Source: Sipunculus nudus (Eukaryota > Annelida > Sipuncula > Golfingiida > Sipunculidae). Taken from it: DNA of 64,000 nucleotides. The DNA lies in the NCBI GenBank assembly GCA_026874595.1, contig CM049307.1, positions 26,014,362-26,078,361 of the forward strand. Reading direction: 5' to 3'. Under the pieces are notes generated by a model. It ran no database searches, was not told the DNA's origin, and saw nothing but the letters and a program-made list of their open reading frames with translations. This document shows, one piece after another, positions 1 through 64,000 of this stretch (position 1 is the stretch's first letter; each line of letters begins with the position of its first letter). Made by a program: the position numbers and the translations under genes.

Positions 1-2249
1 TCAAAGTGACTGATTAACTGTTTTATGGGTCCTTAGTAGGAAAAAACCACAGACTACAGTTCATTAACCGGTACCTTGTATAACGCTTATACCGCGGTCA
101 ATTGACGCGCGGTAAAAGAAATTATCAGTGGTGAAATGGATAGCGGGATAGAGACCACGGGACCCATGGCCCAGTGACCATGTATTTGACTTGTTATGGG
201 TTCATAACTGAAATGAGATTTCAGTTAGGGATATCCTCTATGGAAAAGCGTAGCAAGGGTACATTGGGGTATTTGCAAAAAAAAAAAAGCGGGAAAATGG
301 AGGCAATTTAACAAATTTCTTACCAATAATGGCTCATAAACTGTTCTGGAGCAAAAAAAAAAAAAACTGTTGTAGGAGTACTTTATAAAGAAATTGCTTC
401 ATTTTCTAAACCTGCAGATTGTCTATGTCCTGCCATGCTGTGATGTTTAACTTTAGTTACATAACCCTGTCCTTAACCTGATTGAAATGAGAAAAGATGT
501 CCCGTGATTATTGTAACCAATAAAATATAGTGAAATATAATAAAATATATTGGAACCATAACTTCCATAAGCATTTTTCTTTAAAAACTTAAGAGATATA
601 GTCATAAAATTATGAAGGACTGATTGTAGCCACATATCTTAACTGTTAAGCTTTATTTATGAACTTAAATGCTTGGGAATAAATTTATTTACAATAAATT
701 AAACTCTGAAACACCAGAGGTCAGGTCACAGGTCTGGTCATGGGTGAACTGAGTTCATGCTTCACAACATGGCTGTGTCAGTGATGGTCTTCTGCTCTTC
801 TATTCATGATTAAATTCTTTTATATCATATATAACATAACCAGGACACTCCACATGTATGGAAACTGAGAAAAAAGGATATATAGGAAGAGTGGCCATAG
901 TTTAAGCTGCATCTTAGTCTGAATGACTCTTTTATTCGTTCCTTTTGAAATACCAAAAGGAACGCTACGAGATTTCTTAAAACCATATTAAAGGCTGAGT
1001 ATGGAGCCCGGGTCCCCCGGTGTGTTATTCTCAACCTTGTACCAGGGCCTGTATTTTACCTAAGAATGCAGCGTGATCTAGTGGGTTTCGATATCAGCAG
1101 TTCCTAACCGCTGCGCGCATAGTTTTACCGCCGTCATGTAATGCCCCACGCGATTTTTTTCGAATACCGCGTTCTGCTGCCGCAATCCGCATACCGCGCG
1201 CCCGGTAAACGTAACTTTAGCCAGAAATCACATGAATTTCATAAATAAGACAGGTGAATAATATAGGGCTTTAAGGAACTGTATGTAGCATCGATAAGTT
1301 GTGCTGGTTCTGCGACTTAGCCCTGTCATAGAATTTGAAGGCCAGGACTCGAGAAACTAACTCAGGCCCAGATAGATTCCAGTTTACAAAGCTCTGCATG
1401 TTCTGACATATAGATTGGAAACCACGGTATCAGTATGTATATGTTTATTGCTGCAAGTGCATGTGACTTGATATGGCGATGAATGATTCTGAAAGTTATC
1501 TCTCCATTACTAAATATTAACTTCTTTCTCCCTTGAGTCATTCAACAAATTACATCATGTGATGTGACATAAAAAAAAATAAACGAATATGTTAAAATCC
1601 CATTTGAAAAGGTATTTCTCAACAGAAAAAAAAAAATAATAAGATATGAAATAATACAAGGTTTGTAAAAGAAGTTGGTCCCATACTTGCAATCGGAATC
1701 GAATGATGTGGGCTCCATCGCAAAACAGACGTTTATTGATGGAAAATACTTTGTTTTTCCATGTTTTTTTCAGACAATAACCGCATTTCCTTACGACGTT
1801 TTGAAAAAATAACACGATGTCCATAGTCCTTGATGTAATAATCAGTTGACTTTTTTTAAGCATTTTTAATTTTTAATTGCATTACCATGCAGATGTAGGA
1901 TGGCCTTATGAAAATCATTCTTTAATTTAATTACTTATCCAAAATGGTAATTTCTCTAAAGAATGACATTTATGTCACCAAGGTTTCCATCATAGGTTTA
2001 ATTAGATATAAACAAAATGCATACGTTTCATATAAATTTTTACGGAGAAAATCTATACGTCTCTCAGGGCCATTTACAATTGATTTTAACTCTTCGTAAT
2101 ATGGTCGTGATAATCTTTATTAGTAATCACTCGCGTTAACCTATCCAGTCATAAATATTCTTGAGATTAAACATGCCTACTATAAAAGTGAAAAATTCAA
2201 AATCGTGCAATGTACCAGACGGATAATTGAACGCATAGAACAACGAATG

Positions 2250-2276
2250 ACACACACACACACACACATATATATA
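2250..2276. repeat. (CA)n(TA)n microsatellite
   Basis: A run of about nine CA units passes directly into a short TA run. It is a simple compound microsatellite in non-coding DNA. Confidence 0.9.
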
Positions 2277-3790
2277 AATGATATGACTGTCCACACAGTG
2301 ATAAAAATGAAAGGGATGTAACCAACATTTTTGAAGTTTCACTACCTAGCAGAGATCGTGTACTTTGCCCACAGGACGTGCGTATAACATTTTGTTTGTT
2401 TAACAAAACATTTATGCAGTCCTTGGATTACAGGCGAAATTAAGCACAACCGGCTTCCAATCTCTCCCGTTGCTCAGTTTAGCCTAAACGCTACTCCCTT
2501 ATGTGCTTTTTTACTCATGATAAATAAATTCGATAAAACAGGGCGATCAAATAAAAACCGCCCGGATCAATATATGAATAATAAATTTGTCACAAAATGT
2601 TAATCATATTATATTGACATACACTTCACGAAAGCTAATGTAACATTACGCTTAAACAAAATATAAAGATTCGACTTATTTGAAAATTCCGGAATTTAAA
2701 TTTCTATTTAATAATTATGAAGGAAATGTTGCTTTTAAGTGGTATTCTAAATCAATAACAAAAAGAAACAATTTTTTTATGGAGCATTTTAAAATCGTAG
2801 GGGATATCTAAAATCCATTTCAAGTTATTCCCAAGGGTACTCCGAAATAGGTTTAAAGCTGTCGGGGATAATCTAAAATCGCTACACCGGATGATTTTAA
2901 ATATCCTTTATCAATTAGTACATGCGTCAGTGTGGGAGCGTGATTTCTATTAGAATTTCTTTTACGTTTATGTTCCTTCCCACGCTTCCTTGTTGTTACG
3001 AAAACGGTCTTCTAAAAATGAAAGGATTAAATCAGACGGCCTTTTTGGCTCATGAATAGCAAGTTTTCTTTCAATTATTTGATGAAAGGTGGACCCAGAC
3101 CAGTGGAGATTAAGCTTTTGTGACTTTGAAATATGGAATCATTATTAATATGCAATTTTCTTGGTGACAATCTTGCCATTCCAGTTTCTGGCTGAATGGA
3201 TGAAGCATTTTGAAAATGCTACTTATTTTTGTCAATAATTTGACTTTTGTTAAACTAAATGAAAAGAGGTTAGAAGTTTGAAACAATTTAACTTTGTTCC
3301 AATGAACTGATGAGAAATCGATAATATTACACGAATTATTATGATCAAAACAGCTAAAAATTTAAATAATCATTTTATGAAAATCAAATAAATTTAGTGA
3401 TTTTTTTTCAATTATGGAAAGTTCTCTTTTTATCAGATATGCACGTAATTAAAAAAAAATGTTCCCTTTCAGTTTCGTTCATATTTGTTTCACTCTCATC
3501 ACGGAATTTTCTTCGTGTGTTTCTAATACGACTTCAGTTGAGGTTATATAATACAGTTTCTTTGTTTGGTTATGCCTATATATATATATATTTGATTCAC
3601 TCACACTTTTCGTTATATTTATGTAATAGCTCATGACTGTAAAAATAAAAGCTGACAGTCACTGTGGCTTTCTGGTCATCGCCGGTTTTAAGACTCTATG
3701 ATGTAACGGATATGGAAAATTTATGGTCGAATTAAAACGTCCTCCTCTGCTTATGCATTTTTCCTGAGGCTCCGGTTCTGATCCGACATA

Positions 3791-3841
3791 TTTACCCACG
3801 GTATTATACTTTACCCACGGTATTATACTTTACCCACGGTT
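3791..3841. repeat. 19-base tandem repeat, 2.7 units
   Basis: The unit TTTACCCACGGTATTATAC occurs twice in full and then in part, with no mismatch between the full units. No gene lies next to it. Confidence 0.9.
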
Positions 3842-6800
3842 TGTCTATCTGCGAATTTACACAAGAACTTCTGAGTATAATTTGTTTAATATTTTGCGAA
3901 GGTTAAGGAAGAAGCCCAAGGAATAATCTTTTGAGTTTTGGAGGAAATTTGGATCACCATAATTTTTATTATTTTAAATTAATAATGTTGAGATATTTTT
4001 TGAGCTAAATATTAGCCCGTGGCTTTGTCCTGGAGATGACCTTGGCTGGGTTGTTAAACGTAAACTGCAAAGTCTCACAAGGGCCATCCTGGCGTTGGTT
4101 TAATGTCTCCGACAACTTCTTAAATATAATTTTGTATTCCTTCCTTAAATTACTAAATAAAAAAAAAGATGTTATAGACAGCTTAAGTCTTACTTCGTTG
4201 TCTGTTTATTTTAATATCATATTGCTCACAGTATTACTCGGGAAAAAAATATACAGCAAAAACTTAAGTTCCTCAGTTCAATATTCAATTCAACAGAAAT
4301 TATTCGGAAAAGGCGGAAACCAAAAAAGTGGACTTTTGGTGCGGGACTTATTATTCCCCAAAGGACAACCGCGTATTGACATTTGCAGCTAGAAATATCA
4401 TAGTTAAATGCCCTTTTCAGTTTGAGCAAGAGCTCTCAGTTACAAATGGCTGGTCTCACAATGTTGTTACCAGATGGTTATTGTTTGGTTTGAGACCGCA
4501 GAGTTTTTCATCAAGTTCGCCCTCGGACATGATCTCTCTTCACAATGGTTACGTTCCGCGCTATTAACATAGCTCTTTAAGCGTCGCTGAAAAATATCTT
4601 TAACTTAAACAATACTCCTTCGAAAAATAATCGCTAGAAAAAAATAACCCTTCTTGATATTCAGGCAGCAATCCCTTCAAGTGCACGTTGATATTTAACC
4701 TTAATGGCCGCTTGTTCGACCCTAGGCAGATGCGTTGTGAGGAAAAACTTTTGAAGTGGTTGGCAACCTTTGCTACCGGCATACCGGCAAAGTTTTTAGC
4801 ACATTGTTTGAATCACATTCTTACATTTCCTGTCGCAATTAAAGTTTCCTCACATGAATTGTATCAATATTATTGTCGTGAATGGGTTGATGTTCAAGAC
4901 GCCAAGCAGATAGTCTAGCTTTTCATCATGTCCTGGTTTCAAGGCCAAAATATTATCTTATACCTGGAAGACATATGGTTTTCATCTTCAGAATTTGTTT
5001 CCATTTCCGATACAAAATTTTTTTTCTCATTATAAAATACAAAATCTATGATTTATAATCAGTAACATATCGAACGTTTCATACAAATAATCCATAACTC
5101 TTAACATAATATAGTACAATGTGTTTTATCTAGGGTGAAGGTACATTCAGCTTTTTATATGACGATAAATGTATTTTCCATATCAATTGGTGTGATACAT
5201 TATATTCTATGTTCTTATATATATTATAAGTTTATATTTATTATTTTCAAGTAATGGAAATTATCCATGTTTTCATGAAATCCAAATAATTATTGTTAAT
5301 ATGATCTCTTTCATATTTGCATATGCAATCAGTGCATTAAAATTATTGAGATAACTACTGCCATATAATTAAAATCAAAGCAAGGCATAGTATGGGTGTA
5401 GATTCTCCTAAACCTCTACTAGTCTTTACGATGAGCATTGCCCGCCGTTACTCAAGCTTTTTCTTTTCGCTTCGTGTTCTTGTGATGGAAATCCTAGACA
5501 ACATAGATATGAAAACATGTTTTCCATCCAGAGCGACATCGGAAATGATAATGTATTTCTTGTGAGCAGAAACTTCTAGTAAAACTGGGGAACGGAGAAA
5601 TATGACCGAAGTCTAACTGATCAAATATCGGCGAGCGGTTTCACTTAAATTGCATTCACAAACGTGCTGTGTTCGTTTGAGGGTATCAAAATCTGAGTAT
5701 TTCTACCGGTTTAATAGGACCATTAGATTTAGCTTTTAATGGTTTCGGCCCCAGGCGGCTGAAGTATCAGAATGCTAACTGAGCTGGATATTACCTTCAT
5801 TTATAAGAAAAATCGTTACCTTTTCGTGAGGCCAAGAAATATAAGAGCGATAACACAAAAACAGCTCTGCCATCAAACATGTAATGGATATAACGGACGG
5901 GTGGATGTTCTCCGTATTTTCAGCAGCATTGCCATTAAAAACTGATCTGCAAGTTCAGTTCTTTCTCATTAAGATGTCAAGATAAGGCGTGTCTTGAATC
6001 ATTTGTAAACGTTAGATGCTATGGCCTCTTAGAAAACCATTTTAGACGAAAATGTTACAGGGTTACCATGGTAACGTAATGATGATCGAACAACTGGAAA
6101 ATATCCAGTGTCCTGAATGAATTGTCGTCTGTTGTAACTTATAATTTGGAACAGCTAAATTTGGCCATTCAGCAGTATCCCGGTCACTAATCTCGATCCT
6201 GGTCACTAATCTCGATTACTAGCTAATAATCTGTCTTCCCAGGCACTTCCCTCAAATACTGAAGAATGACTTTATTTCCCAAAAAATGCATAATTACACA
6301 TTTTATTATAATTAATGATCTGTCAGTTGCAAGATATAATTTTATGGGTTTATTTTGTCCTTATTATACTTGACATGTTAGATGGCTCCATACATGCCAT
6401 ATAAGGAATTCCGTACAAGACCTACACTCCGGACCTTAACTATCAGCATGCATGTACATGCACAAGTTTTATAGGTTGAGGGTCTCAGATAAAAGGAAAT
6501 TGACATACATGATTAATATGTTAACGGCGGGCTGACTATTGTAAAAGTGCCTCCAGACTGCATAACTAGTTAAGCCTCGGCAAGTAGGCAATGCAGGCTA
6601 ACAGGTTTGATGAGTTTATTTCTGTATGCATACTTGGGTAACAAATTTTGTGGGCCTTTAGATCCTTCCTAGGTCCCCATGTGTGCAGAACTATATATTT
6701 GTTTTGTTTTACTTCTGCCATTTTCTGTTTGGTCTAGATCTCCAAAATGGCTGTTTTCCAGAAAGCTGAAATTTAACCATTAATGAGTTCTTGGTCACAG

Positions 6801-8502
6801 ATCTGCATCCGATATTTTATAGCTTCACCTCCACACCCGTTTCATCCATTATCGCTCAGGTAATGGCTTTTTTTTTGGGGGGGGGGGGGGGGTAATGGAA
6901 CTGGTGTTTTCTGTCATCCTTTCATAAACACATTTTTTTAGAAAGATGTTTAAAACTGCAGGTCTCAGTTACAAAACATGTTTTTTTCCTTGCTTCACCA
7001 TTGAATACTATCTGTTATACATTTTTTTTGTGTATGCATACATGTGCATGAAAGAATTGCCTTATTGTTCTTGTAGGTATGTGTTTTATTTAGTATTCAT
7101 TTATCATATATGTAGTACTATATCAAGTCATACATTAAAAATACAACTCATTTTTTTTGTATTTCCTCATCATTTCCCCTCCAGTCTGGTATAACTGGTA
7201 CGTAATGGTATAGTATGTGAAAGTGTCTAGGAAAAACGGCTATAATCAAATTATACACGTTCCATATGCCAAATAATAGCACGATAAACTTACTTTTTTA
7301 ATATTCATATATCTCTTTATATCTGATATGGGATTATTCTTTTGTGATATTTAGATCTGCGGTGAAAGATTGGACCAACGCTTGAACCCGTAAAACATTA
7401 AATAGTATAATTAAATGACTATAATGCGGAACATGATTTGATACCTTAATTGAAGAAACGCATAGGGTTTTTTTGGTTGGCCTCTTTCTTTCTCTCTGAA
7501 TCCCGTAGATTTAAAAAGGAGTGGCAAGTGCACTTTTACGAGATACGGTTTACATTATGCTTCCGTTCCCACGTGAGCTTAACTAAACGTTTCTCCTCCA
7601 TGTCGGGTTCCCGAAGATTTATCATAATTATGCTGCATTGCCTCAATGACAAACACCACTCGGCAGAATTTGATAATTACAAATATATGTGTTGAATAAG
7701 TTTCTGTGAAAAAAAATTATCCGGCTAGAATATACTACAATTTGCTATTTATAAACCAACGTCGACAACGGCGTAGAACACTTTTTAAGCTTCTGTAATA
7801 GCTGTTATCTTTTATTATCAAGGTAATCAGGTACAGCAATGATTAAACATATATGGTCTGCCAGAAAAACGCAAGAAATGCTTCTTATATATCGAAGAAA
7901 TGAAAAGAAGTGAGGGGTGTTCCTTGGTTTTCGCGAATGATTATTATTATATATAATCAAAGAAGTGTTGCACATCGTAACACCAATAAGATTTTAGCAC
8001 TATGGTTCTTGTGATCCAACACACATCGTATTACTTAAAATTGGCACTCTTCTTCCTCATCAATTTAATCTAGCATTGAAATTCTGTTTACACTTATTTT
8101 CGGGACCACCTTAATATCAAGGGCCCCCCTGGCTGCCGTCAAGTCAGCCACACCCCAGAGCAATATGTGTCACGGCTCATCATTCCAATGGTTGCATAAC
8201 AGGTGAGCGCTGCCGGTTAAGCATAGGCGACTTTAATTAGGTGACACCTGTGCAATAGTACGCTGATCGTAGACAAATAAGGCAAAAACAAGGAAAAACA
8301 GATTTCGAAATTATGACCGTCGTAAAATATGTATTGCATGAAATAACGGGTAAAGATAAAGGGCACATTCAACCGTCGTATCCTTAGCTCCTTGATAAAT
8401 GTGTGTCGTTTTCTCGCAAGAAAAAAAATACTAAATAATAATGAATCGGATGTTATTTTATATTCGTTTATTCGTACATCACAGTCATGAAGCCATTACG
8501 TT

Positions 8503-8553
8503 TCAGTAGTAAAACCCGGATTCACATGTGGGATCAGAAATAGTGGCATACAG
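8503..8553 (-). pseudogene. Orphan last exon of a fourth EF-hand-like gene copy
   Basis: Read on the minus strand, this is a clean copy of coding exon 6 of the gene family at 10.5-35.3 kb. It has a pyrimidine-rich acceptor ending TTTTCAG, then 16 codons giving LYATISDPTCESGFYY and a TGA stop. The three full copies end LYLTISDPLCESGFYY, so two residues differ. An AATAAA signal lies downstream at 8467-8472, as in the other copies. No exon 5 lies upstream: about 30 bases above the acceptor the sequence changes into the 3' flank shared by copies 1 and 2. The exon therefore appears to have been cut from its gene by the breakpoint of the inverted duplication. I treat it as a relic, although the exon itself is intact. 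Confidence 0.85.
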
Positions 8554-9950
8554 CTGAAAATCAAAAGTACATATAATGTTATCATTCTTGGGAGCACATT
8601 CTTAAGAACCGCCGGATGAGTTTTTGTGATATATGATGTGCTTTTTGTCCTTGATGATCGGTAACTGCTTCACTCGGCTGGTAGCGTCACCAACTTTTTT
8701 CTATATTTTATTTTTGCCTTTAGAGCGGGATATATCACCAAAAAAATCAATTATAGGTACTACATTTTGGTCAAGTTTGAGGATGGGTCACATTGAACGA
8801 CGTTTCAAGGTAGCAGAGTAGATATATAACCATAAAACTGAATACGTCTGGCACAAAACAATACAACTATATTTAAAGAACTAAGAGCCCAATCTCTCAT
8901 TTTACCCTCTAATGATGAAAACAAATGTTCAGAGTGTTTATCATCATTCACATCACTATAACTTCCGTTATGAGACCTGTAAAGGTCACTCTACCACACC
9001 GGATCTAGTTTACATTTAAGACTTGAACTGGGGAAGTTGGTACATAAAAACAACCATGTGAGTATGTTCCAATCTTGATTCCAATTTCACCCATAGACGC
9101 TAATCCTTTTTTATGGCTGAGGTATCTTGTAAACTTCCGCTGAAATCCTGGTTATATAATGCCCTGTATGTAACCTTGTTTCGTTTGGTGAAGCTCACTT
9201 AGTAAATAACAATCATTCTATTTGTATAAACTTTGAAAGTCCTGATCGATTATACAAATACAGTGTATCCTAAGCTGTGTTAGTAACACCTGATTAACTG
9301 CAATCACCATAATTAAGATACTACCAAGGTACCTGTAGTAACCTTCTGTCACTTAAAAATTAAAAAAAGACAAACTGACAAACGTACTCAGTAAATCCGA
9401 CAAAATATAACGCAGTGGCCATATAATTCCTAATCAATGATATAAAGGAAAAAAGGGAAATTTAATATCTCATCAGAATATCAATTTGTTACGCTGGTAA
9501 GTAAGTTCACGTACACTGTGTCAGGTCAACACAAAAATGATTCATTTTTATTGTGTCTTGTGTCTTGTGTATGGAAACTGGGACAACATGAAATGTTCAG
9601 TAATCAATGACCCCCCCCCCCCCCCCCCGCCAGTCACTCAGGTGATTTTAAATGGAAATGTTACGTAAAGTCCCCAGTTACCGGTGACACGGGGAGAACA
9701 AGTATAGGAAGGGACAGAATTCCCCTATTCCTGTCGACGTATCATTTTATCAGCGTATTCTGAAGCATACAATTAATGGTTCAAAGCTGCTATCATTCTC
9801 TCAAGTTAATGCAGAAATCATTGTTAAAGTCTCTCCTAACATTGTAGTTTTGTTTTAATATTTTCTTCATATTTAATAACAACTTTAAACCTTTGAGGCA
9901 GCATTCGGTTGGTCGTTTCAGCATTTGGTGTCTCAAACCAAGATCACTTT

Positions 9951-10162
9951 AACTGAAGCGGATCCAGGGGAGGGCCCAGGGGGTCCGTCCCCACCCCGTT
10001 TTTATCCAGCCGCGGCAACCTTTTTTAAGGGTTTCAAACCACTTTTTTGCGGCCAGGAGCCCCCTCTATTTTCCGGACCTGTGGACCTTTTTTTTAGCGT
10101 TTTTCATAAATACTCAAGTGTCGAACCCAACCTTTTCCTAAATCTTGGATCCGCCTCTGTTT
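9951..10162 (-). mobile_element. Short MITE-like element with GCGGATCCAGG ends
   Basis: The ends are imperfect inverted repeats (AACTGAAGCGGATCC and GGATCCGCCTCTGTT). The body has G-rich and C-rich runs typical of this family in the window. The same insertion sits at the matching place in the right arm (23286-23495) but not in unit 3 (about 35.9-36.0 kb). It therefore entered after copy 3 split off and before the inverted duplication. The open frame across it is incidental. Confidence 0.65.
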
Positions 10163-10500
10163 AAGGATGTAACATTTTGGCATTCTTGCGTTTGAACTTC
10201 ATCTTAAAGAAAAACTTATTCCTGATCCCCAAACAGGTTTATATGTGGACACTTGTACAGAGTTTAGAATTAAAATATTCAAAAGTCTGTCTCACCGAAC
10301 GATTGGCTGTATATTGGCTTTCGGCATTGGACATAGAATGCAAAGTGTTCTGGGGAGTACACGGTCAGGAGGTTTTGGTCTGTAAATCAGTAGTCTAAGG
10401 AACACACAATAGGAATATTAGTTTGTTGGGAAATAATAATGAAGTTAGCATCGCGTCGTATTCGTTTATTCACATATCGAAATGAAAAGTTTTTCCTCTC

Positions 10501-12369
10501 TCAGTAGTAAAATCCAGATTCACACAGAGGATCGGAGATAGTGAGGTACAGCTGAAAATAAAGTAAATGAATCAGTAAATATTTTAACAATATTAAAGGA
10601 GGCGTTTTTACTTTTGATATCTTAAGTATAGCGATATTGACTCTCAGTTGTCCCATTGAAGAAAAATAATTAAATGAAGGTATCTTATGTTTAAGACCTT
10701 AAACATTATTGAACGAATCTAAAAATAAAAAAAAAAATTAAATCATGACGCTGCAGAAAATGCTGAACTCACCACTGCCCAGGGCAACAAGAAATCGTCC
10801 TTGGTGATAGTCTCTGCGCCTGTGAGAAGAACACGATAAATATAAATAGATTTAATTCGATATGAACTTATGTTTAAAAATTGGGAAAGGCAAAAGAAAG
10901 AGCATGATGCTAATGGAATTAAACTTTCATTATATATCTCAAATAAGGAAATATTGACCATAAAGCAGCTCACTTGGCAAATGGTAATTAAAACCTATCA
11001 GATAGAGAAACATAGCATTTGCTTAGGTATTGTAAGTCAAGAGAAAACACGGGTAATTACCAAGAGGGCTGAGGCTTTCCCATGCAGCGTCAATGTCGGA
11101 CTGGTCGATGACGTTGGGGTCACTGGCGGGGTCACGGGTAGCGAACCATTCAAAACCGGCCTCGCATTCACCATCACACATCTGACTTTCACGTTTCCAG
11201 GCGGCGATGAAGGGTCCAGATTCTACCACCCCGTCTGCAAAAATAAAATTGATGATTAATGAAGAATATTTCATCTGTCATTGGTTTATGTTATTGGCCT
11301 GTAATTGTTAGCCTTCCATGGAACTAACAAACGTTATTTGGTTGACAAAATATCAAGATCAGTAAGGCAGTCATCTGAAGTACAAATCAATTTAACAATG
11401 AACGTTCTTAACACAAAGGATCATATTATTTTACTGCATAAAGTATGTCCTGGTTTCCGGATTTGCTAAATAATTTTCACATCATATCCAGAATATAAAA
11501 AAATGATTTGACTCAATAATAGCAGAATCTACATACGTTTAATTTAGATTAAGCAGTATAATAACATACCCATACAGACCAGTGTAACATATAAATAAAT
11601 ATTTAGTGTTACTAAACGATTAGCTTGTGAAATCATACGTCCAGCTTTTGGTAGAAGGCATTCTCAGTGAAAGTTGCTTGCCAGAGAGACAGTTTCGCTT
11701 AGCATAAAGCAAACAAACTGACATCTAGCCGTAAAAGCGTCATTGCATATTACCATTTAAGTGTGATAGATACATACTAGCGTTTTTGAGATCATCGAAC
11801 ACTTTCTGAAGATCAGCCTTGGTCATGTTGACGTTGTCAGTGGAGATGAAACAAAAGATACGGCAGCCGGTTCGGAGCTCACGGTCATCAGAATTGTCAC
11901 ACTGGCCACAGGTAAATCTTGAATGAGAAGGGACCCAATAAAATATGTCACATTAAGTTCACGTGAAATGTCTGGAATTACAAAACGAGTAGATGGATGA
12001 TATGTTATTATACCCAAGTATTTGACTGATATTGTCTCACTGTTTACGATTATTATGATCTGCAATAAATATATGCAATACTCATATAAATCATTGATAA
12101 TCACTAAAAGCTTGCCAAAGCAACATTTGACCTCCTAGTGAAAAGTGACCTTTGACAGTTTTTTTATCTGTATAATTATCGACGTTTCATACATTCAATT
12201 AAGCCATGACTAACAAAAGTTATTTGTGAAATCTAGTCACAGGCAATGTGACCAAAAAAAAATTACATAAAAAATGGTAAAAAATATAATATATTTAATG
12301 CAGTAAAAAAAGAACTTACGGATCCTGGGCAGCGGCAAAGCCGATAAGGCAGACAAGAAGGAGAAACAT
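10501..12369 (-). CDS. Secreted EF-hand-like cysteine-rich protein, copy 1
   Basis: Five coding exons on the minus strand follow one non-coding exon: 12320-12369, 11778-11917, 11061-11234, 10773-10819 and 10501-10551. All junctions are GT/AG. The protein has 153 residues. Residues 1-14 (MFLLLVCLIGFAAA) are a signal peptide, and the mature chain has seven cysteines. Four stretches fit degenerate EF-hand loops, the clearest being LKNANGVVESGPF, where the G at loop position 6 and V at position 8 remain but positions 1 and 12 are not acidic. This copy has N where copies 2 and 3 have D in that loop, because exon 3 ends in A rather than G. The poly(A) signal is at 10465-10470. Intron 1 carries a 1049-base insertion. 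I do not recognise a named gene. A secreted, weakly or non-calcium-binding EF-hand-fold protein is inference from the loops; seven cysteines would leave one free or bonded between chains. Confidence 0.9.
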
Positions 12370-12919
12370 GGTTGCACCTGTAAGTAATACACTATTTAAA
12401 TAACCTATAAACAATATAACAAAATAATCAATTTGGAAGATATCATTTGGTTGTTAGCAAGAACGAATAAAATTGCTTAGTAATATACCTGTCATATAGG
12501 TAAAGGTAACTATCATCACTTTCTCTATGATACGGATAAGTTTATTACTTTCAAAATATCATCAATTTGACCAGAACGTAGAATTTAGGGATATCGTTTC
12601 GATTAAGATGATATTTATTATATATCAAAATATATCAGCCTGGACCAAAAATAGTCCATGTTGTCCTTAAAGCTAGTCAGTACCAGTTTAAATGTTGCAC
12701 ATTCTCGTTTATCACTAAAGAAAAAAAACTCTGCAGATGACATGAAACTCAGGAAGACTCGGATAACACTTGCGTAGCCTTTTTTTAGCACACTTTTATC
12801 CTGACCTTATCATTAAACTACATGTTAAAATATAAGTTGACATGAGATGAGCTACAGTGTAGCAAACATTACCATATCACCGTTAAGTACCAGCAAATTA
12901 AAACAAAATACCGAATTAA

Positions 12920-13968
12920 TGCTACGGTCACAATGTGAAACTGCCGCCTGCCGATTTTTAGACATCGGCGGATTCTTAAGTTACATGCCGCCGGCCGATT
13001 TTTTGCAAATCGGTGCGAGTGGTCATAAATAACTGCCAGGGCGGCCCAAGGCAGTGTCTAAGTTCGAGGGGGTGGGTGACGTCATCAGGGTGTTGGCCGG
13101 TGGCAGTTAGGCGACAGGCCGGCAGCCGTCAGATTTTACCTGCCACCTCCCGGTGACCTGGCGGACACCAGCCATTTACACCTGCCACCGGCCGACGATC
13201 GGGCCTTCTAATTGCCACCGGCCGGCGCCCGCCCGATAATCTGACGGCGGCAGTCTGGTTCCCGGTTGGATATATAAACCTATATTGCTCTCGTATCACT
13301 ACAAAGTGTACTATCAACCATTTATTATCAACCATTTTCCATCAACCATTATTATCAACCATTTCCTTCCAACAAGATGCCCCCTAAAGGCAAGGGAAAG
13401 GACAAGGCGCCAGCCCCAAAGCGAGTATGTTGTATGGTGGATGGCCTCGGATTTATATTCAGGGGTCCGGGAGTCTGCAATCGGCAGATCGCCGTCCTGC
13501 CACCTACCAACACCGACAGCCGCCTCCCAGCTGCCTTTCAATCTCCGTCCTGCCGCCGGGAGATATTTTGAAATCGTACGGTGGCATGTCGGTAGCATAA
13601 CGGCAGCAGGCCGGATGCTAGAGAGTGGCAGTTAGATCCTACCGATCGCCGGCCGAAGTTTGAAGGACCTCGAGCCCCACGACCGAATAAAAATCGCGCT
13701 GCTGCCCGCCTGCCGCTTGATAGCCGCCGCGCGACTTCGAAATGCGCCCGGCTGGCGACCTGACGACTGGCATAATTGGAAAAAATCGGCCGGTGGCAGA
13801 CAGAATTTTAACTTTTTCTTAAAATTTCAGCGGCGTCCTAGCGGCGTCTAAAATGCCGACTGCCGCCTGCCGATTGTGCCTGCCACCGAGCTGCCACCTG
13901 ACGAATTTTAGTAAAAACTGGCAGTTACCACGCCGGCAGGCGGCATTTAGTGATTTGTGACCGTAGCA
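12920..13968. mobile_element. GC-rich non-autonomous DNA transposon with terminal inverted repeats
   Basis: The ends are a perfect 14-base inverted repeat, TGCTACGGTCACAA and TTGTGACCGTAGCA, with more loosely matching sequence inside. Flanking four bases are TTAA on the left and TTCG on the right, a possible imperfect target duplication. The right arm at about 20862 has no insertion (phrase CCGAACTTCGCTATG), so this is a clean filled/empty pair. The interior is far richer in G and C than its surroundings and repeats modules such as CTGCCGCCTGCCGAT in both orientations. No transposase is visible. The superfamily is uncertain; TTAA-targeting groups are one guess. Confidence 0.75.
13271..13424 (+). 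other. Possible captured promoter and first coding exon inside the transposon
   Basis: Within the GC-rich element lies TATATAAA at 13271-13278. About 35 bases on is a leader with four near copies of ATCAACCATT (13313-13366), then an ATG at 13377 opening MPPKGKGKDKAPAPKR, directly followed by a good donor GTATGT. Past the donor the frame turns unlike the lysine-rich start. This is the layout of a host promoter plus first exon rather than transposon sequence, so transduplication is my inference. The source gene is not recognised; the lysine-rich start recalls histones or ribosomal proteins but matches none I can name. Confidence 0.4.
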
Positions 13969-14114
13969 TTCGCTATGAAACTGTTGTACCGCAAAACTCG
14001 AGGTATCTAAAGAAGAGTAAATTCACGACTGTTCAGAATTATTCCTGGTTTAAAAAGAGTGTTTACCACTAGAAAAGTAAGCTTACAACTTTTAAAAAAG
14101 ATAATGTCACTTAC

Positions 14115-14173
14115 GTTTGTAGTTTGTCTGAGAGTGAATGGGAAGAGTCTTAAAACTCCAGAGTTTATATATA
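14115..14173 (-). promoter_or_regulatory. TATA box and 5' non-coding exon, copy 1
   Basis: On the minus strand TATATATAAA occupies 14173-14164. The non-coding exon ends at 14115 with donor GTAAGT. The 59 bases from TATA to donor match copies 2 and 3 in length. About 250 bases further upstream are also shared, including GGGTGATATCTGGTGGGGTC. Confidence 0.8.
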
Positions 14174-15097
14174 CACCCCGGTGGACCGCGACAACTAGAC
14201 CAAGAATGCTTCATCTGATAACCATATGGCGAAACACTGGACATCCTGTTAACACTGGTGACTTCTGACCCCACCAGATATCACCCTTTCGTTTCATGGT
14301 ATGGTGTGAGGCCGCTCCCTTTACAGACAACCGCCATACAGACTAAGCACTGGAAGTGCTAATAGTACACTTTCAGTCATTCCTGCCTCGGTTCCTGGCC
14401 TTTCCTTATAGGATTTATTTTAAAATATACTTTATCCCTTCAACCACTTTTTAACTTATTATAAACAAGCCATCAATATATTTTAACTTTGTCTTTGCCT
14501 TTAGCCTTTTTCCCCGTGCGAATTTCTTGGTATACACGCTGGTTCTTAAGTGGTCAAGGGTTACGCAGGTTCAATTTTGTTTGTTCTCACTATACTTATA
14601 AATCAAACCAATACTACCAACAATTAAAGAAGCAATGATTTATCTATGAATTTTTTTATCAGTGTGTTTTTTTGCAAGCAGAAAGGTCCGCTTTCAATTG
14701 ACATAGACGTTATAGATTGTATTCTGATTACGTTATTTGTATCAGCTTGTATGCACACATGTGAAATACAGTGGGATCTGAAAATAGAAGTTGGAGAAGT
14801 TTACTAATATACTAATACATTATAGCTATGCAAGGACCCACTGATTCCAATGTCTTGTGTTTATAGTCTTCATGGTAATCAAAATATTTTTTAATATGAT
14901 AAAATCATTGATATCTGCATCGAGTGATGTAGGCTAGGAATTTAATATGCACTTTAGTTTTGATGTGACAGGAGATAAGCCTTGATAATGTTGTAGTATG
15001 AACATGTAACACAACGTAAGGATGCCATTACTATTAACTTTTAGAAGATAATTCGATGTCAGTTACCATAGTGACTCTTCAGGTAATATATACAGTA

Positions 15098-15515
15098 TTT
15101 TATGGGGTGACATAAAAGCGGACCGAACTGTCTCGCTAGTGAAGCTTGCTTTTCTAGCGAAGCGGTTGGAACGCCGGGCATGTGCGCCACCGACATGTGT
15201 TCGAATCCCGGATCGGCCCAGAATTTTCCTCGGAACAATTTGTCTTCGTAACAAAATGCGGGCTCGTCCGGACTGACGGTAAACTTTGTGGCCCAGGGAA
15301 TAAGCTCATCAAAGTGTGACTCCAGGGATAAATAGTCTTGTTCTGATAGCAGAACGCTCTTAAGAGGGGGTGTGTTACGGGGTGACATAAAAACGGACAG
15401 AACTGTCTTGCTTGTGAAGCTTGCTTTTCTAGCGAGGCGGTTGGAACGCCGGACATGTGCGCTACCGACATGGGTTCGTATCCCGGATCGGCCCCGGAAC
15501 AACTTGTGCCCCCCG
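15098..15515 (+). mobile_element. TRIM-like miniature LTR element with tRNA-like LTRs, copy 1
   Basis: LTR-like repeats lie at 15098-15253 and 15373 to about 15515, with only about 120 bases between them. The LTR family starts TGTTAC and ends GTAACA. Just inside the first LTR, TGCGGGCTCGTCCGGACT matches 15 of 18 bases of the proline-tRNA primer site used by murine leukaemia virus. A purine tract AAGAGGGGG stands just before the second LTR. Inside each LTR, TAGCGAAGCGGTTGG fits Pol III box A and TGTTCGAATCC or GGTTCGTATCC fits box B, so each LTR holds a tRNA-like stretch. No coding capacity is seen; it is an old, non-autonomous copy. Confidence 0.75.
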
Positions 15516-17426
15516 TATATCAAAATCCCGAATCCCCCACTGAGCATTTATGTTTTCTTTAATTCGTCAAAAGAATCTAGTATACACAAACACTTATTAA
15601 AGGATAAACACTGTTATGTGAGATGAAGACGATATATTTCCTTTCCGTAATGAACTAACCGTACCTAATTGTTGCCCTTTTTATATTCTTATTATCTCAA
15701 GACGAAGACAAGAAAAATGTGAGGGTAAACAGAACTGAAATATATCAAGATATATCCGCGAAGAGGATCGAGAAATACTAAACTGAAATGTATCCATGTA
15801 AAATCACAGATCAAAATACAGGGAAATGGTGTGTTGGTGAATCCAATATAATTAGGTTTAACTCAATAGAAAGTTGTGAAGGTGAACTAGATATATTCAG
15901 GTACAATCTCGAGTACAAGTGAGGTAGTTTATATTGTTGTAATGACAAAGGTGTAAGGTAGACGAAAAGTGAAATTCTGAAGGAATGAAAGATACGTGTT
16001 TTTATTTATTATATCAGATATAACTGCAAGACAACAGTGTGTAGCTCTGATTCTTAGAGGGCACACGACACGAGTGACAGCTGATGACTATATTTAGAAC
16101 AGTTCTTAGAACACCCATGAGATCATGTCAGCTGGTTGGGGACGTGTGCTCATGTAGATACGTTCGCTTATCACATGTGCTAACTCGAAATTCATAGCAG
16201 TAAATCACTCCTCTAATTAACCATTACTAGCAAAGAAATAACGAAGGCAACTTTGGTTATATTACCTTCCAACCTGAGTAAAACATGATGGTGATAGGAA
16301 AGTGCGATTATGAGTGACTGAGAAAAGTTAGAAAGATAATTGCGGTATATGACTCCTCCAGCCCTCCTTTGCCGCCACACTGATAATTAGCTACCATCAC
16401 CATGGACTCAATTATTACACAGCAGTGAAACTATTCATGCGATTAAATAAAGTGTTACAACAGTATACGTCAATATTCGATAACCAGTAGACTTATCGAA
16501 TGCATATGTCTCAACTCGATCTAACTTGGCTCTTTAGTGTTCACCTGCCATGCAGTTATACTTCAATCCCTAGCTAAACCTAACTTATATATAAACCAAC
16601 ACGTGATGTCAATTTCCTGGACTCCCTGTATACATTATTTTAAATCTTCATGAATAAAAGTACGCTTCCGAGGCAGCGGAAATCTTGCGTTTCTAAAAAA
16701 AGCAACTGATTTTCACGCTGCCTGCTTTGACCGTTTATGATGCATTTAGACACCAGATGGCAGTTCGTTGACCGTTGAAAAAAAAACTTGCGAATGGTGT
16801 GACAAGCAGCTAATCAGATGCCAATAAACAAACACTCGACTGCGCTTCAAGCGCCGTTTGATGATCCCTCTGCATTCTCGCATCATCGACCGATTCGAGT
16901 ATGACATTATGACTGTGTTAGCGTAGCCATGTATCTGTTGTCTGCAGGATTGAAACCAACCAGCGAGGTGTGCACGCAGCCTTTGTTGTTACGTTTCGTT
17001 TGAATTACAGCTCACCGGCCGGGCATCCTATGTGCCCATGGCCTGGAACAAACCACGTCACGGGCCATTCTCTTTGAGCCTGTAGCCTGTTCAGACGGTT
17101 ACCGGGGCGATGAGCTGTCACTCAAACCGAAATTAACATCATACTACTTAATATGCAACACGTATCCAGTCTAATTTGGTCTCAAAGTATAACTTTAACC
17201 ATACGCTTCAGTATGACATGCTATTTATGACCCCTGGTTGTAGATTGCTTAAGAAATATATTCTTATAGTTACAACCATACGTAAGAGAAACGACGAAGG
17301 AATGGTTATATATGATACAGCTTTATATGCCAAACCTATATCCAGCAAAATAATCTTTTCAATGATGTATCATTTATGATCAATATGTGTATGAACCTAG
17401 AGATATACTTTCCTTTACCCTCACAC

Positions 17427-17642
17427 TGGCAGATCCATGATTTAAGAAAGGAGGGGTCCATACCAGGACAAATGGCAAACCTAAAAAAAGTTCCTAGTCC
17501 AGAAAATTGTGTGATTGTGGGGGGGGGGGGTTCCAGGACACAAAACTTAGTCTGAAACACTTAACAAAGTTGTGGCGACTGGAAAAGGGGGTCCGGACTT
17601 CCTGGAACCCCTCCCGACCTCCTGGAACCCCCCCCCCCCCCA
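17427..17642 (+). mobile_element. Decayed GCGGATCCAGG-family element
   Basis: The phrase GGCAGATCCATGATTTAAG at the left, GGGGTCC runs, CTTAGTCTGAAACACTTAAC and a C-rich right part follow the order seen in the better copies at 23286 and 39957. The right inverted end is no longer recognisable. Confidence 0.45.
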
Positions 17643-20600
17643 AACATCTTGCTCACCCTTAAGGAGATTACTCAATATATAGAATACGTCAACAGATATA
17701 ACGTAACGTCAGTAACCGAATTTGGTAGGAACTGCCGCAAGTGTCAGCTCCAAGTTTTTTGGTATAATTGATCATGGGACTGGTTGCTTGTAAGCTATAG
17801 GTTGTCCTAATTTGTGCAAGCCCCCCCCCCCCCTAAAAAAATTAAAAACAATAACTGCTTTCATTACCTGGCTTATTCATTGGAGATGATCAAAAGATGA
17901 CTAAATAAGTATGAGGTTAGCCGAATTATTTTAAGAATTGTCTTTACTTTATTCTAATTTTGCTGATCCAAAGTGTTTGTAATCATAATGTTGTGACCAG
18001 TACCCAGAATATTCATCCCCTGACTGGTATTTCAGTGTTAGTTGCAAGTTTCGCCACTTATGCTGACTTGAGTCAAAATGATCTTTTCCAGTTCTTCCTT
18101 CTCATGTCAGGTAATGAAAAAGATATCTTTTATGTGAGGGATAGCGTTACCTTAGCGTAGATAAATTTATATTCGCTTATTGTTGTATTTGATATTTGAT
18201 TTTACCTACAATTTGTAATGTGCTTTACCAAACTTTGATCATGTGACTTTTACGAGTTTATAAACTAAAGATGGCACCATTTATGTTTACCTTTCTTCTG
18301 CGAGCAAAACCAGTACATTTTTAGGTTTTTTTTGAATGGCAAGAAAATTTACGATGGACTAGAGCTGAAATGGTATTTCTTAGTTTCCCTCTCTATTGTT
18401 CCCTCATTATTCGCGATTATGAACAGTGCAAAAAGATAATGTAAAAATATTAAGTTTTTTTTTTGAATGACAGACCCCAATTATATTAGTGTGATATATA
18501 TATAGGCACAACTAGTAATCTCTAGACCTTGGATGTCCAGATTGTTTGTATATATGTTCTCTTAAAATCTCCTTAGTAGATAAGAATTAGATCACTGACC
18601 AATATAGATTCAGCTTAGCAGTATGACCAGTGGGGCACTTAGTAAAGTTAAACATTTAAAATCAACAAAAGAGGTAACAGATTATAACGTATGTAAGATA
18701 TAGGATTTGTTTACATATGTAAAGTTTCACTGTTCAGCGTGAATGTTTGCTGTGTGATAAAGACTCCCTAAAGAATTGATAGTTACATTGATTATTTCAC
18801 AACTAGGCCCTTGTGTATTTTGAACTTTCATTTCCCAAAAAACAAACGATCTAAGTAATAATCAGTGTTAGGTTTAAAGGGAAAATAAGAAATATCAGTT
18901 TATAAGTTAATAATCATGTAAATATGCAATCGCTTTCTGACAGACAAACATTTAAACTTACATTAAGTAGAATATGAAAATCATTTCATTTTTTTATTTT
19001 GGATTATCACCGGGGTTTTATAACTCTATTATATCTTATAGTTATTTCAAGCCTGTCTACTTTGACAAATGAAGTAATAAGAAAAGAAGCACATCCAAGG
19101 AATTAAAAAAAAAAATAACCAGAAGAATGACAAATCAGTTATCTCCATGTTTTTTTATTCATGTGTGTTTCTAGTTTTTTTAATAAATAAAAAAAATATG
19201 AAAACAAAACACTGAGAATATTTATCTCGATTTTGTGATCCAACAGTAACAATTATATCCTAGTAAGGGAGAGATAAGGGGCAAAATTAATGGCAAAACC
19301 CTAAACCCCATTGATATTACAATTGTTCAGCCAGTACAACAGTCAGTGATTAACATGATCTCCCTTATACCTGGGGAATGACAGGGCCACAAATTACTGT
19401 TACCGATTAGGTAATTGCATTTTAAAGATTAAAACAAAAGGATATTAATGACACTCTATGGTGCGAGTACATAGCCCAAGGCGAACCATGCATGTCTTTC
19501 AATCCTGTAAAGTAAGTTAACACTGGACTCTCTCAGCCAAAGGCCTAATTTGTACAATATCACAAGTGACTAAGGCACCAAAATAGCAAAAACTTACAAA
19601 TAAAATTTACTGGTCAAAATGACTTGTTGCGCTTTTCTTTTTTTTCAAATGAAGACATGCAAAACTTATATTTTAAACAACTAGCCGAGTACCCGTGCCT
19701 GCATACATGTAATGTGTGACATTCGGCTTGCGACATCAGAGTTTTAGTCGGCCCCGATAGCAGCCGAGTTGAATAATTGGGGAGCATTAACCAACCAGGG
19801 TTCGATAAGTGCGTGAGTATACAACACAAAAGTACTCAAAACGGCATCAGGCATTAATTGTTGGTGGAAATGGGAAATGTATCTGCTAACTTAAAAACGG
19901 AATAAATCCTATCTGTGACCACGCCCAAAACTACAAATCTTAGTTGGGTGCCAGATAGGTTGTTTCCCCCTAAAACGCTTCAGACATCATTAATGACTTC
20001 ATAAAAACCAATTTTGTCAGGGGTGGTCTAATCAGAAATACACCTTGTATTTTTTAAAAATAAATCAGCTACATTTATTCAAATTGATTTGATACAGGGT
20101 TAGGAAAAGTATTCATATCTTTGGAATGTGGAAAGCTATATATATATATATATATAAATTACACACCAGATGAAAGCTAAAAAAGTTATAACAAAATGAT
20201 ATATGTATGACAGGATGTACCGCAAAATTGCTATTTCGGTGCAAGTACATTTCAAAACAGGCTGTTATTTTACAGAAGGCTACCCCTTTTTTATACTGCT
20301 ATCAGGCATTTTTATTATCTACACATATGCACCTTTAAAAAAAACATTGATAGCAATTGTCACCTGTGTGGTACCGGTGAACCCTCTGGCTGATGTACTA
20401 TAAAGAGTTTAAATAAATCCTATTAGGAAAAGCCCAGAAACCGAGGCAGGAATGACTAAAAGTGTATTATTGGCACTTCCAGTTTTTGGTCCCTATGGTG
20501 GTTGTCTGTGAAGGGAGCGGCCGCACACCATACCATTAAAGGGAAGGGTGATATCTGGTGGGGTCAGAAGTCACCGGTGTTAACAGGATGTCCAGTGCTT

Positions 20601-20658
20601 CGCCATATGGTTATCAGATGAAGCATTCTTGGTCTAGTTGTCGCGGTCCACCGGGGTG

Positions 20659-20717
20659 TATATATAAACTCTGGCGTTTTAAGACTCTTCCCATTCACTC
20701 TCAGACAAACTACAAAC
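20659..20717 (+). promoter_or_regulatory. TATA box and 5' non-coding exon, copy 2
   Basis: TATATATAAA lies at 20659-20668 and the donor GTAAGT follows position 20717. The exon ends GACAAACTACAAAC, the same as in copy 1. The first ATG is in the next exon, so this exon is leader only. Confidence 0.8.
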
Positions 20718-21129
20718 GTAAGTGACATTATCTCTTTTAAAAGTTGTAAGCTTACCTTTCCAGTGGTAAACACTCTTTTTAAACCATGATTAATTCTGAA
20801 CAGTCCTGAATTTATTCTCCTCTAGATAACTTGAGTTTTGCGGAACAACAGTTTCATAGCGAAGTTCGGTATTTTGGTTTAATTTGCTGGTACTTAACGG
20901 TGATATGGTAATGTTTGCTACACTGTAGCTCATCTCATGTCAACTTATATTTTACCATGTAGTGCGCTAAAAAAGAAAATAAAGTGATGATAGTTACCCT
21001 GACCTTGACAGAAATGTAACTAAGCAATTTTATTCGTTCTTGCTAACAACCAAATGATATCTTCCAAATTAATTTTTTGTTATATTGTTTAAAGGTTATT
21101 TGAATAGTGTATTACTTACAGGTGCAACC

Positions 21130-23031
21130 ATGTTTCTCCTTCTTGTCTGCCTTATCGGCTTTGCTGCTGCCCAGGAGCCGTAAGTCCTCTTTTTACTGCA
21201 TTATATATGTTATATTTTTTACTATTATGTAATTTTTTTTGGTCACATTGCCTGTGACTAGATTACAAAAAATACGTTTGTTAGTCATGGCTTGATTGAA
21301 TGTATGAAACTTCGATAATTATACAGATAAAAAAAACTATCAAAGGTCACTTTTCACTTGGAGGTCAAATGTTGCCTTGGCAAGCTTTTAACGATAACCA
21401 ATGATTTATATGAGTATTGCATATATTTATTGCAGATCATAATCGTAAACCATGAGACAATATGAGTCAAATACTTGGGTATAATAATATATCATCCATC
21501 CACCCGTTATGTAATTCCAAACATTTCATGTGAACTTAAAGTGACATATTTTATTGGGTCCCTTCTAATTCCAGATTTACCTGTGGCCAGTGTGACAATT
21601 CTGATGACCGTGAGCTACGTACCGGCTGCCGTATCTTCTGTTTCATCTCCACTGACAACGTCAACATGACCAAGGCTGATCTTCAGAAAGTGTTCGATGA
21701 TCTCAAAAACGCTGGTATGTATCTATCACACTTAAATGGTAATATGTAATGACGCTTTTACGGCTAGATGTCAGTTTGTTTGCTTTATGGTATGCGAAAC
21801 CGTCTCTCTGGCAAGCAACGTTCACTGAGAACGCCTTCTCAAGCTAATCATTTAGTAACACGGAATATATATTAAATATGTTACACTGGTTTGTATGGGT
21901 ATGCTTTTATGCTGCTTAATCTAAATGAAACGTATGTAGATTCTGCTATTATTGAGTCAAACCCTTTTTTTAATATTCTGGATATGATGTGAAAAATATT
22001 TAGTAAATCCGGATACCAGGACATACTTTATGCAGTGAAATAATATGAACTCTATGTGTTATGAACGTTCACTGTTAAATTGATTTGAACTTCAGATTAC
22101 TGATTTACTGATCTTGATATTTTGTCAACCAAATAACGTTTGTTAGTTCCATGGAAGGCTAACAATTAAAGGCCAATAACATAAAGCAATGGCAGATGAA
22201 ATATTCTTCATTAATCATCAATTTTATTTTTGCAGACGGCGTGGTAGAATCCGGACCCTTCATCGCCGCCTGGAAACGTGAAAGTCAGATGTGTGATGGT
22301 GAATGCGAGGCCGGTTTTGAATGGTTTGCTACCCGTGACCCCGCCAGTGACCCCAACGTCATCGACCAGTCCGACATTGACGCTGCATGGGAAAGCCTCA
22401 GCCCTCTTGGTAATAACCCGTGTTTTCTCTTGACTTACAATACCTAAGCAAATGCTAGGTTTCTTTATCTGATATGTTTTAATTACCATTTGCCAAGTAA
22501 GCTGCTTTATGGTCAATTTGAAAGTTTGATTTTTTGTGTCTTGATTTAAATGAGTTCATTATCAATTTTTCCTTATTTTGAGAATATATAATGAAAGTTG
22601 AATTCCATTAGCATCATGCTCTTTCTTTTGACTTTCCGCGTTCCCAATTTTTAAACATAAGTTCATATCGTATTGAATCTATTCACATTTTTCGTGTTCT
22701 TCTCACAGGCGCAGAGACTATCACAAAGGACGATTTCTTGTTGCCCTGGGCAGTGGTGAGTTCAGCATTTTCCGCAGCGTCTCATGATTTAAATTTTTTT
22801 TTAATTTTAAGATTCGTTCAATAATGTTTAAGGTCATGAACGTTTCAGATACCTTCATTTAATTTTTTTTCTTCAATGGGACAACTGAGAGTCAATATCG
22901 CTATACATAAGATATCAAAAGGAAAAATGCCTCTTTTAATATTGTCTAAATATTTACTTATTCATTTACTTTATTTTCAGCTGTACCTCACAATCTCCGA
23001 TCCTCTGTGTGAATCTGGATTTTACTACTGA
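21130..23031 (+). CDS. Secreted EF-hand-like cysteine-rich protein, copy 2
   Basis: Coding exons are 21130-21179, 21575-21714, 22236-22409, 22709-22755 and 22981-23031. Intron phases are 2, 1, 1 and 0, each with GT/AG ends. The start is the first ATG after the leader intron, in ACCATG. The 153-residue protein has signal peptide MFLLLVCLIGFAAA and then a mature chain starting QEPFTCGQC. EF-like loops can be placed around residues 40-53, 60-74, 96-111 and 119-131, each keeping a hydrophobic residue at loop position 8 but lacking a full set of acidic ligands. WKRESQMCDGECEAGFEWF in exon 4 is the most distinctive stretch. The poly(A) signal AATAAA is at 23062-23067. Differences from copies 1 and 3 in exons 3 and 4 are nearly all silent, which argues that the protein is under selection. 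Function is not known to me; secretion is clear. Confidence 0.92.
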
Positions 23032-23285
23032 GAGAGGAAATACTTTTCATTTCGATATGTGAATAAACGAATACGACGCAATGCTAACTTCATTATTATT
23101 TCCCCACAAACCAATATTCCTATTGTGTGTTACTCAGATTTTACTGTTTTACAGACCAAAACCTCCTGAATATTTTAATTCCAAACTCTGTAAAGTGTCA
23201 ATATATAAACCTGTTTGGGGATCAGGAATAAGTTTTTCAATAAGTTGAAGTTAAAACGCAAGAATACCAAAATCTTACATCCTTT

Positions 23286-23495
23286 AACAGGGGCGGATCC
23301 AGGATTTAGGAAAAGATGGGTCCTAGACTTGAGTACTTATGAAAAACCCTTAAAAAGGTCCACAGGTCCGAAAACAAAGGGGGGGGGGCTCTTGGCCGGA
23401 AAAAAGTGGTCTGAAACTCTTAAAAAAGGTAGCCGCGGCTGGATAAAAAGGGGTGGGGACGGACCCCCTGGACCCTCCCCTGGATCCGCTTCAGT
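23286..23495 (+). mobile_element. GCGGATCCAGG-family MITE in the right arm
   Basis: The left end is ACAGGGGCGGATCCAGG and the right end CTGGATCCGCTTCAGTT. It is the mirror partner of the insertion at 9951-10162, and unit 3 lacks it. Length is about 210 bases with no coding capacity. Confidence 0.7.
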
Positions 23496-24270
23496 TAAAG
23501 TGATCTTGGTTTGAGACACCAAATGCTGAAACGACCAACCGAATGCTGCCTCAAAGGTTTAAAGTTGTTATTAAATATGAAGAAAATATTAAAACAAAAC
23601 TACAATGTTAGGAGAGACTATAACAATGATTTCTGCATTAACTTGAGAGAATGATAGCAGTTTCGAACCATTAATTGTATGCTTCAGAATACGCTGATAA
23701 AATTATACGTCGACAGGAACTGGGGAATCCCGTCCCTTCCTATACTTGTTCTCCCCGTGTCACCGGTAACCGGGGGCTTTACGTCACATTTCTATTTAAA
23801 ATCACATGAGTGGTTGTGTGTGGGGCGGGGGTCATTGATTACTCAACATTTCATGTTGTCCCAGTTTCCAGACACAAGAAACAATAAAATTAATCATTTT
23901 AGTGTTGACCTGACACAGTGTACGTGAACTTACTTACCAGCGTAACAAATTGATATTCTGATGAGATATTAAATTTCCCTTTTTCCTTTATATCATTGAT
24001 TAGGAATTATATGACCACTGCGTTATATTTTGTCGGATATACTGAGTACGTATTGATGTTTGGAGTATAGCTGCTTGTAACATCTTCTCAGTTTGTTCCT
24101 TTTTTTAATTTTTAAGTGACAGAAGGTTACTACAGGTCCCTTGGAGGTATCTTTGTATACATATCAAAAGGAATCTTAATTATGGTGATTGCAGTTAATC
24201 AGGTGTTACTAAAACAGTTTAGGATACACCGTGTTTGTATAATCGATCTGGACTTTTAAAGTTTATACAA

Positions 24271-25063
24271 CAAGTGACCCGTGGGTCATGACGCTCAGCC
24301 TATTGACATGTTGACAATATGTCCTTGCACAGACAACTAATTTAGGTAATGTAGGTGGCATCATTGTTCATGCATATTATTTAAGTTCATCAAGACCAAT
24401 AAGCACAGCAAATCTGATAACAAACCAACCGGCCTTTCATGATGAATCTGGCAATTTATGTGTATTTTGCATTTATTTCTAGGGTGGTCAAACATACCCC
24501 AAAACTCTGAGAATATAGTTACTGTGACCCAATTTCAGGTTTCTGGGGAGAACTTTTTAGGAACTCTCAGGATGTTAAGTTAGAAGATTCTGGGCCCAAA
24601 GGTTATGATTTGTGCCCTACTTTGGTATCAAATTTTCATTTATTCTGAGGGGTGCTTATATTTATAAGCCCGATAGCTCAGAAAATATGAGCAACAGAGA
24701 CCTAAATACACGTTTCAAATCAGATTTTTATAGACCTCCCTGGATTTTAGGTTAGAATATTCCAGGTCCAATGTTTATGATATGTGCCCTGCATTAGTTG
24801 TTCAGATACTTGAGCTTTTGTATCAAAATTTTCATTATTCTGGGGGGTACTTCGGAGCCCTATAGCTTAAAGAATATGGGTAACAGAGACCTAATTCCAG
24901 GTCTCTAAGGTGATTTTTCATGGGCCTCTCTGGATGTAAAGTAAGAAGATTCCAGGTTCAGTGGTTACGATTTGTGCCTTGTTAACGGACAGACGGCCGG
25001 ACAGACGACGGACAAAGAGTGATCGCTATAGCTCAGATGACTTCAGTCAGCTGAGCTAAAAAC
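24271..25063 (+). mobile_element. Pearl-type non-autonomous Helitron, element 1
   Basis: The 5' end contains TGACCCGTGGGTCATGACGC, a near palindrome. About three units of roughly 180 bases follow, each with a phrase like ACAGAGACCTAA. Next come an ACGG/ACAG-type run (24986-25020) and a 3' hairpin, AGCTCAGATGACT with its partner AGTCAGCTGAGCT, ending CTAA. This order (tandem core, ACGG microsatellite, hairpin, CTRR-like end) is that of bivalve pearl/CvA elements and other Helitron derivatives. The matching places in the left arm (about 9212) and in unit 3 (about 36750) are uninterrupted, so insertion came after the duplications. No Rep/helicase gene is present. Confidence 0.7.
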
Positions 25064-25702
25064 AATGATTGTTATTTACTAAATGAGCTTCACCAAAGGA
25101 AACAAGGTTACATAAAGGAGACAAGGCATTATATAACCAGGATTTCAGCGGAAGTTTACAAGATACCTCGGCCCTAAAAAAGGAATAGTGTATATGGCTG
25201 CAAATGGAAACAAGTATGGAAAATACTTATATGGTTGTTTTTATGTACCAACGTCCCCAGTTCAGGTCTTAAATGTAAACTAGATATGCAAGTGGTAGAG
25301 TGACCTTTGCAGGTCTCATAACGGAAGTTATAGTGATGTGAATGATGATAAACACTCTGAACATTTGTTTTCATCATTAGAGGGTAAAATGTGAGATTGG
25401 GCTCTTAGTTCTTTAAATATGGTTGTGTTTTTTTGTGCCAGACGTATTCAGTTTTATGGTTATATATCTACTCTGCTACCTGGAAACGTAGTTCAATGTG
25501 ACCCATCCTCAAACTTGACCAAAATTTAGTACCTATGATTGATTTTTTTGCGATATATCCCGCTCTAAAGGCAAAAAAAAAAAAGATAGAAAAAAGTTGG
25601 TGACGCCACCAGCCAAGTGAAGCAGTTACCGATCATCAAGGAAAAAAGCACATCATATATCACAAAAACTCATCCGGCTGTTCCTAAGAATGAGCTCCCA
25701 AG

Positions 25703-25950
25703 AAGTTTCTCTGTAACTCTGTGACCTTGAAAAGAAGACCATGCTGACCTTTCTTCGAACTTGGTCAATATTTTGTTTGTATACATATGCATGAAAGAAA
25801 TAAAATACCTATATTTAATTCTTTTTGAACCATCCCGCTTACAAGGTAAATTAATCTCCAATCGCCGGACTGACGCCGGACGGAAAGACGGACGGACGGC
25901 ATGGATGGCGACAATAGTCCATCAGCCTATAAAAGCTTAAGGCTAAAATA
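25703..25950 (+). mobile_element. Helitron-like tail with ACGG run (shared with unit 3)
   Basis: A CTGTGACCTTGAAAAGAAGACC-like phrase leads to CGGACTGACGCCGGACGG and GACGGACGGACGGC, then CCATCAGCCTATAAAAG. The same order recurs at 37110-37335, so it predates the tandem duplication. The 3' end phrase differs from that of element 1, so it belongs to another family. Confidence 0.45.
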
Positions 25951-26851
25951 TATATCAATACCCATGCACCTGTTTACTCCTTAAAATCCTAGCTTGAAAT
26001 GAACCCGACAATCAGTAAATTGACTTTGCTTTTTCATTCACCTAGGGAATACCTGAAACGAAGTTTAACTTTTGGTTCAGAGTCATACTCTGAATATTCT
26101 GTTCAGTGCAGTGACAACTAACGTGTGAGTATTCTGTTATGTTACTCTATAAACTGTGCCATCTTTGATACGTGTTCAGACTAGACATAGCATTATATGA
26201 CAGAAAGTCCACTTCAATCACTGTGTCAGCGTTAGATTAGATAAGCATTTTATGTGTCTATCGCCAGGGGACAGCGACGACGTATACATATAGCGGTGGT
26301 ATCAATATTTTTGGATTTGTAGCGAATCTCAATATCTATATAACGATGTCGACCGTAGTTAGAAATAATTATCTCCAGCTTAATGATACGTTCATACTAT
26401 TTATACCCTATTCACGGTTTGCAATGCAAATTTTACATAGGTATAGTTAACACAACACATTAGTTTGTTTCCTCTACTAATATTTAACTTATATATAGGA
26501 CCAATTATTTGTTGTGTGATAAACGCTGGCATTATAACGCTATTCCTGATCTTAACGGACGCATACAGATGGTATTCATCGTTTAATATTTTGTAATTAA
26601 ATGCAAGACGTTAAGTTATTTGATAGTAACTAAAAAGTGACTAAATATGTATCCTTGAATTTATGGCGTTATATACTGATACACCGGTACCCCAACCAAA
26701 CTATAGGAATATTAATGCAGTAAATGCAACTTAAGTATCATATGCCTTGGTGTATGCATACATGTGACAAATGAGATGTACTTCTTGTATATGGCACAAT
26801 TTGGCAGATCAATATATAATATATATTTGAGCAGAATTTATATCCGACCGG

Positions 26852-27112
26852 CTTCTGTGATCTATGTAGCGCGACCGGACGACTCAATCCGGAGATTCTG
26901 AATTGTGAGATCGAATCTCAGCCAAGGAGCGGTGACATTTTTCCTGGTTGGCCCCCGCATGTGCTTAATGAAAAGGCGGTGCCCCACGAATGTATTTCCA
27001 ACGAGTGAGCCATACGGGATTCCATCAGTATGCGAGGGTGGGAATGATTACTCACTCAGGACCTGCAGGTGCGTAAAATGCCGGCCTGTTCATCAAAAGG
27101 ATATAGATTTGA
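26852..27112 (+). mobile_element. Candidate tRNA-derived SINE
   Basis: TGTAGCGCGACCGGA resembles a Pol III box A. About 40 bases on, GAGATCGAATCTCAG resembles box B within a small stem. A 170-base non-tRNA body follows. It lies in a part of unit B that has no counterpart in unit C. There is no clear A-rich tail, so the call is tentative. Confidence 0.4.
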
Positions 27113-28844
27113 ATTAATTGATTACGTGCATAATTTATTTTAAGACAGCATTAGAAAATGTAAGCGGCTCCTTCCAATAGCCATTATAATAACTCACAAT
27201 AAATGCTCATGTTTGCGTAACAAAATTTATGTTATGATCCAACACCGAATGTGGTGTAATAAAGTGACAGTTCCTTACTGATATCAAGATGTACAAACAG
27301 AATTAACCAACCATATTAATTGTAGGCACATAACTTCTCTTAACTGCAATCAAACTCGTCCTAAACAATAAGGGGTTTTGATACACTAGAACTTTGCTAA
27401 CAAAGAATTTTTATTATTATTATAATGTTCTTGTTATCATCATCGTCATCATAATTGTTAAAAGTGTATAAAGTAGAAGTAGTTGTAGTAATTATATTGT
27501 TAATCCTACCTATGCATGTGACAATAACTACATAAAACTCGGAAAAACCGCCTGTTAAAAAGCTGAATGATTTTCCACGTCACCCTCCAGAAGAGGAGGT
27601 TGCCAACCTCCGTTTCCCCTGAAAAAAAAAACAAAACAACATATAGTTAGTCAAACGGATAGACAAACCGACAGTAGGACAGGGCATAGCACAATGTGAC
27701 TGAGCCTGTCCGATGAAAGCTGCAACTGGTCGAGAGACGAGAAACAGACACAAAGTCTAGGAAAACAAGTGTGACAGACGTGTCACATGACCTTGGGCGT
27801 GACAATGCATCTTAAGTATATGAGGGGCCAATAAAAGAACCAGAGCACGCTGACTTCGATATTTCATCGCATTATCAACAACTGCGAAGAAGGCGACAGT
27901 CAAATAACTCCTTGTATCTGACGAATTATGACGTCAGACAGGTCACTTTTGGAATTCTCAAATTTGGGAAAACAGCTTTCTGTAAATATGTGTAAAATAT
28001 GTTTTAACCAGCCTGATAAAGTAAGCTTATTCTTTGTATAACGAGGAAAACAGCTAAAAGAGCTCCAGGAACAAAACAGCAAGTTAATACAGGTCAGGTC
28101 AAAGAATAGAAAACAGGTCACAATGAGACTCTGAAATTACTACACAGAGGCGGACATAAATCATTGTTCGCGGCAGTGCATCAGACAAAGGTTTCGGCTG
28201 TTGGCATATTGCCCGACTGGTCTATGTGACAAGAGAAGTTCATCGGGAAAAGGTTGAATGCTGAATATTTCTTCTCAAGCTAGGGCTTCGTTTCAGAAAA
28301 TATAAAAAAATCTACTATTTGTCCTTTCTCTGATCCACGATATGCCTTTTCCCCGATTGTAAGCACTTTAGTGAGACTTCTAGGTACCTGAGCAAGATTA
28401 CTTATGTTTAATATAAGAAGTGGAATAAATAAAAAAAAAATTAAATGCTTATTCGCGAAATCTTATCGTTACATAAAAATATGTTATTGTGTAACCCGTA
28501 TAAGCGCCATATTAAAAAGAGTACATAATGTTAAATATGCTTTGGTCCTCAGTATACGTTAATATCCGTGTTTCAATGACAATAGCCAACACACGGTTAC
28601 GTGTCACATATCAGGCCTTGTCTTAAATCCATATTCATGAAGAAATTCCGATTGGGCCTTTTTTCATTTTCAACTATTATCTCAAAACATATGTAAAACT
28701 AGAATAAGGTTGATTTAGAAATGCTAAAACAGAGATATGTCTCCCTCCCTTTTGGCTTCCCATCCCCAAATTTGAGGTAAAAATACGGACTACTAAAATA
28801 TTCACAGCATTCATAAATTATTTATATTCCGGCTAAATTGCCCT

Positions 28845-29255
28845 TTAAAATCCAGGTCAAGGTCACCAGATTTTGATCAATGTTAAAAATTTGAGTAAAA
28901 AACACTTAAAACGTTATGGGGTTCACAAAAAAATCCCATTTCGGCCTAATAGACCTTGATGATGAAGATAAAGGAAACCAATTGTTGAACAATTCCGAGA
29001 TTTTTATAGAAAAAATTCAGTCAAATTTCATTTAAAACTTACCCAGTGTTTCAAAAGTTATAGCGTTCACAAAAAAATTGACCTTGAAGATCCAGGTCAA
29101 GGTCACTAGATTTCGAATTCCTCAAAGAAGTGGTTTTCGAAACTAATCGAGAAATTTTTAGAAACAATTAACATTTTACTGGAACAATAACTAAGAAGAA
29201 TTGACACAGATGACTTCGGACGCCGCCGCCGACATATCAAACACTATATGTCTCT
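28845..29255 (+). mobile_element. Tandem-repeat Helitron-like fragment
   Basis: The phrase CCAGGTCAAGGTCAC(C/T)AGATTT occurs twice about 235 bases apart. GTTATGGGGTTCACAAAAAA and GTTATAGCGTTCACAAAAAA repeat in step. After them come GATGACTTCGGACGCCGCCG and ATATGTCTCTCCC, like the ends of other mollusc tandem-core elements. A related phrase is seen near 42950. The termini were not fixed. Confidence 0.45.
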
Positions 29256-30654
29256 CCCGGGGTTGGAAATACATGCTGTAGATTCAGAAATATTAGTTGG
29301 GATTTTAATTCGTGGTTTTCGTGTGTCAATGTAATCCACTAATTCATGATTCTAACGTCACATGGTCTTATAATATCTGGCAGCTTGTGGTCGACTTCAT
29401 CTATAGTTATTATCGCCTTCTGTTGAGTTTTCAATAAAGGTACATTCAATTGTTTATTGCTATTTTATGAATGTCATTGGTTGATATAATAAATGTGCTA
29501 AATTAGTTTTCCTGTAAATTACTAGTAAAACTGTTTATATATATCAGTTGTCCATTCCATTATTTCCCCTAATTTCGCACAACTACGCTAGAACGACGAT
29601 TGAAGTTTACCTAAAAAACAATAACAACCTTAAGTGAAAACATTTCCCCACATTCTCTTTGTTTTTCAATATTTCAGATGAAATATTTATGAAAAAATCC
29701 AAATTTCGGTCGCGCAAAGCGGTAGTTCTGACATGAAAAGTACGGCACACATGTTGTTACCACGTTACCTAAGAGACAAGGGCCATGTAAACCCATTAAC
29801 ATTATCCGTGTAAAGAATGAAAAGAACGCTTATTCCGAAAATTGCCGACTATAGTTGTAGGCATGAATGCTCACAAGTGATAAGACACGCGGTACTTCTT
29901 CCGAATATTGCACGATACTTGTTTATAAATATGAGCCGGAAGTCAGCGACACAAAATACAGCATTCAAATTATGCCCGGTTGATTTCCAGATAGGTGAGG
30001 TCTTCCCTTTAACTTATACAAAGCTTATACTATTTTTTTATAAAACATAATATCTCCAAAAGTTAACACAGTAAATGCCAAAAGAAATTATTGTCTGACG
30101 GCCGCTTCCGCCATTTGCATGCGCTTTAGCAATTCATGCACTTGAAAAAAGTGGACGGTCCGTTTCTTTTTTCCACCGATTGAGGAAGGTTTCAGTTTTC
30201 TGTGAACATGGTGTGATCTGGTGTTAAAATTAAGAGCCGATGAATCAGCCGGCAAGTGTCGGTCACGGCTGATAATTCCCTTGTGTGGCTTGGGCCGGGC
30301 GAGGCATGTTTGCTCAATACTGACCGATTATAGGCGCGCCATGTGATAAGCATTTAAGTCGAGCCACCGGTGTGTTACCTGTGTATATGTTCCCGTCTTC
30401 ATTGCGTCGGTGTAGATATTAATAAAACACTAATTTCTAGTATTGCATTTTTTTCCCCAAAAATTCAAATACCTCATGATATGCTTTTTGCACAAAAACC
30501 AAGAAATTTTTAAGCCCACGATATTATCTTAATCTACAGTAACAATCGTTCGTACAAAGACATTCGAACAGTGATGAAAGGCAAAAGTTGAAAGCCAAAG
30601 TTAAAATATATTGATGTAATGTTTATATGAAGATTATATGTGGTTGAAGTTAAT
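29256..30654. other. Unit B tail to unit C start; no gene recognised
   Basis: Non-coding sequence between the two tandem units. A GC-richer patch at 30230-30420 has a TATA-free promoter-like look and ends before AATAAA near 30420. I can assign it to nothing. Confidence 0.5.
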
Positions 30655-30748
30655 ATTAAATAAAGAGTATTTGTAAATCTAATTAGGAAAAGCCCAGAAA
30701 CCAAGGAAGGAATGACTAAAAGTGTTCTATTGAAACTTCCCGCTTTTT

Positions 30749-32330
30749 AGCTCAGCTGACTTATAGTCATCTGAGCTTTGACTAAAACTCTTTGTCCGTC
30801 GTCCGTCTGTCCGTTGACAAGACACAAATTGTAACTGTTTGACGTAGACTCTCCTAACTTCACATGTCGGGAGGTCCATAAAAAAAACAAAATAAAAAAA
30901 ACAGAAAGTCAGGGCACAAATTGAATCCATATGGCCTTGAATTTTTAATTTGACATTTAGGGAGGTCCTTAAAAATATGTCTTTGGAAACATGAAATTAG
31001 GTCACCGTAACCTTAATTCTGCGAGCTATAAGATAAAAACATGACTTGAGCACCCTGAAAGTTAGATGCGCTCTATCTAATTGTACCTAACGCAACAACC
31101 AGGGAATTTCTGGGCAAGTTTTCTAAGAAACTTAACATTTGGTCAAGATGACCTATATTCTGTTAGTTACTGGCCAAAAACATGACATGAAGTTAGAAAG
31201 GGCACAAATTGTATCCGTTGGACCTAGAAATTCCTAACTATACATCCATGGAAGTCCATGGCAAATCTCCTAAGAAACCTGAAATTAGGTCACGTTGCTC
31301 TATATTCTGCAAGCTTCTGGACGAAAACATGATTTTGAACACCAGAAAGTCAGACGAGGCACAACCTGTATCTATAAACTACAATATTCTGATGTGACAT
31401 TCAAGGTGGGTTAATGGGTAAATGTCCCTGGAAATATGCAATTAGGTCACTGTGATATCTATATTCTGTGATTCTGTGAATTATAGGGGAGAAACATATG
31501 ATTTGAGCACCCTGGAAGTCAGATTTGCGCAAATTGAATCCGTTAGCCCTAGGATCTTCGAATGTAATATCCAGGGAAGTCATGGGCATGTTTTCTTGGA
31601 AGCATGAAATAAGGTCATGATGACCTATATTCTTTGGACAACTGGCCAGCAATATGATTTTAAACAATCAGAAAGTAGGCCATGGTAACCTATATTCTGC
31701 AGGTAACTGGCCAAATATATGCTTTTGAGCACCTAGACAGTCAGGCATGGCACTAAACCTTACTCTTGCACCTAGAAATTTCTAATATGACATTCGGAGA
31801 GGTACATAGCAAGTCTCCCCCTGAATCTTAAAATTACGTCACTCTGACCTTAATTCTCTGAGCAATGAGCAGATGACTTAATTTTGAGCCCTTATAAAGT
31901 AAGACAGATCACAAATCTTAAATGTCTGCTCTAGAAATGTGTTTCTTAATATAAAGGGAGGTCATTGTAATGTCTCCTTTGACATCAAAAATAAGGTCAC
32001 TGTGACCTATATTCTGTGGGCTGTGGGAAACATTATGATTTGAGTAATCTATAAGTCAGATAGACTTAATTCATAGCAGTTTAACGTATACACTTCTAAC
32101 TGTGAATCACATGAGTTCCTAGTAAAATCTTCTTGCTATTACCTATTTTCTAAGGACTATGGACAAAAAGACATGATTTTGAGCAGTCTGGAAGTCATCT
32201 TACCCATTGTTCAAGGCTCCATAACAAATATTTTTATCGGATAATAACACCAATAATTAATATATGCATTACCTGTATACAATGTCCAGTTCAGCTTAGC
32301 GTCATGACCCATGGGTTATTTGTTAATGCG
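30749..32330 (-). mobile_element. Pearl-type non-autonomous Helitron, element 2, in the copy 3 upstream region
   Basis: Read on the minus strand, the 5' end near 32330 has AACCCATGGGTCATGACGC, and about nine core units of roughly 145-165 bases follow. They can be counted on the plus strand by the phrase AGGTCACTGTGACCTATATTCTG at about 30999, 31141, 31286, 31445, 31611, 31676, 31836, 31996 and 32140. The core ends in an ACGG-type run (30788-30815) and the hairpin AGTCAGCTGAGCTAA. Copies 1 and 2 have no insertion at this point of their upstream regions. The flanks CCCGCTTTTT and GGTCAAGGTTGTCTTTGAAG match copy 2 across the gap. The element ends about 170 bases upstream of the TATA box. Confidence 0.75.
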
Positions 32331-32502
32331 TATTGGGGTCAAGGTTGTCTTTGAAGGGAGCGGCCTCAGACCATACCATTTAGGGGAGGGGTGATATCTT
32401 CTGAGGTCAGAAGTCACCGGTGATAATGGAATGTCCGGTGTTTCGCCATATGGTTATCAGATGAAGCATTCCTGGTCTAGTTGTCGCGGTCAACCGGGAG
32501 TG

Positions 32503-32561
32503 TATATATAAACCCTGGTGTTCTGACACTCTTCACTCTCAGTCTCAGGCGAACTACAAAC
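32503..32561 (+). promoter_or_regulatory. TATA box and 5' non-coding exon, copy 3
   Basis: TATATATAAA lies at 32503-32512, with 59 bases to the donor GTAAGT, the same as copies 1 and 2. The exon is more diverged (GGCGAACTACAAAC at its end). Proximal sequence such as CATATGGTTATCAGATGAAG is kept, but beyond about 170 bases it is replaced by the Helitron-like element. Confidence 0.8.
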
Positions 32562-33281
32562 GTAAGTGACATTGTTTAAAAGTTGTTAAGCTTACCTTAA
32601 CTGTAGTAACCGTATATGTACATTACTGAACAAATTCTTCTTATTGAATATACTTGGAATTTTTTATTGAGTAAGGTCATAGTCCAGTATTATTCCGAAT
32701 TCCTGTATTTTTTTTAACTTTGCTGGAACTTAACGGTAATGTGATAATATTTGCTTGTAGTGCGTATCATCAGGTTCTGTTTAAATGTCATGTTGAAAGT
32801 ACCCGAAATAAACGGGACTCAAGTGTCATCCGAGTTTTCCGGACTTTCATGACATGTGCACAGTTGGCTTTTCTGATTATCAACATGAATCTGCTAAATT
32901 AAAATTGGTGCATGCTAGATCGGCATTCAAGGATCACATCGACTATTTCTTGGTTCAGTTGGAAATATTTTGATATATGTTAAGTATCATCTTATGCGAA
33001 ACGAAAATCATAATATAGGTTAAGGGCATATCGCCAAATTCTATGTTCTTGACAAATTGATGATATTTTGAAAGTAATAAACTGATCCAATCTGGAATAA
33101 GGTGAGGGTAGTAACCCTGACTTCAATGACAGATATATAACCAAGAAATTTTATTCGTTTTTGCGAACAACCAAATGTTATGGACCAAATTATAACTTTT
33201 AAATTATAACTCGGGAATCTCGGTATTTATTTTATTGTTTCTAAAAGTATAAAAAAAAGTGTATTTCTTACAGGTCCCACC

Positions 33282-35241
33282 ATGTTTCTCCTTCTTGTCT
33301 GCCTTGTCGGTTTTGCCGCTGCCCAGGATCCGTAAGTACTCATTGTTATGCAGTATTTTAATTTATGTTATGTAGTTTTCTTGTCTTTATTACATTAATA
33401 ACATTGTAACAATCTCTCTGTTTTAGTCCTTGTTTGTTTCAAGGATTAAAACCTCGGGGACTATTAGAAATAATTGTCAAAGGTCACTTGAGGTTTGTTG
33501 TTGCTTTGACAAGCTTTTGAAGCTAATTCAATTATCAATGTTATTATAGCATATTATTATAGCATACAAATACATTATAGCAACAATAAATATTCCATTC
33601 ATTATAAGTGGGTATAATGCTATACACTCCATTTACTCGTTTTGTAATTCTTAACATTTCACGTGACTCTCACGTGCCTTTTATCCCACAATGCCCTTTT
33701 TTTCCAGATTTACCTGTGGCCAGTGTGACAATTCTGATGACCGTGAGCTACGTACCGGCTGCCGTATCTTCTGTTTCATCTCCACTGACAACGTCAACAT
33801 GACCAAGGCTGATCTTCAGAAAGTGTTTGATGACCTCAAAAACGCTGGTATGTATCCATCACAATGAAGTAATAATATGTTAACACGCTTTACCCCTATA
33901 TGTCAGTTTGTGAGCTTTGTGGTAAGCGAGAACGTCTGTCTGGCAGGCAACGTTCACTGAGAACGCCTTCTTGCAAAAGCTAGACGTATGTGCAAGGAAT
34001 TTGTTTTTACTTATTTTACAGAAGATTTTTTTTCGTGAGCTTATGAATTCACAAGTTGATCTTTTAGTTATAGATATATTACACTGGTTAGTATAAGTTT
34101 TTATAATACTGCTTAATCCAAATTTAACGTATGTAGATTTTGCTATTTATGAGTCAAACCCCTCTTTTGGTTGAATGTTCTGGACATTATGTGAAAAGTA
34201 TTAAGAAAATCCGGATACCAGGACATAATTAATGCAGTAAAATAATATGACCTCTATGTATTGAGAACGTTCAACGTTCAATTGATTTGTACATCAGATT
34301 TCTGTTTTACAAATCTTGTTATTATGTTCCATTGAAGGCTTACAATTTTAGGCCTTTAACATCAAGCAATGGCAGATGAAATTTTCTTCATCAAATATTA
34401 ATTTTATTTTTGCAGACGGCGTGGTAGAATCTGGACCCTTCATCGCCGCCTGGAAACGTGAAAGTCAGATGTGTGATGGTGAATGCGAGGCTGGTTTTGA
34501 ATGGTTCGCTACCCGTGACCCCGCCAGTGACCCAAACGTCATCGACCAGTCCGACATTGACGCTGCATGGGAAAGCCTCAGCCCTCTTGGTAATTACCCG
34601 TGTTTTCTCTCGACTTACAATATATAAGCAACCGCTAGATTTCTCTATCTGATAGGTTTTAATTACCATTTGCAAAGTCAGCTGGTTCATGGTCAATTCG
34701 ACTTTAATTTTATGTATCTTTGTTTAAATGTGTTATTATCAATATTTCCTTATTTAAAGAATATGGAATGAACATGTAATTCCAAAAGCATCATGCTCTT
34801 TCTTTTTCCTTTCCGCGTTCCCAAAAGGAATTGTATGTAACTGCAATAAATACTTTTTTTTAACATAAGTTCTATCATATAAATGTTTCACACATCGTAT
34901 TAAATTTATTTCAATTTTTGTGTTCTTATCCCAGGCGCGGAGACCATCACAAAGGACGATTTCTTGTTGCCCTGGGCAGTGGTGAGTTCAGCATTTTCTT
35001 AAGCGTAATGCCCTAAATATGTTCTTTAACTTTTATATTCGTTCAATAATACTTAAGGTTCAGATACCTTCATTTAATTATTTTTCTACAAAGGGATATC
35101 TCAGAGGCAATTTCGCTATACATACGATATAAAAAAATGCCACGTTTAATATTGTCTTAATATATACTGATTAATTTACTTTATTTTCAGTTGTACCTCA
35201 CTATCTCCGATCCCCTGTGTGAATCTGGATTTTACTACTGA
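33282..35241 (+). CDS. Secreted EF-hand-like cysteine-rich protein, copy 3
   Basis: Coding exons are 33282-33331, 33708-33847, 34416-34589, 34935-34981 and 35191-35241. A second, identical last exon lies at 35292-35342. Splice sites and phases are the same as in copies 1 and 2. The signal peptide reads MFLLLVCLVGFAAA; the mature chain starts QDPFTCGQC and is otherwise the same as copy 2. The first last-exon copy has no AATAAA before the second, so a transcript using it would end in the shared signal at 35373-35378. Either last exon gives the same protein. The promoter has a mobile element close upstream, so expression may differ from copies 1 and 2 (inference). Confidence 0.9.
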
Positions 35242-35351
35242 GAAAAGAAATATTGTCTAAATATTTACTGATTAATTTACTTTATTTTCAGTTGTACCTC
35301 ACTATCTCCGATCCCCTGTGTGAATCTGGATTTTACTACTGAGAAAAGAAA
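35150..35351 (+). repeat. Tandem duplication of the last exon with its acceptor, 2 x 101 bases
   Basis: Units 35150-35250 and 35251-35351 differ at about two intron bases. Each holds the end of intron 5, the TTTTCAG acceptor, all 17 codons of the last exon and AGAAAAGAAA. The duplication is private to copy 3. Confidence 0.95.
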
Positions 35352-35529
35352 CTCTTTCGATTGCGATATGTGAATAAACGAATACAACAAAATGTTAACT
35401 TCATTATAACTTCACTACCACCAAATGTCCCATGTTCTCCAGACCACTGCTCCACATAACAATGAGAACAGAAGTGTTTTCCCCAGACCACTGATTCCAC
35501 GGACCTCCAAATATCCTTTGTTGTGTGTT

Positions 35530-35650
35530 CAACTAACATTTCGGATACTACCTGGGAATCTGGATCTTACCACTGAGAGAGGAAAACATGACGCCTACCA
35601 TATATAAATAATGATAACTTCACTGTTCTTTCCCTATCAACAAATATCCC
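35530..35650 (+). pseudogene. Decayed third last-exon remnant
   Basis: GAATCTGGATCTTACCACTG at 35556 aligns to the exon end GAATCTGGATTTTACTACTG. It is followed by GAGAGAGGAAAAC and then a 3' flank (ATAACTTCACT, CCCTATCAACAAATATCCC) like the flank of copy 2. The upstream half is weakly alignable. It is a relic of an older duplication of the same exon and its 3' flank. Confidence 0.65.
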
Positions 35651-37109
35651 AGTCAAGTCCACTACAGTGAAATATCCCATGACGAGTGATCATGAGTAAA
35701 CTGTTTCACAAACTAATATACGGGATGCGTGTTCCTCAGATCGGATTACATTCCTTAACCAATATCCTAAGCCAATATGCAATTAATCGTATTTTAAACA
35801 TTTTAAAAATAAATGTATATTAAGTATCCAAATCTGTTTTGGGTATCAGGAAGAACAAGTCCGTTGACTTTTTTAATAAGCTGAACCAAATCACACGAAT
35901 CCCAAATTTACAACATAAAAGTTTATCGAGTTTTTGAGTCACCATGTACCAGAGGTGCTCTGAGATTTGATCGAGATGAACCATTTTATCCTATGCGGCT
36001 GTGGTAGAATTAAACCGAGGCATTTGAGTTCCATTGCCAAAAAAACACCAAACGAATGCTGCCTCAAAGGGTTATACATAGCATTAACTCAGACAAAATA
36101 TTTAAAAACTACAATGTTAATAGAGAATATAACCGGCATTTCAGCAATAACCTGATAGGATAGTAGCTTTGAGCCAACAAGGGTGAGCGTCAGAATACGC
36201 TGTATAATAATACGTCGGCAGAGACTGGGGATTCGTATCCCTTTCCTTATTCTCCCCGTGTTACCGGTAACCGGTAGCTCTACATCACGATTTCATTATA
36301 AATCACTTGGATCAAACCCATCCCCTGACCCAGTCTGGCCTGTAATCCTAGTTTCAAGACAAAAGACACAATAAAATAAATCATCTTAGAATAGACCTGA
36401 CACAGTGAACATGAACTTGCTGAACAGCGTTACAAATTGATAAGGCATATTCTCATGATATATTAAATTTTTCGCCTGGTCTTGATTTTATTGATCATCA
36501 GTTATGTGGCCATTTGTTTATTATATGTCGGTTGAACCGAGTACATACATCGATTTTAAAGTCTGGTTGATTGTTACATGTTCTCAGCTCGTCCTTTTTA
36601 TTAATTTTTAAGTAATAGGTTACCAGTTGTTCTCTTGGATGTATCAAATTAATATTAGGAATATAAACCTGTGATGATTGCAGTTAATCAGGTGTTACGA
36701 CCACTGTGTAGAATCCAATACATTTGTATAAACTATCAAGAGATCTGAAGTAAATAAAGGAACAATGATTGTTGTAATACTAAATTATTAGCATCCACAA
36801 ACAAAATAAGGTTACATAAATAAGACAAGGCAAGTTATAACGAGAATTTCCGCGGAAGCTGATAAGAGCCCACAGCCCAAAGAAGAGTGTTTATGGGTAG
36901 TAACAGACACAAGACATCTGTACTCACATTGATGTATATATGAAGTCATAAACTTGAAATTGATGCATATAGCAGAGTGGCCTTTGCAAGTCTCATCACA
37001 GAAGTTATATAGATCTACATGATGATAAACATTCTCTTGGCTACAGGATATCTTAAAATTAGCTTATATTGCTTAATGTCAGGAGAATGTCTTTAAAGTA
37101 TCTAATCTG

Positions 37110-37335
37110 TGATCTTGAAAAACAGGTAAAGGTGACATATATTCGAGATTTACCAATGTAATTTCGGTATACTTCCGCAAGGAAGAAATAAAGTATTTAT
37201 GTTTAATATTTTACATATCCCGCTGACGGGAAGCAAAGGTAAACCTAGTGTGGACGACGGACGGAAGGACAGAAGGACGGCATAGGTGACGGCAATATCC
37301 CATCAGCCTATGAAGGTTACGGGCTAATCAAACAA
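37110..37335 (+). mobile_element. Helitron-like tail, unit C copy
   Basis: GACGACGGACGGAAGGACAG and GGACGGCATAGG are followed by CCATCAGCCTATGAAGG and CGGGCTAA. It is the partner of 25703-25950 in unit B and so was inherited through the tandem duplication. Confidence 0.45.
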
Positions 37336-37969
37336 AACCCAACATTTCACTGAATGAAATCATGGCTTGATATGAATCCGACCTAAAGTAAAGTGACTTT
37401 GCTTTTCATTTACCAAGGGAATATACAAAACATTTTTTTTTCATTTTGCATTCAGAGTCAAACTCGTAATATTCTGTTCAGTGCAGTGATATCGAAAATG
37501 TGAGTTATCTGTTAGGTGACTGTGTAGACGCCGCCATCTTAGTATGTGTTCAGACTAGACTAAGCATAATATGACGGAAAATCCACCAATCACCGTGTCA
37601 GCATTAGACATTATATCTGTCTGTACCATGGCCCTGTCTATTGCTAGGGGACAGCGACGACGTATATTCAGGTTTTATGAGAATCACCGAGAAATCAATA
37701 TTTTCAGGAATTGTAACGAATTACAACAGCTAAATTACGATGTCAATCCAAGTTAGAAATAATTATCTCCCTCTTAATAATACATTTATGCTATATATAT
37801 AGCCTATTCGCCTATTAAAATTAGGATTTAACTTCAACGTAATTCGTTCTGAACTATAACGAATGATTTTTTCACCAGAGCTATGCTGACTACGACCTGC
37901 GGGCCACTTGCGACCTTTTTGCACAGCAAAGGAATAATATGGTTAACAAGATATTAATGGCATTATTAC

Positions 37970-37970
<1 letters not shown>

Positions 37971-38016
<46 letters not shown>

Positions 38017-38027
38017 GATTATTATTA
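37971..38027. repeat. (ATT)n microsatellite
   Basis: A run of ATT units of nearly 60 bases with one G interruption. A TRIM-like element follows it at once and may have inserted into it. Confidence 0.9.
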
Positions 38028-38380
38028 TGTTACGGGGTGACATAAAAGCGGACCGAACTGTCTCGCTAGTGAAGCTCGCTTTGCTGGCGAAGCGGTCGGT
38101 ACGCCGGACTTGTGCGCCACCAACATGGGTTCGAAACCGGGATCAGCCCAAAGTTCCCCCCCCCCCCCCCCGAGTATTTCTCTTCGTAACAAAATAGGGG
38201 CTCGTCTAACGTGACGGTTAACTTTGTGGCCCAGGGAATAAGCTCACCAAAGTGTGACTTCTGGGATAATTAGTCTTGTTCTGATAGCAGAACGCTCTTA
38301 AGACGGGGTGTGTTACGGGGTGACATAAAAGCGGACCGAACTGTCTTGCTTTTTCCCCTCATTTATTTGTCTTCGTAACA
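38028..38380 (+). mobile_element. TRIM-like miniature LTR element, copy 2
   Basis: The first LTR is 38028-38191 (TGTTACGGGG to CGTAACA) and the second is 38311-38380, which is shorter. Between them lie a primer-site-like GGGGCTCGTC and the same short interior as copy 1 (GTGGCCCAGGGAATAAGCTC). The tRNA-like box A (TGGCGAAGCGG) and box B (GGTTCGAAACC) are in the first LTR. Both flanks read ATTA, which could be a 4-base target duplication or chance in an ATT-rich site. It is an old copy without coding capacity. Confidence 0.75.
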
Positions 38381-38650
38381 ATTATCAAAAATATTTTTTA
38401 TCATTTGCCTTGCGTATTTTCCGTAGTTCCTTCAGGATGGCGCTGCAATAGCTTTTCGCAAAATATATGTGACATTTCTCAGGATTCAACAGAAAATATG
38501 GAATTGACCACCTTTGAAAAAAAAACTGCATATTTGCCAGTTCAAGGGCGAACAAACGGGCTTTTCAAAGTAGTTACATGAGAAAAGTCAAGTTGTACCA
38601 CTGTCATTTAAAATAAAGATTTTTATTATTATCATTATTTTGTTTTATCA

Positions 38651-38689
38651 GTCGTAGTAGTGAAAGTAGTAGTAGTAGTAGTAGTAGTG
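38651..38689. repeat. (AGT)n microsatellite
   Basis: GTAGTAGTAGTAGTAGTAGT run with a few interruptions in unit C. The matching part of unit B (27480-27500) has only a short GTAGTTGTAGTA. Confidence 0.85.
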
Positions 38690-39956
38690 GGACTAATGGT
38701 ATAAGTAGTAGTACGAGTGGTTGTATTTGTATTGTTATTATAAGTATTATTACAATTATCCTAAATATGAATCCTGCCCGAAACAAATAAAACTCGGGGA
38801 AAACAAGCTACAAGAGACCTGGTGGATGTCCCACGTGGTCCTCCAGAAGAAGCGGTTGCCCACCTCTGTTTCCCCTGAAAAAAAAAACAAAGAACATATA
38901 ATTAGACAAACGGACAAACAGACTGGCTGGCAGACGGGCCATAGCACGAAGTGATCTGATGAAACCTGCAACTGGTCATGATTTGAGGAAAATACTAAGT
39001 CTAGGAAACAAGCTTGACAGACGTGTCACGTGACCTTGCCCGTGACGGTAAATCTTAAGTTTTTGAGAAGCTCATTATTGACAAGGACACGCTGACTTTG
39101 ATATTTCTTTGAATTATTAACAGATGCTGGGAAGACGATAATGTACATACTCCTTGTATCAGACGGATTATGACGTCACACGGGTCACTTTGAAATTATC
39201 CAATACGAGTAGCCTCTTTTTAGAATTTGTGAAATGTATTTTAACAAGCGTGTAAAAGTATGCTGGTTCTGTGTATAACGAGAAAAACGATCGAACGAGC
39301 TGTAAAGTTTATACAGGTCAGGTCGAAGAGAGGAACACAGGTCACACGGAGACCTTGAAATTACTACACAGAGGCGCCCATAAACTACGTGTCCCCGGCA
39401 GTTCGTCAAAGGTTTCGGCTGTTGGCTTTTGCAAGGCTGGTCTATGTGACATGAGAAATTCATCAGGAAAAAGTTGAATGCTGAATATTCCTACCCAGTC
39501 AAGTGCTATTAGTCCGAAAATAGATAAAAATCCATTGTATGTCTTTTTCTCCGAATATAAACACATCTGTGGTAGAAATGTGGCTTCTAGATATCCGAGC
39601 ATGATTATTATCTTTATAAAATCACATAAATGTCGTTGAATTACGTAAGCATATTAAAAATTAGCATTTTTACACGTATACATATGCAGCATGATATCGT
39701 TTTTATAAACATGTGTGCATTAAAGTGAAAATACAAATACAGCCAATAACTTATCAATGGTAAATAATAATAATTTAAATGCTTATGCATGACTTACTAT
39801 TACACAAAAAAATATGTTTTTCACGTGGCCCCGTGGAAAATGAGCGCCATTTTAATTGGTGTAAACATTGTTGACCATCCTTTGGCCTTCCATACCTTAA
39901 TACGTGTTATACTTACAATATATAAAAATTGTTACATTATGTCACAATGTCACCTT

Positions 39957-40136
39957 ACAGGGGCGGATCCAGGATTTAGGAAAAGGGGGGTCCAACCCAG
40001 GAGGACAAATGAAAACCCTAAAAAAAGGAAAAGGGGGGTCCAGGCGGCAAAATTTTGTCTGAAGACCTTAACAAAACGTTGTTTCTGATGAAAAAGGGGG
40101 GTCCGGACCCCCCCCCCCCCCCGGATCCGCTTCTGC
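39957..40136 (+). mobile_element. GCGGATCCAGG-family MITE in unit C
   Basis: The left end is ACAGGGGCGGATCCAGG and the right end CCGGATCCGCTTCTG, with G and C runs between. Unit B has no insertion at the matching place near 28610, so this one is private to unit C. Open frames through it are incidental. Confidence 0.7.
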
Positions 40137-40170
40137 CTCAGCTTAAATCCATATTCGTTAAAGAACTTCC

Positions 40171-41278
40171 AAATAGACCTTTCTCACACCACACGCGTAG
40201 CGGACATATATTTACCGGGAACTTCCACGAAAAAAATCAGAAATTTCGTTTCTGGGGGTTGCAGCAAAACGAGTTTATTTCCGAGAACGTCAAAAATTGC
40301 TTTCGCCCTCCGTTGACTGGTTCTAGTCTCATAAACAGTACTTACAGAATACACAGTTTTATGGCTTTCGCCCGCCGTTAACTGGCTCCAAATAAAGAAA
40401 CTTTGGGAAGATCTAGTCAACGAATGTTAAATAATCATAACATATTCCAACTTATATCTTTAGTCATATATAAAATATAAAAACAGCAGGAAATATATAT
40501 TAATTAATTAATTTAATTTGTACTAGACATGTAGTCTAGTCTGGTCTAGTCGTTGATTTTATTGAGCCACTTAACCACTATTACTTGATAGGTAATAGTT
40601 ATATAGTTGTACTAGAGTACTAGGGCCTTGGAAATTTCATATCGTATACATGTGTTACAAGACAGAGCATACGGACACTCATTCAGTGTGTATATGATAG
40701 CGGAAAGATATTGATATGTTGCATAATTCCATGCACTTGTTTACAATAAAAAGATAAAGTAATCCTTAAAACAATAGTAGCATGGTAATCAAATGATCAC
40801 ATGGTACTACCCAGACTAAAAATGATCAAAGGTAATATACTAAATTATAACATAATAATAATAAAACGTTATATGTTTAACAAACACAAAGGTTTAATTT
40901 TGATAACAACCGATTTTTTATTATTCTGATTATTCTTTTTTCCCCATTACTTTGTTATGTTAAAACATTAAATACTTGCAGCAGTCCAGCATCATTACAG
41001 ATTTTATGATTATTTTTCTAACATATTCCGATAAAGCTAAATTTTTGTTTAAATCACATTAAATCAATCCGTCTGAGAGAATAAAAGCAAAGTTTTCAAT
41101 AACATAATGGAGAGGAGATTAGGTAGTCAAGAACTTGTTGTAAAATCACATATTCCAAAAACCCAGACACACATGGACATTAAGAATCAGGTCATGACCT
41201 ATATTTATTGGGGATAGTTCGCAGACAAAGCCTGATGGGTAATGGTTACCGCATGGTCTTTAGCGATCAAATCTCTTG
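40171..41278. other. No gene recognised
   Basis: AT-rich DNA right of the tandem units. The phrase TTTCGCC(C/G)...CCGTT(G/A)ACTGG is doubled near 40300 and 40370. Nothing else can be supported. Confidence 0.5.
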
Positions 41279-41530
41279 TCACTTTTCTGTGCAGATTTGT
41301 AGCTTCTGGCGGATATCAGCATTCGGCCTCCTGTGTGTTTGTCTCAATTTTACAGCTGCCTTGGGATCAAATCAACCGACTTCCAAAATCTCTTCCACTT
41401 CGGCAAGCACATTCATAGGATAAAGTCCATCAACGAAGACCACACTTGACACGAGAACACCCAGACAGACAAAGCGACTGTTCCGGTAATCTACAGGGCT
41501 CAGCGGAACCGGAAATTGTCTTAATCCCAT
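41279..41530 (-). CDS. Unrecognised coding-like stretch with an in-frame TGA
   Basis: The frame starts with ATG at 41530 and gives 52 residues, including NSRFVCLGVLVSSVVFVDGL, which could be a membrane segment, and then an acidic NVLAEVEEILEVG. A TGA follows at 41374-41372. The same frame then stays open for another 30 residues (starting FDPKAAVKLRQTHRR) to a second TGA at 41281-41279. Composition looks more protein-like than its neighbours. It may be a 52-residue protein, one exon of a larger gene, or a decayed gene. I recognise no family. Confidence 0.3.
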
Positions 41531-43481
41531 ATTATGTTACCCACATATTAAGTTTCATGTGCAAAACGTCTGATAAGTGCTGGCCATAACCATGGCAACG
41601 GTCAAAGGGGAGAATGAGTATTTGCACAGAGCTGATTGCTATAAAAATTTGATTTTTTTATAGCAGTCGTTAAAAAAGGAAATCAATAATTAAGAAATAG
41701 TTGCGACACAGTGTTTTCTTCATTTAAACAGTATCTATATTCTTTGATAATGTGTCGGGGTTTTTTAATCACTTGGACACAATAATGGGTTGGCGGTTGG
41801 TGGTTATAAAGCAATATATTTATAAATATATAAAAAGGCCTATATATATATATATTAATTATTACTATATACGTAATATATATTTAAATCAATATTTGTT
41901 TTTTTTATCCCACCCATAAGAATAAAATCTAGAGCCATGTTGTTTCGTAAGGTTAATTACTGGTACACGGGGGATGGTATCGGAAAGGTTATCCCCCTCT
42001 CAAATTGAGTAAATGATGAAAAAATGCGAGGCCGGCAGTGATATTTCTTCATTGTTCAAAGTGGGGGGGGGACTGGTAATATTATTCTGTCACTGTACAC
42101 CGACACACACAAATATATACATATATATATGGCGAAACCCTCATTTACAATTAACCCTTGCTCAACATAACTTCGATTGTTTCACTTTTGAACCAGGAGC
42201 ACTTTTTATTTGCTTCTTTTCATGAACACTTGTGGTAACGTAACGGCATTATGTTCTCGGCCGCAGTGGTGTCACGATAACTTTCAAGGATGCGGCTTGA
42301 AGTAGGGAACATCCAATCTACTGAGATAACAAAATCATCATCTACCACGCCAGGTTTTTGTTTCAGTCTTGATCGAATTTCTCTATATATGTGATCGCAG
42401 AAAACCTGGTCTCTTAATTTTACTGGGCTCACGTGTGACTCTACGCTAGGTCATGTTCATTTTGTTTTCCTGAGGTCGATGTTCATTGTTGCGGCGAAAT
42501 ATGATATGTATCATTGTGGTGTCATTTATATAAAAGGATAGATTTTTTTTTTCTGTTTCCTCGGTATTTCCGGTAACTTATCAAATGCTTCACCTGGTTG
42601 ACAATTGGTCAGTCTCATCTTGCAAAGACAAATGTCAACCTCCAAACTATTATTTGTCACTTTGGTGTAGCGCCAACTGTTTTAAACTGTTCATACATAT
42701 TCAAACATACTTATGTACACTGTTAAAATTTACTATTTTCCTATTAATTTATATTTATCTATTTTATTGATAGCATACATATTTACTATATTGATCTTGG
42801 TAGAAACAATTTGTGTATCAAATTAGAAGAAATGCTGTGCTGAAATGCAAAAGGTTTGGGGTTAAAAATCCTATGTTTCTGCAGATTTGCCCATATCGTT
42901 GGAAACAATCTGTGCGTCACATTTGATTGGGTACTTCCAAAGTTATGGGGTTCACAACAATCTTTTATATAGGTAGAATTGAGATTGAAGGTCATGATCA
43001 GTCTCACAGGATTTCAAACCCTTTCGACAATTTATCATCTGACACCTTTCATTCTGATTTTCAGATATTAAATACAAATATCCATTTTTTTTCTTCACCC
43101 AATATGGAAATATACAAGGTCAGGGCCACTCTCATAGTAAAGGTCATGATTTACATAGACTTATAACCCATATATGCATGTGTATAATCTGCAGTGGCGT
43201 GAATATATAATATTTCATATAAACTCATTAATGTAACTAAAGTCTATAATTCTAGTTATAAATATATTTCATTTCCAATATATAAATATTATTCTCTGAA
43301 TATCCGGGGGATGATTACATTGACCCCCCCCCCCCTTGCTAAAAAATGGGAGGGGGTATATGTACCCCATCCCCCCCCCCCCCTCCGTATTGGCGTCCCT
43401 GATAATCTAAAAGAAATATGTCCATTAGTTTTGACTTATAATGCTCACAAAACTGACAAGTCACAATGACAGAATATTAAG
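41531..43481. other. No gene recognised; repeat fragments
   Basis: TA runs near 41840, a G run near 42063, and a stretch at 42925-43160 with GTTATGGGGTTCACAACA and AAGGTCATGAT phrases that resembles the tandem-core fragment at 28845. C-rich runs at 43325-43385 look like short-repeat debris. Confidence 0.5.
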
Positions 43482-44290
43482 TGTTACGGAACCTAATATA
43501 AACAGATCACTTAGCTTGATGAACACAAATTTTGTAATGGAGATTTAAAAAAATCAGATTCTGTAACACTAGGCAGCGTGAAATGTCTGGGGGAATGAAT
43601 AAAGAAGTCAGTGGTTTTTTTGTTAACAAATAACTATAATTTATTCTTAAAACAACCCTAACATTAAAGTACACTAAATCAATACAATTACACAGTACAA
43701 TAACAGTTTTACATAAAATCAATATAATCACACAACCTAATAAACAAAGTGCACAGTAGCTGGATACTATCACCGCCACAGCGACAAGTTCTTTAAATGT
43801 ATACTCTCGGAGAATAACAGTCCGATGTAAAGCTCTTGTAACATTCCAGAAAGTACACTTGAGGCAGACAGCATTAAATTGTATAGAGTTAGTAATAGTA
43901 GAATCCCTGAAGTTACTGGATAATCGGACAGGTCCCACACGTCTGCGTCCGCTGGAATATTCTTTAACCTCTCTCTCTCTCGGTTAAAAACACAGCCCCC
44001 TATTTATAACTTCTCACCCCAAGCCGAGAATTTTCCACTTCACGAACAGTCTAAAGAATCCAACACAACACACAGTAAACACGCGTTAGAGGAATCATCT
44101 AGAAAACATCGCTGTGTCTCTACATTTTAGGACTCACACGTGAGCTCGGCCAGGCGAGAAAGTCTAAAGCTAGCATGACAACGAGAGTTCAACCAGTACG
44201 GATTAAACTGAGAATGCAATACGCGGCCAGACACGGGCGCCACAACACGAGTTACGCCCGTGTCACACAATAAAAAGGGCACCTGTCACA
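43482..44290 (-). mobile_element. Solo LTR, Gmr1-like Ty3/gypsy family
   Basis: In reverse complement this aligns over its whole length with the LTR at 60274-61021, including GTGTGACAC near the start, GTTGAACTCTCGTTGTCATG and GTGGAAAATTCTCGGCTTGG. The ends are TGTGAC and GTAACA. No primer site or interior stands on either side, so it is a solo LTR left by recombination. It is clearly alignable to the other LTR but well diverged and 809 against 748 bases long, so it is not a young insertion. Confidence 0.85.
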
Positions 44291-47247
44291 TAAAAGACAC
44301 GAGAACAAAAAGGTCTCCGGAACATGACTGAGCTCTCCGAGATCTTGAGTCAGCTTGACTTTTGGATCAACCCATGCAAGCTTTCCTTATATAATATGAA
44401 TATGTGTGATTTTCTCAAAATATGGACTTATTCAAGGCCAAGGTAATTGCCATATAGTAAAGTTCATGATCTAATTTTAAATATGCTTCGTGCGCCCAAT
44501 CATATCTTTGCAAATGTCAAGTTTTATAAAGATCCATGAAAAGTTTTCTTGCTCACAAGATTCTTCTGCGGGCCCGGCAGAAGCGTGCTTAAACCATAGT
44601 ATCCCCGACATTTTTTTTTCTGGGAATACAATAAGCAAATTGAAACCAGAACCGTATATTAACGTCTTTTGCGAAATATAAACCTTTCAGGGTTTGGTAA
44701 AGGTGCGGGGATGTGACCTGAAAGTACTCCTAGGACAGCATCACGCCAGAATCATTCTGCTGAGAGAGTCTGGTGGTAAGGGGACGTGCATCGGCAAAGT
44801 TTAGAGCGGATTAACGCCTTTCTGGATCTCTCCAAAGTTTTCAACTTATTGTAGGATTACCAAGAATTTTACGACGCCTTGAATATATATGTCAGGACAC
44901 AAGACAAAGAAACAGGAAAAAAACAAAATAAGTTTTTACAGGGACTCGTATGCACACTACGAGTCCATACACGGCCATCCGCTTGTTTCCTTTGTTATAT
45001 AACTAATGGACGCTAATGTCCGACAAACACGTTTGCCAGTCAAGATATTTGACAAGTAGTAATAACACGTTTGTCCTTGTCGAGTCTAGCGTTATATTGT
45101 TTGTGGTAATAAGAGGGATTATTGATTACTTGACAAGAATCCATCTGGATATAGGCATCGATATAAAGATGAAAAGCAGTCATAAAAAATCATTTATAAC
45201 AGTGTTCTTATATCGGTTATGATTCAGTCATTGTTGCCATATACTGTTATTTGCTTCTGCGTTTCATTTGGTTTTTTTTATCGATTTTCCCATGTTACTT
45301 CCGTTGTTTAAAACATATCATGTATGAATCAAAGCTTTCAAGGGATATTATTGAATTTACAATGTGACCGAAATAAGAGAAACATCTTGCAGTACAGAGG
45401 GGAGCTTTCGCTGACTACGTGTTACTTGACTGATTTGGTTTTAGTTGACGGCAGCAGCACATGTATCTTAATGTAAACTTGGAGAAAGCCTCTGCTAAAT
45501 TCCTGGAACTTCGACACCTGAATCGGAGTTTTAAGATTAGGTGACATTCCTAGCGGGGTTAAAGAGGAAACGGAAGTCTTACCATCGTCTGCCGGGCTTG
45601 ATTAAATAATTCAAGAATTGGTTGCAGGTGTGATATTTCGCAACACCCTTTACCTATTTTATACACCCGTGTACAGGTCGAAGCATGATTTGTCAATTTG
45701 TTCTCTAGCTGTTCCAGTATGCGTGCGTTTAGGAAAGTTCAGATTGCCCCAATCAGTCCTTCGAAGCATGTTTTTTATTGCATCCATTTGTGGTATTGTG
45801 ATATAACAACTTTTCCATCCTGACCCAGAGCTGAGGAACTCGGTGTCTAAGTCACGCCATCACTTAACAACCTCCATTGCCCCTGTCACAAACCTATTTG
45901 CGCCACTTAAACTCTGCGCGGAGAGTGCCGCGAGGAACCTGGCGTGTCTCAATTAGACCTAGAATTTTAATTCTACGCAAGCGACCGGCCGGTATGGCAT
46001 CGTATGGCCGCTGGTACCAAAGGCGCATGATTTTACCGACCTCTCACTCTAAATCACTTGCAAGTCAGCTTTTTTTTATCACTTCGGTATCGGATAAACT
46101 TCTTCCTTTTTCAAGCACCTGATCAAACTTTTCATTCGCGGTCACCAATTATTTGTCAGATAAAATATATTTTAAAACATGCATAATTAATTTTTTTACA
46201 TATTTATAGTTGATATAAAATCTACTGTGAAGAAAATAAAAATACATAAAATATGTAAATATCTTGCCCCCCCCCCTTTAATATCCTCTTGAATATCCTA
46301 GATGTATTTGCTTTCCACACACTTTTATCTTAATTATTATTTAATCCCCTGTCTGTGATATTCATATAATTTAATATATTGAAACCTTTCTATTATTACT
46401 ACTCATTATGGCTGTATTTTAATGTATTTTTCGAATATCTGACTCGAACTTCCAGTGTCATTTGTCATCGACAGGTGGCGCCAGTGAGGTAGATCTTTTG
46501 TCTACAAATCAATGATATTTTTCATTCAAAGAAAACCACCTTGTTCATCATGAATTTCCCATACATGCGTTCAGTCGCACGTGTGACGTCGTAATTTTCC
46601 GGGTTAAAGCCAGATGCTTTAACACGGTCTGACTACAAAACGACCCTTATATATATATATATAGCCACCATGTGTGCCTGGAGACAGACCACAGATCCCA
46701 GGAAGGAACTGTAAAGTCACGGCGCATTAGCTGGTATAATCAAACAGCACGTGTTCATGGAACTGACTCACCTGGACCCATTTGTGTCATTTCAACAGAA
46801 TCACCGTTATAGCTGAATGTTATGACTTTTATTATCCTTGTATCATTTATGGAATATCTAAAACCAAGAAGGCTTAGGGGAAACAGGCTCGGTTCTTTAT
46901 TTTCAGAAATTGGAGGGGAGGGGCAATATAATAGCATAATTAATATTTCAACATAAATATCATATTATCAAAAGACAACATAAAAAATAATATAATTGTT
47001 TTTTTACCAAAGTAAGAGCAGATCTTAAAGAAAAGACTTTATTTTATTTTCCTAAAATAAATGTTCGAGCGGTTAGAGCTAAAAATCGGGAAATGTAAAT
47101 CAAAATAAAAACTATAAATCGTAATTTCTGAATAGCTGATCATCTCCCCATTTTCCCCCATCTATCGACGGCCCTGGTCAAAGGTCACTTTGAAAAAAAT
47201 ATAAATAATACCTAAATACAGCTGCTTATAAGACCAAAAAGATTAAA
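44291..47247. other. No gene recognised
   Basis: Non-coding by eye. CAAGGCCAAGGTAATTGCC at 44433 resembles CAAGGTCAGGGCCACTCTC at 43116, so the solo LTR may sit inside an older tandem-core repeat. A GC-richer patch at 45880-46050 and a TA run near 46650 are not assignable. Confidence 0.5.
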
Positions 47248-47552
47248 GGTATGGTTCTCAGGCACCGCCCGCATCAATTTTAAACCCCCGCATCAAAACT
47301 TTTTATTTTGATTTCCAATAAAAACTTTCCAATTTTGAGCTGCTGCCGCTCCGACATTTCTTTCAAGAAGATAAAACCATACAATATCCTTTGTTTTGTA
47401 GTGCGTTTACTTATTTAGCAAAATAAAACTGTTATTTTCATGCTTTTCCCTTATCATTTGACATTTTTATCGAAACATACCAAAAAAATTTAAATAAAAA
47501 AAGCGCCCGCCCGCATTGATTTCTGAAAAAAAAAGTGCCTGAGAACCATACC
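47248..47552. mobile_element. MITE with perfect 18-base terminal inverted repeats
   Basis: The left end GGTATGGTTCTCAGGCAC and right end GTGCCTGAGAACCATACC are exact inverted repeats, 305 bases apart outside to outside. CCGCCCGCATCAATTT just inside the left end is echoed by CGCCCGCCCGCATTGATTT inside the right end. The interior is AT-rich and non-coding. No clear target duplication is visible, so the superfamily is open. Confidence 0.85.
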
Positions 47553-48829
47553 CTTTTTTTTATTTTGGCCTAAGATAATGAAAAGTTAATACGATAAACG
47601 TAACACGGAGAAGGAGATTGAATATTCTCCTGCGGGAAAAAACAAACAATCTGTCGGCTCATAGCAAAATGTAATATGTCCTCACACTCAGGTATACACA
47701 CAAAAAATTGTACATGTATCAGAGATATCTGATTTTTTTTTCTTAAACAACAGCCGGCTGGCTGGTCATTCCCCCATACCATCTCTAACATCTTTGTTGT
47801 TACGACGGAGGTCGTGTTATCGATATATCACCACAGACAGCTGATTGTAACGGCGGAGGCCGTGTCCTTGACAGGTCGTATCATCACAGACACTAATATA
47901 TAGATAGGAGTACAGAAGGTGTGGCCGATAAACTACAGATAATGGCTCCAGGAGTACGCTTTGTCTGCTTGTCATGTTGGGTGGTGTCACGCCCTGCAAC
48001 GCCTCTTCCTCTGCTGTAGACATCAGTTTAATAAAAAAAGTGATTCTGGCTCATTGTTAAGGACTTGGAATACCATGAATATGGGTATGCTTATCCTGTT
48101 TTAATTGATGAATAGACGTGTATATAGTCATATCGGTTGGTTATAAGATAATAATACATACGTACTAAAACTGTCATATAAATATAAATATAAATTATAC
48201 GTAATAATATGACATTTATATGTCATAATATGATGCACTATTAAAATGGAAGCCTTGGGCCATGTATACACCTCAGTCTGCGACTTGCCATGGGCCATGT
48301 ACATAGGTAAATAACTAGTAACATGCAATGGAAGGCACTATGGGCTACTCTTATAATGAGAAAATGATTTCACGATGACAAAAGGTAGGAGCAATGTATT
48401 AAATTAAAATGTTCGAAATATAACTGAAACGGGGACGTGCAACTTATAACGGGCTCAACAGAGCCGTAATTCGTATTCATTCGTTAAATGCTTGCTGAAA
48501 CATCAAAAACTTAATGCCAATACAATAAATTTTGACCGGAAGAACCGGAATGCCTTTAATTAGGAAGATTGGCCTTAAGGCTTGACTTGCATGCCGCATA
48601 TCACAAAACACATCTTAAATGTACAAAATAATTATGATATTGACAGGCCATAGTCACCGTAAAATACACTAAACGCAGAATACAACTAGAAAATGTCCAG
48701 AGGACTGTATCCCCCACCAAACAGAAATGTGAGAAATGTGTACCGACACCATCACACACACACTCAGTCACAGAACTGACCCAAAACACTTCGTACAGGC
48801 TTAATACAGTTTAACACAGGTCGGAAACT
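47553..48829. other. No gene recognised; short local repeat
   Basis: Near 47800-47890 the phrase GTTACGACGGAGGTCGTGT recurs as GTAACGGCGGAGGCCGTGT, about 50 bases later, with CACCACAGACA/CATCACAGACA after each. Open frames on both strands run through it without a recognisable family. Confidence 0.5.
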
Positions 48830-49245
48830 CTATTGGTGAATATGTTAATTGAGTGTCATGAAAATTCATAAGATTAATTTTTGGTAACCACCAAAGTTGG
48901 GTGACACCTGACTTTATTAAATATGCGTGGATTTTGCTAGAAATCGAAATTAGGCGAGCTATTGTATTGATTAATATTTCTGCTGAGTTGGATCAAAATC
49001 CATAGTTTTCTCGTAAGTTATCGCGGCGACACCACAGAGTGGCCTTGTGACCTCTGACCTTATTAAATATGTGGGGATTTTGCCTATTATTGAACTCGGT
49101 TGTGATAACCTGTTGTTAAGTAGTTATGACGAGTTTCGTGAAAATCCATCAAAGCCCTGGTAGGTTATCGCGGCAACACTAAAAGTTAACGGACGGATTG
49201 ATGGACGGAGGGACTTTAGGTATACCATAACACGTCCCATTTTAG
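48830..49245 (+). mobile_element. Tandem-core Helitron-like element, second family
   Basis: Units share ACCT(G/C)TGACCTTATTAAATATG, GTGAAAATCCATCAAAGCC-like and GTTATCGCGGC(A/G)ACAC phrases, at least two full units. They are followed by GGACGGATTGATGGACGG and a hairpin CGTCCC-TTTTAGA-CGGGCG. The order matches the pearl-type layout, but sequences differ from the elements at 24271 and 30749. Confidence 0.5.
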
Positions 49246-49435
49246 ACGGGCGTATGAAAAACAAAATTCATGCAAGAGTGACCAAACCCAAATCAACTCT
49301 GTAGACCATTAAGATACAAGTGCTACTCTAATAAGAATAAGATCCTAGAAAAACTTTTTGAGAAATAAAGTCACATACAAAACTTTTGTGTAAAAAAAAA
49401 ATCATAATAAAATAAAAAAAAAATCATTCTGTGTG

Positions 49436-49650
49436 ACTAAGACCTGTTCAGCTCTGGAGACCCATAAGATTCACTTGGTACTACAATTAGAAGTAGATCC
49501 GAGTAAAACTTTTCGAGATATCGCGTCTCATATGATATGTTTACGGACCGACAGACAGACCGACGGCACGACGGCCGGACAGACGGACGGACGGTGCTGA
49601 TCAATACACCCCCCCGCTCCGCTGAGGCGGGGATAATAAACGCTCTGATG
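49436..49650 (+). mobile_element. Helitron-like 3' tail, third family
   Basis: GAGATATCGCGTCTCATATG leads into an ACGG/ACAG run (49545-49592), then GTGCTGATCAATACACCC and the hairpin CCCGC-TCCGCT-GAGGCGGGG. The upstream part was not delimited. Confidence 0.5.
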
Positions 49651-51228
49651 CGAACCAAAAGTGAGCCGGACGAAGGAGATTTATATTGCTAAAACGGTTC
49701 CTGTAAAGTATGGAGCAGACGCCAGTCCACGTGGGTGAAATGGCGAGGCAGGGGAGACACATTGGTTTCAGACAATTTAATTGACTAATTAAAAGCTGTT
49801 GTTTAACTGAAGACCCGGGGAAATGTCGATTTTTAATAAGACTTCTTGAAGAAGAAATCCGCGCGACTTTATAACAATATAATTATGTGTCTGCAAACTT
49901 TGGTGACTTTACCCCTTGACCCGAAAGTCTCAAGGCCAGCGTCTGTATAAATGGGACTTAGCCTCCCCCCCCCCCCCCCCGGTATAGTGTGGCGCCACCG
50001 CTTAAAGTTTTGGTTCCCTTCAACTCTCGCAGGCAAATTTGGCGGATTACGACAGCCGCTGCGCCCTTACTGCCTATTAGTATGGTAAGCCTCCGTCATG
50101 TCCTAACTCAGTAGCCCAGGGACAGCACCCCTGATCGATTGAGAGAAGTCTAGACGTACAGGGCAGAGTAAGCATTGCCCCTTCCTCTCACTGATATCAA
50201 TTACCGGCTCTCGTTCACATTACACCGGCTCTTCAGCCAGCCAAATTCAATTTACTCCTTAATTAGTCGGGACCACATGGGAGCTCTCCACTTCTATCAG
50301 CTGTCTGCGAAATATATAGACCCCGGGCGTAACCCCTTTTATTCTATTTACTTTTTTGTAAGATGAGGCAACATCAGCAGGTTAGTTTAGTTTTGCTTAT
50401 GTCATCAGTTCCGTTTAATTCGCCTGTTTCAGGATAAGACGTCGTATGCGGAAAGGATGTTTCGAGGAATAAAGCGGGTTAGGCAGGCTTCAAGCGGAAA
50501 TCGTACAAGAGCCGCTCGATAGAGGGCAGCACCAGGTAAGCACCGTGCCGAAGGCTGCCACGCCTGTTCAAAGAAATTTTTCACATATATGGAACATTCC
50601 ATGCAAAATAATAGTAAGGACAAGAGGAATTTCGACTTTGTCACACAGTTCATGCAATATTTGTCTCAGAACAAAGTAATCATGTGTATACCTGCTAGTC
50701 ACAACAAGTGATAGTTCATTTGTTTTGAATACCGTTTTACATTAAGTTCGCATATATGGACCCCTTAGAGTTGGAGTGGTCAATGACACATTCTTGTAAC
50801 TGACTTAGAAGTTTAACTTTTGCTGCATCTCTGAATATGTTCTGTTAAAAGTAGTTTAACAAAACCTATAACAGAAACACAGCACAAACAATTTAATGAT
50901 TTATTGAAATATGCCACAAAGTATACTGACAATTAAACTTATTACTGACCAACACCTTCCAACATTTTGGATTATATTAATTTTGATTCAGTTTTTGTGA
51001 ATCATCATGGTTTCTTGGTGTAGACCAACTATACTTGACGATGGGAACCTGTTGGGTCCCGTTGCAAAGGAAGGGTATATTGCCGCGTTGTGTGTCCCCA
51101 GAACCATAAGGTAGCGAACTCCCCGGAACTGTAAGGTAGCGACGTCTGGTGCTCGATTAGGAACCAATTATTTATATCTTCGTGGTGACGGGCCAAGGTG
51201 AAGGTCAGCAATGGCGAGGTGGAGAGCG

Positions 51229-51389
51229 GTGTGATTTGTTCGACAGACCTGTGATGTGATGCTGCCGGGAATTAAATTGTGTGCAATTTGAAGGGCCGAA
51301 TTGATGTGCATTCTGTAATAAAGTTTGGGCTTCTTACTGAAGGTAATAACAAAACTAGCCTCCTGTCGCGGCCCGTTTCTGTCGATTTT
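51229..51389 (-). CDS. Possible exon, unrecognised
   Basis: A long T-rich tract ending GTCCCAG precedes position 51389. The frame then reads KIDRNGPRQEASFVITFSKK and continues with about 25 more protein-like residues ending GSITSQ, where a GT at a plausible donor follows. The frame also stays open beyond it to a stop near 51168. The pattern faintly recalls repeat domains of ciliary ASH-type proteins, but this is only an impression. Confidence 0.25.
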
Positions 51390-52458
51390 CTGGGACAAAA
51401 AAAAACAACAACAAAACAAAAAAACCGACAGGACAATTATAGTAGTATATAGATAATGCCCATCAATGAAATAATAAACATTGATTTCTTTGTGTGCCTG
51501 TCATGTTCGGGTAACTGTTTAAGTACCGTGTGACTGCAGCATTACCAAGGTTACTCTTCACTCTGTTGACAGGTGGAGGGTTAATGTTAAAGGGTATAAT
51601 AGAAGTGAAAAGAAAGAAAAAATATTTGGGACAAATATAAGAAAAGAATATATGATAACAATTTTAAGAGACCATTCTGGTTTCCAGCTGAGAACGAAAT
51701 TTCTCAATAATATGACGTTCTGATGTAAAGAGTAAAATTTCAATTCAATTAATCCTTTAAAAATAAAAACGGTTTTCACATTTAATGATCACGAAGCAAG
51801 ATAATTTTAACCAAAATCAGCAGCACTTATCATTCGTTATCAATGGGGAATAAAAACCATTCCTATGAAAGTCATTTTAAATTCAAGCTTTCACGAACGT
51901 TACACATGTTAGCATAGCGTCCAACTCGCCCATTAGTTTTCATGCGTACTTCGTTTTATGATATGGATTACGGGTGGTCGGGGAAAAAGATGACCTTATA
52001 CATTCACTGGACTGATCAGTAATTAAAAAATCTGTTCAATACGGGAAGATGGCATTTTTTAAAGTGGTATGCAACCTTAAGGTTTCTAATTAAAAGTGGA
52101 ATACAAAATAAATGAAATCGAATAAAAACGATTAGTCTGTAATTGATATAAAACGATAAATAAATATAACCTTTACCCAAATCTGGCAAATGCCTGATCT
52201 GTGCACTGCACCATTTCTAAAACGTTTAATCCACCCTTCAGAACGATGACAAAAGACCATTATATATCCTCATGCAACCAATGGTTGAGTATATGATAGC
52301 CAAAAAACCATGGCTTGGATGAAATGTTTACATTTCCTTAAAATTCATGAAATTAATGATTTAATCAAATAGTGTTATATTGCATAGAAACCTGATTGAA
52401 GATTGAAGAATAACTTAGTTTGATCTCCTTATAGCAATTAACAAGGAGTGTTTTCCGA

Positions 52459-52600
52459 TTGATGGTGTGCTTCAGAGTGACCATTTCATGTCTGGGGATC
52501 TTGTCACGTGGAGTAACAGTAGTTTCATATCCTGCACCAGGGGGCACCAGCATCATACAGCGAAAAGATCTGCAGGTCAAAATTTCCTGGATATTATCTC
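52459..52600 (-). CDS. Possible exon, unrecognised
   Basis: The minus-strand frame contains FRCMMLVPPGAGYETTVTPR followed by DKIPRHEMVTLKHTINRK, with codon use that looks coding. A CTGCAG acceptor-like site stands before it. Family not recognised. Whether it joins the stretches at 51.2 and 53.3 kb is unproven. Confidence 0.25.
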
Positions 52601-53188
52601 GAACTATTAATATTCGACACAGAAAAGCGACTTGTTTCATTTGTTCTGGTTGGTTTTACCAGGTGTTATTAAAAGTGTTTGATCTTATATGGGTTTAGCC
52701 TAATCTAAATAAAAACTAACAAAACTGATTCTTCAGGACTGATTGAAGGTGGTCAGTTTGGCTTCATGGCAATCGGTTCAGAATTTTGTGGAAAGAAGAA
52801 ACACAACTTACCTCTTTTCACCGTGTGCAAATAATAAGTTCCCAGAAAAAAATAACTTTACTATCAGAATTTATTTGTCAAGGTGTCCAAATAAAGCCCA
52901 GTGTCGTTTAGCAGGTTCAAATTTTTTTGGAATGTCCAAATTAAAATTCAAACGTTAAGACAAAAAATTGTGAATTTGAAGATTCATTTAACAATACTAC
53001 TCTCAAAATTCATTGATATATCCTATGTGTGCTACCTTCAGCACAAAATTCCTACAGTAACTGAAATTTGCACATGCCTATATTCTAATGAAAGACATAA
53101 GTTCTGTAGATATAATGCACTTTAAATTGAAATGCCATAAAAAGTACAAATAACCACTTATTTGTTTTCAATTTTAGTTAGACGACTT

Positions 53189-53440
53189 CTACATTAGGCT
53201 GTCAACACACCAGCTGTACACACCAGCTTGTATTAAAATTTGTTTGAACATTTTATATGCCATGGTACGGAGAATCAAGCCCATAGGTTTATATTGTGGT
53301 GATATAGGGAAGATAATGACAACGACGTGGCCTTTATGCAACAGAATCCTCTTGTTATTAAGCACACGGATGTCCCTGTCGTAACCATTGTTAATAACAG
53401 GAAGCAACTGGGTAGTTGGGCATGGTTTACATATGGACAG
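53189..53440 (-). CDS. Possible exon, unrecognised
   Basis: The frame reads VINNGYDRDIRVLNNKRILL and continues for about 45 residues to a TAG near 53189. Composition is protein-like with a hydrophobic patch VVVIIFPI. No family is recognised and no firm splice sites were fixed. Confidence 0.2.
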   Translation of the reverse strand: MSICKPCPTTQLLPVINNGYDRDIRVLNNKRILLHKGHVVVIIFPISPQYKPMGLILRTMAYKMFKQILIQAGVYSWCVDSLM

Positions 53441-54655
53441 CTATAATGTAGTGAACTGTTTTCATTTGGATATATTTAATTATCTCTTGTCTGAATTAGA
53501 GAATATATTATGGACATTTTCTGGTCTATCAAACATCAGGTCCATTTAACATACACAGGATACTTCTAACTATGTAAAGTGTCCTCTCATGTATTTTGAT
53601 TGCAATGACCCTCAATGAAAAAGATGTTGGACTCCTGTTTCACATATTAAATTTGAAAACTTTATAGGCTTAGTTGTATATTGGACGACCACCGCGGTAA
53701 AAGGATATTTCAGTGTCAATCACTTGTCTGATATAAGTTTATAAAGATACAGCCATTTAAATAAATGAATTATTTAGATTGTTTCATTTCCAAGCCGTTG
53801 TCATAACCTAAGCCATCCGTGAGGCAGCGTGTGTGAACCAGGTGTTAATGATATCGGCGCAAGTTTACACTTTACAGCAAGTGAACTGAAACTATAACCA
53901 CGTCCTTGTCCTTGAACTTGTTGAACAATCACGCAAAGAAGGTTTTTTTTTGCATTGAATCAAATATACCTTTCGCCCTTTTCAATTTTACTTAAGTTGT
54001 CCATCCACATACCTGATATAAAAAAATTATGTGATTTCTGCCGTCTCTGTGTATATTTTAATGATCGAAGGGTTATTCGAGACATGAAAAGTTCTTATAA
54101 CGCCCCCGTTAAAGCAATGTTGACAAATAAAAAAAAAAACATGTTACCTAAGGTGGTAGTCTGCATATATGCGGAGGTAAGAAGATCGATTGTTGCAAAA
54201 CGCCATTTGCAAAGCTCTGGCTTATCTGATTTGACACCAGCTAGATGTTCTTGTTGAATATACTGGCGGGCCCCTACGTATTATATACATGTTGATATAA
54301 ACAAAACAAACAGCCTGTGTGTGTTGATTTCTACGTTTTCTGGCCTATTTTTATAAAAACTCCAAGGGATTTCCTTTAGTTTATTAAGCCAGATGACGGA
54401 ATAGGTCCCTTTAACCAATCACATAATATGCATCGCTTCATTCTTAACCTTTGGGATCTGATATACAATTAAGCCTCAGCGAATATTTAATGCAGATCAG
54501 ACTTTTGAATTAGATTTTTGATTAAAGTTGTTTTTTTTTTCACTTTGTAGAGCAGCTACAGGTTGCTGTGTTCAAGACCGCCACCGTTTTTCGCGCACCA
54601 GTGACTTAACGGAAAAGCCACAACACCCACATCCACAAAGGCAAAAGCAGCATAC

Positions 54656-54744
54656 CTTCTCTTGACCGATCCATGCAGCGAAGACCAAGCCATGCCAGTC
54701 GAGAGCCAAACTCGACAGAGCCTCGAGACGAGAGCCTTTTTATA
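54656..54744 (-). promoter_or_regulatory. Minus-strand TATA box and possible first exon
   Basis: TATAAAAA lies at 54744-54737 on the minus strand. About 25-30 bases downstream a GC-richer leader runs to a donor GTATGC after 54656. ATG codons in it (ATGGCTTGGTCTTCG and ATGGATCGG) stay open to the donor. The exons it would serve would lie at lower coordinates. The gene is unknown. Confidence 0.35.
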
Positions 54745-55104
54745 CTTGCAGTTTCGGCTATTTAGACAGTATTAGTACGTTTTATCGTCATAAGCCCCTC
54801 TCTTTTGAATTAGGTTCAGACACACTCTATATAGATCCTATCAGACCTGTCAATATATAGACAAGCAGCGTCAGCAAACTCTAGAATATCCCCACATAAG
54901 TATTAATAAAACTTCACACCCGTTATTAAGGATATAATGACACTTTTTTGAACAGACGTTTAATAATCTGCAATATCGAGATGGGGACATTTCAGCATCT
55001 AGTGCTTGTTCTATTACTTCATCTGATCAATCTCAAAGGCTATCATAAACAAAATTATACTGTAGTAAATATAACACTCAAAGTGGTCGTCACCAGATAT
55101 AAAG

Positions 55105-55239
55105 GAGGGGCGAATCCAGGATTTAGGAAAAGGAAAAAGGGTGGTTCAGGCCGCAAAGGTTGTTCTGAAACACTTATAAAAGGTTGCAGCAGCTGAAAAT
55201 GGATGCGGGGGGGGGGGGGGTGGTCCTGACCCCCTGGAC
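55105..55239 (+). mobile_element. GCGGATCCAGG-family element, partial
   Basis: GGGGCGAATCCAGGATTTAGG, CAGGCCGCAAAGGTTGTTCT and CTTATAAAAGGTTGCAGC follow the order of the better copies, ending in a G run and GACCCCCTGGACAATG. The right inverted end is lost. Confidence 0.5.
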
Positions 55240-55770
55240 AATGTTAAATTGATTCGTTTAAGTATAATGGTTTGAGATGAAAATTCATACGTTAATTAAA
55301 AAGCGTTTTACATATGATTAAAATCTATAAGTGACTGTTGATTTGTGACTATTTTCTTGATCATGATCCAGATCCGGATCGTGTGCCGGTTCCACACCAA
55401 TTTTTTTTATCGATATTTATTGGCCTATTTGCGAAATTCCATGAAAGTTTCATGAGAATCCCTTGATGATTGCGTGAATTATGTAGTGAAAAAAACCTGC
55501 AAACATACACACACAAACACACGAGCGGGGATGAACGCGTACCATACGGAGGAAGCAAACATAAGAATAAAATACCAGAAGTATGAAATAACACGAAAGT
55601 GTTTGATAGACACTGAGCAGATACACAATGATTGTCAAATAAATTGTTCATAAATATGTTAAGAAATGGTTCTAAATAGTAATGATGATTACAATACCGT
55701 AGTCATGTTACTTGGATCCTGATGAATCAACTGAAGCAACAAGAGTTCTGTGGTGGCATTTTATGACTTT

Positions 55771-58097
55771 TCAGCCGCATCTCTTTTCTTCTCGTAAGCT
55801 GCGTTCCGGGTTGGCCCCCACTCTGGCGATAGACGCTTGAAGGAGAAGACCGTCAGAGTTGACTGGTACCTCGTAGTTGGGAAGATCATTGCACCAATGG
55901 TAAACAGCTAAATCAGCCCACGTGATCTGTAATCATATTAATCACAGATATTTGTTGTTGCAGAGATAAAAGTTCCGCAACATACACTTATATATCATTT
56001 TTCAATAACAAGTGATTGATTGCAAATATACAAAATTCAGTATATCATGTCAGTCACAGTCAATCGTCTAATGTTTAAAGTAGGGCAAGGGCCAAGTTAA
56101 AATGATTTAAAGGACAAAGTTACCATGTATAATATATCGTTTAAATCATTTGTCTGTGATATCTATGAATATTTCGAAATTATAAAAAAAAACAGTTCAG
56201 ATTTTTTTATTGTTCATATTAAGTCTGTATGTAATAGGTTTTTATTGTTTCTTCATATGAAGTCTTTGTGTAATATTATATCTAAAGAAGACAGTCCGCA
56301 AGTTGCTTTTTCCAGACTATTCTTTGCAATCTTCAGAACGGAGGTTTTCTGATGAAACTTTCACTTGAAAAAAATCTGCAAGGTTTTCTAGCTTGATCTA
56401 TTCATTTCATCCCGCGCCACACATTTCCTTATTGTGACCTATTCCTCAAATCTAATACCGAACATTTCGAAAGTATGATTCCCACCGCAGGGTTCTCTAA
56501 AGTGACCGATTCCTCTCATCTTGCGTCTTGTGGTTCTCTCGCATTACCTGTTCCTCTAATCTTCCGCCGCACAATGTCTAGCGTAACCTGTTGTATTAAT
56601 CTTGCACCTCACGGTTCTTCAGTGTGAAATGTTCTCGCACCGCATTTTTCATTAGCACGAACTGTTCCTCTCATCTTGCGCCGCACGGTTTACTAGCATG
56701 GCTATGCCTCTAATCTTGCGCTGCATGATCCTCTCGCGTGACCCTGTTCCTCTAATCTTGCGCCTCACGGTTCTCTGGCGTGACTTGTTTCTCTCGTCTT
56801 GCACCGCACGAATCTTTAGCGTAACCTGTTCCTCTTATCTTGCGCCGCACGGTTGACTATCGCGACCTTTTCCTCTAATATTGCGCCGCACGGTTCTCTT
56901 GCGTGACCTGTTCCTCTCACCATGCGCCTCACGAGTCTCTAGCGTGACTTGTTTCTCTCTTCTTGCACCGCACGAGTTCCTAGCGAAACCTTTGACTCTC
57001 ATCTTGCGCTGCAAGGTTGACTAGCGTTACCTGTTCCTCTAATCTTGCGCCGCATGTTCTCTAGCGTGACCTGTTCCTCTCATCTTGCGTCGCGCGGTTC
57101 TCTAGCGTGACCTGTTCCTCTCATTTTGCGCCGCGCTAATTTCTAGCGTAACCTATTAAACTCATCTGGCACACAGTTCCAGAGTGTGATCTTTTCCTCT
57201 GATTCTAGCCGCATTGTTCTCCAGTATGACCTATTCCTCTAACCCCGCAGCCCTGCTTTTTCCCTGTAGCTGTTTCTCCAATTTTCTCCACATTGTGCGT
57301 AGAACTACCTGGCTCTATCATGTCTACCGCAATGCTCCTTGTGCAACCTATCTCGGCAGTTCTACGCCTTGTTTGTACTTGTTTGTTCTTACCTCCTGCC
57401 TACGATTGTCTAGAATGACCTCTATCTCAATCACAGGCACAAGCTTCCCTGCCATGAGTAATAATTTTTATATCTTTGTTTGTCTTGCCTAATGTGGTTG
57501 TCAGTTAGATAATTGCTACAGGCACTTTTTTGATTGCTGGTTTAGCCAAGGAATATATAACTCAGACCGACTTACGGTCCCCCGTCGAAGAACCCTCTAT
57601 CAGCGTTATTTTGCTTAAGTAAATTCTCAAATTTCGCAAGGGATTCTGGGAGCTGGATCTTGGTGTACTCTTCCATGTTCCGATGCTGCATGGTAAAATA
57701 TAATACAACAGAAATAAAAATTTAAATGTGCCATCTGACCATATTAAACGTATAGTTTCCTGCTTATTTTCTTAGATGAGGGTCCCTGTATATATATTAT
57801 TTTAATTTTATTATAATTTGACAGAAAATAGGGAACGTGATAACGCAGTGTAACATATCTTTCCGAAAATTTAAGGGACTATCATGTAAGCCTTTGAATT
57901 ATGTGCACTGACAAGAATGACTTCTATGAAGGCTGTATGATTTATAATTGACAGAAGGGCGAATTCATAAGACGCCTACCCTCTCCTCTTCTGATATATT
58001 TCGTCTTCTACAATTTAAAAATTCTAACAACATGTCCTCTGCGCAGTCAACAATCATGTCCACTCGGGCCTTCTCCATTGCCATCTTCCCGGCAAAT
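55771..58097 (-). CDS. Sigma-class glutathione S-transferase, C-terminal exons (copy B)
   Basis: Three minus-strand exons encode the all-helical C-terminal domain: 57980-58097 (from FAGKMAMEKARVDMIVDCAE), 57576-57685 (HRNMEEYTKIQLPESLAKFE, ending RGFFDGG) and 55771-55926 (ITWADLAVYHW to a TGA stop). VDMIVDC and the D in TWADLA are hallmarks of sigma-class GSTs, which conjugate glutathione to electrophiles or make prostaglandin D. The thioredoxin-like N-terminal exons were not found up to 59.8 kb. One oddity: the middle exon ends in phase 2 (…GGACC before GTAAGT) while the last exon must be entered in phase 0. As written the frame does not carry across, by one base, at a run of five G. Pseudogene or a homopolymer sequence error are both possible. 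A 41-base minisatellite fills much of the last intron. Confidence 0.7.
56400..57245. repeat. Minisatellite, unit about 41 bases, about 20 units
   Basis: The repeated phrase is close to TCTAGCGTGACCTGTTCCTC followed by TAATCTTGCGCCGCACGGT. Inner units are most alike and outer units are decayed, as expected of unequal exchange. It lies wholly in the last intron of GST copy B. Confidence 0.85.
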
Positions 58098-59869
58098 CTT
58101 GGAGTCAAAGGTTAAACAAATTGATCATAGACAATCTTTACCATGAAAATTTCCAATCCTTCCATTTTTAAACTTTTCTAAAAAAAATGAGCAACAATGC
58201 TGGTATTTAACTTTTACAAAATAAAATAAAACCAAAATTAGATTAATTTGATTTCAGAGCGGAATCTTAGGCTCGAGGGGTCTTCTTTGGCCATTGCCGT
58301 CCTGCGTCTTCATATGTAATTCATAACTCAGGGACGTTTTATCTTTTCAATAATTTATCAAATTTTCTGAACTCATCACATCGGGGAACGCGTTTGAGGT
58401 GCGCTCTCAACAGAGAGACATTTGGTAGATGGGACTATTATTCTCTTCGTATTTCATCAAAGTCCATTGCCGTGCTTTCAAGTGGTAACTGAACCGACTA
58501 TTTTCAAATACATTACAATACAATACAGCAAATTATTTGAAATGAATATGTTAAATATTAAGCCAGCTGTACGCATTTACATACCCTCACCCCCTTTTCA
58601 TGCCTACCTACCCGCGGGTGCCGTGCGTTATGACGCGGTTGGATTTAAATGACCTAAAAGGGAAATGTATTTCAAAATAATCATTGTTAACATCTTAATT
58701 CATTTATTGGACATACTTGGGGATCTAATAATTACCTATGTCATAAAATCTCAGAGGTGGTGCACGTTGATCCTACCTAGCCCATTGCCTAAAGCATTTT
58801 AGTATAGTTCCTAACGACACCTACCATGAGCGAGGAAAAAATCCGTTTTAACTCAGCATATTGTTATATCCCTCTGCATGTTTGTTGATTTTCTTTCCAT
58901 GACACAAGCATGGCTCGCGCGGGTTACTGGACAACTGCATACTTGTACAGGAAATGACCAGTTACCGTAGAGACGATGTTTCAGCTTGGGTTGTGATTTC
59001 ACATGCATTCTATTATGTTAATTCATCATTCGTAGTCTAATGTTAAGAATATGGGTTGTTCACCACGATATGATTGATAGAAGACCACTGCAATGCATTC
59101 TTCCTTATGGCTTATATCACGATTCCGGTTAGGTTCACCAGCCCAATACAAGTGTCTAGTACTTATACTCGAGTAATCAGAGTAAAAATAATAAAAGTAC
59201 AAGTACAATTACTCATTTCACAATTATTAGAAAGTTTATCAGTATTTTTGAGAACTTTGTGAATTATATTTTGACCCTTGTTCATTAAATGTCAAATACA
59301 TCCAAATCAAAATTACAGTGATTAAATGCTTCAACAAAGTCAGTTGCACTCTGCAAACAAAATAAATGAGACGTGAATGTTATTATACTAACTATAGATT
59401 TCTGCTGTCTAAGGAAAGCAAGCTTCTGCCATGTGGGGGTCCAAGCTATGCCCTCCAACCCGTGTTTGCATTCACTTATTCGGCCCATATTATGGGTTCT
59501 TTTGCACCAGTGGAATATGGGATTTCTGCATTTCTGGAAAGGTTCTGAGGCCGGAGAGAAAAAGGATGAGTGAACACACTGTTGAACCGCAGTTGTTTCT
59601 TAAATGTATCAAATTAAATTACATTATTGTATATATTGTTATCAATATAAACATTATATATATTAGTAATAAACAAATTTACTGATTACAAAGTGTGTTC
59701 ATTAATAATGTAAAGACATAGATTCAACAACTGGAAAGTGCATATAAAAGTACGGTTCTCTAGTGTAAAAAAGGGGCTAAAATACTCGTACTGGAGTACT
59801 TTTTTGTACTCAGCACTCATATTCGAATCATTTCATAGTACGCGGACCCATACAACTCTGTTACTGATG
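58098..59869. other. No exon recognised between the two GST tails
   Basis: I looked on the minus strand for the GST N-terminal domain (the tyrosine-containing start and the QSNAIARY-type motif) and saw neither. The rest is AT-rich DNA without assigned repeats. Confidence 0.5.
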
Positions 59870-60037
59870 TTATAACCCAGCCGTTTCTCTTTTCTTTAGA
59901 TAAGCCGCGATCCGGGTGTTGGCCTCCACTCTTTTGATGAATGCTTCTAGGACAGGAAGACCATTATAGCTGACCTCTACGCCATAATTGGGAAGATCAG
60001 TACACCAATGGTAAACCGCCAAATCAGCCCACGTGAT
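59870..60037 (-). CDS. Sigma-class glutathione S-transferase, last exon (copy A)
   Basis: One exon of 168 bases in phase 0 has acceptor TTCCAG. It gives 55 residues, starting ITWADLAVYHWCTDLPNYGV and ending RIAAYLKKRETAGL with a TAA stop. The end agrees better with the family's usual …W/YLKKR ending than copy B does. Copies A and B share the first 20 residues except one. Upstream exons would lie above 60.04 kb, but an LTR retrotransposon starts at 60274 in the opposite orientation. The rest of the gene is either beyond the window or lost. Confidence 0.8.
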   Translation of the reverse strand: MTWADLAVYHWCTDLPNYGVEVSYNGLPVLEAFIKRVEANTRIAAYLKKRETAGL

Positions 60038-60273
60038 CTGGAATTAAATGTAATATTGAAATGAACACATGCAGACGTGCACTTTATTATCTATATCTGG
60101 TATCAATCATGAGTTATACATGGTTGAATAAAGAATTTGCCAGACACCAGGACTCATATATAACGTTTAAAGTCAGGTCAGAGATTAAAGAGGGTAAACA
60201 ATGTAGCGGACCAAGGTATACTGTTAAAAAAATATAATCTTCACATTTTCTAAGGACACCACTTTCACAATCT

Positions 60274-61021
60274 TGTTACAGGTGCTCTTTTATTGTGTGA
60301 CACAGGCGTAACTCGTGTTGTGACACCCTCGCCGGGCCGTTTGTTACATTCGCAGTTTAATCCGTACTGGTTGAACTCTCGTTGTCATGTAAGCCTTGGG
60401 CTTTCTCGCTTGGTCATGGGTCACGTGTGGACCCTGGTATGTAGCGGCATGCACAGCAATGTTCTTCTAAATGATTCCTGTAACGCGTGTTTACTGTGTT
60501 GTGTAAGATCTTTTAGACTGTTCGAGAAGTGGAAAATTCTCGGCTTGGGGTGAAAAGTATATAAAAGGACTGTGTTTTAGAGCCGAGAGGGCAAGCAGAG
60601 AAGATTTCTAGCGGACGCAGAAGCGTGTGTCAGTTTCTGGGACCTTATCCGACGAGTGCGGCAATTATAGCTTTTCTTTTGGACTTCAGTATACTTTCTG
60701 GATTGTTACAAGAGCTTTACACCGGACTGTCATTCTCCGAGAGTACACATTTAAAGAACTTTGTGACGGTGGTGGTATCCAGGTACTGTGCACTTTGTGC
60801 ATTTTACTGTATAATTGTATTGATTTAGTGTATTGTAATGTTAGGGTTGTTTTTAGAATAAATTATAGTTATTTGTTAACAGAAAACCACTGACTTCTTT
60901 ATTCATTCCCCTAGACATTTCACGCTGCCTAGTGTTACAGTATCTGATTTTTTTTTAATCTCCATTACAAAATTTGTGTTCATCACGCATACGTGATCTG
61001 TTTATATTAGGTTCCGTAACA
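60274..61021 (+). repeat. 5' LTR of the Gmr1-like element
   Basis: 748 bases starting TGTTACAGG and ending CCGTAACA. A TATA box (TATATAAAAGG) lies near 60558 and AATAAA near 60857. The same LTR family stands alone at 43482-44290. TGGGGGCTCTCCCGGGAT follows four bases after the LTR and matches 16 of 18 bases of the murine leukaemia virus proline-tRNA primer site. The open frame across the LTR's second half is not a gene. Confidence 0.9.
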
Positions 61022-64000
61022 TAAAATTGGGGGCTCTCCCGGGATGCTTAATAGTTCTGACAACTTATTAGGCCTTTACCTGAACATTGTTTTATCATAC
61101 ATTGTTTACAAGATTACATATTGTTTACAGTACATTGTTTACAGGATTTATCTCAGTGGTTGACATCTTAATATGGCAGAATTCGAACCTGAGACATTTG
61201 TTGACGATCCCGATCCTGATCAACTTGAACAGTTGTTGCGTTTGGGACAACACTTAGGGCTAAGTGTTTGAAAAAGCTTTGAGAAAGCCTGATATCATTG
61301 CTAAAATCATGCAAGATCTAGTTAACAAAGGTTTAATTGAAGAGACTGAAGTTGAAACATTAAAAAATGACAGCCTTGCTATGCAATTAGAATTGAAAAA
61401 GTTGGAAAGGCAACATGAGCTAGCATTAAAAGAGAGGGAAGAACGGTTAGAAAGAGAAAGACGAGAAAGACTAGAAAAAGAAATAGAAAGAGAAAGACTA
61501 GAAAAAGAAAAAGAAATTGGGTTAAAACGACTGGAGTTAGAAAGACTTAAACTGGAACATAGTCTAAGTGCAACCCCAACTCACAGTTTTGATGTTACTA
61601 AACACATTAGACTTGTCCCACCTTTTAAAAAAAGAGGTTGATAAATATTTCTTACACTTTGAGAAGGTAGCCGACACTTTAAAATGGCCTATGGAAAATT
61701 GGACTATGCTGTTACAAAGTGTATTGACTGGCAAGGCCAGAGAAATTTATACAGAGCTTTCAATAGAAGCTGCTGCTGACTATGACCTGGTAAAACGGTT
61801 AATCCTAAAAGGTTATGAGTTAGTTCTGGAGGCTTACCGCCAGAAATTCAGAAATTGGGAAAAGCGCAAAGATCAGACCTACGTCGAATTTGCTAGGACA
61901 ATAGAACAGTTGTTTGATCGCTGTTGTAGTTCTAAAAATGTAATGAAAGATTATGACAATTTGCGTCAGTTTATTTTGCTTGAGGAATTTAAGCGCCGTA
62001 TTAACGCAGATGTTGAAACTTTTCTCGATGAGAAAAGTCCTGAAACACTTGACATTGCTGCTCAATTAGCTTATGATTATTCATTTATACATAACACACA
62101 AAATGTCCTTTACTAACAAATCAAACCAGTCATTGACAAACAACAATGTAAATCAGTATGGTCAAAAGAAGTTTACAGCGCAGTCACCCAGTACTAGTAG
62201 TCCTGATAGTTCAACAAAGTCCATTACTACACCTCAGTCCACGCAAACTGTGTCTAAGTCCAACAAAGACCAGTCATTTTCAAAGAAAATCTGTAATTAC
62301 TGCAAGAAATATCTGACTGCTGGAAACTTGCGAGTAAACCAAATAGCAAACCTTCTGGGTTTGTTTCAAAATCTATGCATAACATAGTACAAGAGCCAGG
62401 CTCTTTTCATGTAAATAAGGGGTACAACTCCTTTACTGACTCCAATAAAGAGATTGATGCTACGGAGACCCAAGTGCCATCTGAATTCAAAGAAGAATCC
62501 GTAGCTTGCGGGGTAATGATTCTACCCCTATTAGAATTTTGAGGGACACTGGTTCAGGCCAGACTCTCATGTTAGCAAACACTTTGCCATTTTCTAATAG
62601 GTCCTTTACTGGTGCACATGCACTTGTTAATGGTGTGTTTTCAGACAGGCAAACTTCAGTTCCGCTTCACAGTATCCATTTAAGACAGATTTGATTTCTG
62701 GGAATATTACTGTGGGCATAAGAACATTAAGTTGCTACTAGGCAATGATGTTGCAGGTGATAAAGTACAGCCTGTACCAATAGTGACAGAAAAGCCGTCA
62801 CTTGATCAGGACACTGATCCGAAAAGTCAGGAAATTCCTGGATTGTATCCTTCATGTGAAATATATAACTAGATCTGTGGCCAAGAATAACACACATGGG
62901 GATAATGGTCCAGATAATAACACTCTGGGAGTCACTCGTCTAATGACTCGCCCGTACAGAACCCTGATATTTCATGTTTGTTTCCCAGGGCAGTTTCTAA
63001 AGATGAACTGTCACAGAATCCAGTTTTTTTTCTATGTTAAAAATGAAGTGCTTATGCGTAAATGGCGACCACCTGATGTATGCGCTGATAATGAGTGGGC
63101 CATCAAACATCAAATAGTAATGCCCAAAAGCTTTCGCAGTGAAGTTCTAAGCATGGCACATGAGGCTCCTTTGTCTGGCCATTTAGGTATAAATAACAAT
63201 TATCAGAAAGTTAGTACACACTTCTACGAGTGTCTCCCAGAGTGTTATTATCTGGACCATTATCCCCATGTTCCTAACCTCAGGAAAGATGTTGTACAAT
63301 ATTGTAAATCATGCCATACATGCCAGATGGAAGGCAAGCCCAATCAGAATCCCCCTAAAGCCCCACTTAGGCCTATTCCTGCTTTCGAGGAACCATTCAG
63401 TAGGATTATTGTTGATTGTGTTGGACCCCTGCCAAGAACAAAATCTGGACATGAATACTTGCTGACAATCATGTGCGCATCTACCAGGTTCCCTGAGGCA
63501 ATACCATTGCGCAAAATTAATGCCAAAAGTGTTGTCAAAGCTCTGACCAAGTTTTTTACAACTTTTGGATTACCAAAATCCGTCCAGTCTGACCAAGTGT
63601 CTAATTTTATGTCTGGCTTATTCCAACAAGTTATGCTTGAGCTAGGTATAAAACAGAACAGCTCTTCGCCATACCATCCTGAAAGTCACGGCGCCCTCGA
63701 GCGTTTTCAACAGGCATTAAAAAACATGATCAGGCCCTATTTCTGTGACTCACAGAAAGACTGGGATGAAGGAATCCACCTATTGCTGTTTGCTGTCAGA
63801 GAATCCTTCCAAGAGTCCTTGGGTTTCAGTCCCTTTGAACTAGTTTTTGGACACTCCTTTCGAGGTCCATTGAAACTGCTTAAAGAAAAGCTCTTGTGTG
63901 AAAATCCTGATTCTCTTAGTTTACTGCAGTATGTCTCAGACTGTCGCACTAAACTACACAATGGTGGTGAGATTGCAAAGTTAAATCTAAAATCCGCACA
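60274..64000 (+). mobile_element. Gmr1-like Ty3/gypsy retrotransposon, broken, cut by the window edge
   Basis: Parts in order: LTR (60274-61021), proline-tRNA-type primer site, gag (about 61.17-62.1 kb) with a charged coiled-coil stretch and then a domain resembling the SCAN fold, a protease-like stretch with DTGS near 62.55 kb, and integrase (about 63.05-64.0 kb) with the HHCC zinc-binding region and DDE core. Integrase follows protease directly. In Gmr1-like Ty3/gypsy elements integrase is known to precede reverse transcriptase, and SCAN domains are known to derive from Gmr1-like gag. Both facts support this family. Any reverse transcriptase, RNase H and 3' LTR would lie past the right edge. 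The copy looks broken, with several breaks. Age cannot be judged from one LTR. Confidence 0.8.

Follow-up and report, generated by a model that had tools for sequence, protein, structure and literature searches.

Helenus elements are TRIMs whose LTRs contain sequence derived from a tRNA, and they occur in fungi, animals, and one plant (Kojima, 2024; PMC10886601). They range in size from 311 to 1263 bp, include 51 families across five orders of pteriomorph bivalves, and their use of Pol III was inferred without validation (PMC10886601). In animals they are flanked by 4-bp duplications, tRNA-Pro is among the primers in bivalves, and Gypsy elements are the likely helper (PMC10886601). A 2026 meeting report also mentions the Helenus finding (PMC12859917). 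Cassandra is likewise a TRIM of small size whose LTR contains a Pol III promoter, and transcription begins in the first LTR and ends in the second, so that the RNA has a terminal repeat for which 18 bp is cited in Kojima (2024; PMC10886601). It differs in that its LTR contains 5S rRNA sequence and in being known from plants.

We analyzed 64,000 nucleotides of Sipunculus nudus DNA (the window, i.e., the whole stretch under study) and found at positions 15098-15515 an element that is very probably a Helenus-type TRIM, that is, a gene-less LTR retrotransposon of about 420 bp with a tRNA-derived promoter remnant in its LTR. The author of an earlier note on this DNA knew of no described group with this arrangement; such elements were, however, named Helenus in 2024 (PMC10886601). 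The element is a further example of the Helenus kind and not a new class, here with two copies that share the 64 kb with a Gypsy element.

Comparison of the window with itself using BLAST revealed direct repeats at 15100-15219 and 15375-15494 (91.7% identity, 120 bases). They belong to copy 1, an element of about 418 bp without genes, in which 5' LTR, primer-binding site (PBS), 119-bp interior, polypurine tract, and 3' LTR follow each other, so that the succession of parts within some 420 bases that the earlier note had claimed was confirmed. When 15050-15560 was compared with the window, BLAST matched 38026-38351 (85.3% over 326 bases), which is part of a second copy that extends from 38028 to 38380 (353 bp) and has the tips TGTTAC and GTAACA. 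The LTR ends were set from the tip motifs and from the comparison between copies, and all quoted identities are BLAST values. The parts of both copies are as follows:

15098-15253, plus strand: 5' LTR of copy 1, 156 bp, ends by comparison with copy 2
15254-15372, plus strand: interior of copy 1, 119 bp, 90.3% identical to that of copy 2 over 113 aligned bases
15257-15274, plus strand: primer-binding site of copy 1, 15/18 to the complement of the presumed eukaryotic tRNA-Pro 3' end
15362-15370, plus strand: polypurine tract of copy 1, AAGAGGGGG, followed by TG and then by the 3' LTR
15373 to about 15515, plus strand: 3' LTR of copy 1, from the direct repeat and the comparison with copy 2
38024-38027, no strand: left putative target-site duplication ATTA of copy 2, where an ATT microsatellite ends
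38028-38191, plus strand: 5' LTR of copy 2, 164 bp, TGTTAC...GTAACA
38192-38310, plus strand: interior of copy 2, 119 bp, of the same length as in copy 1
from 38195, plus strand: primer-binding site of copy 2, 12/18 to the tRNA-Pro complement
38300-38308, plus strand: purine-rich AAGACGGGG of copy 2, with one C inside
38311-38380, plus strand: 3' LTR of copy 2, 70 bp versus 164 bp in the 5' LTR, box A and box B absent
38381-38384, no strand: right putative target-site duplication ATTA of copy 2, exactly 4 bases

Copy 1 is worn, with decay at both its 5' tip and its 3' tip. Its 5' LTR begins with TTTTAT, whereas the other three LTRs begin with TGTTAC, and ends with CGTAACA; the outer end of its 3' LTR is decayed, which places the boundary between about 15509 and 15520. 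A target-site duplication was looked for at the ends of copy 1, and none was found. As the left ATTA of copy 2 closes an ATT microsatellite, the duplication around this copy is weaker evidence than usual. Within the 3' LTR of copy 2, the deletion junction lies near 38350-38354 at a T run (TTTTT). The two LTRs of a fresh insertion are identical, and a later deletion is therefore the best account of why this LTR lacks the boxes. In both copies the 5' LTR differs from the 3' LTR in the same way (CTCGCTAG versus CTTGCTT), which was considered as a sign of LTRs that are not re-copied from each other, but this argument was dropped because the deletion junction of copy 2 can yield the same letters.

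The PBS was scored against the complement of a tRNA-Pro 3' end whose letters we presumed, tRNA-Pro being the one tRNA compared. Matches of at least 14/18 occur at only two sites of the window, namely in copy 1 (15/18) and at 61028-61045 (16/18), and 20 simulations contained none. The 12/18 match of copy 2 is at chance level when taken alone, with 15 such sites in the window versus 6.75 in the simulations. The site at 61028-61045 is part of a larger element:

60274-64000, plus strand: broken Gypsy element that runs past the window end, with its 5' LTR at 60274-61021 and its PBS at 61028-61045

This PBS lies 6 bases past the 5' LTR, and the LTR tips are TGTTAC and GTAACA, as in the TRIM. The hexamer TGTTAC occurs 37 times on the plus strand of the window, so that these common tips are modest evidence. 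The window contains 106 open stretches of 75 codons or more, and 10 of them were included in a Pfam scan, which gave matches only in two frames of this element, one gag-like (SCAN match) and one with an integrase (Integrase_H2C2, rve). The element is split into separate frames, and since only about 1 kb separates the gag-like frame from the integrase match, it is probably deleted inside. As this Gypsy copy is broken, and as a BLAST search with copy 1 found no match in it at E-values up to 10, we consider it a candidate for a relative of the helper of the TRIM and not a proof of the helper. Steamer and its relatives were set aside as helper because the PBS of bivalve Steamer elements corresponds to tRNA-Leu (PMC8905726) and not to tRNA-Pro. 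A further Gypsy LTR, related to 60274-61021 (77% over 820 aligned bases), is present at 43482-44290 on the minus strand. There was no PBS within about 80-110 bases on either side of it, its flanking 4-mers, TTTA and CTTA, have three of four bases in common, and it is probably a solo LTR.

The earlier note had also claimed that each LTR holds box A and box B in tRNA-like order, and this was confirmed for both LTRs of copy 1. The following promoter-like features were found:

15110-15117, plus strand: TATA-like ACATAAAA, 45 bases before box A, in 4/4 LTRs, putative role
15155-15166, plus strand: box A-like, 5' LTR of copy 1, 1 mismatch to the consensus
15198-15208, plus strand: box B-like, 5' LTR of copy 1, 1 mismatch, 43 bases after box A
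15425-15428, plus strand: TTTT, possible Pol III stop in the 3' LTR of copy 1, equivalent of 15150-15153, putative role
15430-15441, plus strand: box A-like, 3' LTR of copy 1, 2 mismatches
15473-15483, plus strand: box B-like, 3' LTR of copy 1, 1 mismatch
38085-38096, plus strand: box A-like, 5' LTR of copy 2, 1 mismatch
38128-38138, plus strand: box B, 5' LTR of copy 2, 0 mismatches

In all three of the four LTRs that carry the boxes, the spacing of box A and box B is 43 bases. We scanned both strands of the 64 kb for the consensus boxes at a distance of 38-60 bases, with 20 first-order Markov simulations as the control. At up to 1 mismatch in each box, the window contains two pairs, both in 5' LTRs, in comparison to a simulated mean of 0.1 per 64 kb. 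Copies 1 and 2 are related, and the two matches therefore count as one independent event. That such a pair falls into a 156-base LTR by chance is unlikely, with an estimate of 0.1 x 156/128,000, or about 1 in 10,000, which ignores the higher G+C of the LTR. A looser scan (2 + 1 mismatches) gave 8 matches versus 2.25 in the simulations, with 5/8 in the two copies, including the 3' LTR of copy 1 and one match on the minus strand, and 3/8 elsewhere. A second and equally good box A-like stretch, TAGTGAAGCTTG, is found at 15137-15148, 18 bases before the main box A, and at 38067 in copy 2; it looks like a short internal duplication.

A functional tRNA gene was rejected, as no cloverleaf was found by ARAGORN, Rfam, or fold tests. 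ARAGORN found no tRNA gene in the whole window, and Rfam gave no match at the gathering threshold across the window and none at E-values up to 10 on 15050-15560, i.e., on copy 1 alone. These Rfam searches of copy 1 and the window, at the same respective thresholds, also gave no match to 5S rRNA. The RNA of the three box-bearing LTRs folded no better than dinucleotide shuffles (z 0.41, 1.05, and 0.36); equally good folds came from 130, 173, and 123 of 200 shuffles. The cloverleaf check that the earlier note had suggested was thus negative, and the tRNA-like part appears to be a promoter-like remnant, i.e., a box pair, and not a tRNA gene. It is the boxes that suggest a tRNA derivation of this part of the LTR. 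The proposed parallel to Cassandra, i.e., a TRIM with tRNA-type promoter boxes in its LTR, was supported.

Our assignment follows the published traits of Helenus, with the element likened to the description of the group. Box A and box B are present in three of four LTRs, the fourth being internally deleted, and two LTRs enclose a short interior (119 bp in elements of about 418 bp and 353 bp). The PBS lies just past the 5' LTR, with 15/18 in copy 1 and 12/18, which is chance level alone, in copy 2, and a purine tract precedes the 3' LTR, being AAGAGGGGG in copy 1 and AAGACGGGG, with one C, in copy 2. A possible counterpart of the 4-bp duplication of animal Helenus elements is the ATTA on either side of copy 2, beside the ATT microsatellite; none was found at copy 1. 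With respect to the Helenus motifs, YGG in box A is present in 3/3 box-bearing LTRs, GGTTC in 2/3, and TRGCY in 0/3. The box B of the 5' LTR of copy 1 reads TGTTC instead of GGTTC, and box A starts here with TAGCG or TGGCG, the last base being G, whereas TRGCY is found in most Helenus families. Exact-pattern scans of genome contigs (one scan) and viral contigs (two scans) found no relatives, and neither did blastn with 15085-15525 against phages and plasmids; as these collections consist of bacterial, archaeal, viral, and plasmid DNA, this result has no bearing on the abundance in animals.

From the sequence, Pol III is the probable polymerase of the TRIM. Box A and box B would recruit Pol III, which would begin transcription in the 5' LTR a short way upstream of box A. 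Pol III start sites lie 12-18 bases before box A, which predicts a start at about 15137-15143 in copy 1. The polymerase would then pass through the interior and halt at the T run in the corresponding position of the 3' LTR. Both ends of the resulting RNA would thus share a short repeat, as is reported for Cassandra, here of some 11-17 bases. Gypsy proteins would package this RNA, prime its reverse transcription with tRNA-Pro, and integrate the copy. As the promoter would be located downstream of the start, in R-U5, the RNA would contain it and each new copy would regain it. An additional TTTT at 15224 in the 5' LTR of copy 1 could end Pol III transcription early, and the proposed stop is not conserved, as the 5' LTR of copy 2 reads TTT there. 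Such small LTR elements seem to have exchanged a Pol II promoter for a tRNA-type one, and the locus is of value as a case for which a putative start, a putative stop, and a candidate helper can be named and put to the test.

Alternatively, Pol II could drive the same TRIM from the TATA-like ACATAAAA, in which case the tRNA boxes would be without function and left over from an old SINE insertion. This alternative competes with the Pol III step only, and its probability overlaps with that of the Helenus-type identity. The presence of ACATAAAA in all four LTRs agrees with it, as do the TTTT that follows the tRNA-like part within the 5' LTR of copy 1, the missing tRNA fold (ARAGORN, Rfam, folds), and the lack of the boxes in one of four LTRs. 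However, the boxes are the only pairs with 1 + 1 mismatches in the 64 kb, their 43-base spacing was kept at a copy divergence of about 15%, and an upstream TATA-like box is compatible with Pol III as well, so that we consider transcription by Pol II possible but doubtful. Another view would be that a SINE or a tRNA pseudogene lies by chance in or near unrelated direct repeats. tRNA-derived SINEs share with the element the box A and box B promoter, the short length, and the non-coding character, but they use the LINE machinery and have no LTRs, PBS, or purine tract. The earlier note had named variation of the tRNA-like part independently of the LTR as the pattern that would speak for a nearby SINE. 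This pattern is seen in one of the four LTRs, as the 3' LTR of copy 2 misses the tRNA-like part, which is hence separable from the LTR; it is absent from the other three, which have the boxes at the same place, and the fourth is best explained by the later deletion at the T run. As a second copy has the same order of parts, with PBS, purine tract, and LTRs in both, a merely nearby SINE is extremely unlikely. There is hardly any probability at all that the element is biv-TRIM, a bivalve TRIM described in 2019, although both belong to the same general class. We set biv-TRIM apart by its described lengths and purine tract: its terminal repeats measure 202-218 bp, its interior measures 77-80 bp, and its purine tract is mostly GGGGAGA (PMC6934838), whereas the LTRs here have 156 and 164 bp, the interior has 119 bp, and the tract is AAGAGGGGG. 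For biv-TRIM, a canonical PBS was not unambiguously identified by its authors (PMC6934838).

It was also conceivable that the tRNA-like part of the LTR mimics the 3' end of the primer tRNA, so that the RNA folds R-U5 onto its own PBS and either primes itself or holds the PBS. The sequences at 15205-15222 and 15480-15497 match the presumed 3' end of tRNA-Pro, i.e., of the same tRNA as the PBS, at 13/18 positions, and the 5' LTR of copy 2 does so at 12/18; in the simulations, 13/18 matches to the tRNA-Pro complement occurred 1.45 times per 64 kb. In copy 1, the strongest pairing with the element's PBS (-21.9 kcal/mol) is that of the LTR 22-mers that start at 15199-15206, and 5.5% of 200 shuffled PBS were equal or better in a control that took every third LTR position only and thus flatters the observed value. 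In copy 2, the best pairing (-14.4) is at 38098-38100, outside the tRNA-like 3' part, with 57% of the shuffles as good, and the tRNA-like 3' part itself (-14.0) ranks only 5-9 of 143. The minimum-energy fold of copy 1 shows the LTR-PBS pairing, with 53/200 shuffles folding as well (z -0.70); for copy 2, 194/200 shuffles were as good (z 1.68). Self-priming thus has no support beyond one copy, the pairing of copy 2 being at chance level, and we consider it very unlikely. Complementarity between LTR and PBS had been considered for Helenus and none was found (Kojima, 2024; PMC10886601), whereas copy 1 shows some and copy 2 the chance level.

The window contains further repeats apart from the TRIM and the Gypsy sequences. 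Among the best 60 BLAST matches listed, large repeated blocks were found at 8585-14423, 20408-26413, and 32343-37809; the first two are mutually inverted, with pieces of 87-98% identity, and the third is more diverged (65-87%). They are perhaps a duplicated gene or a large repeat unit. At 56483-57244 there is an array of tandem repeats whose units measure about 41 and 164 bases.
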